From assembly GCF_900166595.1 (NCBI RefSeq), contig NZ_LT745763.1, positions 2,476,986 to 2,540,985 of the forward strand: DNA of 64,000 nucleotides. Direction: 5' to 3'. The DNA comes from Virgibacillus dokdonensis. Its GTDB lineage: Bacteria; Bacillota; Bacilli; Bacillales; Amphibacillaceae. This document shows, piece by piece, positions 1 through 64,000 of this stretch (the first letter of the stretch is position 1; each line of letters opens with the position of its first letter). The translations under genes were made by a program, and so were the position numbers. A model generated the notes under the pieces. It ran no database searches. It saw only the letters and a program-made list of their open reading frames with translations, and was not told the origin of the DNA.

Positions 1-49
1 AAGTTGTTTTTTCTTGACTACTTTATAAAAAGTTTATGCAACGCTAGTG
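1..49. mobile_element. Right end of an upstream IS4-family copy (partial)
   Basis: Positions 2-59 repeat positions 1560-1617 exactly. The shared stretch is the terminal sequence of the IS at 60-1607 plus the 10-bp target repeat, so bases 1-49 are the right end of another copy of the same element lying mostly outside the window. It ends in the inverted form of the 17-bp terminal repeat (TTTATGCAACGCTAGTG). Confidence 0.8.
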
Positions 50-59
50 ATAATTTCCT

Positions 60-1607
60 CACTAGCGTTGCATAAAAAGTAATGCTTCAAGTCAAGCGTT
101 AATTTTCCATTTGAGACATATGTAACAGAATTTTCTGATATATGTTATTTGTACACAATGAAAAAAAGACAACAGGCATGAGAGGTAGCCCTTCATCCAT
201 TTTTTGAATAGTATATACTTTTAAACGAATGGATCGTATGTTAAATCATCTAAGTGTAACACGTCTCCTGTCTCATATTGTGCTAGGGTCTCTGCAAAAA
301 TTCGCTCATTGTCCCACCTTCGTCGTCCACTGGACTCTCGCTCTGGTTCTTTACGTACTTTCAAAATAAAGGTTGCCATGGATTGATCGTAACCATCCTT
401 TATCCAACGCAACATTTCCAGCAAGGTTCCTTTGAAACCTATTTTATTTTTCATTAGGATGATCAGGCAAAAGGTAATCATTGCAAGATAGACTTGATTA
501 TAAACGGCATTTTCACTCTTACCATATAATGTTGTAATGACCAAGTGTTGCCTGATCCATTTGAAAAACAACTCTATTTTCCAGCGGTTTCGGTAGATAT
601 CGCTGATTTCTTGCGCACTGCGCTTGGCGTCGTTACACACAATCCGAATAGGCTTGCCATTACTATCTGTTGTCTCTATCAATTGTAATGGATGTTTCAT
701 GTTTCCGATTGTCACCATGGCATGGCGTGTGATGGGAGAAGATGGATCCACGAGTAACTCTTCCACGACGTGTACCACTGTATTGGCTTTGATACGCGTT
801 GCAAATTTTATTCCTTTTTCCGAATAGGCATCGAACTTCGCAAAGTTGAAGTACCCGCGATCGAATACATGAAGCACATCTAACTGATAAACAATTAATT
901 CATCCAGCTGTGTCTCATCCGCTGGTCGGGCTGGCGTTAGAATCATCTTATCTAGCGAGAGCGTATCATTGCACAACCTAATTGAAGTGTGCATTTTAAT
1001 CCCGGCTTTTGTTTCTCGAAAATCAGCCCATTCATAGCCACTAAGACACATGGAAATAGTCGATGAATCAATCAAATGCAGCTGAAGCAATGCCTTTCCT
1101 GCTTTCACAGGTCCTAGTGTATACTGTACCTTTTGAATGAGATGACGAAGAATAGCTTCTGGTATTTCATGTGGGATTTGTCTATTCTTACGCGAGAGTT
1201 GTGACTTACTGATACTGTCTATACCTACTAATCGCTGCACCGTTTTTTTGCGTGAAACAGACTGACTGATTACTGCAAGATTTTCTGATTTTTTAAGTTG
1301 TGCGTAAATAAATAAGCGAATATAGGCAATGGTATCTAGCTTTTTCGCATACTTGTCTACCCCTTCCATATCAATCATTTTTTGAATAACTTTTGTATCT
1401 AATGGATGAATGTATTCCTTGAATACCATTTTTATGGTATGATTGTCCATGAAAGACTCCTTATAATTTGGGATTTGGACAGGACTACCATACCCTAATT
1501 ATAAGGTTTTTTTATGCGTTTTTGTATTGATAATTCCTATTATTCTTAGTATTGACACGAGTTGTTTTTTCTTGACTACTTTATAAAAAGTTTATGCAAC
1601 GCTAGTG
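60..1607 (-). mobile_element. IS4-family insertion sequence, complete, 1548 bp
   Basis: The ends are perfect 17-bp inverted repeats, CACTAGCGTTGCATAAA at 60-76 and its complement at 1591-1607. The element is bracketed by direct 10-bp repeats ATAATTTCCT at 50-59 and 1608-1617, consistent with target duplication by the IS4/IS231 group. A single full-length transposase gene fills it on the minus strand. The left target repeat directly adjoins the right end of another copy, giving a tandem arrangement. The exact boundary is uncertain by one base because the flanking T/A can belong to either repeat. Confidence 0.85.
221..1450 (-). CDS. IS4-family DDE transposase, 409 aa
   Basis: Cuts and rejoins the ends of the surrounding element. 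The acidic triad of the family can be placed at D128 (in HLID), D197 (in FDRGY) and E293 in the block with Y286, R289 and E293 that resembles the IS4 YREK signature. The ATG has AAGGAG six bases upstream and the frame is intact over 409 codons, a normal length for IS4 elements, so the copy may be active. The N-terminal hundred residues are helical and basic, as expected for end binding. The subgroup within IS4 was not determined. Confidence 0.9.
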   Translation of the reverse strand: MDNHTIKMVFKEYIHPLDTKVIQKMIDMEGVDKYAKKLDTIAYIRLFIYAQLKKSENLAVISQSVSRKKTVQRLVGIDSISKSQLSRKNRQIPHEIPEAILRHLIQKVQYTLGPVKAGKALLQLHLIDSSTISMCLSGYEWADFRETKAGIKMHTSIRLCNDTLSLDKMILTPARPADETQLDELIVYQLDVLHVFDRGYFNFAKFDAYSEKGIKFATRIKANTVVHVVEELLVDPSSPITRHAMVTIGNMKHPLQLIETTDSNGKPIRIVCNDAKRSAQEISDIYRNRWKIELFFKWIRQHLVITTLYGKSENAVYNQVYLAMITFCLIILMKNKIGFKGTLLEMLRWIKDGYDQSMATFILKVRKEPERESSGRRRWDNERIFAETLAQYETGDVLHLDDLTYDPFV

Positions 1608-1630
1608 ATAATTTCCTAGACTAGGACATA
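1608..1630. repeat. Remnant of palindromic repeat family used as IS target
   Basis: ATAATTTCCTAGAC just outside the IS is identical to 11825-11838, where it forms part of a member of the dispersed palindromic repeat family, and resembles the TTTCCTATAG half of other members. The IS4 element therefore seems to have landed in a repeat copy. Confidence 0.45.
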
Positions 1631-1662
1631 GCCGAACAACTAATAATGCTATTTGTTCGGCT
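1630..1662 (-). terminator. Hairpin after the VanW-domain gene
   Basis: AGCCGAACAA at 1630-1639 pairs with TTGTTCGGCT at 1653-1662. It lies seven bases past the stop of the leftward VanW-domain gene. The T-tract is poor on the minus strand, so termination strength is uncertain. Confidence 0.5.
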
Positions 1663-1668
1663 TGTTTG

Positions 1669-2541
1669 CTATTTAAAATTTTTCTGGAAATGTTCAACAA
1701 TATCTGAGGAATAAACACGAACAACTAATTTCTCATCCAACACATTCGCTCGCAGTAAAAGCGGTTGATTATACTTATTTTTAAAACTGAAATCAGGTCC
1801 CCACCAACTTACAGTTGCATCTTTTCCTGGCGGGACATAGGGAACATTTTTACTATGAGCATACCTTTCTACAATTTCAATTCCCTTTAAATCAACAGCA
1901 TTAAATAAAGTAGACGATACTTGACAAATGCCCCCGCCAATATCTTCAGCCAATTCACCTTTAACAATAACTGGTGCGCGCTTATATCCTTTTTCCTCTG
2001 TTCTCTCCCCTACTACTGTATTAAATGAAAATAACTCACCAGGAAACACCACATGACTATCTATCGCTTTGGCAGCAAGTTCAATATTCGTGGTTCTCTC
2101 CTTATTGGATTGTTTAAAATGAGTAACATAACTACCTAATTGTTTTTGACTAATTTCGAGTAATAGCGCTTTATCTACACGAGGGTATATCGGTTTTACA
2201 GGAACTTGAAATTCGTGGATATCTTTATTATAAAAAGCTTCTCTAAATCCAATGTGAAACTGATTTCTATCTATGGTAACCCCCGGTTTTCCAGATACAA
2301 CCTGCCCATTACGGTCTAATTTTGCATTTATTGGAGGGTGGTAAACTTTTTCATTTAAGTATTTCATTAAACTTTCCAATTTTAATTCATTTATAAAAAG
2401 TTTTTCTACGTTTTCTAGCGCATATTGATCAATTTCTACACGTTTCATCTTAATTTGTTCTGATTGCACTTCATTAGCTATAACTTTCTCAACTGGTAAT
2501 AAAAACAATACGAATATGAACGCACAAGCAACTAACCTCAT
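1669..2541 (-). CDS. Exported VanW-domain protein (YoaR-like)
   Basis: Predicted to be exported to the cell-surface side of the membrane. The start was set at the ATG at 2541, which follows GGGAGGT at ten bases and gives a typical signal peptide (RLVACAFIFVLFLLP then VEKVIA); the frame is open further upstream but has no better start. The C-terminal two thirds carry the VanW-domain pattern: a run ending in FSFNTVVGERTEEKGYKRAP, then GGGICQVSSTLFNA and a closing YVPPGKDATVSWWGPDF. VanW domains occur in vancomycin-resistance clusters and in many Bacillus surface proteins, but their biochemical role is not established. It stands alone, followed by a hairpin, so it is probably monocistronic. Confidence 0.8.
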   Translation of the reverse strand: MRLVACAFIFVLFLLPVEKVIANEVQSEQIKMKRVEIDQYALENVEKLFINELKLESLMKYLNEKVYHPPINAKLDRNGQVVSGKPGVTIDRNQFHIGFREAFYNKDIHEFQVPVKPIYPRVDKALLLEISQKQLGSYVTHFKQSNKERTTNIELAAKAIDSHVVFPGELFSFNTVVGERTEEKGYKRAPVIVKGELAEDIGGGICQVSSTLFNAVDLKGIEIVERYAHSKNVPYVPPGKDATVSWWGPDFSFKNKYNQPLLLRANVLDEKLVVRVYSSDIVEHFQKNFK

Positions 2542-2756
2542 TATAAGAACGACCTCCCATTTATAGTATAAGTAAAATAAGGGCAAGTCATTCAAAAAAG
2601 GGTAATCATTAGAAAAACTTGTTTTATTATGCAGTGGGTATTATAGAATTGTTTGCCTGCACAACATGAACCTAAGCCCATGATGCCGCTCTTACATAGT
2701 ATAAACCAAAACCATATGTCAGCTATTAAAAAAGAGTAAATATACATTCCATATAA

Positions 2757-2907
2757 CTATGTACTTCTTCTATTTGACAACCAATATTGAACGCACCATC
2801 CTACACTAGCTCCTATTAGTAATACCATATAATATACTATCAAAAAATATACCGATCATTAACCCTAAACCAGTTATATACAAATAAACATTTTCTGACA
2901 AAGTCAA
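2757..2907 (-). pseudogene. Small membrane-protein gene, apparently frameshifted
   Basis: A TTG at 2907 follows GGGGAGG by ten bases and opens a 33-codon frame that reads as a membrane segment (YLYITGLGLMIGIFFDSI) and stops at 2806. A second, overlapping frame continues with VLLIGASVGWCVQYWLSNRR and stops at 2757. Together they look like one roughly 50-residue protein with two hydrophobic helices and a one-step frame change near 2830-2840. No family was recognised. It could also be two unrelated short frames. Confidence 0.35.
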
Positions 2908-2936
2908 ATTATATATAACCTCCCCTATTTTAAGTA

Positions 2937-2988
2937 TTTTTTATACTATAAACCTTTAAATTTTTATGCTTTCCTATAGTATAAAAAA
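2937..2988. repeat. Palindromic repeat, copy A
   Basis: Perfect 14-bp inverted repeat TTTTTTATACTATA (2937-2950) and TATAGTATAAAAAA (2975-2988) with a 24-base loop containing AAACCTTTAAA and GCTTTCC. This is the most symmetrical copy of the dispersed family described in the findings. Confidence 0.75.
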
Positions 2989-3022
2989 ACAACCTCACCT
3001 AAAATAGGTGAGGTTGTTTTTT
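2986..3022. terminator. Bidirectional intrinsic terminator
   Basis: A 16-bp stem, AAAACAACCTCACCTA (2986-3001) with TAGGTGAGGTTGTTTT (3005-3020), with a 3-base loop and A/T runs on both sides. It directly follows the stop of the small leftward gene and overlaps the end of repeat copy A. Confidence 0.8.
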
Positions 3023-3122
3023 ACCTAAAATCTCTCGTTTCTTCCATATAATCACTTAACAGTCGATACCCAATTAACGAAGCAATAACCAAGAAAATCC
3101 CACATAACGATTTATTTTTCAT
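3021..3122 (-). CDS. 33-aa single-helix membrane peptide
   Basis: ATG at 3122 follows GGGGAGG by nine bases. The peptide is MKNKSLCGIFLVIASLIGYR then LLSDYMEETRDFR: a short basic start, one membrane helix and an acidic tail. The stop TAA lies at the foot of the terminator. It begins 49 bases after the NADH dehydrogenase gene on the same strand, so it is probably the last cistron of that transcript. I do not recognise a family. A small partner of the membrane-bound dehydrogenase is conceivable but not shown. Confidence 0.6.
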   Translation of the reverse strand: MKNKSLCGIFLVIASLIGYRLLSDYMEETRDFR

Positions 3123-3171
3123 ATTCGTAAGCCTCCCCATAAGTTTTAAATCATATTAGGCTGTGAACATC

Positions 3172-4386
3172 TTAAAATGGACGAAATTTTCCTTTTTTAA
3201 GTACTAGCTTAGGTCCACCTATAAGGTATAGAGAACGATTATCTACTACTTTCTTCATCGCAGCTGCTGCTTTTCCTTTAAGTTTATTATCATTAAACAC
3301 ATTTGCGATTCCATCTGAATGGCCAAGTGACGCAACTGTTCCTTTACTCTTAAAGACAAAATCGGTTAATGGCTCATTGTTTAATAAAGCAACCAAGTTT
3401 GCAGCTACAACATCCGCTTCTTGCATAGCTAATTGTGCAGTTGGCGGATACGGACGATCTGCGTTATGATCCCAAACCCAAGAACAGTCACCTATAACAA
3501 AAATATTTTCCTCATCAGACACACGTAAGTCACTATCTACATTTACTTTTCCTTTCGTAAGTTCAAAGCCAGAGTTTCCTAGCACAGAACTTCCTTTTAC
3601 GCCGCCTGTCCAAATAATTGTACCAGCCTTAATCAGTTCATTGTCTTCCCCTACAATAAACCCTTCTTCTGTACATTCTGAAATTGGCGCGCCAATCTTA
3701 ATTTCTACGCCACGATCTTCTAATGATTTCTTCGCATATTCAACCAACTCTTTATCAAACATTGGTAAAATAGATGGAGCCGCTTCTACATTAATAATTC
3801 TTACTTTATTACGATCAATATCGTATTTTTTACATAATTGCGGGACACGTTCTGCAAGTTCCCCAACTAATTCTATTCCTGTAAAGCCAGCACCACCAAC
3901 CAAAATATTCAAGCTATGCTCATCAACACTTTCACCTGAATTATATTTTGCAAATTGATATTCTATGTGTTCACTAATTAGACGGCTGGAATCAATATCT
4001 TCAATAGCGAACGCGTGCTCCGCCATACCTTTAATTCCAAAATCATTTGATTCGAATCCAAGAGCAACAACAAGATAATCATAATCCAATTCACTGTTTT
4101 CTAAAATGACACGCTGGTTATCCTTATCGATTTTTGTTACAGCATCAACGACAAGCTTTACTTTATTTGGATTAATAACATCACTAATTATAACGCGCGC
4201 TTGATTTGGATTAATCGTTCCTGCAGCAACCTCATGTAACCAAGTAGATTCATAATGATAATTATGTTTGTTAACTAATACTATTTCTGCTTGTTCAGGA
4301 GACAATTTTTGCATAAGGCGTTTTGTTGTTGTTAGCCCTGCATAACCCGCCCCCAACACCACTATTTTGGGTTTATTTAGACTCAT
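3172..4386 (-). CDS. yumB: Type II NADH dehydrogenase-like FAD oxidoreductase (YumB-like)
   Basis: Non-proton-pumping NADH:quinone oxidoreductase family, at the inner face of the membrane. The FAD-binding GAGYAG motif is at residues 12-17, a second nucleotide motif GGAGFTGIE lies near residue 165, and the FAD-contacting FVIGDCSW block lies near residue 300. Resemblance is strongest to Bacillus YumB, from NKHNYHYESTWLHE to the C-terminal LVLKKGKF. The start is the ATG at 4386 with GGAAGGTGG eight bases upstream; an upstream in-frame GTG lies inside that ribosome binding site and was rejected. It is followed by a 33-aa peptide gene. Confidence 0.85.
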   Translation of the reverse strand: MSLNKPKIVVLGAGYAGLTTTKRLMQKLSPEQAEIVLVNKHNYHYESTWLHEVAAGTINPNQARVIISDVINPNKVKLVVDAVTKIDKDNQRVILENSELDYDYLVVALGFESNDFGIKGMAEHAFAIEDIDSSRLISEHIEYQFAKYNSGESVDEHSLNILVGGAGFTGIELVGELAERVPQLCKKYDIDRNKVRIINVEAAPSILPMFDKELVEYAKKSLEDRGVEIKIGAPISECTEEGFIVGEDNELIKAGTIIWTGGVKGSSVLGNSGFELTKGKVNVDSDLRVSDEENIFVIGDCSWVWDHNADRPYPPTAQLAMQEADVVAANLVALLNNEPLTDFVFKSKGTVASLGHSDGIANVFNDNKLKGKAAAAMKKVVDNRSLYLIGGPKLVLKKGKFRPF

Positions 4387-4660
4387 AAAAACTTCCACCT
4401 TCCTATAAACTTACTTCTATATTGTAGGAAAAAGCGCTCCTCTTAATAAAATATAATAAAATGACATCAACACGCTTATCCTTCATTTACAATATAATTA
4501 TCATAACAAATATTTCATATTTAAGCCATTCACAAGAAGATTCTTTTCTCCCTCCTTTTACATATTGACCTTTTAAAAATAATGGCAAGTTTGTATTAGT
4601 GACTTGTAGTTATCCTCCTTTTACTTTATTTCCTACTCCATCCCTATTTAAACTTATTTT

Positions 4661-4690
4661 TTAAACGCTTTCAACATTTTGTGTTATAAT
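4661..4690 (+). promoter_or_regulatory. Promoter with overlapping cre-like site
   Basis: TATAAT at 4685-4690 lies about 50 bases before the acyl-CoA synthetase fragment. Immediately upstream, 4661-4675 read on the minus strand is TTGAAAGCGTTTAA, which fits the Bacillus catabolite-responsive element (TGAAARCGYTTT core) with one mismatch. The site occupies the expected -35 region, so CcpA binding would be expected to repress. The rest of 4387-4660 shows nothing else recognisable. Confidence 0.55.
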
Positions 4691-4739
4691 TTCATAATAA
4701 CGTATATTCTGAAAAAACGGAACAAGGTGGGGATTTTTT

Positions 4740-5240
4740 ATGGAACAAACGGAAGTCCGTGTAATTAATCATAAAGGGGAAGATGTAGCACCGAATGGGA
4801 AAGAAATTGGAGATATTATTGTCAAAGGAAATGGTGCCTTACAACATGCTGCACACCAGCAAACACTTGAAGATGGTTGGATTTTCACAGGTGATAGAGG
4901 GACAGTAGATGAAAATGGGCATATTCATGTACAAGAAGCAAGAAAAGACATTCCTCATTCCACAGGTGCTATATCTACAGCCTACTTAGAGCAAACTTTA
5001 CAGCAACATCCATCCATACAGGAAGTGGCGGTTGTCCCTATACCGCATAAAGAAAAAGGGGAAATTGCACACGCTTTTGTCGTTTTAAACGAAGAAAACA
5101 CCATATCCGAAGATAGCCTCCTTTCTTTTTGCAAGCAACATTCTGAAAATTCCTATATTATCCACATATCTATTGTAGAAGAATTGCCAAAAACAGCTAG
5201 TGGAAAAATTTTAAAAACAGAGCTAAGAAATAGGCTTTAA
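4740..5240 (+). CDS. Stand-alone C-terminal domain of an AMP-binding acyl-CoA synthetase
   Basis: Only about 165 residues are present, against 500-550 for an acyl-CoA synthetase (ANL superfamily). The hinge-type motif (WIFTGDRGTVDENGHI) and the end motif LPKTASGKILKTELR with the usual catalytic lysine are visible, but the ATP-binding P-loop domain is missing. The gene has its own AAGGTGGGG ribosome binding site and a promoter, so it is not simply a window or reading-frame artefact. The conserved hinge D/R and K region has drifted (EARKDIPHS in place of DRKKDMI), which suggests loss of normal adenylation. It may be a decayed remnant still expressed, or a partner acting in trans. Confidence 0.7.
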   Translation: MEQTEVRVINHKGEDVAPNGKEIGDIIVKGNGALQHAAHQQTLEDGWIFTGDRGTVDENGHIHVQEARKDIPHSTGAISTAYLEQTLQQHPSIQEVAVVPIPHKEKGEIAHAFVVLNEENTISEDSLLSFCKQHSENSYIIHISIVEELPKTASGKILKTELRNRL

Positions 5241-5302
5241 ATTATTAATAGCAGTATTTCATTGAAATAAAGTAAGTAAATGACACAAAATCTAAAATTA
5301 TG

Positions 5303-5331
5303 TTGACAAATGCTAGATAAATTGGGATAAT
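5303..5331 (+). promoter_or_regulatory. Sigma-A promoter of the uracil permease
   Basis: TTGACA at 5303-5308, a 17-base spacer and GATAAT at 5326-5331. It lies directly before the PyrR leader. Confidence 0.8.
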
Positions 5332-5340
5332 ACAAAAGAT

Positions 5341-5480
5341 AAATTGATACGGTTACCTTTAATTCAGTCCCGTGAGGCTGCCAAGGTGGAACAGATAAAA
5401 TTCTGTTGGTAAAAGAAATAAGCTTTATTTTTCTTTTATAAAGCACCCTGCATGCACAAACACGGTAGGGTGTTTTTCTT
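5341..5480 (+). promoter_or_regulatory. PyrR-binding attenuator leader
   Basis: The conserved PyrR RNA element is present at 5365-5380 (CAGTCCCGTGAGGCTG), inside a stem formed by ACCTT (5355-5359) and AAGGT (5383-5387). It is followed by an intrinsic terminator at 5444-5478 (CACCCT pairing with AGGGTG, then a T run). In Bacillus pyr leaders, PyrR with UMP binds this loop and favours the terminator, so uracil uptake should fall when pyrimidines are plentiful. Confidence 0.85.
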
Positions 5481-5521
5481 ATGCAGCACGGTAGCCGTTA
5501 AGTTAATAGGAGGAATACAAC

Positions 5522-6808
5522 GTGACACAACATAAAGAAATACAAGTAGATGAACGATTGCCTTTGTTAACGAGTTTACCACTTAGTATCCAGCATTTAT
5601 TCGCCATGTTTGGCTCAACAGTACTTGTTCCCATTTTATTCGGGGTCAATCCAGCAACGATATTAATGATGAATGGTGTTGGTACATTAATTTACTTATT
5701 GATTACAAAAGGGAAAATCCCTGCCTATTTAGGCTCTAGCTTTGCATTTATTTCACCTGTTACAGCCGTTCTTGCAGAATATGCTGGTGGAGAGGGTTAC
5801 AGCTATGTATTAGGTGGTTTTTTAGCTGTCGGTGTTGTCCTATGCATCGTCGCCTTTATCGTTAAACTTGCTGGCACAAGGTGGATTGACATCATTTTCC
5901 CACCTGCTGCTATGGGAGCTATTGTTTCGGTTATTGGATTAGAACTTGTACCTACTGCTGCTGAAATGGCTGGGTGGATCGCACCAGTTGGAGCTGATGC
6001 ATCATGGACCATTAACTCAGACACAGCTATTGTAGCTTTACTCACTTTATTAATCACAATTATTTGCTGGGTAACATTACGAGGGTTTTTGAAAATCATC
6101 CCGATTTTAATCGGAATTATTTCAGGGTATATCATCGCCTATTTTTTTGGATTAGTAGATCTTTCAGCAGTTCGTGAAGCAAGCTGGTTTTCTATGCCGG
6201 AATTTTATCAAATGAAATTTGATTGGGGAGCTATTTTAACCATCTTACCAGCTGCTATTGTACTTGTTCCTGAACATATCGGTCATCTATTTGTAACAGG
6301 GAATATTGTGAAAAAAGATCTTGCTAAAAACCCTGGCTTGGATCGTTCACTCGCAGGTAATGGCATATCGACCATTATTTCTAGCTTTTTCGGCTCTACA
6401 CCTAACACCACATACGGTGAAAATATCGGCGTATTAGCAATCACAAAAGTGTACTCTACATGGATTATTGGTATGGCAGCAGTTCTCGCTATTATATTGT
6501 CGTTTGTAGGAAAGCTTGCAGCACTGATTTCTTCTATTCCTACCGCTGTTATGGGAGGGATATCTTTATTACTGTTCGGTATTATTGCAGCAAGTGGACT
6601 ACGCATGCTAGTAGAAGCGAACGTAGATTATAACCGTTCGCAAAATTTAATCCTATCAAGCGTTGTATTAGTAATTGGGGTAAGTGGTACGACTGTACAG
6701 ATTGGCTCTGTTGCCTTATCAGGTATGGGGCTAGCAACAATTGTCGCTATCCTCCTTAGTATCTTCTTTAAAATATTGGATATACTGAAATTGTCAAATG
6801 AAGGTTAG
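5522..6808 (+). CDS. pyrP: Uracil permease (NCS2 family)
   Basis: Proton-coupled uracil uptake across the cell membrane. The 428-residue protein has about 12-14 hydrophobic helices with the NCS2 hallmarks: the early SIQHLFAMFGSTVLVP block, the VPEHIGHL motif with the substrate-site glutamate near residue 245, and NTTYGENIGVLAITKV. The GTG start at 5522 follows AGGAGG. The PyrR attenuator directly upstream supports uracil over xanthine as substrate. It stands alone, not within a pyr operon, and converges with the next gene across a shared terminator. Confidence 0.92.
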   Translation: MTQHKEIQVDERLPLLTSLPLSIQHLFAMFGSTVLVPILFGVNPATILMMNGVGTLIYLLITKGKIPAYLGSSFAFISPVTAVLAEYAGGEGYSYVLGGFLAVGVVLCIVAFIVKLAGTRWIDIIFPPAAMGAIVSVIGLELVPTAAEMAGWIAPVGADASWTINSDTAIVALLTLLITIICWVTLRGFLKIIPILIGIISGYIIAYFFGLVDLSAVREASWFSMPEFYQMKFDWGAILTILPAAIVLVPEHIGHLFVTGNIVKKDLAKNPGLDRSLAGNGISTIISSFFGSTPNTTYGENIGVLAITKVYSTWIIGMAAVLAIILSFVGKLAALISSIPTAVMGGISLLLFGIIAASGLRMLVEANVDYNRSQNLILSSVVLVIGVSGTTVQIGSVALSGMGLATIVAILLSIFFKILDILKLSNEG

Positions 6809-6833
6809 CACTTCCCCTATTAAATTGTAAAAT

Positions 6834-6886
6834 AAAAATCCGAACTAATTTTGACTACCAACATGGTCAATTTCGTTCGGATTTTT
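6834..6886. terminator. Bidirectional terminator between convergent genes
   Basis: AAAAATCCGAAC (6834-6845) pairs with GTTCGGATTTTT (6875-6886), with a weak inner TTGAC/GTCAA stem. It serves pyrP from the left and the symporter gene from the right. Confidence 0.85.
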
Positions 6887-6918
6887 ATATAATTACCTAT
6901 TCCCTATCCGTTGAAAGT

Positions 6919-8328
6919 TTATCTTTTTCCAAAGTATAGCAAGCCTACCAGAGCACCAGTCACACACATAACGATTGCAAAAATCAGGAATGGAATAGCT
7001 CCAAATTGGTAAATCAGTGGTACAGAAAGAGCGGTTACGAGTCCCCCGCCAAGAAATGGTTCATATACAAGTTGCTTATAACCGAAACCTTCAAAAGCAG
7101 GTGTTTCACTTCTAGGGTCTACAATTCGCATCAATAATAGACCTGTTGCAGTAATTCCCATCGATTGCCCAAAATCACCAATTCCACGTTCGAACCAATA
7201 AGAGGGAATCATTCTTGGTGCTAAAATTAAAAATCCCAACGCATTCCATAATATCCCTGTAATTGCTAGTAACAGAAACGGAACAATATAATCCCCTATT
7301 ACATCAATGGATACTGTACCTATAGCCGTTAAAATTAGTAAATCTAACGCAAACCCTTGAATTCGATTAATCATATTTCTATCTACAATTTGTGCGTTAT
7401 CTATTTTATTAAAAAATTTCTGGACAAATATCCCGCCAATCATGGCTAGTGGAAATAATGGGATATAAGTCATAAAGGTAGAGTCTGTAAACGGTGTAAT
7501 AATAACCGACTCTAGCCATATGAGAGCTTGTAAAAGGAGATATCCGACTAATACGGCTAAGCCAACTAAAGCAAAATGTAACGACAATGGTTCAATGGAC
7601 TCTGGTCTTACAGTCATTTTGGCAGCTGGATCACGATTTTCAAATTCCATAATTCCTTGCTTTCGTAAATCTGAAAAACCTTGTACATTTTTTATTACAT
7701 GTGTTTTTTCTTTTCGTACCGCCCAGTTAATTAAAATAATGCCGACAATTACGCCTGATAATATCCCAATTGTAGCAAGACCTACTGCCAAATCATATCC
7801 TTGTGCAAAGCCAATTTCTTCAAATGTTCCAGCTAAACCAGCAGCTGTCCCATGCCCTCCTTCAAATGCTACCTCAATAAGGGCGCCCGTTAGTGGCGGC
7901 AGACCGAATACGGGGCTCAATACAAGTATAGCTAACAGAATTCCTATCACATACTGACCCCAGCCAATTGTCCAGCCAAAAGCTAATTGTGGTCCACCAT
8001 AGTCCCATATTTTCCGTAAACCTGGAATGGAAGTTCCAAGAAACAGCGAAGCAAAAACAACGTTAATGAATAATCCTGGTAAATCGTTCCAGACTGCTGT
8101 TACTTGATCTGGAAAAATTCCATTCACCCAAAAAGAGTCTTCTGCTACAAATAGATATAGTATTTTCCCAAGTACTTGCGGTCCAAGCATTAAAGCTAAA
8201 AAACCTCCAATAATGGAGGCTGGTAAAAATAAATTCTGCAACCAAGCAACTCTTACCCGCACCCATTTTCCTAAGAGCAAAAAAGCGGCCACATATAAAA
8301 AAGCAAATCCAACTTGGCTTGCTGTCAT
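6919..8328 (-). CDS. Sodium/glutamate symporter-family protein (GltS-like)
   Basis: Integral membrane carrier, predicted Na+-coupled uptake of glutamate or a similar anion. The 469-residue protein has about twelve hydrophobic segments in two halves and contains the family's GGHGTAAGLAGTF motif near residues 155-167 plus a related GDFGQSMGITATGLLLMR block in the second half. It is longer than E. coli GltS (about 400 aa) because of a charged central loop after the fifth or sixth helix. The start is the ATG at 8328 with AAGGGGG eight bases before it; the longer in-frame start has no ribosome binding site. The real substrate is unproven. Confidence 0.75.
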   Translation of the reverse strand: MTASQVGFAFLYVAAFLLLGKWVRVRVAWLQNLFLPASIIGGFLALMLGPQVLGKILYLFVAEDSFWVNGIFPDQVTAVWNDLPGLFINVVFASLFLGTSIPGLRKIWDYGGPQLAFGWTIGWGQYVIGILLAILVLSPVFGLPPLTGALIEVAFEGGHGTAAGLAGTFEEIGFAQGYDLAVGLATIGILSGVIVGIILINWAVRKEKTHVIKNVQGFSDLRKQGIMEFENRDPAAKMTVRPESIEPLSLHFALVGLAVLVGYLLLQALIWLESVIITPFTDSTFMTYIPLFPLAMIGGIFVQKFFNKIDNAQIVDRNMINRIQGFALDLLILTAIGTVSIDVIGDYIVPFLLLAITGILWNALGFLILAPRMIPSYWFERGIGDFGQSMGITATGLLLMRIVDPRSETPAFEGFGYKQLVYEPFLGGGLVTALSVPLIYQFGAIPFLIFAIVMCVTGALVGLLYFGKR

Positions 8329-8541
8329 TTTAAAAACCCCCTTCTTTATTATTGGTGCTATTGCTTTTCCCCAGATGATGGTTTTCAAAACTTTTACCTT
8401 ATGAATCTGGCTAAAACTCTAGACATTTCTCAGGCGATGAGTTGTTGCCTTAGCTTTTTTCCTCCATATAAAAACAAAGCGTTTCTTCATAAGGATTTGA
8501 CGAAAGCCTTCGTTTATGAAACTAAAGTGCAAACTAGTACT

Positions 8542-9900
8542 TTATCGTGCGCTTGCTATAATGTGTAAAATACGATCCTCTATCTCTTTACCTTCGTCTT
8601 CATCTACTAAATGGTTTAATAACAGAGAGAAGATAATATTATCTCCCTTTTTTATGTGCATATATCCGGAAAGCGTACTTACACCATAAATGGTCCCTGT
8701 TTTAGCCTTAACATCAAGATTTTCCATACGCCCTTGTAGTGTACCAAGCATACATGGTTCTTGTGCAACAGTATGTGGTAACGCATGTAAATATGTATTA
8801 AACCAATCTATTTTTTGAATTTTGTATAGTAGCTTGGTTACTTCGTTCGCAGGTATCATGTTTATATGTGATATACCTGAACCGTCTCGAATAACCATTG
8901 TTTCCAAATTCATTCCTATGCCGTCCATTTCCCGTTCTAAAACTTGCAAACCTTTTTCCCAGCTGCCCTCTCCGTATACTTGTCTACCCATTTCCTTTAC
9001 AAGTATTTCCGCAATGGTATTATTGCTATTTTTCATAAATGGAAGCATTAGTTTCTTTAAAGCGGGAGAATGGTGCTTATATAATAATGTTGAACTATCC
9101 GGAGCTTGCCCACGACACATACTCCCCTCTATTAGAACTCCTTGCTTTTTTAACGCTGCTTGAAAAATATGTAGCGCGTAATCAGTGGGCTTCCAAACAG
9201 CTAGCCATTCTTCCACCCCCTCCCCACCTTCTGGAATTTCTCCTGATAAATAAATCGTATTTCCGTTCCTCTCTCTTATCATGGTAACATCTTCTTCTCC
9301 CCCTTTTTTCCCTGTCCTTATCGTATTGAGCACATCTATATAGGCTGTTTTTGGTGATACAGTTACCTTAGCATCATCTCCATATTTTCCAGGCGATATT
9401 TTCACATAAACACTTCCTGCATCGTACCGATGATCTGGTGAAATAGTTAGTGCAGAGATGGAAGATGCATAATGAAAAGTCTCATCATTCCAAATTACAT
9501 CCTGCGACAAGCGAACAGCATCATACCACGTATCATCACCAATTATACTTCCTGCAATAAAATGTATTCCTAATGCATGCAATTGTTGAGCAAATCGTTG
9601 ATACGTTTCTGGCAATAACGTTGGATCCCCTTTACCAACTACATATAAATTCCCCTTTAGTTTTCCTCCTTCTATCACTCCGTCTGTACGTAACTCCGTA
9701 CTAAAACAATACTTCTCCCCCAAAACGTTCAAACTAGCCGCAGCTGTTAGTAGTTTCATATTGGAGGCTGGAAGAAATCGCGTATCTCCCATATGCTCAT
9801 AAATCATTTTCCCGGTATTTGCAGCCCTTATGCTTATACCTATCAGTGCCCCTTGTAATTTTGGCTCATTCTTTATATATGCTTCTATACTTTCTTTCAC
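8542..9900 (-). CDS. PBP4-type D-alanyl-D-alanine carboxypeptidase/endopeptidase without signal peptide
   Basis: Serine DD-peptidase family S13. The three active-site motifs are present in order: SNMK at 46-49 (nucleophile S46), SNN near 291 and KTG near 400. The spacing between the first two holds the large insert typical of PBP4/DacC. The start is a GTG at 9900 with GAGGGG eight bases upstream. The N-terminus (MKESIEAYIKNEPKLQG) is hydrophilic with no signal peptide or membrane anchor, although the family normally works outside the membrane. There is no in-frame upstream extension that would restore one. Either it stays in the cytoplasm or it uses another export route. Confidence 0.85.
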   Translation of the reverse strand: MKESIEAYIKNEPKLQGALIGISIRAANTGKMIYEHMGDTRFLPASNMKLLTAAASLNVLGEKYCFSTELRTDGVIEGGKLKGNLYVVGKGDPTLLPETYQRFAQQLHALGIHFIAGSIIGDDTWYDAVRLSQDVIWNDETFHYASSISALTISPDHRYDAGSVYVKISPGKYGDDAKVTVSPKTAYIDVLNTIRTGKKGGEEDVTMIRERNGNTIYLSGEIPEGGEGVEEWLAVWKPTDYALHIFQAALKKQGVLIEGSMCRGQAPDSSTLLYKHHSPALKKLMLPFMKNSNNTIAEILVKEMGRQVYGEGSWEKGLQVLEREMDGIGMNLETMVIRDGSGISHINMIPANEVTKLLYKIQKIDWFNTYLHALPHTVAQEPCMLGTLQGRMENLDVKAKTGTIYGVSTLSGYMHIKKGDNIIFSLLLNHLVDEDEGKEIEDRILHIIASAR

Positions 9901-10109
9901 CAGACATTTCCCCTCTTATCATCATTTATTATCGCATGCTTGTAAATTTGTATATAACTATTTCCATATGGTGAAGGGCAATCCTTCTTTTCATGTTAAA
10001 TTTATCACTGCTTACTGAAATAATTTTTAAAATATAGATTGCACTTCATTTTTAACAAAACGTTGATGTTTGGAATTAAATACCACTAGTAACATGGGGC
10101 AAAACTGCT

Positions 10110-10130
10110 TATAATAAGAACAAACGTTCT
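10110..10130 (+). promoter_or_regulatory. LexA (SOS) box overlapping the uvrX promoter
   Basis: TATAAT at 10110-10115 is followed at once by AGAACAAACGTTCT (10117-10130), a perfect GAAC-N4-GTTC palindrome matching the Bacillus LexA/DinR operator. It lies about 95 bases before uvrX. The remainder of 9901-10225 shows no gene. Confidence 0.85.
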
Positions 10131-10225
10131 TTATAGACTGTAGAATCTTTTTCATTACAGTTGATAGGCTTTCACCATAAAGCTGTAGCAATAACCCCAA
10201 GTTTTTCTAATGAGGATGATGTTTG

Positions 10226-11476
10226 ATGGATTATTCCTTTTATCCCCGTAACGATGTTTTATGCATCGATATGCGTTCTTTCTACGCCAGTGTAGAAGCG
10301 GTTAAATTAGGGCTTGATCCAATGGAAACTTTATTAGCTGTTGTCGGCGATCCCAACCGTTCAGGTAGTATTGTACTTGCTGCTTCTCCTGCACTCAAAA
10401 AGAAATATGGAATTAGTAATGTCAGCCGTTATTTTGAACTACCAAAGGTTCCAGATCTACATATTGTTCCAGCACATATGGCAGACTATTTAGAAGTATC
10501 CACAGAAATAACTAAATTACTCTATCAATATGTTCCAAAAGAGGCTATCCATCCATATTCTGTTGATGAAGTATGGGTTACTGTTAACGGATTGAAAAGG
10601 CGATTTGGAAATCGTCTATCTATAGCGAAACGGATTAAACATGATATTCTAGAATGTTTTGGCATTACATGCTCCATTGGTATTGGAGATAATAAGTTTC
10701 TTGCTAAAGTCGTGATGGATATTCATGCAAAAAAACAAGGCATTGCCGAATGTACATATGAGGATGTACAACAAAAACTGTGGCCCGCTCCAGTGGAAAC
10801 GATTTGGGGAATTGGAAGCAGAATGAAGAAAAATCTCGAACGAATGGGCATTATAACATTAGGACAACTCGCGCGTTTTGACTTACAACGACTACGAAAA
10901 CGTTTCGGGGTTATGGGAGAGCAATTATATTGGCATGCATGGGGGATTGATTTGAGTCCCGTCATCGGCAATTTTGTGAAAACAAAGCAAAAGGGGTTTG
11001 GTCATGGTATTGCATTATTACGCGATTACGCAAAAGAAGAAGTTCATGTCTGTATACTGGATCTTTGCGAAGAAGTATGCCGAAGAGCAAGAACCGTTCA
11101 GATGGCAGGAAAAACCATTCAACTTGGAATTAGTTATTCAAAAGAAACAGGGGGCGGCTTTTCCCGTTCGACTTCTATTTCTATACCAACTAACGCCACA
11201 ATGGATATGTATCATGTTTGTATGGGGTTGTTTTTTCGTTTTTACGATGGCAGGAGTAGTATTCGTCGAGTATATGTGACTTTAACCAATTTATATACGA
11301 AACAAGATACACAACTGAGCCTATTTGAAAACCGTACGAAAAAAGAGGATATTGGCTATACAATGGATGCGATCCGAGAAAAATATGGACCTACCTCCAT
11401 TCTCCGTGCAATCAGCTATACAGATGCAGGCATTACAATCGAAAGGAGCAAAAAAATTGGTGGGCACTATGCTTAA
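10226..11476 (+). CDS. uvrX: Y-family lesion-bypass DNA polymerase (UvrX/YqjW-like)
   Basis: Error-prone translesion polymerase acting on damaged template. The palm-domain catalytic residues are visible: DMRSFYASVE near residue 15 and YSVDEVW near 111 (D and E metal ligands). A thumb helix-hairpin-helix region (WGIGSRMKKNLERMGI) and a little-finger domain follow. The length of 416 aa fits UvrX/YqjW rather than classical DinB. The ATG at 10226 follows GAGG at nine bases; a TTG three bases earlier is also possible. The upstream SOS box agrees with the family's damage induction. The YolD- or YqzH-type small gene often found next to such polymerases is absent. Confidence 0.88.
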   Translation: MDYSFYPRNDVLCIDMRSFYASVEAVKLGLDPMETLLAVVGDPNRSGSIVLAASPALKKKYGISNVSRYFELPKVPDLHIVPAHMADYLEVSTEITKLLYQYVPKEAIHPYSVDEVWVTVNGLKRRFGNRLSIAKRIKHDILECFGITCSIGIGDNKFLAKVVMDIHAKKQGIAECTYEDVQQKLWPAPVETIWGIGSRMKKNLERMGIITLGQLARFDLQRLRKRFGVMGEQLYWHAWGIDLSPVIGNFVKTKQKGFGHGIALLRDYAKEEVHVCILDLCEEVCRRARTVQMAGKTIQLGISYSKETGGGFSRSTSISIPTNATMDMYHVCMGLFFRFYDGRSSIRRVYVTLTNLYTKQDTQLSLFENRTKKEDIGYTMDAIREKYGPTSILRAISYTDAGITIERSKKIGGHYA

Positions 11477-11636
11477 TGGAGAAATAAGAATGCTTGACAA
11501 CATGAGGAGGTGACCTCACCAGAAACTTGCGTATGAATGTCAATAATGCAAAACCACCACTTCCCCCCCCCACACTGGCAACTAAGCCTTTATTAATGGT
11601 TTCGTGAGATTTCAAACACCTGAAGAGTTAAGGAAC

Positions 11637-11800
11637 AAAGGCGCAAGCGCCCGGTTAGCAACGTAGCGAGTGGAACGAATCAACTAAAGTTTTAGGAATC
11701 ACGGTGAGGAACGAACCGATGATGACTTATCGTAGGGCGATTTCGTGAAGTCGCCTAGTTGCTGGGCGCTGGAGCCGGACGTGGCTAAATAACTTAGTAA
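11637..11800. repeat. GC-rich structured element, possible non-coding RNA or mobile repeat
   Basis: About 150 bases of base composition unlike the surroundings. AGCGCCC (11646-11652) and AGCAAC (11657-11662) pair with GTTGCT (11758-11763) and GGGCGCT (11764-11770), giving a 13-bp closing stem with a 4-base bulge. Inside is a second hairpin, GGCGA (11736-11740) with TCGCC (11751-11755). Sequences of this style (GCGCAAGCGCCC ... GTAGCGAGTGGA) recur in intergenic regions of Bacillaceae from memory. No coding frame was seen. The stretch 11477-11636 before it holds a run of eight C and no gene. Confidence 0.55.
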
Positions 11801-11824
11801 GTTTATCCACAGCTGCTAAATTTT

Positions 11825-11875
11825 ATAATTTCCTAGACCATAAAAAAAAGCACCGTTGTTTTACTTATACGATAC
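11825..11875. repeat. Palindromic repeat, copy B (rearranged halves)
   Basis: ATAATTTCCTAGACCATAAAAAAAAG resembles the right half of the family and TTTTACTTATACGATA the left half, but the order is exchanged relative to the other copies. It lies between iolS and the structured element. Confidence 0.4.
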
Positions 11876-11889
11876 CCCACCAAACCTTC

Positions 11890-12822
11890 CTATGATGTGA
11901 AAATATCGCTGATCAACTGCACATCCTCTGCGGCAAGTGCAATCGTAGCAGCACGTTTGTTACTAACTACTTGTTCTGGCCGCTTGGCACCTGGAATAAG
12001 GACATCTACAGAAGGACGGGTGAGATACCATGCTAAAACAATATGAGCAATTTCTTCGTTATATTTCTCGGCAATTGGTTTTAATTTCGCCACTTTCTCA
12101 AGGTTTTCATGAAATGTATTACCTTGGAAATTAGGATTTTCAGCTCGTAAATCTGTAAATGTTTGATCTTTAGCATATTTTCCAGCAAGCAAGCCTGATT
12201 CCAGTGGAAAATAAGGGATAAAAGTAATGTTCTTTTTTTCTGTATAAGGGAAAAAGCTATCTTCTGCCTCACGTTTTAGTAAATTGTATTCGCCTTGCAC
12301 TACGTCTACATAGCCATCTTTATTCGCTTCTTTCAATTGTTCCAATGTGAAATTAGACACACCTATGGAACGAATTTTTCCTTCATCTTTTAATTCTTTC
12401 AACGCTCCAACTGCCTCATCTTTTGGTGTATCTTGATCTGGAAAATGAATATAATATAAATCAATATAATCTGTTTGCAAGCGGCGAAGACTATCTTCGA
12501 CGGACTGCTTCAAAAAAGTTGGGGAATTATCCATGACCACTTCATCACCAACAAATTTATGCGCTCCTTTCGTTGCCAGCACGATATCTTCCCGGTTATA
12601 TTCTTTCATCACTTCACCGGTTAACTCTTCAGAGCGTTTAGGTCCATAAATATACGCTGTATCCAACATATTAATTCCTTGATCTAAGGCTGTACGCACA
12701 ACATTCTTTCCTTGTTCCTCATCAAGCATATTTGGATACAAATTATGCCCGCCGACAGCATTGGTACCTAACCCAATTGGATAAACAACGATATCTGATT
12801 TTCCTAATGTAACTTTAGTCAT
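11890..12822 (-). CDS. iolS: Aldo/keto reductase, IolS-like
   Basis: NADPH-dependent cytoplasmic oxidoreductase of the AKR superfamily. The catalytic set is visible: DTAYIYG (Asp, Tyr) near residue 52, ATKGAH (Lys) near 85 and YIHFPD (His) near 120; the C-terminus has the cofactor motif [10 protein letters not shown]. Resemblance to Bacillus subtilis IolS is close throughout, from [15 protein letters not shown] at the start to [20 protein letters not shown] in the middle. The ATG at 12822 is preferred because an earlier ATG abuts the AAAGGAG site. No inositol genes flank it, so the substrate is open. Confidence 0.85.
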
Positions 12823-13079
12823 AAGTAAAAACATCTCCTTTTCATATGATTTGCTTTACTATCTTTAATTTACCATAAACAGATGCTCTAAACATCCCAA
12901 CGCAAAAATTACTCAAACGCTAGGTTTTTTCCTACGTTAATGCTCTGTTGCTTATAAAAACTAGTAAAAAGCTTCAATTAGAAGGCTGATTCTCCTACCA
13001 AATTTCTGAAAAAAGGAAAGGAATATGTAAACCCTTATCTCCAAATACAACAACATATTACTCTTATCGTAAAAAAACC

Positions 13080-13132
13080 TTACATATGAAACGTTGTCCT
13101 ATTATACAATAAATAAGTGAAACTGTTTCACT
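13080..13132 (+). promoter_or_regulatory. Promoter and 17-bp palindrome before dpaA
   Basis: TTACAT at 13080-13085, a 17-base spacer and TATACA at 13103-13108 form a plausible sigma-A-like promoter. Directly downstream is a perfect palindrome AGTGAAAC-T-GTTTCACT (13116-13132), suited to a dimeric repressor. No clear sigma-K sequence was found. Both calls are from sequence pattern only. The rest of 12823-13228 holds nothing recognisable. Confidence 0.45.
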
Positions 13133-13228
13133 TTACTATGTATAGAATGTTAGAGTTTCAAGTAATAGCATTCGCCACAAAAACTCGGCGATCGGCCAAA
13201 TTTTTTAATACGAAAAGGAGATGATACG

Positions 13229-14107
13229 ATGCTGCATATTCTCGTAGTCGGTGGGGATAAAAGATATATACATGTTATCGAAACATTGGCTAAATCAGAA
13301 AACAACTTATATTTAATTGGATTTGATACGGTTTCTTTTGATAAATCTAATGTTAAGCATGCCAAGTTAGAGCATATGGATCTTTCTATTATCGATGCGA
13401 TTATTTTACCTATTGCAGGGACAGATGAAAGGGGCCAAGTTGAAATCATGTATGCAAATGGACACTTTTATCTTACAGAACAAATACTTTCCTCTACTCC
13501 TGATCATTGCACCATTTATACAGGAACTGCAAATGATTACTTACAGGGAATGTGTAAAGCAGCACAACGAAGTTTAATACGATTATTTGATCGAGACGAC
13601 GTTGCGATTTATAATTCTATCCCAACAGCAGAGGGGGCATTAAAAATTGCGATAGAAGAAACGGAGGAAACGATTCATAACGCAAATGTATGTGTGCTTG
13701 GATTTGGCAGAGTGGGGAAAACAGTAGCACGACTTTTTCATGCAGTCGGTGCTAACGTATATGTAGTAGCTAGAAACCATGCAGATTTAGCTAGGGTTAC
13801 AGAAATGGGGTTAACCCCTATAAAACCAAATAGACTACATAAGCTACTAGCTGATATGGCTATCTGTATCAATACGATTCCTTCATTAGCTATCGATGAT
13901 GAACGTTTAACCAATATGTCGATTTCTACCGTAATTATTGACCTGGCTTCAAAACCTGGTGGCGTAGACTTCGTAACCGCTCAAAGACGGGGTATAAAAG
14001 CAGTTCACGCACTCGGGTTACCCGGCAAAACAGCACCTAAGACAGCGGGTAGAATAATAGCTAATATATTAATGGAAAGTTTAAAAAGCGAACAGAAACA
14101 CCAGTAG
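13229..14107 (+). CDS. dpaA: Dipicolinate synthase subunit A
   Basis: Subunit A of the enzyme that oxidises dihydrodipicolinate-type intermediates to dipicolinic acid in the mother cell during spore formation. The N-terminal domain (VVGGDKRYIHVIETLA) and the Rossmann dinucleotide site VLGFGRVGKTVARLF near residues 152-166 are both present, with DLASKPGGVDF and the closing GLPGKTAPKTAGRI typical of the family. Length (292 aa) is normal. AAGGAGATGATACG precedes the ATG. The partner dpaB (spoVFB), which normally follows directly, is not downstream; instead a repeat and the convergent sbcC follow. Confidence 0.9.
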   Translation: MLHILVVGGDKRYIHVIETLAKSENNLYLIGFDTVSFDKSNVKHAKLEHMDLSIIDAIILPIAGTDERGQVEIMYANGHFYLTEQILSSTPDHCTIYTGTANDYLQGMCKAAQRSLIRLFDRDDVAIYNSIPTAEGALKIAIEETEETIHNANVCVLGFGRVGKTVARLFHAVGANVYVVARNHADLARVTEMGLTPIKPNRLHKLLADMAICINTIPSLAIDDERLTNMSISTVIIDLASKPGGVDFVTAQRRGIKAVHALGLPGKTAPKTAGRIIANILMESLKSEQKHQ

Positions 14108-14147
14108 AAAAACTTGGCTTTTCGTCCATTCTTATAGCAAAAAAATG

Positions 14148-14195
14148 CCGTCATTTTGCTTATGAACTATATACTTTCCTATAATGTAAAAAAAT
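14148..14195. repeat. Palindromic repeat, copy C
   Basis: GCCGTCATTTTGCTTATGAA followed by CTATATACTTTCCTATAATG and an A run. The right half (ACTTTCCTATAATGTAAAAAAA) matches the other copies best. It lies between the convergent dpaA and sbcC genes. Confidence 0.65.
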
Positions 14196-14365
14196 CACAA
14201 ATTGCTAAGTTATAGAAACGTACTTTCCTGCAACATAATGAACAACTATTCGGAATCATTCAAAAAGCGAATCCCAAATGCTCCATTACTATTTCTGGTA
14301 AAGTGTATGCTCGCTTTCATTTCCTAAACGTCTAGAGAGTCTCTCTTTGCATGATTTTCAAAAGC

Positions 14366-14396
14366 GATGATGGCTCGCTCAAAATGAGCCATCATC
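14366..14396 (-). terminator. Hairpin between dpaA and sbcC
   Basis: GATGATGGCTC (14366-14376) pairs perfectly with GAGCCATCATC (14386-14396). On the minus strand it is followed by GCTTTTG, so it may end the sbcDC transcript, although the T run is short and the hairpin is 85 bases past the stop. Confidence 0.5.
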
Positions 14397-14480
14397 CATG
14401 CTATAGCTTTGACTTATCCAGCATATACTGCAACTTCTTAAAGCGAGTGAACTTAAAGGTTAGAAATACATCCAAAAGCT

Positions 14481-17400
14481 CTATTTAATTAAAAATTTTG
14501 TTCTGCTAGAACCGTCTTTGGACTTCGTTACTTCAAGCACAGCTGGAAAAATTGCTTTTAATTCTTGCACATGAGAAATGATGCCAATCATTCTTCCTGA
14601 TTGCTGCAAATCGACTAACGTATCAATTGCTTTATTCAATGCCTCTTCATCGAGCGTACCAAAACCTTCATCAATAAACATCGTATCAATTGAAATAGCA
14701 CCTTGAAAGCTTTGAATCACATCGGACATTCCGAGTGCTAAGCTAAGTGAAGCGTTAAACTTCTCTCCTCCTGATAAAGTTTTGACATCTCTCGTTTGAC
14801 CTGTATAAGCATCATATACATCAAGGGCAAGACCGCTTTGTCTCCCGTATGATTCTTGACGATCACTACGAATAAAGGCATATTGCCCATTTGACAGTTC
14901 TTTTAACCGCTCATTTCCTGCAGCAATAATTTGTTCTAAGTATTCAATCTGCAAATAACGTTCAAACGAGACTTTTCGATGATTTTGACCTCGAATCATA
15001 TCATATAAATCAGCTACTCTTTGCAACTGACGTTCATAATTTGTTACTTTTTCCATTACTTTTTGTACCGATTGCTTTAATGCTTTTGCTTCTTGTTCAT
15101 ACTGTTTGGATTCATTCCATCTACTTAAAGCTAATTCGTACGTTTCTTTTAAACGATGTAAATCCTGTTGCATAACAGTTACATCTAACTGCTCCTTACC
15201 TACTAACATAGCGTCTAATTCTTGAACCTGTTCACGTATAGAAGAGATAGACTGATAGTATTGTTCTAAATCTTGTTTCAATGCTACCCGTTCAGATTCA
15301 GGCAATTTTGCTTTTTGATAGGTGGCTTCTGAGGAAAAACCTTCCTTTGCTAAAGCTTGTAAAAATTGGTCAACAGCATTCTCTCGCTTTTTAACCGTTT
15401 CGTCTAGCTGCTTCATGACTTGAGTGAGTTCTGAATGAACTTTCGTTTGTTCCTGTTTCCATTTCTGTTGCTCTTTTTGTATAGCTTCCCATGCACTTTT
15501 TAGTTGCTCTAAATGAGTGGCTGTTTTAGCAATTTGCTCTTTCAAGTCTGCAAGTACACGCATGCTCTCTGGTACAGACTGTATCCTTTCCTGATAAGCT
15601 GCCTGCTTTTGTGCTAATGTTAACTTTAATTGTTGCTCCAATTGCTGTTGCTCTTTTTGCTTTGCTTCCAATGCTTTATATTCGGATTGAAGTTTTTCAA
15701 GCGCAAGCTTCTTTTCTCCACGTTGATGACGTGCTTGTCTTAGCCTTTCTACCTCAGCATTTAGCTTTTTACCAACTGTTGCAAGTTGCTCCTCTTTTTG
15801 TTTTACATTTGTGCTAGCTATATGCTGCTTTTCTAATTCAGTTGCTTTTACGCGAACATTTTCTTGATTCGCTTTTAACTTACCACGTACATCTCGATAT
15901 GCTGTGTCGACTCCCTCAAATTCTCTTCTCGCTTTTTCTAATTGCTCTTTCGTCACTTTCTCCCATTGTTGTGTAGCTTTACTCGGGTGGTCTAGGCTTC
16001 CACAAACCGGACATGCCTCCCCTTCATGCAAATGGGCAGCTAAATAAACGGCTTGGTTATCCATCCATGTTTGTTCAAGTTTGTTATAATGCCCTTTCAT
16101 TTGGATAGCTATTTTTTCTTTTTGCTTCGCTTCGTTTTTTAACAGGATTTGTTGTTCCATTAGTTTACGATATTCATGTACTAACCTAAATTGCTCACGC
16201 ATCGTATTTAATTCTTCCTGCTTATCAGGAAGCTTCTCTACGAATTGGTCAAGCTCATGCATATGCTTTTCCATTTGATCTATTTGGTCCTTTTTCTTCA
16301 CCAAAAGTTGTTCTGTAGCATAAAGGGCATCAGCTGCTTGCTTAGCTTGGTTTTCCATCGCCATTAACTGCCGTTTCATTTCATCAATTTGTTCCACGAT
16401 AGGTAAATAATTATTTAATCTATCTAGCTTTTTCCGAACCTCTTCTCGCTCAGGTTCACGTTTTTCTTCAGCCTCTAATTGTTTGTTTACATTACTTAAT
16501 TGTTCATCGACACGCTGCTTGTGGTGTTTTCCATTTTTTAGTTGTCGTTCTTTTCTTTCTTCCTCTTTTAGCCAATCATTTCTCTGTTGCTCCAACAGAA
16601 CAATTCCTTGTGCAAATTCCGCTTGCGTAAGTTTTTGCTTTTTTTGTTGATATTCCGCTTCTCGTTGTTCAAGGTCTTTTAAACGTACTTGCTTTTGCTG
16701 TAATTCTGCAAATCGTTCATTTATAGCCTTTGCCCCATAAAATTCCTTTTGTTTTTTATCATGGGCAAGATATGCATGCTCATATTTCTGTTTATCTGTT
16801 GCTATTTTCCATTGATAATAGCGACATTCCTCTTCAAGACCGCGCAAAACTTGATGCATGTTATAGCTTTCTTGCTCTAACGTTTGGAAAAGTAGGGCGT
16901 CCTCTCGTATTGGTAAGGAAGTATGAATTTGCATTATATATTGTTTTTGTTCCTGCTCTGCTTGCTTGAACGCTTCTTCTGCTGCTAATTTTTTTCGCCT
17001 GAATCGCTCTGCAATAGCTTGGTAGGTCTCCGTTTTAAACAATCGTCGCAAAATTTCTTCCTTATTTTCCGTTTGTGACGTTAATAGTTTACGAAATTCC
17101 CCTTGTGGAAGCATAACAATTTGTTTAAACTGATCTTGCGTGAGGCCAATTAGCTGTTCTATTTTTTTATCAATTTCAGAAACAATTTGTCTATCTACAC
17201 AAGGTATGTCACCGTCATTCGTAACTTCAAAAAACTCATATCGCTCTCCCGTTTTCGTTTTATTCCCTTTTTTCACATGTCCCAATTGACGTAAAACGCG
17301 ATACTGATCTCCTTTTAATTCAAACAAAAGTTCAACAGCTGTATGAACATCATCTTCAGCAAAATCACTTCGAAGCATCGTATTATTTTCTCTATCTTGG

Positions 17401-17573
17401 CCACTGGCAGCGCCAAATAACGCAAAACAAATCGCGTCAAAAATGGTGGTCTTTCCCGCTCCTGTATTACCACCAATTACAAACAAACGATGATTCCCAA
17501 GTTCATCAAAATGAATAACTTCCTTATCCTTGTATGGACCAAATGCAGTCATGGTTAATTTTATCGGTCTCAA
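14481..17573 (-). CDS. sbcC: Exonuclease SbcCD subunit SbcC (Rad50-like ATPase)
   Basis: ATPase half of the SbcCD nuclease that opens hairpins and processes double-strand ends. The 1030-residue protein has the N-terminal Walker A (GGNTGAGKTTIFDA, near 34-47), a Q-loop (VMLPQGEFRKLL), about 700 residues of heptad-rich coiled coil interrupted by the zinc hook EACPVCGSLDHP near 520, and a C-terminal signature LSGGEKFNASLSLALGMSD with Walker B TMFIDEGFGTLDEE near 968. The start is a TTG at 17573, the first start after an upstream stop, with GGAAGG upstream; it gives the family's MRPIKLTMTAFGPYK opening. It follows sbcD by 46 bases. Confidence 0.95.
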   Translation of the reverse strand: MRPIKLTMTAFGPYKDKEVIHFDELGNHRLFVIGGNTGAGKTTIFDAICFALFGAASGQDRENNTMLRSDFAEDDVHTAVELLFELKGDQYRVLRQLGHVKKGNKTKTGERYEFFEVTNDGDIPCVDRQIVSEIDKKIEQLIGLTQDQFKQIVMLPQGEFRKLLTSQTENKEEILRRLFKTETYQAIAERFRRKKLAAEEAFKQAEQEQKQYIMQIHTSLPIREDALLFQTLEQESYNMHQVLRGLEEECRYYQWKIATDKQKYEHAYLAHDKKQKEFYGAKAINERFAELQQKQVRLKDLEQREAEYQQKKQKLTQAEFAQGIVLLEQQRNDWLKEEERKERQLKNGKHHKQRVDEQLSNVNKQLEAEEKREPEREEVRKKLDRLNNYLPIVEQIDEMKRQLMAMENQAKQAADALYATEQLLVKKKDQIDQMEKHMHELDQFVEKLPDKQEELNTMREQFRLVHEYRKLMEQQILLKNEAKQKEKIAIQMKGHYNKLEQTWMDNQAVYLAAHLHEGEACPVCGSLDHPSKATQQWEKVTKEQLEKARREFEGVDTAYRDVRGKLKANQENVRVKATELEKQHIASTNVKQKEEQLATVGKKLNAEVERLRQARHQRGEKKLALEKLQSEYKALEAKQKEQQQLEQQLKLTLAQKQAAYQERIQSVPESMRVLADLKEQIAKTATHLEQLKSAWEAIQKEQQKWKQEQTKVHSELTQVMKQLDETVKKRENAVDQFLQALAKEGFSSEATYQKAKLPESERVALKQDLEQYYQSISSIREQVQELDAMLVGKEQLDVTVMQQDLHRLKETYELALSRWNESKQYEQEAKALKQSVQKVMEKVTNYERQLQRVADLYDMIRGQNHRKVSFERYLQIEYLEQIIAAGNERLKELSNGQYAFIRSDRQESYGRQSGLALDVYDAYTGQTRDVKTLSGGEKFNASLSLALGMSDVIQSFQGAISIDTMFIDEGFGTLDEEALNKAIDTLVDLQQSGRMIGIISHVQELKAIFPAVLEVTKSKDGSSRTKFLIK

Positions 17574-17619
17574 TTGTATTCACCCTTCCCAAACAGTTCA
17601 GCTTTTTATTTCTTATATC

Positions 17620-18801
17620 TTATTGAAGTGTATGAGTGGCATCTTTTGTCTCATCTTGTTCTGTTAAAAGATCATGCAAGGTATCTTGAAACAATTTTAC
17701 GGTCTCCTCGTCTGGAGCCTCTCCTTTCACTTCTTTATAAAAAGCTTCAAACAGTTCCATATCTGACATTTTTGTTCGTTCTACCATTTTTTCCTTCTCA
17801 GAAGCACCAGGCGTTGTGAAAAACGTTTTCCTCTCAACGTGCATTGCATTTGGATACACAGAGCGGAGTTTTTCCATCGGTGATAAGACAGGAGTTTCAT
17901 CTGTCAGTTTAATAAACACATAGTCTTCATTCATTGGTAGTTGTAAAAGCTCATCTAATGCGCCTTCCACTGTTCGCATTTCTCTTTTCGGTAGGAGTAG
18001 CTGTTTTTCAATTTCTACTTCACCTTCCCCATCTACATTCACAATAAAAAAACCTTTGCGATGATTTTCTTCAGAGATCGAATATTTTAAAGGAGAACCT
18101 GCATAACGAATCTCTTTTCTTTTGACATAATGCGCTTGATGAAGGTGACCTAAGGCAGTATAGTGAAAGCTATGAAACAAATCAGCTTCTACGTATTCAG
18201 ATCCTCCTATAGACAACGGTCTTTCTGATTCACTAGTATTCGCCTCTCTTTCCCCATAAGGGGTCACAAAAGCATGTCCTACAAATACATGCCTGGCATT
18301 TGGATCCATGGATGCTTCTATATGTTGAATAATTATTTTCATGGCATCATTATGCGTCCGAACGGTATCATTACCAAAAACACGGCGTACAATACTTGGG
18401 TCACAGTAGGGAATGAGGTAGACATGGACTTCTCCATACGCATCATGTAAGACTACTGGCCTAATTGGTTCTGAGAGGTTCCCTGCAATATGCAAACCAT
18501 TTTCACGCAATATTTTACTTCCAAAATCAAGCCTGCTTGGACTATCATGGTTACCCGCAATTGCAAGAACCGGTATATTTAGCTCTAAGACGATTTTACC
18601 TAACGTTTCATCTAATAAATGTACAGCTTCTGTAGGCGGTACTGCTCGATCATACAAATCTCCTGCAATAATGACAGCATCAGGCTGTTCCTCTTCAACA
18701 GCTTGAATAAATTTTTTTATAATATATTTTTGATCATTGGTCATATATACGCCTTGCACAAGCTTACCAAGATGCCAATCTGCTGTATGAAAAAATTTCA
18801 T
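17620..18801 (-). CDS. sbcD: Exonuclease SbcCD subunit SbcD (Mre11-like nuclease)
   Basis: Metallophosphoesterase nuclease subunit. All metal-binding motifs can be seen: HTADWHLGK (5-13), GDLYDRAVPP (near 47), GNHDSPSRLDFG (near 84), and VGHAF and GHLHQAH further on. The C-terminal capping region is acidic and ends in a low-complexity tail. ATG at 18801 with GGGGAGGAG upstream. It is the first gene of a two-gene operon with sbcC. No LexA box was seen before it. Confidence 0.95.
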   Translation of the reverse strand: MKFFHTADWHLGKLVQGVYMTNDQKYIIKKFIQAVEEEQPDAVIIAGDLYDRAVPPTEAVHLLDETLGKIVLELNIPVLAIAGNHDSPSRLDFGSKILRENGLHIAGNLSEPIRPVVLHDAYGEVHVYLIPYCDPSIVRRVFGNDTVRTHNDAMKIIIQHIEASMDPNARHVFVGHAFVTPYGEREANTSESERPLSIGGSEYVEADLFHSFHYTALGHLHQAHYVKRKEIRYAGSPLKYSISEENHRKGFFIVNVDGEGEVEIEKQLLLPKREMRTVEGALDELLQLPMNEDYVFIKLTDETPVLSPMEKLRSVYPNAMHVERKTFFTTPGASEKEKMVERTKMSDMELFEAFYKEVKGEAPDEETVKLFQDTLHDLLTEQDETKDATHTLQ

Positions 18802-18892
18802 CGTTAAAACTCCTCCCCGTATACAAGCGTATTTTTAACTGAAATACCATCTAGAAATACTTAAGCAATCCGATTTAGAAAATCGCTACGTC

Positions 18893-18960
18893 TTTTTGAC
18901 GATAATGTCGCTTTGCTTATACTATAATAGAGGTTTTATATTTTCCTATAGTGCAAAAAA
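18893..18960. repeat. Palindromic repeat, copy D
   Basis: The left half GCTTTGCTTATACTATA (about 18910-18926) pairs with TATAGTGCAAA (18947-18957) across GAGGTTTTATATTTTCC. A short CGTC/GACG hairpin precedes it, as in copies E and F. The surrounding gap 18802-19399 has no convincing gene. Confidence 0.7.
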
Positions 18961-19220
18961 GCTTATCCTAGCGTGGCGTTTAGTAACTCGCTCTCACCTA
19001 GTTTTCTATAATAAAATACATACCTTAAAACCATTTATGTATCAATGATTTGCCTTCCATTTTAGTATAAAGCAAATTCTAACATCAAACCAGTTTTCAT
19101 TTTACACGATGTTCCTATCTGGATGTAGAATGTCATTCTTATTCTAATAATCCTATTACTTACAAATCGAAGCACGATCTTGCTTTTATGGATGGATGCA
19201 AATAACACCCTGTAATAAAG

Positions 19221-19262
19221 AAAAAAGCCTACTGATTGAAGAGTTATATTCCAGTAAGGCTA
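19221..19262 (-). terminator. Imperfect intrinsic terminator
   Basis: On the minus strand AGCCTTACTG pairs with CAGTAGGCT with one bulge, followed by TTTTTTC. It is about 140 bases past the methyltransferase stop and may end that transcript. Confidence 0.55.
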
Positions 19263-19399
19263 GATCCTATTGAAATTTTAAACTTTTAAGTACCACACCA
19301 TGCTCTTTTCCTAATAGTGCCATTTAAACGATATCATTACAGCGTAACAAGCAACATCTTGTGTGCAACATGGCTTTGATCGACAAATTTACTGATGCT

Positions 19400-20104
19400 T
19401 TATTTCGTGCAACGAAATACGGCATATGGAAGCTTCTCCTTATACCTCTTCGTCAACGCTTGGTGTTGATGCAGTATATCTAATGCCTCATCTATTTCTG
19501 AATTTGAAAAATGAAAATCTTGTGCTTCATCTATCGTTATAGGTAATGGATTTAGGCTTGGTTGTTCGATATTAATTTGCTTAAAACTAGACTGAGAGAG
19601 TTTTTCACGCCATTCTGTTTCTGTTAATAAATGACGGAACCCATAAAATGATGCGATTGCATGCTTATCACTCTCTCCCACACTTTCATCAACCATTATT
19701 TCAACAGCTAAGAAACATCCATTACATTTTAAAACATTCCTAATAGAAGTTAACGATTTTGATATATTTGTAAATGCTAAAACAGATTCCGAAAGAACAA
19801 TATCAAACTGCTCACTCCAACACATCTGCTCTATATTACCTTGAACGACGGAAATGGGAACTTCGCCATCTAGAAATCTCTGCTTAGCTTTTTCCACCAT
19901 GATCGGATGGATATCCATTGCTGTAACAGAACATGCATATTGATTCGCGATAAAAGCCGCCGTCTGTCCTGTGCCACACCCAATATCGAGTAATTTAGTT
20001 GTATGATCAATAGATTGCTGTGCTACTATTTCTTTTGTTAACTTTAGCCCTCCTGGATGGGCGCCGCCCACTCCAAGCTTAGCCAAACTTTCCAAATAAT
20101 TCAC
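19400..20104 (-). CDS. SAM-dependent class I methyltransferase
   Basis: Methyltransferase of the Methyltransf_11/25 type; the substrate is unknown. Motif I LLDIGCGTGQTAA is at 38-50, followed by an acidic motif II residue in VTAMDIHP, FDIVLSESVLAF as motif post-II, and NVLKCNGCFLAVE as motif III. The start is the GTG at 20104, six bases after GGAGGTGAAG. An earlier ATG lies before that ribosome binding site. The gene diverges from the YjaZ-like gene across about 120 bases, so the two may share a control region. The C-terminal third (TIDEAQDFHFSNSEIDEALD) is not diagnostic. Confidence 0.8.
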   Translation of the reverse strand: MNYLESLAKLGVGGAHPGGLKLTKEIVAQQSIDHTTKLLDIGCGTGQTAAFIANQYACSVTAMDIHPIMVEKAKQRFLDGEVPISVVQGNIEQMCWSEQFDIVLSESVLAFTNISKSLTSIRNVLKCNGCFLAVEIMVDESVGESDKHAIASFYGFRHLLTETEWREKLSQSSFKQINIEQPSLNPLPITIDEAQDFHFSNSEIDEALDILHQHQALTKRYKEKLPYAVFRCTK

Positions 20105-20221
20105 ACCTTCACCTCCACGCATTTAATATATGCGCCCCTCATTACATTCGATACAAGTCCCTATTTCTTCCGACATGCATATGCTATCAAAGTGACTTTT
20201 TCCAAAGGAGGTGCAGAAAAA

Positions 20222-21007
20222 ATGGCGGGGGTTATTCGTACGGATAAATGGCTGCTGCATGACGATAACCAACCACTCCAAATTGCCAAACGATTAAAAA
20301 AATACTTCCCTGATGCGGAAGCAGAAGAAGTCCTCCATCATTTGACAATGTTCGGCATGAGTCGTTCAGCAGTAACCAAAAAACAAATACAGAAGATGCA
20401 GGAAGCAAACATATGGAAAATAGTTGCAAAAGATTATCAACAGTTGCAACATGATTGGGAAGGAGATAACATTCCTATTTTTATTCTTCCATCTGATACT
20501 GCGAACTATAAATTAAGGAAAGAATTTAATGGAAAGGCCGGGCTAAGCTTTAACGATAAAATTTTCTTATTTCTATCTGAGTGGAATACTAAAATGGAGA
20601 TTCGAGCGCTCTTAACACATGAGTACAACCATGTTTGCCGGTTGACAAAATATAATAAACCAGAAAGTAAGTATACGTTATTAGATACGATTATTTTAGA
20701 AGGAATGGCAGAATACGCTGTTTACAAACGGCTTGGTGTAGAGCATACAGCTAGTTATATTGGAAAATATAGCGATGATGTATTACATCGGTTTTGGAAC
20801 AAATACATTGCACCAAAAAAAGAACTAGAGCCAGAATCAAAAACATACTACCACTTACTGTATGGATCACATTTGTACCCAAAAATGCTAGGATATTGTG
20901 TTGGAGAATGCCTTGTTCGTACCTATGCGAGCAAACATGAATTGTCTTTAAAAGAGTTGTTTACGATTGAAAGTGATAAAATTGCTGAAACAGATATACA
21001 TGACTAG
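20222..21007 (+). CDS. yjaZ: DUF2268 putative Zn-dependent protease (YjaZ-like)
   Basis: Predicted cytoplasmic metalloprotease of unknown substrate. The zinc motif HEYNH is at residues 133-137 with a downstream glutamate in EGMAEYAVYKRLG. The 261-residue length and the closing KELFTIESDKIAETDIHD equal Bacillus YjaZ in style and size. The ATG at 20222 was chosen because AAAGGAGGTG lies eight bases before it; the frame is open for 55 more codons upstream, overlapping the divergent methyltransferase, and has no ribosome binding site. Confidence 0.82.
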   Translation: MAGVIRTDKWLLHDDNQPLQIAKRLKKYFPDAEAEEVLHHLTMFGMSRSAVTKKQIQKMQEANIWKIVAKDYQQLQHDWEGDNIPIFILPSDTANYKLRKEFNGKAGLSFNDKIFLFLSEWNTKMEIRALLTHEYNHVCRLTKYNKPESKYTLLDTIILEGMAEYAVYKRLGVEHTASYIGKYSDDVLHRFWNKYIAPKKELEPESKTYYHLLYGSHLYPKMLGYCVGECLVRTYASKHELSLKELFTIESDKIAETDIHD

Positions 21008-21192
21008 CAGAAACTTACGTATGTTTTAGCAAACAACGAATCACTCTAGCCGTACAGTGGAATGAAGGGGAAATTCTTGGTGCCTCTAAGGGGTGACCTC
21101 TCTTTTATCTCTATCGAGCGTTTATTACAAGTGTATGGCTAGGCTCATTTTTCGATATGATAAACCGTTAAAGTTTTTATACTCATAGTATT

Positions 21193-21236
21193 AAAAATAT
21201 CCGCGGGAAGATAACCATTTTATCCGCGGATATTTT
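21193..21236. terminator. Bidirectional terminator between yjaZ and the MFS gene
   Basis: AAAAATATCCGCGG pairs with CCGCGGATATTTT, with an inner GATAA/TTATC extension. It separates two convergent genes. Confidence 0.85.
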
Positions 21237-21255
21237 ATCCTATTAGTCTACTAAA

Positions 21256-22401
21256 TTAATGTCTTTTACTTTTTTGAATACGATCAATAACAAAAAGAAT
21301 GGTGCAAACGACAAGCATCACAAAGGCTGTAAAAATAAACGGTATCCCCCACCACTCGGCAATTGCTCCGGAGATAGAAGAGCCAGCGACAACTCCTAAT
21401 GAAAAAAATGCATAAAATATGCCATATGCTTTTCCGCGGTCTGTTTTAGTAGAACTTTCTGCTACCATACGGTTCATGGAAGGAAAAACAAGTGCAAACC
21501 CGATTCCATACACAATCATTGTTAAAATTCCTAACCAAAATTGTGTAATGTAACTTAAAAATAACATCGAAATTCCTATTAATAAAATCCCCCCACCAAC
21601 TAAAGTCAACGGTTGCGCTCGATCATAAATTCGATTAATAGGAGTTAAGAATACTATAATTGCCATAATTCCAAATGTGCTTAACAATGCTCCAGTTGCA
21701 CTAGCATTCAACCCAATCGCTTCCACCTTTAAAGGTAAAGCAAACGCCAATGTTCCATTACTAATCATTAAAGCAAACGCTGCTAGGGAGGCTTGCAATA
21801 ATAAAGGGTTTTTTAATAATGGAATGAAATGCTTGACATGAACTTTGGATCTATCTCTGGAAATAAATGATTCTTCTAAATAGCGAAGGACTAGAAAAGA
21901 CGTCATGAAAAACAACCCTGCTACGAATAGAAACACATACTCTATCTGCCCGCGAGCAGCTAAAGCACCACCAACAGCTGGTCCTACAATGGCTGCAATT
22001 CCAATCGCTGCGCCTGTAAAGGCCATGGCTTTTCCTCTAGAACCAACCCTCGTCTGGTCACCTACATACGCAAAAGCAGAAGGAATTAAAAAACCACCAG
22101 CAAGTCCATGTAATAATCGAATAATAAATAACTGAGTACCTGTGGCAGCAAGTGGATATAACAGTAAAATAACCGTAACCGAGATCATACCAATAAACAG
22201 CATGCGCTTTCGGCCATACTTGTCAATCCAGTGTCCACCTAATATATTGCCGAACATGTTTGTTAATGAATAAACAGCTACAATTGCACCTGTTAATATA
22301 TTTGAAGCCCCAAGACTTTTTGCATATGGAGTTATGATAGGCAATTGAATAAACGTATCAATAAATGAAACAACAATAATAAAATATAAAAGCTTTTTCA
22401 C
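21256..22401 (-). CDS. Major facilitator superfamily exporter
   Basis: Twelve-helix MFS drug/metabolite efflux-type carrier in the cell membrane. The loop 2-3 signature (GGHWIDKYGRKRMLFIG, near 62-78) and the helix 5 motif C-like segment GAAIGIAAIVGPAVGGALA, which marks antiporters, are clear. The 381-residue length is normal. The start is the GTG at 22401 with GAGGAG six bases upstream; the TTG seven codons earlier precedes that site. The substrate cannot be told. It diverges from the dicarboxylate symporter gene. Confidence 0.8.
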   Translation of the reverse strand: MKKLLYFIIVVSFIDTFIQLPIITPYAKSLGASNILTGAIVAVYSLTNMFGNILGGHWIDKYGRKRMLFIGMISVTVILLLYPLAATGTQLFIIRLLHGLAGGFLIPSAFAYVGDQTRVGSRGKAMAFTGAAIGIAAIVGPAVGGALAARGQIEYVFLFVAGLFFMTSFLVLRYLEESFISRDRSKVHVKHFIPLLKNPLLLQASLAAFALMISNGTLAFALPLKVEAIGLNASATGALLSTFGIMAIIVFLTPINRIYDRAQPLTLVGGGILLIGISMLFLSYITQFWLGILTMIVYGIGFALVFPSMNRMVAESSTKTDRGKAYGIFYAFFSLGVVAGSSISGAIAEWWGIPFIFTAFVMLVVCTILFVIDRIQKSKRH

Positions 22402-22955
22402 ATATCTCTCCTCGCTTTCCAACCTATTATACCTAAATTCATAGGAAAAGCGATGACAAAAGTAGAAAAATGTTTATTCGTCACAGTTTTTTCAATATAT
22501 GTTTCAAATTATATATTTATTGGTATTATATATATTGACTTATCCCTTTTACGCTATAGGAGAGTATAAAATTTAAAGAATTATATAAGCAAAACAAACA
22601 CGTTTTTTTCCATAAAGCTTGAATGGTAAGCCGAGTGTTTTATTGTTTCTTACAAGCAAGGAGTACTAAACGAGCACTTAAAAATCCATGGTGCATTGTA
22701 GCTGTTCTTATATTTACTAAGATAAACAGCACAGCTAGATACATCCATTGGGCATTTTTTAAAATATTTTCAGGGTTTAACTTAAGTTCTGAAGTTCTGT
22801 AAGGTGTCACCTCTGCTGTTTTTTGGTACGATAGAAAGTACAAACTTTTTAGTGGCGGGTTTCTTTCATTCCACAAGGATATGATCTATGATCATGCGGT
22901 GAGCCTTGCACATGTTTATTAGGAAAATCTAAAATAAAGAAGGCGATTATTAACT
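22402..22955. other. Intergenic region, no gene recognised
   Basis: About 550 bases between divergent transporter genes, AT-rich. A 78-codon minus-strand frame at 22640-22876 starts with TTG without a ribosome binding site and was not accepted. A TTGACT at about 22525-22535 may belong to the symporter promoter, but the spacing is poor. Confidence 0.5.
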
Positions 22956-24179
22956 ATGCATATCTGGAAAAAATATAAACAGACTTCATTTGTCATTAAA
23001 ATGACTATAGCTTTCATTGCTGGAATCATTATCGGATTAATATTTCAAGATCAGACAGATATTCTCGAACCATTAGGTACGTTGCTCATTCACTTACTAA
23101 GTTTAGTCGCTATTCCTGTTATCTTCCTGACAGTGGTGCTTGCAGTAAATAAAATGAAAATTCATCAACTCGGTCGTATGGGTGGCAAATTAATGTTATA
23201 CTACATGGCTACGACTGCAGCCGCTGTGTTAATAGGCCTCGCATTAGCTTTATGGATCAACCCAGGTACAAGCTTAACGCTTCCAGACACGCAAGTGGAA
23301 GAACCTGAAACACCAAGCTTTTCAGATATACTGTTACAAATTGTGCCTAAAAATATTTTCACTGCATTTACATCTGGAGATCTCATGGCTATCTTATTTA
23401 TTGCTGTCATTATGGGCATTGCTATTTCTACCATGCGCTATGCGAATGACAAAAAAATGAAAGAATACGGTGACTTATTAAATACTTTTTTCACCGCGCT
23501 CAATGAAATGTTTTACAAGATTTTGCAAGGAGTCTTGTTATACGCCCCAATTGGAATTTTTGCTATTAGTGCAACTGCATTTGGAAGCCAAGGTTGGGAC
23601 ACTTTCCAATCGTTATTAAAATTTACGGCGGTTTTTTATTTAGGTATTTTACTATTATGGGTATTCGTATATACAGGCTTTTTAAAATTGGCCAAAGTTC
23701 CTGTCATTTCTTTCTTTAAGCAAACGAAAGAAGCCTATACCACTGCATTCTTTACATCTAGTAGTATTGCCTCCCTCCCTATTGCCATAAATTCAGCTAA
23801 AAAAGCAGGCATTTCGGAAACAACAGCGAACTTTGCACTTCCACTTGGTGCTGTTTTCAATTCCGATGGTGGGGCGTTAAGAATGGGTGTTTCATTGGTA
23901 TTTGCAGCAAATATTACTAATTTAAGCCTCTCACCAACAGATTTTCTAGTCATTGTTATGATCGGCACTCTACTCTCCATAGGGACAGCAGGCGTACCTG
24001 CGGCAGGCTTAGTAACCTTATCAGCTGTACTAAGCATGTTCGGCTTACCACTTGAAATCGTCGCTTTAATTGCCGGAGTAGATGCGTTAATTGGAATGGC
24101 TGGTACTGCTTCAAATGTCATTGGAGATATCGTTGGGGCGACAGTTGTTGATAAATCAGAACGAAAACGAGCTGCATAA
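22956..24179 (+). CDS. Dicarboxylate/amino acid:cation symporter (DAACS family)
   Basis: Na+- or H+-coupled uptake of glutamate, aspartate or C4-dicarboxylates. The 407-residue protein carries the family motifs: serine-rich hairpin tip TSSSIASLP near 266, the NSDGGALRMG helix 7 block near 300, the GTAGVPAAG hairpin tip near 345, and AGVDALIGMAGTASNVIGD in helix 8 with the substrate-binding Asp and Asn. AAAGAAGGCG precedes the ATG. A strong terminator follows at once, so the gene is monocistronic. Substrate choice among GltP, GltT and DctP types is not decided. Confidence 0.88.
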   Translation: MHIWKKYKQTSFVIKMTIAFIAGIIIGLIFQDQTDILEPLGTLLIHLLSLVAIPVIFLTVVLAVNKMKIHQLGRMGGKLMLYYMATTAAAVLIGLALALWINPGTSLTLPDTQVEEPETPSFSDILLQIVPKNIFTAFTSGDLMAILFIAVIMGIAISTMRYANDKKMKEYGDLLNTFFTALNEMFYKILQGVLLYAPIGIFAISATAFGSQGWDTFQSLLKFTAVFYLGILLLWVFVYTGFLKLAKVPVISFFKQTKEAYTTAFFTSSSIASLPIAINSAKKAGISETTANFALPLGAVFNSDGGALRMGVSLVFAANITNLSLSPTDFLVIVMIGTLLSIGTAGVPAAGLVTLSAVLSMFGLPLEIVALIAGVDALIGMAGTASNVIGDIVGATVVDKSERKRAA

Positions 24180-24236
24180 AGGATGCTACGTATATTTGAG
24201 CATTTTCTGTCTTTATGTATGAACAATCGAGAAGGG

Positions 24237-24278
24237 GCTGTTGCACAATCAGGTAATTGATTGTGTAACAGCTTTTTT
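24237..24278 (+). terminator. Intrinsic terminator, also forming the left end of the IS1182 element
   Basis: GCTGTTGCACAATCA (24237-24251) pairs with TGATTGTGTAACAGC (24258-24272), one G-U pair, followed by TTTTTT. The outer GGGGCTGTTGCACAAT also matches the inverted right end of the IS. Confidence 0.75.
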
Positions 24279-24332
24279 GTGTATACACAAAAAACAGACC
24301 ACAAAGGGCCTGTTCTCATGTATTATTAATTT

Positions 24333-25943
24333 ATGACCAATAAACAAATAACACAAACCCAGTATACGCAAACTGCAGCAAATTATCAATTATATTTACC
24401 GATGGATGTAGAAGAAATGATTCCTATGGATGATTCGGTCCGGCTCCACTGCCTCTTATGTGAAAGGATGGATTATAGAGAACTACTACAGGCATACGCT
24501 TCCAAAGGGAGAAAACCAGCAGTCGATCCAGTCATTCTATTTAAGGTCATTACCTACGCAGCCTCGCAAAAAATCTACTCTTCCCGAGGGATAGAAAAAG
24601 CATGTCGTCGGGATATCAATTTCCGTTGGCTTCTTCAAGGGTATGCAGCTCCTGATCATTCTACTATCAGTCGTTTCAAGCAAAAATATCTGACCGATAT
24701 GGTGATGGAACAGCTCTTCTTTCAACAAGTCGTGTGGCTTTATCAACAAGAAGCAATTACCGGTGAAACCATCTATATCGATGGCACCAAAATCGAAGCG
24801 TATGCCAATCGGTATTCTTTCGTATGGAAAAAGGCAATCACCAAACATGAAGCCAAGATGTATACCAAATGGCAAGCCCTGCTGGAACAGATCAATACAA
24901 CATACTGTCAGATTTTCACCAGTCCTTACGAGACCTTTTTAGAAGATTTGAAAAAAGTGCTTGTTTTCCTGGAGAAAGTAAAAGCGAAAGAAAACATCAC
25001 GTTCGTTTATGGAAAGGGGAAAAGAAAAACGGTCCTTCAACGTTATCATGAACAAGTAAAGGAAATGCTTCAACGTAAAGAACACTACGATACTTCCAAT
25101 CAGATTATGGGAGAGAAACGAAACAGTTATTCTAAAACAGACCATAATGCCACGTTTATGCGAATGAAAGATGATCCTATGAGGAATGGTCAACTCAAAC
25201 CAGCTTATAATGTCCAAGCTGCCGTGGATGCGGAATTTATCGTTGGGATCAATGCGTTTTCCGATCGAAACGACACAACAACATTAATTCCAATGCTTCA
25301 ATACGTAAAGGAACATCTTCCCTTTACCTATCGCAACATCGTCGCAGATTCTGGATATGAAAGCGAAGAAAATTACGTGTATTTAAAGAAGCAAAAACAG
25401 ACGGCCTATATCAAGCCGCAAAATCATGAACGCAAGAAAAAAGCTTCTTTCAAAAAGGACATCAGACACCGAGAAAACATGGCTTATGATAAAAGCACAG
25501 ATACCTATACCTGTGCCAATAACCAGCAGCTGCATGCCATTAGAAACTACACGCGAACCTCGCAGACTGGCTATCAATCTAAGGTAACCGTCTACGAATG
25601 TGAAGATTGTACAGGTTGTCCGCTCAAAGAAAAATGTACAAAAGCGAAAGGGAATCGCCAACTGCATGTAGCCAAGGAATTTCTGGCATACCGGGAAACA
25701 GCGCAAGAAAATATTCTAACAGAAACAGGCACACTGTACCGTATGAATCGTTCCATTCAAGTGGAAGGAACGTTCGGCGTACTGAAGGAAGATTATCATC
25801 TGAAGAAGTTTCGTACGCGAGGAACAGGTAATGTACGAAACGAACTTTTAATCCTGGCATTTGGTTATAATCTCAATAAAATACATACGAAAATCCAAGC
25901 TAATCGCCTAAACCTCTATTATCATCCATTAAAGACAGCTTAA
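24333..25943 (+). CDS. IS1182-family transposase, 536 aa
   Basis: DDE transposase. The N-terminal domain has LPMDVEEMIPMDDSVR and the DPVILFKVITYA block typical of the family. The first catalytic Asp is in IYIDGTKIEA near residue 150, the second in NIVADSGYESEENY near 335, and the Glu in IQVEGTFGVLKEDY near 470. A cysteine cluster (CEDCTGCPLKEKC) near 425-437 is the usual insertion domain. The frame is intact and of normal length, so the copy may be functional. The ATG at 24333 has no strong ribosome binding site, which is common in IS genes. Confidence 0.92.
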   Translation: MTNKQITQTQYTQTAANYQLYLPMDVEEMIPMDDSVRLHCLLCERMDYRELLQAYASKGRKPAVDPVILFKVITYAASQKIYSSRGIEKACRRDINFRWLLQGYAAPDHSTISRFKQKYLTDMVMEQLFFQQVVWLYQQEAITGETIYIDGTKIEAYANRYSFVWKKAITKHEAKMYTKWQALLEQINTTYCQIFTSPYETFLEDLKKVLVFLEKVKAKENITFVYGKGKRKTVLQRYHEQVKEMLQRKEHYDTSNQIMGEKRNSYSKTDHNATFMRMKDDPMRNGQLKPAYNVQAAVDAEFIVGINAFSDRNDTTTLIPMLQYVKEHLPFTYRNIVADSGYESEENYVYLKKQKQTAYIKPQNHERKKKASFKKDIRHRENMAYDKSTDTYTCANNQQLHAIRNYTRTSQTGYQSKVTVYECEDCTGCPLKEKCTKAKGNRQLHVAKEFLAYRETAQENILTETGTLYRMNRSIQVEGTFGVLKEDYHLKKFRTRGTGNVRNELLILAFGYNLNKIHTKIQANRLNLYYHPLKTA

Positions 25944-26050
25944 AAAAATAAAAAAAGGCGAGGCTTATTTAAGTGCGTCAAAAACCGATTAAATTTCCTT
26001 TTATCACCATAAATAAAATAATGCATCTTAAAACGAGCAATCTCATATAT

Positions 26051-26104
26051 AAAAAGGAGCTGTCAGCAAATGCATAATATGCATTTTGCGACAGCTCCTT
26101 TTTC
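26051..26104. terminator. Long hairpin at the right end of the IS1182 element
   Basis: AAAAAGGAGCTGTC with AGCAAATGCAT pairs with ATGCATTTTGC and GACAGCTCCTTTTT, one bulged base. It resembles a bidirectional terminator and insulates the following sulfur genes. Confidence 0.7.
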
Positions 26105-26173
26105 TTTCACGCACAATCCTATAGGAATTGCTTGGTAACATATGAACAATTATTGAATGTAAGGGTTATTGTC

Positions 26174-26202
26174 TTGAAAAATTACCCCCCTATCTATATA
26201 AT
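26174..26202 (+). promoter_or_regulatory. Promoter of the YeeE-type gene with C-tract in the spacer
   Basis: TTGAAA (26174-26179), a 17-base spacer and TATAAT (26197-26202). The spacer contains ATTACCCCCCTATC; CsoR/CstR-type repressors bind sites of C-tract/G-tract character, but only one half is seen here. Confidence 0.6.
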
Positions 26203-26246
26203 AATAATGTGAAATAATTCACATTTAAAAGGAAGGGGTTTTACTT

Positions 26247-27551
26247 ATGGAAGCAGAAATAAAAAAACAGCAATCGATCCAAAGTAATCAGTTGCTAAAA
26301 TTAGAGTACGTATTAGGAATTGTTGCTATTATATCCGTTTTTATTTTAGGCAGCGTACTTCTAAAGACAGATATGTTATTTTTTAGACTACTCATTGGGG
26401 TGGGGCTTGGGTATACGTTAACACGTGCTTATACCGGTTTTGCTGGAAGCATTAATCGCGCTTATGCCACTGGTTCAACAAAATTGCTTCGAGCGATGGC
26501 ATTAATGTTTTTTGTTACTACGTTAGCAACGACTACATTTTTATTGTATTCTAACCCTACAAACTACGATTTATGGATTAACCCAATTAATGTTGGCTTA
26601 ATTGCAGGTGGATTGTTGTTCGGATTTGGCATGGCCTTCTCTTCATGCTGTGCATCAGGTGTGTTAACCGATTTAGCGACAGGTTTTCCTAGAGCACTAA
26701 TCACCCTTTTATTTTTTGGTATTGGCATTTTTATTGGATTTCCAATTCAGCATACGGCTAGTTGGGTTTCTGATTCATGGTTTTCTACCTCTATAGGGAG
26801 TCAATTGCAAGGCGGCGTATTCTTACCGGATCTTTTTAAATGGGATGGTCTAAACGGATATGTTGGAGCTATTTTACTTACTGCACTCTTCTGTGGAATA
26901 ACCGTCTATTTTGCCTATCGTTATGAAAGAAAAAGAAAGCAACAAAATCGATATATGGAACATGAAACAGAAAAATTACAAGAGCAACCGGATACATTTG
27001 ATAGTAAAGATTATAAGCTATTCAGCCAAGCAACTTACAACCGTGTTTTTATTAAACCATGGTCTCTGAAACAAGGAGCAATTGTAATTAGTGTATTATT
27101 CGTATTACTAATGGGCGTTACAAAAGCTGGCTGGGGAGCTTCTACTCCGTTTGGTATTTGGTTTGGAAAAATAGTAATGTTCTTAGGAGTTTCGCCAGAA
27201 TCCGTTGCTTCCTTTACCAAAATGTCAGCTGACCCGTTTGTATTGCCTTTCTTCGAGCATCCAGTATCTGTCCAAAACTTTGGTATCTTAGTAGGAACGG
27301 TTATCTATTTATTAACAGCTGGGAAAATGAAAACAATGTTTTTACAAGGTGCTCATATTCAAAAGAGAGAAGCAGCTCTATTTGCTTTAGGTGGGATTAC
27401 TATGGGACTTGGCACAAGACTTGCCAATGGATGTAATGTCGGAGCATTATTTACTCCAATTGCAAACTTCTCCCTATCAGGTTGGATATTCTTTATCTTT
27501 TTAGCATTAGGCGGTATTATCGGTAATATGCTAGCTAAACGTTTATTTTAA
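26247..27551 (+). CDS. YeeE/YedE family transporter (thiosulfate/sulfur uptake type)
   Basis: Membrane protein with two repeats of the YeeE/YedE (formerly DUF395) fold; members import thiosulfate or other reduced sulfur. The first repeat has FGFGMAFSSCCASGVLTDLA near residues 128-147 and the second has LGTRLANGCNVGALFTP near 388-404; these conserved cysteines are those used for sulfur relay in the family. About ten helices with a charged middle loop (RYERKRKQQNRYMEHETEKL). ATG with GGAAGGGG upstream. It precedes a CoA-disulfide reductase/rhodanese gene by 290 bases, which supports a sulfur role. Confidence 0.85.
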   Translation: MEAEIKKQQSIQSNQLLKLEYVLGIVAIISVFILGSVLLKTDMLFFRLLIGVGLGYTLTRAYTGFAGSINRAYATGSTKLLRAMALMFFVTTLATTTFLLYSNPTNYDLWINPINVGLIAGGLLFGFGMAFSSCCASGVLTDLATGFPRALITLLFFGIGIFIGFPIQHTASWVSDSWFSTSIGSQLQGGVFLPDLFKWDGLNGYVGAILLTALFCGITVYFAYRYERKRKQQNRYMEHETEKLQEQPDTFDSKDYKLFSQATYNRVFIKPWSLKQGAIVISVLFVLLMGVTKAGWGASTPFGIWFGKIVMFLGVSPESVASFTKMSADPFVLPFFEHPVSVQNFGILVGTVIYLLTAGKMKTMFLQGAHIQKREAALFALGGITMGLGTRLANGCNVGALFTPIANFSLSGWIFFIFLALGGIIGNMLAKRLF

Positions 27552-27707
27552 TCATCCATTTTTTGAAGGAGCCTATGTTTTTACTTGGCTATCGCCCAAG
27601 CTTTTATATTAAAAGCTTAAAACAATAAATCCAAAGATCTATACTTCATGTAGTACTAAAAAATTAGTATTTGTGAGCAAAATTTAAATTTTTATAACGA
27701 CACAGAA

Positions 27708-27754
27708 ATTACCGATACGGGTATATGTACAAAAAGTAATTTTTTTGGTATGAT
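27708..27754 (+). promoter_or_regulatory. Extended -10 promoter and candidate operator before cdr
   Basis: TGG-TATGAT at 27746-27754 is an extended -10. About 20 bases upstream, ATTACCGATACGGGTAT (27708-27724) has TACC and GGTA arms and the look of a CsoR/CstR-family operator, placed over the -35 region. Persulfide-responsive control is inferred from this pattern and the genes served, not shown. Confidence 0.45.
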
Positions 27755-27840
27755 TGCTTTAGACTTAAATGTTATCTAATTCACAAATAAAAGTAGTATT
27801 TGAATAATGCATTGTACTATGTGTAAAAAGGAGAATGAAC

Positions 27841-29535
27841 ATGAATAAAAAAATTGTTGTTATCGGCGGTGTTGCCGGTGGCGCTTCAGCTGCAGCAAGA
27901 GCAAGAAGATTAGACGAACACGCTGAAGTGATTATGTTTGAGCGAGGCCCTCATGTGTCCTTTTCAAACTGTGCATTGCCATTTCACTTAAGTGGCATTG
28001 TTGAAAATAGCGATGATCTTGTACTAATGAACCCAGTCCAATTCAAAAAACAATACAATATCGAGGCACGTGTAAATAGTGACGTGATTTCTATTAATCG
28101 TAGAAATAAAACGATTACAGTGAAAAATGTGCTAACTGGAGAAAGTTACGATGAGAGTTATGATAAACTCGTCCTCTCTCCTGGAGCAAACCCTATTGTT
28201 CCGTCTATACCTGGAACAGAAATGGACCATGTATTTACCGTACGAAACGTAGTTGATATTGCTAAATTAGATGCATATGTCAAACAAGATACCGTAAAGC
28301 AAGTAGCTGTCATTGGTGGTGGATTTATTGGTATCGAAGTTGCAGAAAATCTTCGCTTAGCTGGATTGGACGTATCGTTAATTGAATTCAGTAATCAAGT
28401 TATGGCTCCTTTCGATTACGATATGGCGCAAATCTTGCATAAAGAAATGATCGATCAAGGTGTGAACTTAGTTGTAGATGATGGCTTAGCAAAAATAGAA
28501 ACAAATGAAATTGAACTGCAATCTGGTAAAAAACTAGCAGCAGACGCTGTCGTGCTTGCTATTGGTGTGAAACCAGAAACTACTTTAGCAGAGCAAGCTG
28601 GGCTTGAAATCGGACAAACTAGCGGCATTAAAGTAGATCATAATTACGTCACAAACGATTCTGATATATATGCAGTTGGAGATGCCATTGAGGTGTATCA
28701 TAAACAGACCCACAAGCCTACTAGACTAGCTCTAGCAGGACCTGCGCAACGTCAAGCTCGAGCTGCTGCTGATCATATGAACCGAATTCCACATCGCAAC
28801 ACGGGAGTCATTGGTTCTTCTTGTATCCATGTGTTCGATTTAAATGCTGCGGCTACTGGGTTAAATGAAAAAGAAGCTAAAAATGCGGGTATTTCTTATG
28901 ATTTTGTTTATATTATTCCAAATGATAAAGTTGGCTTAATGCCGGAAAGTCATCCAATTCATTTTAAATTAATTTATGAATATCCAACAGGAAAAATACT
29001 CGGTGCCCAAGCCATTGGCAAAGGCAACGTTGATAAACGCGTCGACGTCATTGCGACGATGATTACGATGGGTGGAACATTAGAAGATTTAAAAGAGTTG
29101 GAGCTTTGTTATTCTCCAATGTTCGGAACAGCGAAAGATGTTGTTAACTTTGCAGCATTAGTTGCGCTCAATCGTTTAAACGGCGAATTCAAGCAAGTTC
29201 CGGTAACAAAAGTACGTGAATTAGTAGAAAATAACGCTTTTATTATGGACGCTAGAGAAAAACATGAATACGAACGCGGTCATTTGAAAAATGCAGTGAA
29301 CATACCTTTAAGCGAATTTAGAGATCGACTAGATGAAATCCCACAAAACGAGCCTGTATACGTGCACTGTCGTTCTGCACAGCGTAGCTATAATGCAGTG
29401 ATGGCATTACAGCACTTGGGCTATACAAATGTGTATAATATATCAGGATCTTTTCTAGGAATCTGCTTATATGAGTATTATAATGACCAAGTAACTGGAA
29501 GAGAAAAAATCGTCACTGCGTATAACTTTAAGTAA
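27841..29535 (+). CDS. cdr: CoA-disulfide reductase with C-terminal rhodanese domain
   Basis: FAD-dependent reductase that uses NAD(P)H to reduce CoA disulfide or CoA persulfide. The FAD motif GGVAGG (9-14), the redox-active single cysteine C44 in SFSNCALPF, the NAD(P)H motif VIGGGFIGIEVAE near 160 and the dimerisation domain are followed from about residue 455 by a rhodanese domain with its active C510 in VHCRSAQR. This is the CoADR-RHD type. The start is the ATG at 27841, seven bases after AAAAGGAG; an ATG two codons earlier is too close. The next permease gene begins 12 bases after its stop. Confidence 0.93.
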   Translation: MNKKIVVIGGVAGGASAAARARRLDEHAEVIMFERGPHVSFSNCALPFHLSGIVENSDDLVLMNPVQFKKQYNIEARVNSDVISINRRNKTITVKNVLTGESYDESYDKLVLSPGANPIVPSIPGTEMDHVFTVRNVVDIAKLDAYVKQDTVKQVAVIGGGFIGIEVAENLRLAGLDVSLIEFSNQVMAPFDYDMAQILHKEMIDQGVNLVVDDGLAKIETNEIELQSGKKLAADAVVLAIGVKPETTLAEQAGLEIGQTSGIKVDHNYVTNDSDIYAVGDAIEVYHKQTHKPTRLALAGPAQRQARAAADHMNRIPHRNTGVIGSSCIHVFDLNAAATGLNEKEAKNAGISYDFVYIIPNDKVGLMPESHPIHFKLIYEYPTGKILGAQAIGKGNVDKRVDVIATMITMGGTLEDLKELELCYSPMFGTAKDVVNFAALVALNRLNGEFKQVPVTKVRELVENNAFIMDAREKHEYERGHLKNAVNIPLSEFRDRLDEIPQNEPVYVHCRSAQRSYNAVMALQHLGYTNVYNISGSFLGICLYEYYNDQVTGREKIVTAYNFK

Positions 29536-29547
29536 CGATAAAACGTT

Positions 29548-30870
29548 ATGAAAACGACATTAAATCGCTTTGATATATTAAGCTTAGTATTAGGTTCTAT
29601 TATCGGCTGGGGAGCATTTACGCTTCCCGGCATTAAATTTCTTCCAGAGTCTGGCGTTATTAATGCAACGATTGGTTTACTGTTAGGCGGATTTGCCATT
29701 ATTTTCATTCAAAAGGGTTATCATATTATGATGCAGCAACACGCTGAAGATGGAGGCGGCTTTTCTTATACGTTTAAAAACCTAGGGAAAATGCATGGCT
29801 TTATTGTTGGCTGGTCTTTAATCCTTTGTTATTTAAGCATCGTCCCTTTGAATGCCACAGCTTTTGTTTTAATTGTTAAAATATTATTTGGAACGAACGT
29901 AGAATGGTTCTATCTTTACGATATTGCTGGGTACCCTGTATATTTATCGGAAGTACTAATAGCAAGCATCGTACTTATATTATTTGCCATTCTAAATATC
30001 AGAGGCTTACGGAAAAGCTCCAATGTTCAAAACGTAATGGTATTATTTTTAATCATTAATATTGTCATTGTTTTTATTGCCATGCTTTTTGATACTGGTT
30101 CAGCTACTATTTCCACGAATTATATAAAAAACTATACGTTTAACCTTTCAGAAATAGCCAAAGTCGTTGCCATCATTCCGTTTCTATTTGTGGGATTTGA
30201 TATTATTCCTCAAGTAGCAACTCAGTTAAAATTCAAACCTGAAAAAGCGACATGGATAGCCATTCTTTCCGTTTTTTCTGGAGTAGTTGCGTACAGTATA
30301 TTAACAATTGTAACTGCCCTTGCATTTTCTCCTGATCAAGCAAAACAATTAGATTGGGCCCTTGGCGAAGCAGTTTTAACCCATGTTGGAAGCATCGGAT
30401 TTCTGTTATTGATTATTGCCCTAATGACTGCTGTATCTGGAGGAATTAATGGATTCATGATTAGTAGCAGCCGATTACTAGCTTCGTTATCCGTTTATAA
30501 GCTATGTCACCCTAAATATAAGAAACTGACCCGTAACGCCGTACCAGTAAATAGTGTTCTATTTGTCACTGCAATCAGTCTGCTTGCTCCTTGGTTTGGC
30601 AGAGAAGTGATTATTTACATTGTCGATATGTCATCATTTTTAGCTTCTATTGCGTATTTCTACGTATGCTTGATTAGTTATAAGTATACGACAACAAAAT
30701 GGGATCAATGGCTAACGTTCATAGGAATTATTATAAGTATTAGTTTTATTTTACTTTTAATTCTCCCACAATCACCTGGGAAACTAAGTACACCTTCTCT
30801 CATTTTTATGGGATTATGGGGGATCATTGGATTCTTTTATTATCGTAGCTATACAAAAAAACATGCATAA
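29548..30870 (+). CDS. APC-superfamily amino acid permease
   Basis: Twelve-helix membrane carrier. The opening ILSLVLGSIIGWGAFTLPG is the helix 1 substrate motif (GSIIGWG), and AEDGGGFSYTFKNLGKMHGFIVGW and IIPFLFVGFDIIPQVATQL are the matching helix 3 and helix 6 regions. With only 12 bases between it and the CoA-disulfide reductase, it is almost certainly cotranscribed, which hints at a sulfur-containing amino acid as cargo; sequence alone does not prove it. A terminator follows directly. Confidence 0.8.
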   Translation: MKTTLNRFDILSLVLGSIIGWGAFTLPGIKFLPESGVINATIGLLLGGFAIIFIQKGYHIMMQQHAEDGGGFSYTFKNLGKMHGFIVGWSLILCYLSIVPLNATAFVLIVKILFGTNVEWFYLYDIAGYPVYLSEVLIASIVLILFAILNIRGLRKSSNVQNVMVLFLIINIVIVFIAMLFDTGSATISTNYIKNYTFNLSEIAKVVAIIPFLFVGFDIIPQVATQLKFKPEKATWIAILSVFSGVVAYSILTIVTALAFSPDQAKQLDWALGEAVLTHVGSIGFLLLIIALMTAVSGGINGFMISSSRLLASLSVYKLCHPKYKKLTRNAVPVNSVLFVTAISLLAPWFGREVIIYIVDMSSFLASIAYFYVCLISYKYTTTKWDQWLTFIGIIISISFILLLILPQSPGKLSTPSLIFMGLWGIIGFFYYRSYTKKHA

Positions 30871-30900
30871 ACAACACCAGATAAATAGCTGGTGTTGTTT
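30869..30900 (+). terminator. Intrinsic terminator of the sulfur module
   Basis: AAACAACACCAG (30869-30880) pairs with CTGGTGTTGTTT (30889-30900), overlapping the permease stop codon. Confidence 0.88.
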
Positions 30901-31012
30901 ATATTTATTAGCTATCCCGTTTTGGGGATTTCTTTCCGTATACTCATAAAGCTAGGTTGCTATGTTTAAAAAATTGTTCCAAACTGCGCTAGAATATGAT
31001 TTTAAAGTTTCC

Positions 31013-32062
31013 CTAAGGTTCAATCAATATTTTCACTTGCGCTTTTTCTTGAAGAAGAGATTCAAACCCTTCCTCCACGATGTTATCTAATGTAATTTTT
31101 TTCGTTATTAAATCGCTTACATCAAGCTTGCCGTCAGCTATTAACTCAATCACTGTCGGGAAGATATTGCGATAACCGATCGATCCGACTAAATGTAGTT
31201 CTTTAAAAACAAAGCTATTAGCATCCAATTCCGGTTTGGATTCCCATAAACTTTCAATAACAATTTCTCCGCCCATTTTCGTGCTGTTGACAGCTTGTTC
31301 TAATACTACCGGAACGCCTGTAGCCTCAAAGCTAACATCTGCGCCTTCTCCATTGGTTTGCTTCATAATGTCTTCGGCAACATTTGTCTCTGCTGGATGA
31401 ATAGCCACTGCCCCTAGCTTAGTAGCAACTTTTCTTCGCTCTTCTGATAATTCAATCGCAAATACCTTTTTTGCTCCAGCTAGAAAGCTTGCTTGTATTG
31501 TTAATAACCCTATTGGACCTGCTCCAAAAACAGCCACTGTATCACCTACTTTTAAGTGACTAAGTTTTACTGCATGCATGGCAACTGCTGTAGGTTCAAC
31601 CAAAGCAGCTAACTCATAGCTCATATGTTCAGGAATTTTATGGATCATGTTCTCCGAAACAACGGTATACTCAGAAAAGCCTCCACCAACACCAGACAAA
31701 CCAAAGGCTGCATTGACTTCACAAAGATTGTAACGACCTTGACGACAAGCTTTACATTTCCCACAAGTGATCATCGGCTCCACCGTAACTCGATCACCTA
31801 CCGTTACTTGCGTAACATCTTTTCCAACTTCTACTACCTCTCCAGCGAATTCATGTCCCATAATAACGGGTGCCGTTTTTTTTGTTAACGGATGAGGATC
31901 CTCCGTCGGGATTATAATTGGTCCAGCAACATATTCATGGAGATCACTTCCACAAATACCAGCCCAAGCTACCTTAATTTTCACTTCCCCTGCATGAACT
32001 GTTGGTTCATTAACTTCTTCAACACGAATATCCTTCTTTGCATACCAAATTGCTGCTTTCAT
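31013..32062 (-). CDS. bdhA: Zinc alcohol dehydrogenase, 2,3-butanediol dehydrogenase-like
   Basis: Medium-chain NAD-dependent dehydrogenase. Catalytic zinc ligands are seen in AGICGSDLHEY, MGHEFAGEVVEVG and the VEP motif near residue 150. The structural-zinc cysteines CGKCKACRQGRYNLC are complete, whereas Bacillus subtilis BdhA lacks most of them. The Rossmann motif VAVFGAGPIGLL is near 172. Residues around GPIIIPTEDPHPLTKKTAPV match butanediol dehydrogenases. The start is the ATG at 32062, eight bases after AGGAG. Acetoin/2,3-butanediol is the best guess; other sec-alcohols or polyols are possible. Confidence 0.78.
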   Translation of the reverse strand: MKAAIWYAKKDIRVEEVNEPTVHAGEVKIKVAWAGICGSDLHEYVAGPIIIPTEDPHPLTKKTAPVIMGHEFAGEVVEVGKDVTQVTVGDRVTVEPMITCGKCKACRQGRYNLCEVNAAFGLSGVGGGFSEYTVVSENMIHKIPEHMSYELAALVEPTAVAMHAVKLSHLKVGDTVAVFGAGPIGLLTIQASFLAGAKKVFAIELSEERRKVATKLGAVAIHPAETNVAEDIMKQTNGEGADVSFEATGVPVVLEQAVNSTKMGGEIVIESLWESKPELDANSFVFKELHLVGSIGYRNIFPTVIELIADGKLDVSDLITKKITLDNIVEEGFESLLQEKAQVKILIEP

Positions 32063-32440
32063 TGCCTTCACTCCTGTCGAATAGTTTTATAAAAGCATTG
32101 TTCACTCTATATAAGCATAGCATTAGAGTTAAGCCATTTTTGTATATATTTAGCAATTTTCTATGACATTTTATTTATTCGATCAATTTCACAAGGACTT
32201 TAGGATCACTCAAATACCATCACATATCGAAATTGTTCTACATCTTTAAGCTTTTGATGTCAGCAGCTTGTATAGCTGTGAACTTGATAACGCACCTTTT
32301 AACCTCCAAAAACTCCTTTCAAAATTACTTCTTGAACTTCATACTATGTTCCGTTATACTTTGGTTAATATTTTTGAATTTTTCATCATTTTTTAGAAAC
32401 TGCTTGTTTCACCATAACAATTAGATGAGGAGTTGGGTTT
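32063..32440. other. Divergent intergenic region, no gene recognised
   Basis: About 380 AT-rich bases between bdhA and fmdA. GAGGAG lies about ten bases before the fmdA ATG. No convincing promoter pair, repeat copy or RNA was identified. Confidence 0.5.
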
Positions 32441-33613
32441 ATGGAAACGTTATTCAAGGTTGATTTGAACAAGCCAATGGATAAACAAGACATACCTGGA
32501 CATAATCGTTGGCACCCTGATATACCTGCTGCATTTGCAGTAAATCCAGGGGAATCCTTTCGTATGGAGTGTTTGGAATGGACCGATGGACAAATTAAAA
32601 ATAATGATGACCCCTCTGATATACGTAAAGTTAATTTAGAGCGTGTACATGTACTAAGTGGACCAGTATATGTAAATGGTGTGGAGCCCGGTGACTTGCT
32701 GGTCGTTGACATTCTTGATATTGGCACTTTCGGAGAGCAGCCATGGGGCTTTAACGGCATTTTTGCAAAAGAAAATGGCGGGAGCTTCTTAACCGACTAT
32801 TATCCACAAGCCGCAAAATCTATTTGGGACTTTCACGGTATTTACACTACTTCAAGACATATACCTAATGTCAAATTTGCAGGATTAATTCATCCTGGGC
32901 TCATGGGTGTAGCTCCCTCTCAAGAACTTTTAAACGAATGGAATAGACGGGAAAAAGAATTAATTGCTTCTAATCCAGAACGAGTCCCTCCACTTGCTAA
33001 TCCACCAACAGAAGAAAGTGTTGTTTTAGGTAATGTAACTGGTTCTAACTTCGACCGAATAGCCAAGGAAGGGGCTAGAACTGTTCCTCCTCGCGAGAAT
33101 GGTGGCAATTGCGATATAAAAGACCTGTCTAAAGGTTCTCGTGTATATTTTCCAGTATTTGTTGAAGGGGCGAAATTATCTGTAGGAGACCTCCACTTCT
33201 CACAAGGTGACGGGGAAATCACCTTTTGTGGTGGAATAGAAATGTCTGGGTGGATTGAATTACGTGTGGATGTTATCAAAGGTGGTATGGCGAAATATCA
33301 AATAAAAACAAACCCTGTCTATCAACCAGGTCCAGTAAACCCACATTATAACGAATATATTGTCTTCCAAGGCGTATCCGTTGAGCCAAACGGAAAACAA
33401 ACTTACTTAGATCCCAATGTCGCCTACCGCAACGCATGTTTAAATGCCATTGATTTTCTAAAGACGCAAGGATACACTGGAGAACAAGCCTATATGCTTT
33501 TATCTGCTGCACCAGTACAAGGGCATTTAGCAGGAGTTGTTGACATACCTAATACTTGCGCAACAGTTGGCATACCAAAAGAAATATTTACGAAGAATAT
33601 CTTACCATTGTAA
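32441..33613 (+). CDS. fmdA: Formamidase (acetamidase/formamidase family)
   Basis: Hydrolyses formamide to formate and ammonia. The 390-residue sequence is colinear with FmdA-type formamidases: HNRWHPDIPAAFAVNPGE at the start, LSGPVYVNGVEPGDLLVV, the PWGFNGIFAKENGG block, GLIHPGLMGVAP, and the acidic pocket GDLHFSQGDGEI with CGGIEMSGW. The closing AAPVQGHLAGVVDIPNTCATVGIP is also standard. It is followed after 13 bases by fmdB on the same strand. Likely part of nitrogen scavenging; no regulator site was recognised. Confidence 0.92.
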   Translation: METLFKVDLNKPMDKQDIPGHNRWHPDIPAAFAVNPGESFRMECLEWTDGQIKNNDDPSDIRKVNLERVHVLSGPVYVNGVEPGDLLVVDILDIGTFGEQPWGFNGIFAKENGGSFLTDYYPQAAKSIWDFHGIYTTSRHIPNVKFAGLIHPGLMGVAPSQELLNEWNRREKELIASNPERVPPLANPPTEESVVLGNVTGSNFDRIAKEGARTVPPRENGGNCDIKDLSKGSRVYFPVFVEGAKLSVGDLHFSQGDGEITFCGGIEMSGWIELRVDVIKGGMAKYQIKTNPVYQPGPVNPHYNEYIVFQGVSVEPNGKQTYLDPNVAYRNACLNAIDFLKTQGYTGEQAYMLLSAAPVQGHLAGVVDIPNTCATVGIPKEIFTKNILPL

Positions 33614-33626
33614 CGGAGGTGGACTC

Positions 33627-33893
33627 ATGGCCACTTATACTTTTAACTGCCAATTATGTGGTGAATTTTCAGTGTGGCATCAAAGTATAAAAGGTAATAA
33701 ACAAATAACGACCTGCCCAACTTGTCATGCTGCTTCCAAGCGGGTATTTAAACCACCCATTATCTTTCAAATGGACCAAACCGTAAAGAAACAAATTGAA
33801 CGCGGAATGAAACCACAATTGATCAAAAAACAGCATTTGCCCTCAACACCTATTGGATCAAAAACGAAAACAAAGCGACCTTGGCAGGTTTGA
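33627..33893 (+). CDS. fmdB: FmdB-type zinc ribbon protein, 88 aa
   Basis: Small protein with two CxxC knuckles (CQLCGEF and CPTCHAAS) forming the FmdB/CxxC regulatory zinc ribbon, then a basic tail (KTKTKRPWQV). It is thought to act as a regulator or assembly helper of the neighbouring formamidase; the function is not established. The ATG at 33627 follows GGAGGTGG; an open frame running further upstream overlaps fmdA and was rejected. A terminator follows 20 bases on. Confidence 0.88.
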   Translation: MATYTFNCQLCGEFSVWHQSIKGNKQITTCPTCHAASKRVFKPPIIFQMDQTVKKQIERGMKPQLIKKQHLPSTPIGSKTKTKRPWQV

Positions 33894-33912
33894 ATCCATT
33901 TTGAATACGCGG

Positions 33913-33937
33913 GGGCTGGAATATGCAGCCCTTTTTC
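33913..33937 (+). terminator. Terminator of fmdAB
   Basis: GGGCTG (33913-33918) pairs with CAGCCC (33926-33931), then TTTTTCTT. Confidence 0.8.
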
Positions 33938-33948
33938 TTACTACCAAT

Positions 33949-34088
33949 TTACGGTTTGTATTTCTGCCCATACCATTCTGCCTCAGCAACTCCAAATTTC
34001 TGCCTAAATTTATCCATGTACTTGTATAAATAGTAACTTCTTATTGCGACACTGTTAAAATATAAAAATAATAAACATGCGAAACATA
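33949..34088 (-). pseudogene. C-terminal remnant of the LXG-associated membrane-protein family
   Basis: About 45 codons nearly identical to the C-terminus of the intact 274-aa paralog at 35516-36340 (CFACLLFLYFNSVAIRSYYL, then a K/R-rich RFRQKFGV tail ending in KYKP). The nucleotide match covers about 140 bases and ends abruptly at 34088 in GCGAAACATA; beyond that the frame has no resemblance. It has no start of its own, so it is a relic left by a deletion or recombination. Confidence 0.8.
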
Positions 34089-34207
34089 AATCGTCATAAA
34101 TAAAAGATAACCATAAAAACTTACGTTCGTTTCCCATGTTCAATTTTATAAATTATGTGATTTTTTAATAAAATAAAGTATAAAGTTTCTTCTCCTGCAC
34201 AAAGTTT

Positions 34208-34741
34208 CTATAATTCAATTTCTTTATTTTGAAACGCCCTTAAAACCTGCAATCTCCTAAATGGTCTATTTAAAAAAATCATAAATAATGGGATGCTCCC
34301 TAAAGATCCGATTATTAGAAATTGTATTTGGTTAAATATACAAAATAACGCAAAACCAATTACAACTACGAACAAACAAATTCCACCACCTAAATTCAAT
34401 TCAAGGTAATATTGTTCTTCACCTTTTCTAGCGTATTCTTTCATACTCTCTTGGTCTAAAAAAATGCCTTTCCCAGTGGTTTGAATATAGTAACGGCTAT
34501 ATAGATATTTGGCCACAAAGTAACAAACGAAGTTAGATATAATAAGTAAAATAATATTTAATAGAAATCCTTTATATGGCTGATAAATTTGGTTTAACAA
34601 TCCAGAACTATTAATAATTATTATAAACAGTAAAATGTATAAAAAAGAGGACTTCTCTCTATGTGCATACCTATAAAGTTTGTTCTGTTTACTATCATAA
34701 AACATTGTATAAATTTCTTTTTCTCTGTAGATCGGAATCAA
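34208..34741 (-). CDS. 177-aa membrane protein in the immunity-type array
   Basis: Unrecognised family. A TTG start at 34741 with AGGAGTG nine bases upstream is preferred to an ATG 29 codons earlier that lacks a ribosome binding site. The protein opens MIPIYREKEIYTMFYDSKQN, followed by three or four hydrophobic helices (SFLYILLFIIIINSSG; GFLLNIILLIISNFVCYFVA; GGICLFVVVIGFALF; FLIIGSLGSIPLFMIFL) and a basic end. The short N-terminal strand region and helix cluster recall the DUF443 type used as immunity to the T7SS toxin TspA in Staphylococcus, but that is only a likeness. It sits between an N-terminal and a C-terminal fragment of a different paralog. Confidence 0.65.
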   Translation of the reverse strand: MIPIYREKEIYTMFYDSKQNKLYRYAHREKSSFLYILLFIIIINSSGLLNQIYQPYKGFLLNIILLIISNFVCYFVAKYLYSRYYIQTTGKGIFLDQESMKEYARKGEEQYYLELNLGGGICLFVVVIGFALFCIFNQIQFLIIGSLGSIPLFMIFLNRPFRRLQVLRAFQNKEIEL

Positions 34742-34914
34742 CCTAATTCTCACTCCTATAACAACATGTATACGCCTATTATAGCGGTTTAAACAACGAC
34801 TGCTTAAAGCAGGTGGATTTATAAACATCGACGAATAAAGTCGTTTCCCAGACTATAATGCTGTTAAAAGACTTTAAGCTGAAGCATCCTCAAAGCTAGA
34901 ATAAATTCATTTTT

Positions 34915-35385
34915 CTACCCTAAATATTTCGTTCTTACTGCCTTATTGAAATAGTCTTTTAGCCTCTCATTTGATATATATTTCTTTTAAACTGTAAGCT
35001 GAATTTTCATGAATAAAAGTAGAAATATAGTCAAAAATGTATTGTATACAAAAAAACTTTTAATATTATCTTTCTTTCTATATACTAATGTACCAATCAC
35101 TACTGTTAGTATTAAAATAGACTGAATGTGCATATACCAGATATTATCAAATATAGTGATAAAATTTTTATTTTGATCTAATGGTATTGTAACTTGATTC
35201 ATAATATTACTTATATAGATACTAGCCCCATACAAAGCATATGAAGCTAATCCAATACAAAACACCATGAATATGAATGCCTTTAATAAATTAAATCCCT
35301 TAATCGTATTAATTGAATTCTTTGCAAAACTCTCACTAACAGTTTCTTCTACTTGAGAAAATGATCCATTAAATACGCTTTTCAT
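34915..35385 (-). pseudogene. Shortened paralog of the LXG-associated membrane protein, internal stop
   Basis: The first 132 codons match the N-terminus of the 274-aa paralog (MKSVFNGSFSQVEETVSESF against MKSIFTGSFSQVEEAISENF), including two membrane helices, and even the ribosome binding region is alike. The frame stops at a TAA (34987-34989), but the same frame continues for 23 codons (KKYISNERLKDYFNKA, then VRTKYLG) to a TAG at 34915, resembling the C-terminal tail of the family. The middle helices are missing. It may still yield a 132-aa product, but it is best read as a deleted, stop-interrupted copy. Confidence 0.65.
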
Positions 35386-35515
35386 CCTTTCACCCTTTTC
35401 ATAACCACCTAGGAAAACTTCCGATTAAAGAAAAATAAGGTGTAAACAGGTTTATTAGAAAAATACATGTATTGCAAAAGTTTATTACCATTCTCATTTT
35501 TAGTGTTCATGATAT

Positions 35516-36340
35516 TTAACCCTTATATTTTCCCCCATACCAATCTGCCTCTGTAACTCCAAATTTCTGCCTAAATCTCTCCGAGTACTTGTATAAATAG
35601 TAACTTCTTATTGCGACACTGTTAAAATATAAAAATAATAAACATGCGAAACATACAGCTAAAGGTGCAAAATCAATTAATGAACCAAATATTCTAGTTT
35701 CTAAATCATCTACTTCTGGAGAAATAACTTTTGTTAAATAATATAAAGCTCCGAATCCAAATAGTATACTTAACACATTTTTTCTATTTTTGCTTAGCCA
35801 CTCAACCAACGCTGTCCTTTTCTTTTTTGTACCATACACCATTTTCTTTGCATTTTGATAACTTTGATAAAAAACGAAAATAAAACTACATAAAAATAAT
35901 ACCGTATATAACATACGTAATGTATAGCTATTTACTATTAATTGGATAAATTTGAAGGCGAAAAGCAAAAATAGTAACCCACCAAGAGACAAAAAAAAGA
36001 TAAATAGAAAGTAACCTTTCGCATGATTTTTTTCTTTATATATAAAAGCTATCAATCCAGCAATAAAAAATATAAAAGCCTGGACATGTATATACCATAT
36101 ACTTGAAAATAAAGGGATAAATTCATTATTTTTATCAAATGATACTGCTAAATCATCTATATTGTTAGTAAAGAAAAAACTTACCCCGTAAACAACATAA
36201 GAACTACCTGAAAAAAATAATAAAAATATAATGAATTTATGCATTTTAAAATTTTTTATAGAGTTTATTGCCTCTTTCATAAAGTTCTCGCTAATTGCCT
36301 CTTCCACTTGAGAAAAAGACCCAGTAAATATGCTCTTCAT
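35516..36340 (-). CDS. 274-aa polytopic membrane protein, LXG-module paralog, candidate immunity protein
   Basis: Intact member of the local family. It starts MKSIFTGSFSQVEEAISENF, has six hydrophobic helices in two groups separated by a basic loop (YQNAKKMVYGTKKKRT) and ends in a charged tail after NSVAIRSYYLYKY. The last third resembles the 258-aa protein next to the toxin (ILFGFGALYYL against AIFGGLGAVYL; YSERFRQKF against CKKRFESFN), so the two appear distantly related. ATG at 36340 with AGGTGGAG upstream. A membrane location and multi-copy array next to a membrane-active LXG effector fit an immunity role. This is inference. Confidence 0.7.
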   Translation of the reverse strand: MKSIFTGSFSQVEEAISENFMKEAINSIKNFKMHKFIIFLLFFSGSSYVVYGVSFFFTNNIDDLAVSFDKNNEFIPLFSSIWYIHVQAFIFFIAGLIAFIYKEKNHAKGYFLFIFFLSLGGLLFLLFAFKFIQLIVNSYTLRMLYTVLFLCSFIFVFYQSYQNAKKMVYGTKKKRTALVEWLSKNRKNVLSILFGFGALYYLTKVISPEVDDLETRIFGSLIDFAPLAVCFACLLFLYFNSVAIRSYYLYKYSERFRQKFGVTEADWYGGKYKG

Positions 36341-36575
36341 CCTATCTCCACCTACTTACACAAAACTCACATTTTACATTTAAATTCATTTTAAATTTTT
36401 AATTATCTGTATCAGCATGTATAATGTGTTGTGCACTATACATGCGCATGAATAATTAATACTTCATATGGAGAGCCCCAGATCCAGCCGTCAAAAGCCT
36501 GCTATTTAGTGCTGGCTAACGTATCCAAACTATTACCTAAGAGTAATTCCTGTCTATCAATAATAGCTTAAATGC

Positions 36576-37190
36576 TTACTTTTCTATATCCATTTCAAAA
36601 TTAGCCATGTCTATATACACGTTATCTTTTGTTAAACGATTAAACATTTGCTCCTGTTGTGGAGTTACATCCAGCATAAATGGTATTGCGGTATCAGCAT
36701 GAAGGATGCCAAACTCTTCTTCAGTAAGCACTAACTCCATATTTTCAAATATGTATTCTCCATCTTGATTTCCAAATGTCATATCAAATTTGATATTCTT
36801 CATAGGATCTTTTAGTCGATTAATAGCCAGAAATAAAATAGATCGACTTCCATCAGGGTTAATTGAAATATCAAACGGATAGAGGCTAAAATCATTTGGA
36901 ACTCCCATTTTGGGATCTGCTTTAATTGCTTCATCTAAAACCGTATAGATTTCATTATTTTGAATTGTCATCCCCGCATCTTTGTCCTGTTTATGTAATT
37001 TCAATTGTAAGTCGTGCATTTGACCTCCAGCATGTTCACTTGTGTTTTGTTCATTTCCATTATCTGTTTTCGCCTGCGCTTCTGTATCTTCAGATTGCTT
37101 CTCACTGTCATCAATTTCCTTTGCATCATTACTACATGCAACCAATAAAAACAAAAGCGCAATCATGATTAGCATTAAAAACCTTTTCAT
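36576..37190 (-). CDS. Lipoprotein of the LXG module, 204 aa
   Basis: The signal peptide ends in the lipobox LLVACS, with C19 as the lipidated cysteine. An acidic Gln/Glu/Asp-rich linker of about 45 residues follows, then a folded domain of about 130 residues (NEIYTVLDEAIKADPKMG ... FSLYPFDISINPDGSRSILF ... NIKFDMTFGNQDGEYIFENM) with no recognised family. Outer-face anchoring is therefore predicted. ATG with GGGAGGGAG upstream. It follows the DUF5085-like pair by 30 bases and lies in the same orientation, so it may be a surface partner of the secretion module. Confidence 0.75.
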   Translation of the reverse strand: MKRFLMLIMIALLFLLVACSNDAKEIDDSEKQSEDTEAQAKTDNGNEQNTSEHAGGQMHDLQLKLHKQDKDAGMTIQNNEIYTVLDEAIKADPKMGVPNDFSLYPFDISINPDGSRSILFLAINRLKDPMKNIKFDMTFGNQDGEYIFENMELVLTEEEFGILHADTAIPFMLDVTPQQEQMFNRLTKDNVYIDMANFEMDIEK

Positions 37191-37222
37191 TATTCATTCT
37201 CCCTCCCCAATGGCTATTGCGT

Positions 37223-37669
37223 TTAAACTCCTACACTCATCTCCACATATCTTCTTCCCATATGGCTAGTCTTATACTCTACAAACACAGGGGTTTTCTG
37301 TTGCAATCCATTTTGTCTTATATAGTGCATTAGCTCCCAAAACTTCACTTGAGATGCTGCTTTAAAATCATCCATTAAGCGTGTCATTATCATTGGCTTG
37401 ACAGAAAAGTAACTATGAAAATATACTTGCTGCTCTTCATCCGAAATTGTAAAATTACTTTCAAGAATTGGCAAAAAAATTTCTGCCTGCATAACCTCAC
37501 TTGTTGGGTCGCTCAAAATAGTAAATAACATTCTACCATCTGGATGGTATCCTTCCTTTTCCAAAATAGATTGAAAATCTTTAATGGCTATATCAATTTC
37601 TTCCGGTACAAACTGATAATATTTTGAAACTACATTTGTATAAGCAATATGATGTTGTTCTACAATCAT
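37223..37669 (-). CDS. DUF5085-like protein, second of a pair
   Basis: Cytoplasmic protein of 148 residues with no signal or membrane helix. It resembles its neighbour (both have a central YxxxG ... FF or LFTI strand region followed by an F/YLPI segment), so the two are probably paralogs. Such proteins accompany LXG modules in Bacillaceae; the function is unknown, with chaperone or immunity roles possible. Its ATG overlaps the stop of the preceding gene by four bases, showing translational coupling. Confidence 0.65.
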   Translation of the reverse strand: MIVEQHHIAYTNVVSKYYQFVPEEIDIAIKDFQSILEKEGYHPDGRMLFTILSDPTSEVMQAEIFLPILESNFTISDEEQQVYFHSYFSVKPMIMTRLMDDFKAASQVKFWELMHYIRQNGLQQKTPVFVEYKTSHMGRRYVEMSVGV

Positions 37670-38133
37670 GACCCCTCACCTCTATGATTGAAAGGTACAT
37701 ATAGATCAATGATAAAATCATCATATACTTCCAACAGTACACAATAAAATGTAGCATCTATTGGTACATCATGAAGATGAGCATATTCTTGAATTCGCTG
37801 ATAAGCAGCATGGAAATCAGTTGCTTGATCCGCCTGGCGTAAAACTAAAGCGTCTTTAATATATAGTTTCTCTTGGAAATGAAAGTCGGTTTCATCTGAT
37901 AACTTAACAGGCTCGCTAATTGGCAAATAATATGTGAACTTACCAAATTTATCTTCGTTCTTTTCAGGAGAAACCGAAAAAAATATGGGACCATTTTGGT
38001 AAATACCTTCAGCAAGTATAAAATCTTCCATAATGAAAAAACCTTGTTGCCAATTTTTTCTTAACTGCCTTGTTTCATAGATTAATAAATTATCAAAAAT
38101 AAGTGAGCGAGTTTCAAATTGCAAATCAATCAT
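37666..38133 (-). CDS. DUF5085-like protein, first of a pair
   Basis: Cytoplasmic, 155 residues: MIDLQFETRSLIFDNLLIYE, then QGFFIMEDFILAEGIYQNGP, a YYLPISEPVKL strand and a C-terminal EVYDDFIIDLYVPF. It overlaps the end of the 258-aa membrane protein gene by eight bases, with GGGAGG inside that gene serving as ribosome binding site, and couples to the next gene by a four-base overlap. Placement directly after toxin and membrane protein suggests a helper or second immunity factor. Family assignment is from memory of the pattern. Confidence 0.65.
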   Translation of the reverse strand: MIDLQFETRSLIFDNLLIYETRQLRKNWQQGFFIMEDFILAEGIYQNGPIFFSVSPEKNEDKFGKFTYYLPISEPVKLSDETDFHFQEKLYIKDALVLRQADQATDFHAAYQRIQEYAHLHDVPIDATFYCVLLEVYDDFIIDLYVPFNHRGEGS

Positions 38134-38902
38134 CCTCCCTTTCCGATCCCATTGGCTTTAGATTCCCATCCTTATCAAAATTAAAACTTTCAAAACGTTT
38201 TTTGCAATAAAGAATAACTAATTGTTCAGGTAGCACAAAAAGCATGGTGTAAAATATTGCTAAACAAAGGATGCCTATAAATATATAATCGATGTGAATA
38301 AAATAAAAGTTTTTAGACAAAAATTGAATTAAATATACTGCTCCTAACCCACCAAATATTGCCAGAGGCATAAAAGATTTTTTTTCAAATCTCGCTCTTA
38401 TTTCACCTTTTTTAGAACCTTCTTTATAATGCCCTGCTCGTAATAATTTATAAAATCGCACGCAAGTAAAGACGAAAATCAATATTCCTAGTATAAGAGT
38501 GACAATGGTCGCCGTTAGCATAGACGCTGTTGTTGTGTCTACACTTCCTAGTATAAATATAGTAAATAGATATGCAAATACCCCAAAAAGATTTTGTGAC
38601 ACTAAAATAGTAACCAAATACTGTGTTTTCTCTCTTTTTTTATATATCTTTGAAAATGAATACATAATAGAGAATATGATTAAAACAATCGTAATTATTA
38701 AATGGATAGAAAAAATGTACTTTTTAAAAGGATAATAAGACTGATCTGCTACAACCACATACGTTACAATGAAAGTTAATACTTGCAAACAAGCAGCCAA
38801 AAGCAAGATTGCCCCTAAATTATTTGGCCCTTGCCTACCGGATTCTAAAGGCTTTCTTAACACAGCAAAATCTTCTTCTTGTAATTGATCTAATAATTTC
38901 AT
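38126..38902 (-). CDS. 258-aa polytopic membrane protein next to the LXG toxin, candidate cognate immunity protein
   Basis: Six hydrophobic helices: two (about 30-50 and 65-85), two (about 98-120 and 128-150), then two (about 177-198 and 205-228). A basic loop KEGSKKGEIRARFEKK lies before the last pair, and a hydrophilic C-terminus ends in SEREDD. ATG with GGGAGAGG upstream, 23 bases after the effector gene ends. First gene after an LXG effector is the usual immunity position. The effector's C-terminus looks membrane-inserting, for which a membrane immunity protein is expected. No catalytic motif was seen. Confidence 0.7.
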   Translation of the reverse strand: MKLLDQLQEEDFAVLRKPLESGRQGPNNLGAILLLAACLQVLTFIVTYVVVADQSYYPFKKYIFSIHLIITIVLIIFSIMYSFSKIYKKREKTQYLVTILVSQNLFGVFAYLFTIFILGSVDTTTASMLTATIVTLILGILIFVFTCVRFYKLLRAGHYKEGSKKGEIRARFEKKSFMPLAIFGGLGAVYLIQFLSKNFYFIHIDYIFIGILCLAIFYTMLFVLPEQLVILYCKKRFESFNFDKDGNLKPMGSEREDD

Positions 38903-38924
38903 TTACATTTCCTCTCCCTTGTTT

Positions 38925-40340
38925 CTAGCTGAACCAATCTTTTAATTTATGAAAAGCACCTTTCGCTCTATCCATTAAAGACTTATCACTTTTACCTAAT
39001 TTTTTATTCAATGCCCAGTTAAAAGCTATACCAAACCCAGCTCCAACTGCAGTTCCGACACCTGGAATTGGAATAAAGGCAGTCCCTGCAGCTGTAAAAC
39101 CAGCTTGCACAGCTCCGCTTATTGCAGTTTCAACTGTTGTGTCTACAGCAGCTCTAGAATATGCTTCTTCTCTTGTTAAACCATCTGCTCTAGCATCGTT
39201 ATAATTATTGTAATAGCTTAACCCTGCTCCAAGTGGTCCAAGCGCTTTTCCAGCAGTTCTTAAATGCCCATTCCCCAGTATATTTTTGGGATTTATACCA
39301 CTTATATTGTCTTTTGCTCCATGAACTGTTGATTTTCCAACAGCTTTAAATTTATCCCAATTTGTTGCCTTGTCATTGTAAGCTCTCATTTCGGGATATT
39401 CTTTAATTATATTTCTCCCCTCAGGAGACCATACTTGCTTTCCTGTTTTCTTATCATAATAATTTAAAGGAGTTTTTGCTCTTCCTGATTTGCCACTTTG
39501 GTATAGTGAATATTTTGCATGTTTATTCGGTTTTATACCTAATTCTTTTAAAGCTGCTTCGCTTGCATTAATACGATAAGTTATCCTTCCGTTTTTTTCA
39601 TATTTCGATACGCTTAACCCGTCATTTTCAGCTGCTCTAGCTATTGCTTTTGAAGAGGTATACCCAGATATTGAAGGGGCAAGATACGTACTGGTTAAAC
39701 TACTTAGCTTTTTAAAGTTTTCGTCGTTTTTATAATCACTAAACCTTTCTACACCTGCAGATCCTTTAACGGAGTTCATTGTCTTTTCAATATGTTCTAT
39801 TAAAGCCTTTGTTTGGGAATTGTGTGATTTTCCTTCATTGGTAAACGAATTAAAATTCTCTTCTAATTCAGTAATAGTCTCAACCACTTCTTTTTCATCC
39901 TGTACAATCGTATAAAAAGATGGAATACCTGCACTTGTAATGTCAGAAACATTGTGAATTGCTTTTTGAATACGATCATCTAAATCCCTCAACTTTTGAT
40001 AATCTATATTTATTTTGATTTGTTGATCGTTTAAGTAGTCACTTTGAATGATCGCATTCTCATGAGAATCTACATTTGAATGAAATGCTTCTAAATGATC
40101 TTTTAGATTGTGATTCAAGTCGGTAAACAATTCAGTAAGTGCTTCAATAATTCCATGCTTATGGAAGCTATCGAAATAACCTTTAGCGTTCTTTGCTGCC
40201 TTTCCAGAGAAAGTATCCATTCCAATAATTTGTTCGATATTAGTTGATATTTCTTTCAAACTTGATTTAATATGAGTAGATACCTTTTGGAAGTCACTAG
40301 AAAACTCGATAACCTCTGATATATCCACTTTATTCCCCAT
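38925..40340 (-). CDS. LXG-domain T7SS effector with glycine-zipper C-terminus
   Basis: Predicted secreted toxin of 471 residues. Residues 1 to about 200 form the helical LXG domain (VDISEVIEFSSDFQ at the start; FSGKAAKNAKGYFDSFH near 44-60). A middle region (about 240-330) contains KYSLYQSGKSGRAKTPLNYY and WSPEGRNII. The C-terminus (about 385-455) is a Gly/Ala-rich hydrophobic segment, SGAVQAGFTAAGTAF then IPIPGVGTAVGAGFGIAF, followed by a basic amphipathic end. No nuclease, ADP-ribosyl or NADase motif was seen. Glycine-zipper LXG toxins such as TelE and the T7SS toxin TspA depolarise membranes, so that is the inferred activity. ATG with AAAGGAGGG upstream. Confidence 0.85.
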   Translation of the reverse strand: MGNKVDISEVIEFSSDFQKVSTHIKSSLKEISTNIEQIIGMDTFSGKAAKNAKGYFDSFHKHGIIEALTELFTDLNHNLKDHLEAFHSNVDSHENAIIQSDYLNDQQIKINIDYQKLRDLDDRIQKAIHNVSDITSAGIPSFYTIVQDEKEVVETITELEENFNSFTNEGKSHNSQTKALIEHIEKTMNSVKGSAGVERFSDYKNDENFKKLSSLTSTYLAPSISGYTSSKAIARAAENDGLSVSKYEKNGRITYRINASEAALKELGIKPNKHAKYSLYQSGKSGRAKTPLNYYDKKTGKQVWSPEGRNIIKEYPEMRAYNDKATNWDKFKAVGKSTVHGAKDNISGINPKNILGNGHLRTAGKALGPLGAGLSYYNNYNDARADGLTREEAYSRAAVDTTVETAISGAVQAGFTAAGTAFIPIPGVGTAVGAGFGIAFNWALNKKLGKSDKSLMDRAKGAFHKLKDWFS

Positions 40341-40370
40341 CTAAACCCTCCTTTCGTTATAAATGTTCCA

Positions 40371-40661
40371 TCAGTCACTAGTTATCTTAGACGTTCCCTT
40401 ACTTAACTCTTCATCTTTTTCTTTCATACTTTCTCCTATATTTTTCAATGTGTCTATATCATTACTTAAAAGAGTTACGTATCTTTCCAGTATAGTCATT
40501 GCTTTAACCGCATTTTCCAAATCATTAGTAAACGGCGTAATATCCGTTTTATCAAAAGTCCAATTCTTATTAGTACTACTGTTTATATTGGAAACAGCAG
40601 CTTTTAACCTAGAAACATTCTCCCGAAAAACTTCTATGTTTATACCTACTTGCTCCCCCAT
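40371..40661 (-). CDS. YwqI-like (DUF5344) LXG-associated helical protein
   Basis: Small helical protein of 96 residues, MGEQVGINIEVFRENVSRLK onward, predicted as two helices of about 35 residues joined by a short WTFDKTDITPF turn. The size and the position between a YwqH-like gene and an LXG gene match the ywqH-ywqI-ywqJ order of Bacillus. Such partners bind the LXG domain and guide it to the secretion channel. ATG with AAAGGGAG eight bases upstream. Confidence 0.75.
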   Translation of the reverse strand: MGEQVGINIEVFRENVSRLKAAVSNINSSTNKNWTFDKTDITPFTNDLENAVKAMTILERYVTLLSNDIDTLKNIGESMKEKDEELSKGTSKITSD

Positions 40662-40666
40662 TTAAT

Positions 40667-41083
40667 CTACTCCCTTTCCTTTGCCCTTATTTGACTCTCC
40701 AGTGAATGGAGAGAGCTTTGCAGATTATTTAATCCTGCTGCATATGAAGCTTGATTGGCCTCATACCTTCTAATATCACTATCAATAGTCTCTTTTGCAT
40801 CCATCGATTTAGATAAATATTGCTGAATACTATCTCTATATAAGCTATACTTATTATCATACGTATCTTTATTATTTCCTCTCCATCTTCTGCCATCTTT
40901 CTCTAACTGATCAATGGATTTTTTAGTTGTTCTTAAATGTGTAATATTAGTTTCCAATGTATTAGAAGCTTCCTGTAACCTGCTAACCTTATCTTGCAAA
41001 ACTGATATTTCATTCCTTGCATTATTCATACCAAGTAACACAGTCCTTCTCTGCTCACGCAAAAGACTTAATGATGTGCTCAT
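40667..41083 (-). CDS. YwqH-like (DUF5082) LXG-associated helical protein
   Basis: 138 residues, almost entirely coiled-coil, with a WRG turn (DGRRWRGNNKDTYD, near 65-78) resembling the WXG motif of the ESAT-6 fold, and long helices either side. The family travels with LXG effectors and is thought to form a targeting complex with them. The gene starts 14 bases after essC and ends 5 bases before the YwqI-like start, so it is coupled to both. Confidence 0.75.
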   Translation of the reverse strand: MSTSLSLLREQRRTVLLGMNNARNEISVLQDKVSRLQEASNTLETNITHLRTTKKSIDQLEKDGRRWRGNNKDTYDNKYSLYRDSIQQYLSKSMDAKETIDSDIRRYEANQASYAAGLNNLQSSLHSLESQIRAKERE

Positions 41084-41096
41084 CCCTCACTCCCCC

Positions 41097-44000
41097 TTAT
41101 TCAGGTATTTTCAATTTTGTATGCTGATGATCCATTGCTAAATAACATTCAAATGGGTTTGGATATTTTTCCTGTCTAATAAATGGTTGCTTGAATATAT
41201 CCTGATCGCCAAGTCGCATACTCATCAATCCTACTATGGCTTGCGAACGTATATACTTAGCAACTTGTTCAAAGCTCAGTCCAATATAACTGTAATCCCC
41301 TATGAATATGAAATGGATGCCGGCCTTTTTGCCCTGTTCTATTAGAAGGGTTATTTCATCCACTTCTAATTGAGTACGATCACAAAAATCTTTTACATCG
41401 GCAATAAGAACAAGCCACCTAACATTCTCCCCCGTTGTCTGTTTAGTACGGATGTTAATTTCTGTCATAAGATCATTTTTCACAGAAATAACTCCTTCTT
41501 TTTCAGATATATATGCATGTAGGCTTTTTCCAATATCGGACAGTTGTTGTTCTGCCGTATCAATTAACATCGTTTGATAAAAACCAGAAAGAAGAGACAC
41601 ATTTTTTGCTAATGATTGACGTAATCTATCTAAACCATCTTGCCGGTCACTTACAACAGTTAAATGACCATGTTGGATTGGATCAAAAGCAAGTGGTTGT
41701 ACTTCCTCAAATTCCAATCCTAGGGGGACTTGCATTCCCTTTACAAGCTGTTTCGTCTTTCTATTGTTTTTAAACTTCTCAAAGTCAACCACTCCTTCAG
41801 GCATCATCGGAATTTCCTCTGGTAATTCACCATCCCAGAATGCTTCCATTTCTTTTGCAGTTGCTTGAATCGCATCAATAATTGCTAATGTCTCTTCACC
41901 TTCTGCAGGAAGCATGGTTTGGAATAATGCTGGTTCGTCCAGCTTAATCATCCCTCTTCCTGGTATTTCTTCAATTTCAATCTCTGTCCTACCGACAATT
42001 CCACGAGCCTCGGTTTCTTCAATTAAATAAAGTGGAATTTGAGTTTTAATATTCGACAATAACGGCATGCGCATGGCACTTTGTCGTCCGGCACTAATGG
42101 CTAGATGAATGCCAATACTTGCACCCTCTCTAGCAATTTGCGTAATTAGCTTTTCGAACTCATCAGAGAATGCTGCATCACGGACAGAATCATAGTTATC
42201 AATAACAATTAATTGATTTTCCACTATATCTCCGCTCGCTTTTTCATACATATCCATACTTGCAACGCCATAATTGCTTAACTTCTGTTTCCGTTCCTTG
42301 ATTTTACTGCTCATAAGACGGATGAATTTAGCTACTTTCTCTTCCTCATCCAGTAGCATCGTATCCGCAACATGTGGTAACGTTTTTAACGGTAATAAAC
42401 CATTGGTACCAAAATCTAGTAAGTACACATGTAAATGTTCGGGATGGTGCTGATGCACAAGATTCATAGTAACTGTTTGCAAGAACGTTGATTTTCCGTA
42501 GCCCGGGCTGGAAAAAACAGCAATATGTCCATGCTTCGTTAAATCAAGCGTAAGTGGCGATTGCGATTGCAATTCTGGCTGGTCTAGTAAACCTAATGTA
42601 ACAACTAGCGATTTCTTGCTTTCCTCTTGCCACACTTCTTTAAAATGAACATCATGTATTTCCTTTGGCAATATTCGTTCTGGTAACGGCGGAAGCCATG
42701 GTCTTGGAAGAGGATCAATTTGGCATTTTTCTGTGTAAGTAGCAATGTAATCAATCACCGCTTCCAATTCAGTTGGTTTTTTCTCCACATCTTGTTTATT
42801 GGCCAATCCACTTAAATCCTCGGTAAGAATATCATATTGACCTAAGTCATTAATCGCATAAACCGTTGTATCTATAAATTCATGATCTTCTTTATCTGGC
42901 ACGTAATCTGCGCCACTCCACGCACTTTGAAACAGTTCATAGATTTCATTGTTCCCAACTTGCAAGTACGCCCGTCCTGGTAACGTAATCTCCGCTGCAT
43001 CAGGTGTTTTCAATATTTCATTCGAATCACTCGCATTTTGTACTTTGAGCGCCAATTTAAATTTTGAGTTCGACCAAATTTGGTCATCGACAACTCCACT
43101 TGGCTTTTGTGTTGCAAGGATAAGATGGATACCAAGAGAACGCCCAATTCTCGCAGTGGATACAAGCTCTTTCATAAAATCTGGCTGTTCGGATTTCAGT
43201 TCTGCAAATTCGTCCGAAATCAAAAACAAGTGTGGCATCGCTTCGCTTGCTTTACCTTGCTTGTAAAGCTTCTGATATTGATTAATATGATTGACATTAT
43301 GCTCCCCAAATAGCCGTTGACGTTTTTGCAGCTCTGCTTTTATCGAAGCGAGCGCCCGCATTGATTGCGCTTTATCCAAATTCGTTATCGTTCCTAACAA
43401 ATGTGGCATGTCATGAAATAAATTTGCCATTCCACCGCCCTTATAATCTATGAGTAAAAAGGCAACTTCATAAGGATGAAAATTGATCCCTAAAGACAAA
43501 ATATAGGACTGAATAATTTCAGATTTCCCTGAACCAGTTGTACCAGCAACAAGACCATGTGGACCATGAGCCTTCTCATGTAAGTTTAATTGAACGATAT
43601 CTTCTTTACCCCGAAGACCTAATGGAACGGCTAAACTTTTATACGTTTCATTCACCTTCCAACGATGTTCAATATTTAAATCCGTTACATTTTCCACATC
43701 ATACATTTCTAGAAAAGTCACTTTTTCAGGTATAGAGTTTTTTAGATTTTGTAGATGATTGATCGGTGCCAAGGCACGGGTTATTTCTTCCTTATCAAAC
43801 CCTTCCGGATAATGATCCAGATGGAATTTTTTATTCACTAATTCTCCTTCTTCTAATAAAATGTTTCCATGCTTTGCATCACGAATGTCGATAACCGTTT
43901 TCACATGTTCTGGAAGTGCCTGCATGACATCTTGCACAAATACTAAGGATACACCAATTTCACTTAGATCTTCATTGAAAAATTCCATAATAATATGATC

Positions 44001-45551
44001 TAATATCATCTTCTCATCTGTAATAAGTACGATATAATGGGGAGAAAAATAAAGCTTTTCATTTTTGTTCGTTTTCTCTTCTATGGTTTGTCTACGTTCT
44101 TTTAATAATTGGTACAAGGAATACAACACTTGATCACGAGAACGTTCGTGATATATAAACCCGCGCACGTTAACATCTCTTAAACTAGCATGTGGTAGCC
44201 AGCGCATCCAATCCCATTCTTGCTTTTCTTCTTCTGGAAAAATTGTAATAAATTGCACGTCGTGATAACTATGAAATAATGCAAGTTGTGTAACTAATAA
44301 CTGCAACTGCTCTAACACAAGCGGACGATGACCGATATAGCCAACAGGTCCTTTGGTTAATGATGTAACAACGGGTACATTTTCAATTTCTTTATATTGA
44401 GATAAAAGCTCTCTTGCTTGATCTATAAGTTCATCCTTTTCTTGGGTAAATTCTTCATCATTAAAGTCAATTTTAAAGCTAGATGAAACCGTTCCTAAAC
44501 CCGCACGAAAATGCAGGAAATCATGCTGATACATGGTTTTTTCATAAATTCTTGCCTCCATATTTCTAACCATATCTCTAATCGTTACGATATCAGGATA
44601 ATGATAAAATAAAGCGTGGCGTTGCTCCTCACTTACTAAGTGCAGTTCTTTCGTTTTCCGTTGCAAATACGCTTTATATGTCTCTTCACGATGTTTCATA
44701 TCCGCTTTATATTTTTTAACACTTTTCACATAGGAAGTAATCGAAAATATTATCGTGACAATGGTAATCGATAGCATCACGATGATGTAAACCCCTCTAG
44801 GTTGAATTAGTGAAATAACAATCAGTGCTACAACCATTACTATTGGAGGTACGATCGTTCTTGCCAATTGTTCACTAGGCTTTGAAGGCTTATGTGCTGG
44901 TTTAGCAATCGTTCGATCTTCTTCAGGTTCCCGATAAATAATTCTAGGTGAACGATGATAATCTGGATACTCCCCGCTGTAAGGAGTAGTCACTTCTACC
45001 AATTCCACAAGCTTACTTGTAAAATCAAGATGTGATGTCATCACTTGTAATTCCTTTTCACCTACGCAAAACATCGTTCCAGCAACAAATAATTGGTCTC
45101 CAGGACATACGACTGCTTGCTTTTCAACAGCCTTAAAGTTATGAAAAATGGTTGCACCATTATTTTCTAGCTGAAAAGTAAACCCATTTTCCTGTCTGTG
45201 CAAGACGAAATCAACAGACGAATTAGGTAGCATAATATCGTCATATGAATGCGTGCCAACCGTTATTGTTTCTGCACCTGCAGCGTCATAGAATCTGGTT
45301 TCTTCCCTATGTAACAAATATAATTCCAACAGATGATCCGCTTCAGGGAGAGACAGTTGTTTTTCTAATTTCGCTTCCCCAATAAAAGCCTCGTTGCCAT
45401 TCCACATTAGTTTATGTGTTTGCTCTAAGTTGGAAAAAGTTATATTATCTGACCAGCTATTACCAATTATCATTTCCTTTTTTTCTTGATCTGGTAAATG
45501 GCATTTATGCAATTGATTATCATAAGTGACCATGAGTATTTTGTTTGCCAT
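41097..45551 (-). CDS. essC: T7SS motor ATPase EssC (YukBA type)
   Basis: Membrane-bound FtsK/SpoIIIE-type ATPase that drives export and selects substrates; 1484 residues, the usual length. The N-terminus holds two FHA-like domains (about 1-190), then two membrane helices near 225-265. ATPase domain 1 has an intact Walker A, GTTGSGKSE near 668. Domain 2 has SSPGYGKST near 1010. Domain 3 has a degenerate loop VVSDRQDGLDR near 1298, as in other EssC proteins. The C-terminal end, which determines effector specificity in Staphylococcus variants, directly precedes the effector module here. Confidence 0.95.
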   Translation of the reverse strand: MANKILMVTYDNQLHKCHLPDQEKKEMIIGNSWSDNITFSNLEQTHKLMWNGNEAFIGEAKLEKQLSLPEADHLLELYLLHREETRFYDAAGAETITVGTHSYDDIMLPNSSVDFVLHRQENGFTFQLENNGATIFHNFKAVEKQAVVCPGDQLFVAGTMFCVGEKELQVMTSHLDFTSKLVELVEVTTPYSGEYPDYHRSPRIIYREPEEDRTIAKPAHKPSKPSEQLARTIVPPIVMVVALIVISLIQPRGVYIIVMLSITIVTIIFSITSYVKSVKKYKADMKHREETYKAYLQRKTKELHLVSEEQRHALFYHYPDIVTIRDMVRNMEARIYEKTMYQHDFLHFRAGLGTVSSSFKIDFNDEEFTQEKDELIDQARELLSQYKEIENVPVVTSLTKGPVGYIGHRPLVLEQLQLLVTQLALFHSYHDVQFITIFPEEEKQEWDWMRWLPHASLRDVNVRGFIYHERSRDQVLYSLYQLLKERRQTIEEKTNKNEKLYFSPHYIVLITDEKMILDHIIMEFFNEDLSEIGVSLVFVQDVMQALPEHVKTVIDIRDAKHGNILLEEGELVNKKFHLDHYPEGFDKEEITRALAPINHLQNLKNSIPEKVTFLEMYDVENVTDLNIEHRWKVNETYKSLAVPLGLRGKEDIVQLNLHEKAHGPHGLVAGTTGSGKSEIIQSYILSLGINFHPYEVAFLLIDYKGGGMANLFHDMPHLLGTITNLDKAQSMRALASIKAELQKRQRLFGEHNVNHINQYQKLYKQGKASEAMPHLFLISDEFAELKSEQPDFMKELVSTARIGRSLGIHLILATQKPSGVVDDQIWSNSKFKLALKVQNASDSNEILKTPDAAEITLPGRAYLQVGNNEIYELFQSAWSGADYVPDKEDHEFIDTTVYAINDLGQYDILTEDLSGLANKQDVEKKPTELEAVIDYIATYTEKCQIDPLPRPWLPPLPERILPKEIHDVHFKEVWQEESKKSLVVTLGLLDQPELQSQSPLTLDLTKHGHIAVFSSPGYGKSTFLQTVTMNLVHQHHPEHLHVYLLDFGTNGLLPLKTLPHVADTMLLDEEEKVAKFIRLMSSKIKERKQKLSNYGVASMDMYEKASGDIVENQLIVIDNYDSVRDAAFSDEFEKLITQIAREGASIGIHLAISAGRQSAMRMPLLSNIKTQIPLYLIEETEARGIVGRTEIEIEEIPGRGMIKLDEPALFQTMLPAEGEETLAIIDAIQATAKEMEAFWDGELPEEIPMMPEGVVDFEKFKNNRKTKQLVKGMQVPLGLEFEEVQPLAFDPIQHGHLTVVSDRQDGLDRLRQSLAKNVSLLSGFYQTMLIDTAEQQLSDIGKSLHAYISEKEGVISVKNDLMTEINIRTKQTTGENVRWLVLIADVKDFCDRTQLEVDEITLLIEQGKKAGIHFIFIGDYSYIGLSFEQVAKYIRSQAIVGLMSMRLGDQDIFKQPFIRQEKYPNPFECYLAMDHQHTKLKIPE

Positions 45552-45715
45552 TACGTTTCTCCCTCTCTAAAACGTTACAATATAAAATATGTGGACAGTT
45601 TCTGGACGCCAATGTTTATACCACGCAAGATACACGGCGCTTGATGTCATACCTGTAATGAGCGTGTGTATCGATGAAGCAACACGAAAGATTAATTTAA
45701 TAGATGGCTAAAAAG

Positions 45716-47005
45716 CTATTTTTCCTTTTCTTTATCACCACTATCTTCTTTCTTTTTATTGTCCTCATTTGATTGCGCTTCTTGTTCTGTTTGGTTAGTA
45801 TCTTCCGCCTCTGACTCACTTGCCGGTACTATTTCTTCATCCTCGTCTTGTAAATCAAACTCCTCACGGTACTGTTCTAATTCATCTTGTAACTTTTTAA
45901 CAGTCTTTTCTCTCTCTGATCCTGTTAAGTCTGGATTGTTTTTAGCTTCCTCTATCTTTTGAATAAGTCCGTGTATAATTAAGACAGGGTCATCAATGTA
46001 CTTGGCCTTTTCAAGCGATGTATCAAATTCTCCCCTGCCATTGTAAATCCAATAGGTTAAGTAATCAGGATCACTTTTCAAACTGACATTTTTTAAAATA
46101 ACTTCCTTCTCTGCATCAGGTAAGTTTTCCACGTTAATATAGGAATGAGCTAAAATATACATCGTTTGAATCGGTAGCTTTTCTGGATCTTCCCCCTCTA
46201 AAGTGGAAATAACATCGCCATAGGAAGAAGCCAAATACTCACCGTGAGCTTCTAATAGATTATCTTGGTAAGGTGCTTTTATAATGCCGTAATAAATGAC
46301 GGGAACGGTTAACAATACGGAAACGATAATCATAATAATGGAAAGTTGCTTAAATAAACGAAAGCGTTTCGTTGGTACAACTGTCATCGTTTGTTCTGTT
46401 TTGACTTGTTCTTCCTGATAACTTTTATACAATAAATCTTTGAGCTCTGCTAAGTCGGCTACTTCACTTACCTGTCGTTGAAATTCGGTTTCCGTTGCAT
46501 TTTGTAACGACCCATGATAAAGCTGATCAAAATTAAATTTTTTAGAGAATAAAGCGATCACATAGCATTTTAATTGTTTTAAAAAATCTGCTTCATCCCA
46601 TTCATAAGGTGGTACAAGCTTGCGAATCCCTCGATAGATAACAACAGGCATCAGATTATCATTAACCATCAGGTTATCAGGATGAAGAACAAAGGTTATC
46701 CTCGTGTTCAAAATAGGCTCTAATTGAAACATGTTGCACAGTAATCGTAATTTTTCATTTCTATGTAATTGCAGTAGTTGATCCCAGTTTTTCCATCTAG
46801 GCTCTAACTTAAATGTAAATTGAAATGCATCTTTTTCTTCCTCTATAGTGAGCGGGGCAAAAAAATCAGAAGGATGTAACATGATATCCATTTGGCGAAC
46901 ATCATGTACAGCGGTTTGTGATTTCGGTAAACGCATTTTCCAATTAGTTTGATCCATTTCAAATTGCAATGTGAGGTTTTCAAATTCGATTGTTTTTTCC
47001 TTCAT
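45716..47005 (-). CDS. essB: T7SS membrane protein EssB (YukC)
   Basis: Core membrane component, 429 residues. The N-terminal cytoplasmic pseudokinase-like domain (about 1-220) includes NDNLMPVVIYRGIRKLVPPY. A single membrane helix follows (LSIIMIIVSVLLTVPVIYYG, near 230-250). The outer domain starts with APYQDNLLEAHGEYLASSYG and is rich in helical repeats. The last 70 residues are a highly acidic Glu/Asp/Lys tail. It lies between esaB and essC in the standard order, all in one direction. Confidence 0.93.
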   Translation of the reverse strand: MKEKTIEFENLTLQFEMDQTNWKMRLPKSQTAVHDVRQMDIMLHPSDFFAPLTIEEEKDAFQFTFKLEPRWKNWDQLLQLHRNEKLRLLCNMFQLEPILNTRITFVLHPDNLMVNDNLMPVVIYRGIRKLVPPYEWDEADFLKQLKCYVIALFSKKFNFDQLYHGSLQNATETEFQRQVSEVADLAELKDLLYKSYQEEQVKTEQTMTVVPTKRFRLFKQLSIIMIIVSVLLTVPVIYYGIIKAPYQDNLLEAHGEYLASSYGDVISTLEGEDPEKLPIQTMYILAHSYINVENLPDAEKEVILKNVSLKSDPDYLTYWIYNGRGEFDTSLEKAKYIDDPVLIIHGLIQKIEEAKNNPDLTGSEREKTVKKLQDELEQYREEFDLQDEDEEIVPASESEAEDTNQTEQEAQSNEDNKKKEDSGDKEKEK

Positions 47006-47102
47006 TTCCCATTAACTCCTTTGTCCTCCAGTAAAAATGCATATTCCGCTTACAACACGACATATTGTGTCAAGCTCGATCATTTTAGCCATATGTTTCT
47101 TG

Positions 47103-47354
47103 TTATTGAACAACTAATATATCTCCATCTGTAACAGGGTAATTGACGATATAATCATCATCTGCAATGAACAGTTTCTTCGTGGTAACTTTGATGGCAT
47201 AGTAAGAATGCTCTGGTAGCGTAATATGTAGGGCATCTGTTACATAATAGAGTAATTGTTTTACCGTTAATTGTGTGGGGATACGGAGGTCGTAAACTCC
47301 GCATCCAATGTTGTTAAAATCCATTGTCACATTAATATGGGTATCTTGTGCCAT
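47103..47354 (-). CDS. esaB: Ubiquitin-like T7SS protein EsaB (YukD)
   Basis: 83-residue cytoplasmic protein with the beta-grasp pattern of YukD: THINVTMDFNNIGCGVYDLR, then IPTQLTVKQLLYYV and a closing DDYIVNYPVTDGDILVV. The family regulates or assembles the secretion machine. It ends 97 bases before essB and starts 12 bases after essA, inside the operon. Confidence 0.9.
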   Translation of the reverse strand: MAQDTHINVTMDFNNIGCGVYDLRIPTQLTVKQLLYYVTDALHITLPEHSYYAIKVTTKKLFIADDDYIVNYPVTDGDILVVQ

Positions 47355-47366
47355 TTGTTATTTCTC

Positions 47367-47864
47367 CTAATTTAACATTTTTTGCATCATTACATAGATT
47401 CCACCACATAAAAGTAAAGCAAAACCTGTTAACACATATAACCATGTATTACTAGATTGGCTTGTCTCTGCTATCTGATCTTTATTCGGCTTCGAGGTAG
47501 ATGCGGCAATCTCTTCATAATCTTTCGTGAACAGGTCGTCTTTAACGGAATCCAATGTCTTATTTGTTTGCACATCCTTTGCAAAGAGATCTGACTCCAG
47601 TTCTTCTAAAGACTGCTGCTGCTCCGCTTTCTTTTCAGCAATGATTTTAGATGTTTCTTCTGTAAATAGTGTAGGGAAAATCTTTTCTAACTCTGTTTCC
47701 TGGTTAACTGTATTTTTCTTATCATCTTCCACAATACGGTCAATTTTCATTTCTAAGTCTCCATCACTATCGGCACTAGCCGCTGGTGTTTGGTATCCCC
47801 AAACAACCAGCACGCTAATAACAAGTGTGAGGGTCGCTTTAACTAGCCTCTGCTTCTTTTTCAT
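47367..47864 (-). CDS. essA: T7SS membrane protein EssA
   Basis: The ATG at 47864 has GGGG nine bases upstream; two earlier in-frame starts sit on or before that site. The product has a signal-like N-terminus (basic start, hydrophobic LVISVLVVWG, then ASADS), an acidic helical middle of about 90 residues (LEKIFPTLFTEETSKIIAEK; two related D-LF-KD motifs) and a C-terminal helix (TWLYVLTGFALLLCGGIYVM). This matches the EssA layout of 150-180 residues. It overlaps the 3' end of esaA by 26 bases. Confidence 0.85.
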   Translation of the reverse strand: MKKKQRLVKATLTLVISVLVVWGYQTPAASADSDGDLEMKIDRIVEDDKKNTVNQETELEKIFPTLFTEETSKIIAEKKAEQQQSLEELESDLFAKDVQTNKTLDSVKDDLFTKDYEEIAASTSKPNKDQIAETSQSSNTWLYVLTGFALLLCGGIYVMMQKMLN

Positions 47865-50800
47865 TGCCCACATCCCCTTTTTGTGTTGAGCGATGTACAA
47901 CAAACAAATTGGCTAAAGCACCTACTATTACAACACCAATCATAATAAAGATGGACGCGGAGTAATTAGCTTCTCCTTGTACAACACGAAACAAAAGGGT
48001 TTCAACATATTGCAGTGGCGAGAATTCTTTCCACGTCTCCATTCCTTTTATACCTGTTCCAAAAGCATTTGTTAAGAACAGATATAGACTGAGCACCACT
48101 AAAAGTATAAACATACCAATCATTTTAACTTGTCTTAATAAATAAGTGGAAAAAAGTAACATTCCCGTAATTAATAAGACAATAAGCGTTGTAAGCATTA
48201 ACATATCACTATCAGCAATTTCCATTGTATAACTAGATACAACACCAATCACAATACCTTCTAATACGCCAATACCAATCGTTATAAGTGTAATTGGTAT
48301 GTTCAGGCTCATTATTGTTTTTCCTTCCGAAAATGGATCTCTCTCCATACGCTTCTGGTTTATTGTTGAAATAACATAGGCTGTAAACAAGACAACAATG
48401 AAACAGATTAACACAAGATAGTATGGTGTAAATGAATCACTGGATGTAATCGTTCCTTCATTACTTGTTTGAACTGGATTGGATAAGAAATCATATAAGT
48501 CTTCATTTTGCCTGTCACCAATACGACTATTTGCTAATACACCAGTGAAGTTCTCGGCAAAATTCTCATCATCCATTAATTTATTTGTCATATTTTCTGA
48601 CAACGTTTCTACTTGTTGAACAATATCATCGCCACTTTCTTGAATCGTCGTCGCTTGCTCATTAATACTATCGAAAGTATCATAAACTACATCACCTTCA
48701 TTTACATTTCTCTGTGCTTGCTCCGACAAAGATTGACTAGCTGATAGTAGTGGCTGAAAGCTGTCATCCAAGGAAACGATGGCAGACTGCTCTTCATCTT
48801 CTTTTGTTTGAATTTGTTCTTGAGATTCCAGTAAGTTCAAGCTTTTCTCTCGCCAAGCTTCTACATTACTTAAAGTTGTTTCAAGACTTTTATTCAAGAC
48901 CCTAGCCCTTTCAGCAGTTTCATCTATTTTATTCACTAAAGCATCCGCATTGCTGTTCATTAATGCAACTTTCTCTTCATGAATTTCTATTTGAGCTTGT
49001 AATTGTTCCCATGGAGTGCGGATTTCTTTAGCCACTTCATCACTAATTTGTAAGACTATATAGTCTTTGATTAAACCAGGAACATCTTTTTTATTAAAAA
49101 GATAATATAACGAATCTTTAGTAGCTAATTCTTTTAAAGGTTTACCTTTAATTTGTTCCGGTAAATTCGCCCCCCCCATATGCAAACCAAAATAACTTTC
49201 GTAGGTTGAGAATAGTTTTTGGTAAGGGGTTACCGTGTTCGTTACAGCTTTAATTAATTGATTCGTCGCTTTATCCATTCCTTCCATCGGAGTCATAATT
49301 TCATGGTTAATGCGATTATTAATGACTTTAACTCTTTTGGTTGCTGGTTTTAGCTTCTCAAGCGGGACACTATCTTCTTCGTCCGATGGTTCATCCTCAT
49401 CTGAGACATCCCCGCCCCCTGGCTCGTCCGGATTATTATTTCCAGGTGTTTCTCCATCCTCACCTAAACTTCCACCTTCTTCAGAATCGCTCTGTTCATC
49501 GCTTCCCTCAGACTTTTCTTCTGAAGTTGGTTTTTGCTTCGCTTTATTATCTGAAGTGTCAACATTTTTTCCTTGTTGCTCCACCTCTACCTCTGCATTC
49601 GCAACAAGTGGTGTTTCTGCTGTTTCAATTTGGGCTGTTTCAGGAACATCTACATTATTAATATCTTTTTGATGAAGCTTCCACTTCCAAGGAATTGGTT
49701 GGAATATGTCTATATTTGAATTTTTATCACGCAACCGTAGTGTAACCTGAACGGTAAATACACCTTCTTCATTCGCTGGAAGAATAATTTCACCATCATA
49801 ATATTCTCTTGTATAATCTTCTTCGCCAATACCAGGAATGGTAAGATGTAAGTTTTCCACATTATATTTTTCGAGAATACGCTTTGGTATTTTTAATTTG
49901 AATGTTTGTGCTGATTTTTTATTTTTTGGCAACTTGACGGAATCAGACATCGTCATCCCTGAAGTATGCAACTTTTCTTTTAGTTTGTTTATCTTATATG
50001 ATAGGAGTTTGGTTGGGTCACCACCCGGGTTAAGATTTTCATCTTTGCCTAAGCCGTCTTCATTCATATATTTTTCTGTTACCGCAATAACATTTCTAAT
50101 TTCCTTGATTGTCCGCTTTGGCAAACCGACTTCTTCAAAGTCCTCCATATCCATTGAAGGTAATCTTCTTATGTGCTTATGAATATTGTCTTTTGCATGA
50201 ACAGCTGGCTTTTTTAAAAGCATATTTACCAGTTGATCATCTTTACCCAGCTTATTGGTAAGTAGTCCATCTAAACGATCTGAAATTACCCCAGTAAAAC
50301 CGCCCCAATATTCTGGGTTTATTCGTTTTTCAATATCATTATACGTTTTCTGGACTTGCGTTAATGAATCATCTAAATGCTTCCTTAATACATTCGCTCT
50401 TGTTGCAATATTACCCCCGGGATTACTTTTATACATTACAGAATTCACAGGTGGTTTAATTTCTTCCATACCGCCGTTATTCTGTAATTGTTCATTAATC
50501 AATTTATTTGCCAACTGTAAACGTTCCAACTCTTGTTCTACTTCCTGTTGCTTTAAGGAGCGATCAAATTCATTTAAAGTTTGATAGAATTCGAGAATTT
50601 GCGTATTATTTTGCTCTTTTAATTTTTTAACATCATGAACAGATGACAAATAATCTTCATCCAGTTCTGCATCATCTAACAGCTCTTTTTCAAAGTTATT
50701 CATTATTTCCTGAAAGCCTTGAAAGCTATCCTTCGATACCTCTGTGCTATCTTTTATCGTGCTAAATTGATTGGTATAATTATCTAAAGGATTATACACT

Positions 50801-51372
50801 TCACTGCTCATAGTGTTTGTAAATACGGCTTGTTTTTCAATAATGCCACCAATATTATCCTGCGCATTCTGCAGATTTCCGACAATACTTGCAAAATAAA
50901 CGTCAATAATCCTACGATTAAATTGATTAAGAATATTACTGGCTGTTTTTTCTGCTTCCGCTTTTATTTGCTCATTATCCGTTGCGTTAATCTTATAATT
51001 TAAAACGACTTGGTCTGGCGATTCCGAATCAATAGATAGCGCTTTTTCGGAAAAATCATTAGGAATCACAATCATCATGTCATATGTACCACGTTTTAAG
51101 CCACTTTCTGCTACCCCGCGGCTAACTACAAACCACTCATGATTGTCTTCATTGTTCACCCCTTGGACGAAAGCCTCTCCAAAAGCTAGTTCTTGTCCAT
51201 TTAAGATAGACCCCTCATCTTCATTAACAAGCGCTACAGCCATTGCTTTATTTGATTCTGATTCATCCTTTTCTGTTTGTTCTTGTTGACTTAAAGCAAG
51301 ATAGGATAAGCCTGATGCTAAGATAACGATTAATACTAAAAACAGGAACCAGCGTTTATCCAATTTTTTCAT
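47839..51372 (-). CDS. esaA: T7SS protein EsaA (YueB type)
   Basis: Large membrane protein that projects from the cell; in Bacillus subtilis the homologue YueB is the SPP1 phage receptor. The 1177 residues begin with one membrane helix (WFLFLVLIVILASGLSYLAL), followed by a YhgE/Pip-like outer domain (GTYDMMIVIPNDFSEKAL), long coiled-coil stretches, and a very acidic Gly/Pro/Ser/Glu linker at about 590-680. Five or six C-terminal helices follow from about 985. Between helix-flanking regions the extracellular part is roughly 930 residues. It is preceded by esxA and a hairpin. Confidence 0.93.
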   Translation of the reverse strand: MKKLDKRWFLFLVLIVILASGLSYLALSQQEQTEKDESESNKAMAVALVNEDEGSILNGQELAFGEAFVQGVNNEDNHEWFVVSRGVAESGLKRGTYDMMIVIPNDFSEKALSIDSESPDQVVLNYKINATDNEQIKAEAEKTASNILNQFNRRIIDVYFASIVGNLQNAQDNIGGIIEKQAVFTNTMSSEVYNPLDNYTNQFSTIKDSTEVSKDSFQGFQEIMNNFEKELLDDAELDEDYLSSVHDVKKLKEQNNTQILEFYQTLNEFDRSLKQQEVEQELERLQLANKLINEQLQNNGGMEEIKPPVNSVMYKSNPGGNIATRANVLRKHLDDSLTQVQKTYNDIEKRINPEYWGGFTGVISDRLDGLLTNKLGKDDQLVNMLLKKPAVHAKDNIHKHIRRLPSMDMEDFEEVGLPKRTIKEIRNVIAVTEKYMNEDGLGKDENLNPGGDPTKLLSYKINKLKEKLHTSGMTMSDSVKLPKNKKSAQTFKLKIPKRILEKYNVENLHLTIPGIGEEDYTREYYDGEIILPANEEGVFTVQVTLRLRDKNSNIDIFQPIPWKWKLHQKDINNVDVPETAQIETAETPLVANAEVEVEQQGKNVDTSDNKAKQKPTSEEKSEGSDEQSDSEEGGSLGEDGETPGNNNPDEPGGGDVSDEDEPSDEEDSVPLEKLKPATKRVKVINNRINHEIMTPMEGMDKATNQLIKAVTNTVTPYQKLFSTYESYFGLHMGGANLPEQIKGKPLKELATKDSLYYLFNKKDVPGLIKDYIVLQISDEVAKEIRTPWEQLQAQIEIHEEKVALMNSNADALVNKIDETAERARVLNKSLETTLSNVEAWREKSLNLLESQEQIQTKEDEEQSAIVSLDDSFQPLLSASQSLSEQAQRNVNEGDVVYDTFDSINEQATTIQESGDDIVQQVETLSENMTNKLMDDENFAENFTGVLANSRIGDRQNEDLYDFLSNPVQTSNEGTITSSDSFTPYYLVLICFIVVLFTAYVISTINQKRMERDPFSEGKTIMSLNIPITLITIGIGVLEGIVIGVVSSYTMEIADSDMLMLTTLIVLLITGMLLFSTYLLRQVKMIGMFILLVVLSLYLFLTNAFGTGIKGMETWKEFSPLQYVETLLFRVVQGEANYSASIFIMIGVVIVGALANLFVVHRSTQKGDVGNEKEAEAS

Positions 51373-51434
51373 AACAAACAGCTCCTAGAAGTTTCACAAT
51401 TTATTTTGTTACATGAATCACTAATCGCAAAATC

Positions 51435-51466
51435 TTGTTCGTTTTTTTATACTATCTTTCCAAAAC
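51435..51466. repeat. Palindromic repeat, short derivative (copy H)
   Basis: GTTTTTTTATACTATCTTTCCAAAAC contains the left-half core TTTATACTAT fused to CTTTCC, as if the loop had been lost. Confidence 0.35.
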
Positions 51467-51469
51467 AGA

Positions 51470-51495
51470 AGCTGCACAACTTAAGCCGTGCAGCT
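51470..51495 (-). terminator. Hairpin between esxA and esaA
   Basis: AGCTGCAC (51470-51477) pairs with GTGCAGCT (51488-51495). On the minus strand it is followed by TCTGTTTTGG, a weak T run. It could partially terminate after esxA, giving more of the small secreted protein than of the machine genes. Confidence 0.55.
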
Positions 51496-51550
51496 CTCAT
51501 AATGAGTCACGAAACGTTGTTTACGACAATTTTTCGCTCATATATAAGCC

Positions 51551-51847
51551 TTATCTAAGTCCAAAATTTTGGGACAATGCTTCGTCTTGTTGTGCAACAG
51601 CCTCAGCAGTTTTTGTTAATTGCATCTCAATTTCTTTCATTAAATGAGCAAAATCTTGCACTTTAGGCTTCAATTCGCGGAATTGATCATCAAAGCGTTC
51701 GAAAGCACGACCTTCCCATTCACCGCGCAGCTCCTCTTGTAGGTTTGATAGATCTCTTAGAATTTGTTCAATTTGATCAGAACTCGCCCCATACCGTTTT
51801 GCTTTTGCCTGTAGCTGTTCAGGCGTCATACGAATTTGTCCTGCCAC
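51551..51847 (-). CDS. esxA: WXG100 secreted protein EsxA (YukE)
   Basis: Small T7SS substrate of 98 residues, two helices joined by the WXG turn (here WEG in LRGEWEGRAFERF, near 41-45). The C-terminal helix carries a YxxxD/E-like region (AVAQQDEAL), and the protein begins GQIRMTPEQLQAKAKRYG. The start is GTG at 51847 with AAGGGAG ten bases upstream. It is the first gene of the locus; the downstream hairpin and a 180-base gap suggest that it also makes a separate short transcript. Confidence 0.95.
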   Translation of the reverse strand: MAGQIRMTPEQLQAKAKRYGASSDQIEQILRDLSNLQEELRGEWEGRAFERFDDQFRELKPKVQDFAHLMKEIEMQLTKTAEAVAQQDEALSQNFGLR

Positions 51848-52178
51848 TACATCTCATCTCCCTTTGTTAATTTACTTTAGAGGCAAAATTAAATTAGTGA
51901 ACCTCTTTCTACAAGACTAATCAACCGAATTTTCTATGTCAATTGACTATATGCATTTTTTGGATAATTGATAATAAAGACCCATTTTATACAGAATGTA
52001 CATTTTTCACATGGTAAAAATAGGAAATAAGTACCTCGTCCAAAACAGGACTAATGTCCCGATATAATGTTTACTCCATTAAATGCTCAACTGAAGAGAG
52101 CTGATTCATGTAATAGAATCAGCTCTAAACCTCTCCTATAAAAGCACCTTCGAATAGTACGCAAAAATAACGAATAAT
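51848..52178 (-). promoter_or_regulatory. Upstream region of the T7SS operon
   Basis: On the minus strand TTGACA (complement at 51937-51942) is followed after 17 bases by TAGTCT, a weak -10. It lies about 90 bases before esxA. A short hairpin (GAGCTGATTC/GAATCAGCTC near 52095-52122) ends the neighbouring gene. Nothing else was recognised in these 330 bases. Confidence 0.45.
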
Positions 52179-52436
52179 CTACCAAAAGAAAAATGGTAAT
52201 ATGGCTAATGATGCAATTGCACCTAAAGCAACACCGTAGCCGAATCCATATCCAAATCCATAAAAACCAAAACCAAAGCCTCCCAGTCCACGTCCTCTAT
52301 CTAACGGCCTCATGTAAACTCGGTTTGGGCTCACTTTTTCAATGATACCTCGATGAACTTTCCCGCAATGTGTTTTAATCTCTACGGCCTTTCCCATATG
52401 ACGTTGACATAATGAATAATAATGCGAACCTGACAT
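52179..52436 (-). CDS. Small glycine-rich protein with membrane-like tail, 85 aa
   Basis: Not recognised as a named protein. The start is the ATG at 52436 with GGGGGTG eight bases before it. The first half (VEIKTHCGKVHRGIIEKVSP, NRVYMRP) looks like a small beta-barrel of LSm type. The second half is a Gly/Phe/Tyr run (GLGGFGFGFYGFGYGFGYG) followed by a hydrophobic end (ALGAIASLAILPFFFW). Similar short Gly-rich proteins occur in spore coats of Bacillaceae, and the YjcZ genes lie nearby; a spore role is a guess. Confidence 0.6.
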   Translation of the reverse strand: MSGSHYYSLCQRHMGKAVEIKTHCGKVHRGIIEKVSPNRVYMRPLDRGRGLGGFGFGFYGFGYGFGYGVALGAIASLAILPFFFW

Positions 52437-52563
52437 ATAAATTTCACCCCCAATGTATAAGTCAGATACAACATCATATGAGATAGTAATTAGCCCTGTA
52501 AAAGACAAATTACTCAGGTAATCAGCGGAAAATTAATGTTAAAAAGTTTCCTTTAGCAAAATT

Positions 52564-52651
52564 CAGCTTGTCGTCCAGTCTTAAGGCGTAAGCTATTTTT
52601 CTTATACTACAAACCTTAAAAAATTTTTTGGCTTTCCTAGAGTGTAAAAAA
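52564..52651. repeat. Palindromic repeat, copy E
   Basis: Core TTTTTCTTATACTACAAACC, then about 20 A/T-rich bases, then GGCTTTCCTAGAGTGTAAAAAA. A preceding GTCC..AAGGCGTAAG segment resembles the extension seen in copies D and F. It occupies the gap between the Gly-rich gene and the first YjcZ gene. Confidence 0.65.
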
Positions 52652-52787
52652 TTGTAGGGATATTAGTATGTATAGCGCCATTTAACGAAATTTCTTTCAA
52701 ATAAATTCAAGCATAATAGGTGATCACCCATATCATTTCCATTGCGTAGGCATACATTATTATTGTAAAAGAACTGGAGGTGTTTAA

Positions 52788-52889
52788 ATGGGTGAAGCTG
52801 TTGCAGGTTATGGCTACGGCGGTGGATTTGCCTTAATTGTCGTATTGTTTATTCTGTTAATTATTGTAGGGGTTGCCTACATCTGTTAA
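52788..52889 (+). CDS. YjcZ-family sporulation peptide, 33 aa
   Basis: Reads [20 protein letters not shown] followed by [13 protein letters not shown]. The [22 protein letters not shown] core is characteristic of YjcZ-type peptides, small membrane proteins linked with sporulation in Bacillus. ATG with ACTGGAGGTG upstream. A second member follows 27 bases downstream on the same strand. Confidence 0.88.
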   Translation: MGEAVAGYGYGGGFALIVVLFILLIIVGVAYIC

Positions 52890-52916
52890 CAATTCATAAA
52901 GATAGGAGGATAAACT

Positions 52917-53054
52917 ATGGGATATGGATATAATTGCGGTTGTGGAGGATACGGTTACTCCGCACCTGCTGGATATGGCTGTGGTATCGGCGGGTTTGCT
53001 TTAATTGTTGTTCTATTCATCTTACTCATTATCGTTGGAGCAGCATGCTTTTAA
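52917..53054 (+). CDS. YjcZ-family sporulation peptide, 45 aa
   Basis: Same core as its neighbour ([20 protein letters not shown]) with a longer Cys/Gly/Tyr-rich head ([20 protein letters not shown]). ATG with AGGAGG six bases upstream. The pair share an operon that ends in the terminator at 53072-53103. The four cysteines may cross-link in the spore coat; this is inference. Confidence 0.88.
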
Positions 53055-53071
53055 GATTTTACCACTACAGG

Positions 53072-53103
53072 AAAAAGCAGGTCCCTATTGCGACCTGCTT
53101 TTT
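53072..53103 (+). terminator. Terminator of the YjcZ pair
   Basis: AAAAAGCAGGTC (53072-53083) pairs with GACCTGCTTTTT (53092-53103). Confidence 0.9.
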
Positions 53104-53186
53104 TTAATTTGTATAGAATTGTAGATTATTTTTCCCCGTAAAAATAGAAAAGCCTTCTTACTTTCCCATGAAAAACATGCTTTCAA

Positions 53187-54044
53187 CTACTTTATCGTCT
53201 TATCGTTTAATAACTGTTGTGTATAATTGATAAAGTCAGTAAAATAGCCATCAACATTAAAAGATTTGACACGTTTTTGTTCTTGTTTTTGTGTTGCCAA
53301 ATCGGTAAAATACACGTGTACTTCTTTTCCTTGCTTATGAAGCTCATTTACAACTTGTAAACTCACATCCGTCGACTCTACTCCAATAGCAGAATATGGC
53401 ACCTCTTTTGCTTTTTCAAGATTAAATGCCCCTTTTTTAAACAGTAATGTTAACGGAATGGACGGAGCAAGCAGCTGCAATTGTTCCAAGCTGGATTCTG
53501 AGAATGATTGAAAAGAGACATGTTGTCGATCAAGCAGATCATATTCCTTTAATAATTCAATTAATTTTGTTTCCATCTTCGCTTTACCATGAACGAGCCG
53601 TGTTTCAATATAATAATGCTCCTTTTTTTCAAAAACTTGCAATACTTCTTCTAAAGTTGGTATTGTTTCCCGTTTCTCCTCTTGCTGAAAGACTTCAACA
53701 GTCTCAAACTCCCTCAATTCCGCAAACGTATACGCAGATACTTTGCCGCTACCGTTCGTTGTTCTATCAATGGTGTCATCATGCATGACAACAAGCTCTC
53801 CATCTTCTGTCATTCGTAAATCTAATTCTAACGCATCCACACCATCTCTAGCCGCTATCTCATAAGCAGTAACGGTACTTTCATTAAAACGATCATTTGC
53901 CCCTCTATGCGCATAGATTTCTGCTTTTTCTGTAACCATAGGCGTTATTTGAATTTCTGCATGAGCATATAATGATAAGCTTGTAAGCAATAGTAGTATG
54001 AACAAAAATCCTCCTATTCTTTTAAACAAATGATTTTCTTTCAC
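53187..54044 (-). CDS. Secreted glycerophosphodiester phosphodiesterase
   Basis: Releases glycerol-3-phosphate from glycerophosphodiesters outside the cell. A signal peptide (KRIGGFLFILLLLTSLSL, cleavage after AHA at 29) precedes the GDPD fold: AHRGANDRFNEST with catalytic H46-R47, VDALELDLRMTEDGELVVMHDDTIDRTT split over two strands with metal ligands and the second catalytic His, and YYIETRLV, where the usual Lys of the E-K motif is Arg. The GTG at 54044 overlaps the upstream phosphodiesterase gene by 23 bases, so translation is coupled. Confidence 0.88.
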   Translation of the reverse strand: MKENHLFKRIGGFLFILLLLTSLSLYAHAEIQITPMVTEKAEIYAHRGANDRFNESTVTAYEIAARDGVDALELDLRMTEDGELVVMHDDTIDRTTNGSGKVSAYTFAELREFETVEVFQQEEKRETIPTLEEVLQVFEKKEHYYIETRLVHGKAKMETKLIELLKEYDLLDRQHVSFQSFSESSLEQLQLLAPSIPLTLLFKKGAFNLEKAKEVPYSAIGVESTDVSLQVVNELHKQGKEVHVYFTDLATQKQEQKRVKSFNVDGYFTDFINYTQQLLNDKTIK

Positions 54045-54777
54045 TTTTGTAGAACACTGCCTTTTCTGGATAATCCGTTATGATTGCAGCTACCCGAAGA
54101 TCAAGCAACTGCTTCATATCATTCATATCGTTCACTGTCCATGCTCGTAGCCTTGGAAAACTAGGACGCCAATAGTCTACCCCTTTTAAAATTCCTTTTT
54201 GAGAAACGTGAATAGCTTCTAAATGAAAACAATCCATATACTCATGTGGATGCGGTAAGTTTCCTTCTACGAGTAGCGCGATCTCATGATTTGGGTCTAA
54301 TTGTTTTATTCGAAGCAACGTTGGTAAATGAAAGGATGAGTAAACCACTTTTCTATTATTTCCATAAATTTGCACAATTTGTTGCACTTTTTCTTCTATT
54401 CCTTTATACGTAAACTTCGTCGTTTTTAATTCAATATTTAGTTCAATTGGATACGGTTTTAACAATTCTAAAACTTCTTGTAAAGTAGGAACCTGTTCCA
54501 AGCGCCATTGATCCTCAAATAAGTCAAAGTGAGAAAACTTCACCCCAGCACTATGTCTTCTTATTTCTTCTAACGTTAAGTCCTTTATATATCCTGTTCC
54601 ATCTGTTGTGCGATCTAAAAATTCATCATGAATAACGACAATTTCTCCATCCTTTGTCATATGCACATCTAATTCAATCCCGTCAACACCTTCTTTTATA
54701 GCTTGCATAAATCCTAACAACGTATTTTCTGGGTATGTTCCCATGCTGCCTCGATGACCATAAATTTTTGTTTCCAT
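54022..54777 (-). CDS. Cytoplasmic glycerophosphodiester phosphodiesterase
   Basis: GDPD of 251 residues without signal peptide. GHRGSMGTYPENT carries the catalytic H8-R9; GIELDVHMTKDGEIVVIHDE and the following FLDRTTDGTG carry metal ligands and the second His; NIELKT has the regular E and K. The start is the ATG at 54777, directly after AAGGAGGGACTTT; an ORF extension upstream has no ribosome binding site. Located after ugpB, it would cleave diesters taken up by the Ugp system. It overlaps the secreted paralog gene, so both are made together. Confidence 0.9.
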   Translation of the reverse strand: METKIYGHRGSMGTYPENTLLGFMQAIKEGVDGIELDVHMTKDGEIVVIHDEFLDRTTDGTGYIKDLTLEEIRRHSAGVKFSHFDLFEDQWRLEQVPTLQEVLELLKPYPIELNIELKTTKFTYKGIEEKVQQIVQIYGNNRKVVYSSFHLPTLLRIKQLDPNHEIALLVEGNLPHPHEYMDCFHLEAIHVSQKGILKGVDYWRPSFPRLRAWTVNDMNDMKQLLDLRVAAIITDYPEKAVFYKSERKSFV

Positions 54778-54952
54778 AAAGTCCCTCCTTAAATAGTAAA
54801 AGTGATCCATTTTATACTTACCACGTAAGATCCTTATTAGGGAAAATTTACTTTCTTCTCTCAAATAGAAATTTCGACTTACCCAGATCGCATCGCATTT
54901 TTGAAGTCCGAGTCTTACAGCATTTCACATCCGAGATAAATCACTTTATATA

Positions 54953-54989
54953 GAGAAGAAAATGAAACTACTAGCTTCATTCTCTTCTT
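54953..54989 (-). terminator. Hairpin after ugpB
   Basis: On the minus strand GAAGAGAATGAA pairs with TTTCATTTTCTTC, followed by a moderately T-rich stretch. It sits between ugpB and the phosphodiesterases and may partly separate their expression. Confidence 0.65.
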
Positions 54990-54994
54990 ATAAT

Positions 54995-56344
54995 CTACTC
55001 TCCTCGAGCAGTGTTTGCTTGTTCAATCGCCGCATTCACTTGTTCTACAGCAGTCGAGAATGCTTCATCGACATCGCCGCCATTGTATACCGTCTCTAAT
55101 GCTGTTTCAATAATTTTACGCTCTTCAGGTATCATATCCATGAGTCCTCCCTGTGTAGCTATGGAAGGTTTGGTAGCCTGTAATTGCTCTACCGTTACTT
55201 GTAATTGCGGCATTTTTTGATACGCTTCTTGCACAACTTGCTGTTCATATGCTTTAGGATTGATGGCAAAATACCCTGTCCCTACATGCCATTCAGCTTG
55301 TACTTCTGGTTTTTGCACATACTTTAAGAAATCCCAAGCGGCCTTTTGTTCCTCTTCTGCCTTTCCTTTCGACATCCAAAGGCTTGCGCCACCAATTACA
55401 ACTCCATGACGCTCCTCTTTCTCAGGATATGGGATAAAAGCAACGCCTACTTCAAATGGTGCATTATCAATCACATCTCTAGCACTAGCGGAAGACTGCA
55501 TAAACATAGCTACATCGCCACTTAAAAATCCAGTTACCATATTGTCTGAATTCGTTCCATAATTTGCAAATGTATCTTCATCCATCATACGTTTGACCCA
55601 TTCAAAAATCGATTTCCCTTTTTTATTATCAAAGGCTACTTCAGTCGCTGTATCACCACGTCCATTATCATTATTTAATAACAGACCACCTTGATTTGCT
55701 AACAATTCTTCAAATAACCAGCCATAAGCTTGCAGCGCAAAGCCTTTCATGTCAGAATTGGATTCCTTAATTGCTTTGCCTGCTGCTTCTACTTCCTCAT
55801 AGGTCTCTGGTGGTGCTTCTGGATCTAAACCAGCCTCTTTAAATGCATCTTTATTATAATACATGACTGGTGTAGAGGAGTTAAAAGGCATGGAATAAAA
55901 CTTTCCATCAACCTTGTAATAATTCGTAATATTTTCCTCCAAATTACTCATATCATATCCTTCTTCATCAATAAACTTTTGAATTGGTTCCACGTTACCA
56001 CTGTGAACCATCGACATCGTTCCAATTTCATTTACTTGCACAATGGTTGGTGCATCGTCAGTTCCACCTACACTATGGTATTTTGATAGTGTTTCTTCAT
56101 ATGTCCCTTGATATTCCGCATTGACTTGAACTTCATCTTGGGATTCGTTATATTTCTTTACGATTTCATCCAAGGCAACCTGTGCTTGACCGCCCATTGC
56201 ATGCCAAAACGTTACCTCTGTTTTGCCACCTGATTCTCCATCTTCTTTCGCTTTTGCTGTACCTTCACTATCTTTTTCCACGGAACTACAGGCAGCAAGT
56301 ATGAACGTAAAAATAACTAAAGTAAATACGAGTATTCTTTTCAA
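54995..56344 (-). CDS. ugpB: Glycerol-3-phosphate ABC transporter, substrate-binding lipoprotein
   Basis: Extracellular binding protein tethered by lipid: signal peptide with lipobox ILAACS (C19), an acidic linker, then the family-1 solute-binding fold with EVTFWHAMGGQAQVALDEIV at the start of the mature domain. TPVMYYNKDAFKEAGLDPEA, QSSASARDVIDNAPFEVGVA and MIPEERKIIETALETVYNGG match UgpB-type proteins. First of the downstream group after the permease genes; 52 bases separate it from ugpE. Sugar specificity is possible, but two adjacent phosphodiesterases favour G3P and glycerophosphodiesters. Confidence 0.88.
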   Translation of the reverse strand: MKRILVFTLVIFTFILAACSSVEKDSEGTAKAKEDGESGGKTEVTFWHAMGGQAQVALDEIVKKYNESQDEVQVNAEYQGTYEETLSKYHSVGGTDDAPTIVQVNEIGTMSMVHSGNVEPIQKFIDEEGYDMSNLEENITNYYKVDGKFYSMPFNSSTPVMYYNKDAFKEAGLDPEAPPETYEEVEAAGKAIKESNSDMKGFALQAYGWLFEELLANQGGLLLNNDNGRGDTATEVAFDNKKGKSIFEWVKRMMDEDTFANYGTNSDNMVTGFLSGDVAMFMQSSASARDVIDNAPFEVGVAFIPYPEKEERHGVVIGGASLWMSKGKAEEEQKAAWDFLKYVQKPEVQAEWHVGTGYFAINPKAYEQQVVQEAYQKMPQLQVTVEQLQATKPSIATQGGLMDMIPEERKIIETALETVYNGGDVDEAFSTAVEQVNAAIEQANTARGE

Positions 56345-56396
56345 TTTTCTTCGCTCCTTTTGACAATGTTATTTATTTTATTAAGATAGGATTGCG

Positions 56397-57215
56397 TTAT
56401 TTTATTGCGCCTTCTGTTAAACCTTTTTGCAATTTCTTTTGCCCTAAAAACAATAAAATTAATGTTGGTAAAACCACAATTAGCCCGCCAGCCATAATTA
56501 CTCCCCACTCATTAAGCTGTTCCTGCGATTGCAGTTGTTTTAATCCTATTTGAACGGTTCGAACCGTATCATCTGTGGTAGAAAGTAAAGGCCAGAGATA
56601 CATATTCCAAGAAGTTAAAAAGCCATATACTCCTAAGGTTACTAAACTCGTCTTGGCTACAGGTAGAACGACGGTTAGATAAAATTTGACATCGCCCATC
56701 CCCGTTATTTCACTCGCCTCTTTTAATTCTTTTGGAATTTGTTTGAAATGTTGCCGTAACAGAAACGTGCCAAACGCAACTGCAAAGAATGGCAAGGACA
56801 ACCCAGTATACGTATTTAATAAATCAAGCCCTCTTATCGTTTGGAAATTAGGTATAATCGAAGCCTCAAAAGGAATCATCATTGTCGCAATAAAAATAAA
56901 AAACAACGTATCTCTCCCTTTAAACTCCAAAAACACAAAAGCATATGCAGCCATACTTGATAACAACAATTGTCCAAGCGTAATAAACAACGAGACAATA
57001 AAACTATTCATCAAATAACCAAATAAAGGGAAACGTTCAAAGGCTTTTATATAATTGTCCAACGTCCATGTTTCTGGTAGAATCTTCCCTGTTAAAATAT
57101 CTTGGCTCGACATAAAGCTCATTAAAAACGCCACAATCGCTGGGGCGAACAGTAACAATGCAGATACGGTAAGAAGAAGGTAAAAAACCAGCTTTTTACT
57201 ACTAGACATCGTCAT
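56397..57215 (-). CDS. ugpE: Glycerol-3-phosphate ABC transporter permease UgpE
   Basis: Inner-membrane permease of 272 residues with six helices and the EAA loop (EASEITGMGDVKFYLTVVLP) that docks on the ATPase. The N-terminus and FMSSQDILTGKILPETWTLDN, PLFGYLMNSFIVS and MIPFEASIIPNFQTIRGL are typical of the MalG/UgpE type. Its start overlaps the end of ugpA by four bases. Confidence 0.88.
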   Translation of the reverse strand: MTMSSSKKLVFYLLLTVSALLLFAPAIVAFLMSFMSSQDILTGKILPETWTLDNYIKAFERFPLFGYLMNSFIVSLFITLGQLLLSSMAAYAFVFLEFKGRDTLFFIFIATMMIPFEASIIPNFQTIRGLDLLNTYTGLSLPFFAVAFGTFLLRQHFKQIPKELKEASEITGMGDVKFYLTVVLPVAKTSLVTLGVYGFLTSWNMYLWPLLSTTDDTVRTVQIGLKQLQSQEQLNEWGVIMAGGLIVVLPTLILLFLGQKKLQKGLTEGAIK

Positions 57216-58150
57216 TGGTAATGCACCTTCCTCTCTCCCAACTTAAATTGTAACAATGTCATCAAAAGAATAATGACAAACAAAACAACTGCTTGTGCGC
57301 TCGCTGTCCCATATTGATAATTTTCAAATGCTTCTTGATATATAGAGTACACAAGTAAGTTCGTTTCATTTTGCGGTCCACCACGGGTTAACATGTCAAT
57401 TTGACCAAATGTTTGAAACGCATTAATGAACGAGACGGTAATGACAAAAAACAACGTAGGCGACAGCATTGGTATCGTTATTCTTCGTAATTTATATAAA
57501 TAACTAGCGCCATCAATTTCTGCACTTTCATACAAATGCGAATCTATCGATTGTAAACCACCTAAAAGAATTAAAAAGGTAAAGCCAAGATTCATCCAAA
57601 TTGTGGATATAGATACAGAAATAAGCGCCCATTTTGGATCTGTTAGCCAACCAATTCCCTCTAACCCTACCGCCTCTAACAGTTGATTAAGCCACCCCAT
57701 CGTCGGATGGAATAAAAACATCCAAAATACAGATGCCGCAGCTACAGAAATCCCCATGGTAGAGGAAAAAATCATTCGAAAAAAACCGATTCCTTTTAAT
57801 TTTTCATTGGCAATCACAGCGAGAAACAAACTAATTACAATCGTACCCGGCACGGTGTAAAGCACGAATAAAAAAGTGGATTGTAAGCTTTTCAAAAAAA
57901 TAGGTGATGTGAAGATGTTTTTAAAGTTATCCAAGCCTACAAAAACCGTTGTGGCTCCACTGTTATCAGTCAGAAAAAAACTTAAATATAATGTTCGCGC
58001 CATTGGGTAAAATAAAAATACACTAAACAATATCATAGAAGGTAATAGAAACAGCATTCCTTTAACAAAGCGAACTCGTTTTTGCTTTTTCTTAATTTTA
58101 AGGAAGTCAATTTTCCTATATTGCTCTTGTAGTACGACTGCTTCTTTCAT
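57212..58150 (-). CDS. ugpA: Glycerol-3-phosphate ABC transporter permease UgpA
   Basis: MalF/UgpA-type permease of 312 residues: a basic cytoplasmic start (KIKKKQKRVRFVKG), six helices, and the EAA loop ESAEIDGASYLYKLRRITIP. YPMARTLYLSFFLTD and FINAFQTFGQIDMLTRGGPQ are hallmark segments. It overlaps ugpC by four bases and ugpE by four bases, so the three form one coupled unit. Confidence 0.88.
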   Translation of the reverse strand: MKEAVVLQEQYRKIDFLKIKKKQKRVRFVKGMLFLLPSMILFSVFLFYPMARTLYLSFFLTDNSGATTVFVGLDNFKNIFTSPIFLKSLQSTFLFVLYTVPGTIVISLFLAVIANEKLKGIGFFRMIFSSTMGISVAAASVFWMFLFHPTMGWLNQLLEAVGLEGIGWLTDPKWALISVSISTIWMNLGFTFLILLGGLQSIDSHLYESAEIDGASYLYKLRRITIPMLSPTLFFVITVSFINAFQTFGQIDMLTRGGPQNETNLLVYSIYQEAFENYQYGTASAQAVVLFVIILLMTLLQFKLGERKVHYQ

Positions 58151-59262
58151 ACGACCGCAACCTCTTTCTCCTTTGTTGGAGAAGCTGCTTTTAGTAATAG
58201 ACCTGAATCTGTATCAAAAAAGCACAGTTTGTCTCTGGAAATATGTACGGGTACCTTTTCCCCAACTTTTATCGACCATTGTCCTAACCATTTAGCCGTC
58301 CATAATTCTGGACCTATTTCAAATGTAGCTAGTGTTTCATTTCCAAGCTGTTCTACATTAATTACATCTAGATGATGCGTAGCTTCCCGATCAACGGCAG
58401 GTAAAATATGCTCTGCACGAATACCAATGGTAAGATTTTTAGCTTGGACAATTTTTGTGGCAGGTTGTATAGAACCCATATCAATCTCAAGAAAATCTTC
58501 TACCTTTAACATTTGCTGATTGAACACAGCTTTTCCGAGATTCATTTTTGGTGATCCGATAAATGAGGCAACGAATAAGTTAGCGGGCTCATTATACAAT
58601 GCAATCGGCTCTCCAACTTGTTGAATTTCCCCATCGTTTAAAACCATAATTCGATCACCCATCGTCATGGCTTCCACTTGATCATGTGTTACATAAATCA
58701 TGGTTAAACCTAACTTTTTTTGTAATCTTCTAACTTCTATACGCATATGCGCACGGAGTTTCGCATCTAAATTAGACAATGGCTCATCCATTAAACAAAG
58801 AGGTGCTTCACTGACAACAGATCTAGCAAGTGCTACCCTTTGTCGTTGTCCTCCAGAAAGTTCCCTAGGCTTTCTTTTTAACAACTCCGATAACCCCATC
58901 ATTTCTGTGGTCTTTTTCAATCTATCCTGCTGCTCTTGTTTGCTTACTTTTTTTGCATGTAAGCCAAATAAAATGTTTTGCTCTACATTTAAATGCGGGT
59001 ACAATGCATAATTTTGAAAAACCATGGATAAATTACGATCCTTTGGGCGTAAATGATTTACTATACGATCGGCAATCTTTAATGTGCCTCCTGTAATTTC
59101 TTCTAAACCAGCAATCATACGTAATAACGTACTTTTTCCTGAACCAGAAGGTCCTACTAGCACAAAAAACTCCCCCGCTTCTATGGACAGGTTAATACCA
59201 TTTAATACATTAGCCTGTTTGTCATAAGATTTGGAGATATCCCATAACTCCACTTTACTCAT
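58147..59262 (-). CDS. ugpC: Glycerol-3-phosphate ABC transporter ATPase UgpC
   Basis: ATPase of the CUT1 type, 371 residues. Walker A GPSGSGKST (37-45), Q-loop MVFQNYALYPH, signature LSGGQRQRVALAR, Walker B CLMDEPLSNLD, and the H-loop IYVTHDQVEAMTMGDR are all intact. The C-terminal 130 residues form the MalK-like regulatory OB domain. ATG at 59262 with GGGAGGGTG upstream. It leads the operon ugpC-A-E-B followed by two phosphodiesterases. A Pho-type control is expected for this function, but no PhoP box could be assigned with confidence. Confidence 0.92.
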   Translation of the reverse strand: MSKVELWDISKSYDKQANVLNGINLSIEAGEFFVLVGPSGSGKSTLLRMIAGLEEITGGTLKIADRIVNHLRPKDRNLSMVFQNYALYPHLNVEQNILFGLHAKKVSKQEQQDRLKKTTEMMGLSELLKRKPRELSGGQRQRVALARSVVSEAPLCLMDEPLSNLDAKLRAHMRIEVRRLQKKLGLTMIYVTHDQVEAMTMGDRIMVLNDGEIQQVGEPIALYNEPANLFVASFIGSPKMNLGKAVFNQQMLKVEDFLEIDMGSIQPATKIVQAKNLTIGIRAEHILPAVDREATHHLDVINVEQLGNETLATFEIGPELWTAKWLGQWSIKVGEKVPVHISRDKLCFFDTDSGLLLKAASPTKEKEVAVV

Positions 59263-59535
59263 TCTTCACCCTCCCTCAATGTAATAACTTACTTCTAAGG
59301 CTCCTTTTTCACGTTTATTTAAACATAATAATTATTGTTTTTGGGTATTTTTACATAATATTTGCTTTATTTTAATGTTTTTAACATTTCCTTAATATTC
59401 CATGTAGAAGAGTTAAATTAGGTGTTTTTGCACTTTAAGCTATCGTCTAGCTTTATTTGAACAATCCTCCTTCTGGCAAACAATGCTAGAATAAGGTAGC
59501 GGAGGAGAAGCACCGTTACTCCTTGAAAATGACAA

Positions 59536-59715
59536 TCAGTTTCTTCGTTCATTGTTCGCATGCATAGCTTTCCTTGTCCAATAAGAAATAGCAATGGAAA
59601 GACCAGATAGGAAGAAATGCAATATGTTTGCCAAATGGATCCATGGATAAGCTGTCCACTGAAGTAGAAATTTTCTACTATCGTTCTTCTCGCTAGAAAA
59701 ATGGCTTGTTTTCAT
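59536..59715 (-). CDS. 59-aa putative small membrane protein
   Basis: ATG at 59715 opens 59 codons: a hydrophilic head (MKTSHFSSEKNDSRKFLLQW), one hydrophobic segment (WIHLANILHFFLSGLSIAIS, starting at residue 25) and a basic tail (WTRKAMHANNERRN). The composition is that of a coding sequence, with coherent helix and charge pattern. No strong ribosome binding site is present and no family was recognised. It diverges from spoIIP across about 70 bases. The rest of 59263-59786 shows no gene. Confidence 0.4.
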   Translation of the reverse strand: MKTSHFSSEKNDSRKFLLQWTAYPWIHLANILHFFLSGLSIAISYWTRKAMHANNERRN

Positions 59716-59786
59716 ATTTGTTCGTTCTATTAAAAAGTCTCTCTTGCATAGAATGTGTTAAAGAAACAAAGAAAGGCTGACATAGA

Positions 59787-60899
59787 ATGAAACGTGTATT
59801 ATTAACCGGGTTAATAGCTATTACAAGTATATTTTCACTCATTTTTTTCCTTACTTTACCTCAATTTCAAAGCAAATTCTTTCAGCTACCGTTGCTTGAT
59901 GGAATAACAGAGTCGGTTGTTTTTTCTGATGCACTCTATACAGTTATGAGCACAGAAATACCGCAAATGGAAACTACACTTGAAGCAAATGATATACAAA
60001 TGGCAAATTTGCCAAAACTACTATTAGAAACCGCATCTGGTGTTTCTCCTAGAAATTTCTCAAGCTTACTAGATTTAGCGCTTCCTGGAAGAAACCCTGA
60101 CTTTCATTTTTCATTTGTTTCAAACGGTATAGATGAAGCATCCATGCCTATTGAATCCCCGCCACCAGATTTTGAGGAATTATTAAAAGAAGAACCAGAA
60201 GAAGAGCAAACAGACGATAAAAATAAAACGGATCAGCAAGAAGCAGAAGTGTATGTTTACCATAGTCATAGTTGGGAGGGGTTTTTACCCTTATTAGGAG
60301 AAGATAAACAAAAACCATCACAAGCATCTAGTACGGATAATGCAAAGAATATTGTTCTAGTGGGCTCCATGTTAACGGAGCAATTAGAAAAGCAAGGTAT
60401 ACCTACTTTTCATGATCGAACAAACGTTACTGCTGCTCTACACGAGCAAGGTTGGGATTATTACGACTCCTACCGATTATCTCGAAAAACGGTAGAAGCA
60501 GCGATGGCAAGCAACCAGAAAATACAATATTTTATTGATATTCATCGTGATGCCCAGCGTAAAGATATTACTACTACGACGATTCACGGAGAGCCATTTG
60601 CCAAATTGTATTTTATTGTTGGTGAGGAACATGAAAATTACAAAGAAAATCTTGCATTTGTAGAAAAGCTCAATGCCCAACTAGAAGAAAATTATCCTGG
60701 CATAAGTCGCGGTATCTTTTTAAAAGATCACACAGATGGTAATGGTATTTACAATCAAGATTTATCCAAACAGTCCATCCTAATCGAAGTTGGTGGCGTA
60801 GATAATAATAAAGAAGAACTATCCAATACAACGAAAGCTTTAGGGGAAGTAATTGGAGAATATTACAAAAATTCTGAGCAAGTAACGACAGAGAGGTAA
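59787..60899 (+). CDS. spoIIP: Stage II sporulation protein P (SpoIIP)
   Basis: Peptidoglycan amidase/endopeptidase of the engulfment complex, anchored in the mother-cell membrane. One N-terminal helix (LLTGLIAITSIFSLIFFLTL) precedes an outer region with an acidic linker (FEELLKEEPEEEQTDDKNKT). The amidase domain starts at about residue 153: YVYHSHSWEGFLPLL (metal/catalytic His and Glu), YFIDIHRDAQRKD (second His) and the closing ILIEVGGVDNN (Glu). In Bacillus subtilis the first motif reads YHTHSRESFLP. Length 370 aa is close to normal. AAAGAAAGG precedes the ATG. Confidence 0.88.
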   Translation: MKRVLLTGLIAITSIFSLIFFLTLPQFQSKFFQLPLLDGITESVVFSDALYTVMSTEIPQMETTLEANDIQMANLPKLLLETASGVSPRNFSSLLDLALPGRNPDFHFSFVSNGIDEASMPIESPPPDFEELLKEEPEEEQTDDKNKTDQQEAEVYVYHSHSWEGFLPLLGEDKQKPSQASSTDNAKNIVLVGSMLTEQLEKQGIPTFHDRTNVTAALHEQGWDYYDSYRLSRKTVEAAMASNQKIQYFIDIHRDAQRKDITTTTIHGEPFAKLYFIVGEEHENYKENLAFVEKLNAQLEENYPGISRGIFLKDHTDGNGIYNQDLSKQSILIEVGGVDNNKEELSNTTKALGEVIGEYYKNSEQVTTER

Positions 60900-60939
60900 C
60901 TTATGTGGAATAAAAGAATATGAGATAAACATAACTTGT

Positions 60940-61019
60940 CGCCAAACCTTATGGCGAAATTCTTTGTTTTTCTTATACGATAAAGCCAAAAAATAAAATA
61001 CTTTCCTATGGTATAAATG
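60940..61019. repeat. Palindromic repeat, copy F
   Basis: A small hairpin CGCCAAACCTTATGGCG precedes the core: GTTTTTCTTATACGATAAAG, then an A-rich loop, then ATACTTTCCTATGGTATAAA. It lies directly after spoIIP and could act as its terminator region. Confidence 0.7.
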
Positions 61020-61064
61020 AGAAGAGCTGAAATCAGTTGAATAATAGTAATTACAAAGGCGTCT

Positions 61065-61292
61065 TTAGTTAGCTCCCAGAAAAAATGTATATACACTGCT
61101 CCCTTGAAATAGACGAATATTTTCAAGGGAGCAGTGACAGAGAAGCACTACTAGTACTAAAAATAATGCATAACGGTCTTTATAATATCCATCTTTCATA
61201 AGCGATACATGGTTTTCTTCTCCACTTAAATTTGCCCATCCTCCTCTTTCAAATCTTGAAATGGGTATCTTATAGCGAAATAAGCGAGACGT
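61065..61292 (-). pseudogene. Coding-like remnant of a small membrane protein
   Basis: A 75-codon stop-free frame on the minus strand reads FRYKIPISRFERGGWANLSG, then EENHVSLMKDGYYKDRYALF and a hydrophobic LVLVVLLCH. The only in-frame ATG is at 61199, without a ribosome binding site, and a TAG precedes the stretch. The smooth amino-acid pattern suggests a decayed gene rather than chance, but no family was recognised. Confidence 0.3.
61094..61136. terminator. Perfect 16-bp inverted repeat
   Basis: CACTGCTCCCTTGAAA (61094-61109) pairs with TTTCAAGGGAGCAGTG (61121-61136). On the minus strand a TTTTTT follows nine bases later, so it may be a terminator of the remnant gene at 61065-61292. It could also be the end of a lost mobile element. 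Confidence 0.5.
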
Positions 61293-61333
61293 CTAAAATT
61301 CGGTACATTTTCTAAAATTAATTTACTTTAATC

Positions 61334-61359
61334 TGAAACTATTTATTCACTCACTCGTA
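61334..61359 (+). promoter_or_regulatory. Sigma-W promoter of yuaF-floT
   Basis: TGAAAC (61334-61339), exactly 16 bases, then CGTA (61356-61359): the consensus of the ECF factor sigma-W, which drives yuaF-yuaG-yuaI in Bacillus subtilis on envelope stress. About 130 bases of leader separate it from yuaF. Confidence 0.85.
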
Positions 61360-61423
61360 TTATAAGTAAATGATTTCCATTACTTTTGTAGAAAAACGAG
61401 CTTCATTGCCTAACATGTTGAAA

Positions 61424-61480
61424 ATTGTCGTTTTTCTTATACTACAAAGCCTAAGGTTTTATACGCTACGGCTTAAAAAG
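61424..61480. repeat. Palindromic repeat, copy G, inside the yuaF leader
   Basis: GTCGTTTTTCTTATACTACA then AAGCCTAAGGTTTTATACG and GCTTAAAAAG. The left half matches copies E and F closely; the right half has diverged. It lies between the sigma-W promoter and the yuaF ribosome binding site, so it is transcribed as leader RNA. Confidence 0.55.
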
Positions 61481-61491
61481 GGGGAATACAT

Positions 61492-62028
61492 ATGACTGTT
61501 TTTGGGTTGCCAATCGAGACATTATATTTATACATGCTGATTATTGCTGCAGCCCTAACCATTATTTACATGCTTTTTGGCGATATATTAGAAGGAATTG
61601 GTGAAGTAATTCCTATAGCTAACCCTATCCTTATTCTTGCCTTTGTCACTTTCTTTTCAGCAACGGGTTACTTACTTGAAACGTTAACATCCTTGTCCAG
61701 TCTAATCATTATTTTCATTGCCATGCTTATTGCCTTTATTCTTGATACGCTTTTAAATGTATTTATTTTGGTTCCTTTGGCTTCTGCAGAAGAATCTCTT
61801 GGCTATACAGAGGAATCCTTAATTGGGCGTGTCGGCAAAATTATCATTCCCGTTCCAGCAGATGGATACGGAGAAGTTGTTATTGAAAGCAAAAGTGGTA
61901 GAATCTCTAAACCTGTAACAGCGTATCACAACCAGCCCATACCTGAAGGAACAGAAGTATTAATTTTAGATATAAAAGGTGGCGTGCTCTATGCTGAACC
62001 TTATTCGAAGGATGTTTTAGATGCATAG
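61492..62028 (+). CDS. yuaF: NfeD-type membrane protein YuaF
   Basis: Partner of the flotillin FloT in functional membrane microdomains. Four hydrophobic helices (TLYLYMLIIAAALTIIYM; ANPILILAFVTFFSATGYLL; SSLIIIFIAMLIAFIL; TLLNVFILVPLA) are followed by a soluble OB-fold of about 70 residues (LIGRVGKIIIPVPADGYGEV) exposed at the C-terminus. ATG with AAGGGGG seven bases upstream. The sigma-W promoter and following floT reproduce the known yuaFG arrangement. Confidence 0.9.
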   Translation: MTVFGLPIETLYLYMLIIAAALTIIYMLFGDILEGIGEVIPIANPILILAFVTFFSATGYLLETLTSLSSLIIIFIAMLIAFILDTLLNVFILVPLASAEESLGYTEESLIGRVGKIIIPVPADGYGEVVIESKSGRISKPVTAYHNQPIPEGTEVLILDIKGGVLYAEPYSKDVLDA

Positions 62029-62166
62029 AAACATGCACGAGTTCTAAGCATGTTACTTTAGTAATTTACACTTTTTCAGCCCATTCCGTGCATGCATTTT
62101 AATTATTTTCAAATGCACTCAGCAAGGGATTATCTGTTTAGCAAAACAAATCTAAGGAGGAATTCT

Positions 62167-63639
62167 ATGTTTGAAGGATTTTGGATTATTATTGGTATTG
62201 TTTTATTTTTACTCGTAGCACTTATCGGTATTTTTGTTTCCAAATATCGCACAGCTGGTCCGGATGAAGCACTTATTGTCACTGGAAGTTACCTTGGTGG
62301 GAAAAATGTCCATATCGATGAATCTGGAAACAAAATTAAAATTATTCGCGGTGGTGGCTCATTTGTATTGCCAGTGTTCCAACAAGCAGAGCCTCTCAGT
62401 CTACTATCTAGCAAACTAGAAGTAACAACACCTGAAGTTTATACAGAACAAGGAGTTCCAGTCATGGCAGATGGAACAGCGATTATTAAAATAGGTGGGT
62501 CCATTAGTGAAATTGCTACTGCTGCTGAACAATTTCTTGGAAAAACGAAAGAAGATCGGGAAGTAGAAGCAAAAGAAGTATTAGAAGGGCATCTTCGTTC
62601 TATTTTAGGATCAATGACGGTAGAAGAAATTTATAAAAACAGGGATAAATTTTCACAGGAGGTCCAGCGTGTTGCCTCACAAGATTTAGCAAAAATGGGA
62701 CTTATTATTGTTTCTTTTACGATTAAAGATGTGAAAGATAAAAATGGTTACTTAGAATCTCTTGGTAAACCTAGAATCGCCCAAGTAAAACGAGATGCAG
62801 ATATCGCTACAGCTGAGGCAGATAAAGAAACGCGGATTAAGCAAGCAGAAGCTGCCAAAGAGGCGAAAAAAGCAGAATTAGAACGCGCAACAGAAATCGC
62901 TGAAGCAGAAAAAGTCAACCAATTAAAAACAGCCGACTATCGTCGTGAGCAGGATATTGCGAAAGCTCGCGCAGACCAAGCGTATGATTTTGAAACCGCA
63001 AGAGCAAAACAAGACGTAACCGAACAGGAAATGCAAATTAAAATCATTGAACGTCAAAAGCAAATCGAACTGGAAGAAAAAGAAATCTTACGGCGTGAGC
63101 GACAATACGATTCAGAAGTGAAAAAGAAAGCAGATGCTGATCGTTATGCTGTAGAGCAAGCAGCTACAGCAGATAAAATGAAACAAATGACAGAAGCAGA
63201 GGCAAATCAATATCGTATTGAAGCGGAAGCAAAAGCAGAAGCGGAACGTGTACGTGTGGACGGTCTTGCTAAAGCAGATTCACAACGAGCTCAAGGGGAA
63301 TCAGAAGCAGAAGTCATCAGGCTTACTGGTTTAGCAGAAGCAGAAGCAAAACGAGAAATTGCGCAAGCATTTGAACAATACGGAGAAGCAGCTATTCTAG
63401 ATATGATTATTAAAATGCTTCCAGAATATGCAAAAGAAGTCGCTAGTCCACTTTCCAATATTGATAAAATTACTGTAGTAGACACAGGTGGCAATCATGC
63501 TGAGGGTGGAGCAAATAAAGTTTCTGGATATGCAACAAACTTAATGGCAAATCTACAAGAGTCATTGAAGGCATCTTCCGGCATTGATGTCAAAGAGCTG
63601 TTGGAAAATATAAGTGGTAAAACGCACACGACAGATTGA
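62167..63639 (+). CDS. floT: Flotillin-like protein FloT
   Basis: SPFH/flotillin scaffold protein of the inner membrane leaflet, organising signalling and secretion complexes. The ATG at 62167 follows AAGGAGGAATTCT and gives a hydrophobic hairpin (FWIIIGIVLFLLVALIGIFV), a PHB domain from about residue 28, and a long Ala/Glu/Lys coiled coil from about 215 to 420 with EAEA-type repeats. It ends in KELLENISGKTHTTD. The open frame extends upstream of the ribosome binding site, but that part overlaps non-coding leader. A yuaI gene, third in Bacillus subtilis, is absent: an IS3 element begins right after the stop. Confidence 0.92.
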   Translation: MFEGFWIIIGIVLFLLVALIGIFVSKYRTAGPDEALIVTGSYLGGKNVHIDESGNKIKIIRGGGSFVLPVFQQAEPLSLLSSKLEVTTPEVYTEQGVPVMADGTAIIKIGGSISEIATAAEQFLGKTKEDREVEAKEVLEGHLRSILGSMTVEEIYKNRDKFSQEVQRVASQDLAKMGLIIVSFTIKDVKDKNGYLESLGKPRIAQVKRDADIATAEADKETRIKQAEAAKEAKKAELERATEIAEAEKVNQLKTADYRREQDIAKARADQAYDFETARAKQDVTEQEMQIKIIERQKQIELEEKEILRRERQYDSEVKKKADADRYAVEQAATADKMKQMTEAEANQYRIEAEAKAEAERVRVDGLAKADSQRAQGESEAEVIRLTGLAEAEAKREIAQAFEQYGEAAILDMIIKMLPEYAKEVASPLSNIDKITVVDTGGNHAEGGANKVSGYATNLMANLQESLKASSGIDVKELLENISGKTHTTD

Positions 63640-63641
63640 TC

Positions 63642-64000
63642 TGCGCCCTGTCAAGTAGACAGTTAAAAAATAAAAAATTATGCCACAGTCTGGCGCCGGT
63701 ATTCTAATGGTGCTAGGCTGTTTAATCTCTTTTGGTATCGTTCCTCATTATAAAATGTAATATACTTATCAATATCTTTTTCTAGCTCCTCAAAGTTCTT
63801 GTAATTCTTTAAGTCATAGCTTTCACATTTAAAATGACCAAAGAAGCTTTCAATTGGTGCGTTATCAATACAATTACCTACACGTGACATACTACGTTTC
63901 ATCCCAGCTTCTGCCGTAAGATAACGATATTCCTTTGATGTGTATTGTGAACCACGATCGCTGTGAATTAAAGGGGCTGCATCGGGATTTGCCTTTATAG
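63642..64000 (-). mobile_element. IS3-family element, right end (partial)
   Basis: The end is TGCGCCCTGTCAAGTAGACA, typical for IS150/IS3-group termini with the TGTC-AAGTA-GACA palindrome, beginning three bases after the floT stop. The rest runs out of the window. Confidence 0.75.
63678..64000 (-). CDS. IS3-family transposase OrfB, C-terminal part
   Basis: Integrase-core transposase reading into the window from the right; the frame is open to the edge. The segment LIHSDRGSQYTSKEYR holds the second catalytic Asp, and SRVGNCIDNAPIESFFGHFK holds the Glu. FYNEERYQKRLNSLAPLEYR is the usual C-terminal signature. An ATG at 63902 lies within the catalytic core and is not the true start. Confidence 0.9.
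   Translation of the reverse strand, partial: IKANPDAAPLIHSDRGSQYTSKEYRYLTAEAGMKRSMSRVGNCIDNAPIESFFGHFKCESYDLKNYKNFEELEKDIDKYITFYNEERYQKRLNSLAPLEYRRQTVA

What the first reader, a model, noticed from the sequence alone, without database searches (positions are those of the whole stretch)
33949..41083. LXG toxin module with glycine-zipper effector and a membrane immunity-type array
Directly after essC lies a full LXG module: two helical partner proteins, a 471-aa LXG effector, a 258-aa six-helix membrane protein, a DUF5085-like pair, a lipoprotein and several related membrane proteins. The effector has no enzymatic motif, but it has a Gly/Ala-rich hydrophobic C-terminus (SGAVQAGFTAAGTAF, PIPGVGTAVGAGFG). 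Known membrane-depolarising T7SS toxins (TspA, TelE) have such ends and are paired with membrane immunity proteins, TspA with a multi-copy family. The parallel is striking, but the membrane proteins here do not clearly belong to a described immunity family.
Basis: partly seen in the sequence, partly recalled or inferred. Interest (0 to 1): 0.78.

Follow-up and report, generated by a model that had tools for sequence, protein, structure and literature searches.

The report
EsxX-like toxin with unfamiliar membrane antidote
A Bacillus relative carries, next to its type VII secretion genes, a probable membrane-puncturing weapon with two likely antidotes: one of a known kind for inside the cell, and one membrane protein of an undescribed family that probably guards against attack from outside.

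Summary
The module is real and complete. After essC lie two LXG partners, a 471-aa LXG effector, a 258-aa six-helix membrane protein, a DUF5085 pair, a lipoprotein, an intact 274-aa membrane protein, two remnants of that family and an unrelated 206-aa membrane protein. The order resembles the S. aureus EsxX locus published in October 2025 (lap pair, toxin, ExiC, ExiA-ExiB, ExiD). The toxin-domain profile hits frames beside DUF5079 (ExiC family) in 2 of 12 Staphylococcus-like genomes, and the two DUF5085 genes match the pair there in order. The 258-aa family shows no detectable relation to DUF5079, DUF5080, DUF443 or the 274-aa family, yet is the next gene after the toxin in 43 of 44 public loci; the other contig ends. 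Nine of nine genomes with the toxin have both DUF5085 genes whole; five of five with the 258-aa gene but no cognate toxin found do not, while four of the five keep a whole 258-aa gene. Best reading: an EsxX/TelE-type zipper toxin, DUF5085 as the cytoplasmic antidote, and the 258-aa protein as a lineage-specific surface immunity protein, beside an island of orphan immunity genes. Nothing was tested at the bench; no structure could be predicted.

The parts
40667..41083 (-). 138-aa YwqH-like/DUF5082 protein (LapX4/LapA4 type), LXG partner
   Evidence: PF16888 E 3e-21
40371..40661 (-). 96-aa TIGR04197/DUF5344-type helical protein (LapX3/LapA3 type), LXG partner
   Evidence: TIGR04197 41.9 bits, cut-off 26; DUF5344 22.6 bits, below cut-off 27
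38925..40340 (-). 471-aa LXG effector; LXG residues 5-193, toxin domain about 220-471
   Evidence: PF04740 E 2.8e-23; PF26953 precomputed on 78 of 81 hits of the C-terminal search; toxin-domain profile A4
39030..39056 (-). glycine zipper GxxxGxxxG, residues 429-437 of the effector
   Evidence: motif scan; G429 and G433 in 53 of 53 and G437 in 52 of 53 aligned effectors
38126..38902 (-). 258-aa six-helix membrane protein; proposed surface immunity protein
   Evidence: six hydrophobic segments; no Pfam or NCBIfam family for this protein and no family shared by many of 60 relatives; next labelled gene in 43 of 44 loci
37666..38133 (-). 155-aa first DUF5085 protein, ExiA-like
   Evidence: PF16895 22.7 bits, below cut-off 30; profile of such first genes: hhalign 98.2% with the first DUF5085 genes of Staphylococcus-like loci
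37223..37669 (-). 148-aa second DUF5085 protein, ExiB/TipE-like; proposed cytoplasmic antidote
   Evidence: PF16895 46.7 bits; profile of such second genes: hhalign 97.4% with the second DUF5085 genes of Staphylococcus-like loci
36576..37190 (-). 204-aa lipoprotein, role unknown
   Evidence: N-terminal hydrophobic segment, lipobox read from the sequence; a relative lies within 6 kb of the toxin in 11 of 44 loci
35516..36340 (-). 274-aa polytopic membrane protein, intact; probable orphan immunity protein
   Evidence: 14 database hits, the named ones all Virgibacillus; matches in 4 of 8 genus genomes
34987..35385 (-). remnant: 5' part of a 274-aa family gene (132-aa frame)
   Evidence: family HMM positions 1-129
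34208..34828 (-). 206-aa membrane protein (four hydrophobic segments); probable orphan immunity for another LXG toxin
   Evidence: segments; relatives directly follow a different LXG gene in L143 and L039
33949..34143 (-). remnant: 3' end of a 274-aa family gene (64-aa frame)
   Evidence: 89% DNA identity of 33947-34088 to 35514-35655; HMM positions 225-274
41097..45551 (-). EssC-type T7SS ATPase, 1484 aa
   Evidence: PF01580 E 4.6e-58
45716..47005 (-). EssB/YukC
   Evidence: PF10140 E 1.6e-118
47103..47354 (-). EsaB/YukD
   Evidence: PF08817 E 2.2e-9
47367..47903 (-). EssA
   Evidence: PF10661 E 8.9e-21

Best explanation
This is an EsxX/TelE-type antibacterial module of the type VIIb secretion system. 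The two small helical proteins bind the LXG domain and target the 471-aa effector to EssC (inferred). In the producing cell the effector's glycine-zipper domain is held by the DUF5085 pair, with the second protein (148 aa) as the binding subunit like ExiB/TipE (inferred from orthology). On secretion the pair is stripped off, and the zipper domain inserts into the membrane of neighbouring cells and depolarises it (inferred from EsxX/TelE). Producers and resistant neighbours survive because the 258-aa six-helix protein, in the gene position of ExiC but of a family with no detectable relation to it, blocks the toxin from the outer face of the membrane (inferred). The genes downstream are an island of immunity genes against other LXG toxins, with remnants and exchange between copies (inferred from related loci).
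For: Gene order resembles that of the EsxX locus (PMC12744356). The toxin-domain profile without LXG hits frames of 579 and 578 aa in 2 of 12 Staphylococcus-like genomes (E 8.4e-8 and 4.3e-6), each directly upstream of DUF5079, then two DUF5085 genes, then DUF5080. DUF5085 profiles match in order: first-first 98.2%, second-second 97.4%, crosses 36.6% and 1.0%. GxxxGxxx[GSTA] is at the site in 52 of 53 effectors. The 258-aa family is the next labelled gene in 43 of 44 loci; of 40 loci with a full toxin frame 38 have both DUF5085 genes whole, and the two exceptions end 1,060 and 100 bases after the toxin. By genome: toxin-positive, whole DUF5085 pair in 9 of 9; 258-aa gene but no cognate toxin found, 0 of 5, with a whole 258-aa frame in 4 of these 5. 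The toxin domain varies with the 258-aa protein beyond shared ancestry (partial rank correlation 0.40; with the second DUF5085 -0.08; 38 of 44 loci; no significance test). In two congeners the 258-aa protein is 49-53% identical to the window's while the DUF5085 pair is 87-99% identical.
Against: No activity was measured, and no structure could be predicted. The 258-aa family shows no homology to ExiC or ExiD. In TelE's locus the six-pass protein right after the toxin did not protect E. coli from TelE, so position alone does not prove immunity. ExiC needs ExiD; no second polytopic protein is regular here. The FxxxD motif described for LapX3 is in 0 of 44 C-terminal halves here. Window and G007 toxins are 83% identical but their 258-aa proteins only 53%, a loose fit with one-to-one specificity; and the 258-aa protein's highest partial correlation is with the second DUF5085 protein (0.54), not with the toxin. 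Four loci have a broken or cut-down toxin frame; two of them (L064, L069) still have a whole DUF5085 pair. Four Staphylococcus-like genomes have DUF5085 genes without a toxin-profile match, and four other genomes have weak toxin-profile matches with neither DUF5085 nor the 258-aa family (G126, G251, G291, G428). The genome table rests on 14 related genomes chosen for carrying the 258-aa gene.
Confidence: 0.77

Rival explanations
1. The 258-aa protein is not immunity but a membrane factor for assembly or export of this effector class.
For: It is next to the effector in 43 of 44 loci, as an export partner would be; the equivalent gene next to telE did not protect E. coli.
Against: It persists without a cognate toxin found in 4 of 5 genomes, is repeated up to six labelled copies in one locus and is exchanged on its own between relatives. 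An export partner would need none of these.
Confidence: 0.12
2. The DUF5085 pair is the whole immunity system; the 258-aa protein and the rest are passengers of an immunity island.
For: TipE alone, though only partly, rescues E. coli from TelE; ExiB alone suffices against cytoplasmic EsxX.
Against: ExiAB did not protect against EsxX sent outside, and the fixed 258-aa position in 43 of 44 loci is not passenger behaviour.
Confidence: 0.05
3. The 274-aa protein is the ExiD counterpart and works together with the 258-aa protein.
For: It lies after the DUF5085 pair and lipoprotein, about where exiD lies, and has several membrane segments.
Against: Found near the toxin in 1 of 44 loci; broken in G007 and absent in G002 beside intact toxins; six full-length copies and a split one in G001, which has a different toxin at the site; no homology to DUF5080 by hhalign (1.42%).
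Confidence: 0.12
4. The C-terminus is an enzyme, for example a lipase or nuclease, and the hydrophobic stretch only a translocation aid.
For: About 200 residues before the zipper are conserved and include polar residues such as invariant N379 and nearly invariant R396 and D400.
Against: No enzymatic family in Pfam or NCBIfam, and the domain is homologous to frames in EsxX-type loci. No solved structure matched the domain at E up to 1, which is neutral.
Confidence: 0.06

Closest known systems
EsxX-ExiAB-ExiCD, Staphylococcus aureus ST398 (PMC12744356; parts 1-3 of 7 read: summary, introduction, results, discussion and part of the methods; passages of the rest)
   Same: LXG toxin with glycine zipper; DUF5082/DUF5344 partners; six-helix protein directly after the toxin; DUF5085 pair matching in order; toxin domain homologous to frames in DUF5079 loci.
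   Different: The membrane proteins are not detectably DUF5079/DUF5080; a second polytopic partner is not regular; the two partner genes stand in the opposite order; a lipoprotein is inserted; LapX3's FxxxD is not found. EsxX itself was not compared by sequence.
TelE-TipE, Streptococcus gallolyticus (PMC10434224; passages read)
   Same: LXG, C-terminal glycine zipper, DUF5085 immunity, six-pass protein directly after the toxin.
   Different: No sequence of TelE or of the six-pass protein was compared here; in that paper only one of two DUF5085 proteins was active.
TspA-TsaI (DUF443), Staphylococcus aureus (PMC7456083; search listing, and passages in PMC12744356 and PMC10434224)
   Same: Membrane-depolarising LXG toxin with a polytopic membrane immunity protein in multiple copies.
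   Different: TspA is toxic only from outside (PMC12744356); that it lacks a DUF5085 pair is recalled. The 258-aa and 274-aa families are not detectably DUF443.
TslA-TilA lipoprotein immunity (PMC10730906; passages read)
   Same: A lipoprotein near a T7SS toxin can be an extracellular immunity factor.
   Different: The effector here has the usual domain order; the 204-aa lipoprotein has no Pfam match with E under 0.01 and no NCBIfam match at its cut-off.

Membership tests
EsxX/TelE-type LXG toxin | N-terminal LXG domain | tested here: met
   PF04740 E 2.8e-23
EsxX/TelE-type LXG toxin | C-terminal glycine zipper | tested here: met
   Residues 429-437; 52 of 53 aligned effectors
EsxX/TelE-type LXG toxin | toxin domain homologous to the effector of EsxX-type loci | tested here: met
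   E 8.4e-8 and 4.3e-6 in 2 of 12 DUF5079-bearing genomes, each directly upstream of DUF5079; not compared with EsxX itself, and the LXG part of those frames was not looked at
EsxX/TelE-type LXG toxin | DUF5344 and DUF5082 partner genes beside the toxin | tested here: met
   PF16888 above cut-off; TIGR04197 above, DUF5344 below cut-off
EsxX/TelE-type LXG toxin | FxxxD motif on the C-terminal arm of the LapX3-type partner | tested here: not met
   0 of 44 C-terminal halves, 1 of 44 anywhere, by simple pattern
EsxX/TelE-type LXG toxin | membrane depolarisation from both faces | not testable with these tools
   needs expression
ExiAB (DUF5085 cytoplasmic antidote) | two consecutive DUF5085 genes matching ExiA-type then ExiB-type | tested here: met
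   the first protein is below the Pfam cut-off; compared with five Staphylococcus-like loci, two of which have the toxin match
ExiAB (DUF5085 cytoplasmic antidote) | gene pair tracks with the toxin | tested here: met
   Whole pair in 9 of 9 toxin-positive and 0 of 5 toxin-negative genomes; among four loci with a broken or cut-down toxin, two keep it
ExiAB (DUF5085 cytoplasmic antidote) | hydrophobic groove on the second protein binds the zipper | not testable with these tools
   structure prediction switched off
ExiC/ExiD (DUF5079/DUF5080) | sequence homology of the 258-aa protein | tested here: not met
   hhalign probability 0.40% and 2.10%, scores 17.8 and 23.1, against reversed-profile scores up to 23.2; neither family among the 25 of 27 families shown for 60 members
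ExiC/ExiD (DUF5079/DUF5080) | both membrane proteins needed together | tested here: inconclusive
   Only gene content tested: 12 of 41 loci have a protein with 4 or more segments among the next two genes
TsaI (DUF443) | sequence homology of the 258-aa or 274-aa protein | tested here: not met
   hhalign 0.35% and 0.23%; no DUF443 match in G000, G002, G004 or G029

The most novel reading that the evidence does not exclude
The outward-facing immunity of one toxin class has been replaced by unrelated membrane proteins in different lineages, while the toxin domain and its cytoplasmic antidote stayed orthologous. In Bacillaceae and relatives a single-component family of at least 163 proteins, none of the 120 listed with a Pfam domain, fills the place of the two-component ExiCD. 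It is swapped as a cassette with the toxin, or alone, through a conserved block at its 3' end.
Probability: 0.55. Interest if true: 0.62.

Novelty: new variant of a known kind. Interest (0 to 1): 0.5.

Why it matters
PMC12744356 states that ExiCD homologues are encoded only within the Staphylococcaceae. If the reading is right, the same toxin class is spread over many Bacillaceae and relatives with another surface immunity family, so recognition of one pore-forming domain by unrelated membrane proteins can be compared directly. It also supplies a natural experiment in which the cytoplasmic antidote disappears with the toxin while the surface antidote stays, and it gives a likely function to a membrane protein family without a Pfam domain, named 'ABC transporter ATPase' in some records.

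Tried and rejected
DUF443 (TsaI), DUF5079 (ExiC) and DUF5080 (ExiD) as homes for the 258-aa and 274-aa families: not supported by profile-profile comparison. The three profiles were small and from one genus: 14 sequences of 22 DUF5079 loci, 10 of 11 DUF5080 loci, 12 of 19 DUF443 loci (frames of 195 aa or more, duplicates dropped). Reversed profiles as null were run for the 258-aa family only. The positive controls were a divergent 258-aa pair (98.2%, but found with the same profile) and the two DUF5085 groups (56.6%). Structural relation is not excluded.

The idea that extra 258-aa copies arrived with toxin tails: of 104 copies with an N-terminal part in 57 loci, 53 follow a full toxin domain, 4 a toxin tail (3 of them in L147) and 47 neither. 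Four pairs of these loci are the same place fetched twice, judged from equal contig lengths (L026/L146, L032/L155, L039/L156, L059/L151), so the counts are inflated. Most extra copies look like plain duplicates.

The 274-aa protein as an ExiD counterpart: considered and put second. PDB relatives of the DUF5085 proteins: two weak matches (E 0.24 and 0.81) for one, none for the other. The effector profile matched only the LXG part of 8gmh with confidence. The name of PF26953 could not be learnt: it is not in the local library. In one search the single profile first built for the first DUF5085 gene had absorbed both kinds (114 frames) and hit all ten Staphylococcus-like proteins, three second genes best; the order test therefore rests on the two separate alignments (43 and 41 sequences). 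Rows dropped before counts: L034 from A4 (stop in the frame of my coordinates); 6 of 44 loci from the correlation; G018, G156 and G191 from the toxin/antidote table, as their 258-aa matches are weak (20-61 bits).


Full report
What is there. On the minus strand, 13 bases after the essC-type gene (41097-45551), run a YwqH-like/DUF5082 protein, a TIGR04197/DUF5344-type protein, a 471-aa LXG effector, a 258-aa six-segment membrane protein, two DUF5085 proteins, a 204-aa lipoprotein, an intact 274-aa membrane protein, a remnant of the same family, a 206-aa membrane protein and a second remnant. EssB, EsaB and EssA lie upstream by Pfam; the 1177-aa gene beyond gave no Pfam match at 1e-5, so calling it EsaA is recall. 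The genome has one further LXG gene elsewhere. The host looks like a Virgibacillus, judged from named relatives of its proteins; no call names it.

What it matches. The most informative paper is PMC12744356 (Alcock and others, Cell Reports, October 2025; outline and parts 1-3 of 7 read; passages). In the S. aureus ST398 locus the order is lapX3 (DUF5344), lapX4 (DUF5082), esxX, exiC (six helices, DUF5079), exiA-exiB (DUF5085 pair), exiD (six helices, DUF5080). EsxX depolarises membranes and is toxic from both sides. ExiB holds its glycine zipper in the cytoplasm; ExiC and ExiD together protect against the exported toxin. TelE of Streptococcus gallolyticus (PMC10434224, passages) has a zipper and a DUF5085 immunity protein, TipE, and the six-pass gene next to telE did not protect E. 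coli. The window has the same order, except that the two small partner genes are in the opposite order and a lipoprotein stands before the last membrane gene.

Tests of the toxin. A profile of the C-terminal domain alone (A4, 12 sequences, no LXG) was searched in the 12 genomes that carry DUF5079, all of one genus. It hit 2 of 12, at E 8.4e-8 and 4.3e-6, in frames of 579 and 578 aa. Both lie directly upstream of a DUF5079 gene, followed by two DUF5085 genes and DUF5080. The LXG part of these frames was not examined. The other 10 of 12 had no match at E 0.1; four of these ten (G195, G266, G275, G388) nevertheless have DUF5085 genes. In 398 genomes of the class the profile matched 10: four strongly (G000, G202, G399, G418), G291 at 1.7e-14, and G174, G293, G126, G428 and G251 between 8.4e-8 and 5.5e-4. 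G126, G251, G291 and G428 have neither the 258-aa family nor DUF5085, so the domain, or its zipper part, also occurs in other settings. The zipper GxxxGxxxG is at residues 429-437; G429 and G433 are in 53 of 53 effectors, G437 in 52 of 53. The EsxX zipper peptide printed in the paper has the same kind of run, by eye. No enzyme family was found. PF26953, a newer Pfam family, is recorded on 78 of 81 hits, but its name is not held here.

Tests of the DUF5085 pair. Alignments of the first and of the second gene from Bacillaceae loci (43 and 41 sequences) were compared with the first and second genes of five Staphylococcus-like loci: first-first 98.2%, second-second 97.4%, first-second 36.6%, second-first 1.0%. 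So the 155-aa protein is ExiA-like and the 148-aa protein ExiB/TipE-like.

Tests of the 258-aa protein. It has 163 relatives at E 1e-3, and none of the 120 listed has a Pfam domain. The two known surface-immunity families and DUF443 are not detectable relatives: hhalign probabilities 0.40% (DUF5079), 2.10% (DUF5080) and 0.35% (DUF443), with scores inside the range of reversed profiles; a divergent 258-aa pair gave 98.2%. DUF5079 matches 12 of 398 sampled genomes of the class, all one genus. The 258-aa family matches 8 of 398: six strongly, G156 at 54 bits, and G191 at 20 bits with six stops, probably spurious.

Context. A scan of genome contigs with the effector alignment gave 44 loci. The next labelled gene after the toxin is the 258-aa family in 43 of 44; in L057 the contig ends 100 bases after the toxin. 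Within 6 kb of the toxin, both DUF5085 genes are labelled in 41 of 44, the TIGR04197-type partner in 42, the YwqH-like one in 34, the lipoprotein in 11 and the 274-aa family in 1. A recount by frame length: 40 of 44 have a toxin frame of 400 aa or more, and 38 of these 40 have both DUF5085 genes in frames of 130 aa or more; the two others (L036, L057) end 1,060 and 100 bases after the toxin. Of the four loci with a broken or cut-down toxin frame, L043 lacks the second DUF5085 gene and L065 has it split, but L064 and L069 have both whole. In the class sample, all 4 genomes with a strong toxin match have the 258-aa gene adjacent.

Natural experiment. Seventeen genomes had a 258-aa match; G018, G156 and G191 were set aside as weak. 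Of the 14 others, nine have the cognate toxin (G000, G002, G007, G011, G020, G029, G202, G418, G399), and all nine have both DUF5085 genes in open frames of about full length. Five have no cognate toxin found (G001, G004, G019, G258, G160). In G001 the first DUF5085 gene is split over two frames; in G004 only pieces of the second remain; in G019, G258 and G160 no DUF5085 match exists in the genome. Four of these five keep a 258-aa frame of 257-267 aa; G004 does not. (For G160 and G258 one search counts one and two stops inside the match; by coordinates they fall at its C-terminal end.) Toxin absence was tested genome-wide for G258 and G160, but only in stretches of 16-18 kb for G001, G004 and G019. 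G001, G019 and G160 have another LXG gene near; that of G160 shows a local match of the full effector profile in the zipper region. This is what the compartment model predicts: the cytoplasmic antidote is needed only by producers, the surface antidote by anyone attacked. The genomes are related, few and chosen by the 258-aa gene, so this is support, not proof.

Exchange. Against G001, EssC is 99% identical, the DUF5085 proteins 98-99% (over 131 and 148 residues) and the lipoprotein 97.5%, but the partner proteins, LXG and 258-aa proteins only 41-49%. At the DNA level identity rises from about 53-62% to 88-100% in the last sixth of the 258-aa gene and stays high beyond. So the partner-toxin-258 cassette was replaced between essC and the conserved 3' end of the 258-aa gene. 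Against G007 the sharp drop is in the 258-aa gene (53% protein identity, between a toxin of 83% and a DUF5085 protein of 88%); the YwqH-like partner (69%) and the lipoprotein (75%) are also lower than average. A V. dokdonensis relative (P0123) is identical to the window's effector over residues 1-300 and then 30-71% identical per 30-residue block. The toxin domain and the 258-aa protein vary together (partial rank correlation 0.40 in 38 of 44 loci; toxin with first and second DUF5085 0.22 and -0.08), but the 258-aa protein's highest partial value is with the second DUF5085 protein (0.54); no significance test was done. Against strict pairing: toxins 83% identical carry 258-aa proteins only 53% identical.

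The downstream array. The 274-aa family has 14 database hits, Virgibacillus wherever a source gives a name, and matches in 4 of 8 genus genomes; G001 has six full-length copies and a split one. It is broken in G007 and absent in G002, both with an intact toxin. Members look like mosaics: P0203 is 99% identical to the window's protein in the first part and 72% in the last, which recalls the exchange described for tandem T7SS immunity genes (PMC9484751, abstract). The 206-aa family directly follows another LXG gene, with its own glycine-rich end, and then comes a DUF4176 gene, in L143 and L039. In the other four of the five of 44 loci that have it (L028, L030, L034, L065) no LXG gene stands directly before it. 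The stretch 33949-36340 is therefore best read as an immunity island against other toxins; for the 274-aa family no toxin was found. The 204-aa lipoprotein remains unexplained; TilA (PMC10730906, passages) shows that a lipoprotein can be T7SS immunity.

Difference from EsxX. ExiC works only with ExiD. Of 41 loci with a second DUF5085 gene, 12 have a protein with four or more hydrophobic segments among the next two genes; four of the twelve are 258-aa copies and four form a small family of 208-251 aa (L041, L045, L046, L050) that could be a second partner there (four of the 41 have under 2 kb left). 24 of 44 loci have a single labelled 258-aa gene. So the 258-aa family may act alone or as homomers; this is inferred. 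LapX3's FxxxD is not seen.

Literature. Searches for LXG with glycine zipper (11 papers), DUF5085 (5 papers), LXG with depolarisation (20 of 4,715 listed), Virgibacillus with type VII secretion (no paper), EsxX/ExiC (20 of 255 listed) and LXG with four Bacillaceae genera (10 of 220 listed) showed no title on such a system in those genera or on the 258-aa family. Only this open-licence library was searched.

Verdict. Interest 0.5.

Noticed in passing
L143:13152-15450 (minus) and L039:13939-16172: A second LXG module: a 451-466-aa effector with a long glycine-rich C-terminus (by eye), a 206-aa-family membrane protein and a DUF4176 protein (PF13780); probably another zipper toxin with its own undescribed immunity protein.
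   Followed up: partly
window 38925-40340 (effector residues 400-464): Weak match to PADLOC's phage-defence candidate PDC-M09B (E 3.6e-6), which hints that similar zipper domains may be used in defence.
   Followed up: no
L147 (G399) 7664-9365 and 16951-17305: Pieces of the toxin domain stand just upstream of three 258-aa copies or fragments, a pattern of displaced toxin tails with their immunity genes.
   Followed up: partly
L144 (G004) 10396-15877: At the same site a congener has an EssC with a different C-terminus (by eye), followed by a DUF4176-like gene (by eye), small proteins and a 476-aa protein without a Pfam match at 0.01, like the essC variants of S. aureus.
   Followed up: no
G000:C15:1682411-1683010: Second LXG gene of the genome, 307-aa frame, E 7.5e-62 to PF04740, far from the T7SS locus.
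   Followed up: no
window 24333-25943: 536-aa DDE transposase gene (PF13751, PF05598) about 8 kb from the island.
   Followed up: partly
window 26247-29535: Sulphur transport protein (PF04143) followed by a pyridine-nucleotide oxidoreductase with a rhodanese domain; CoA-disulfide reductase type is recall.
   Followed up: no
window 5352-5480: PyrR binding site RNA (RF00515, 57.5 bits).
   Followed up: no
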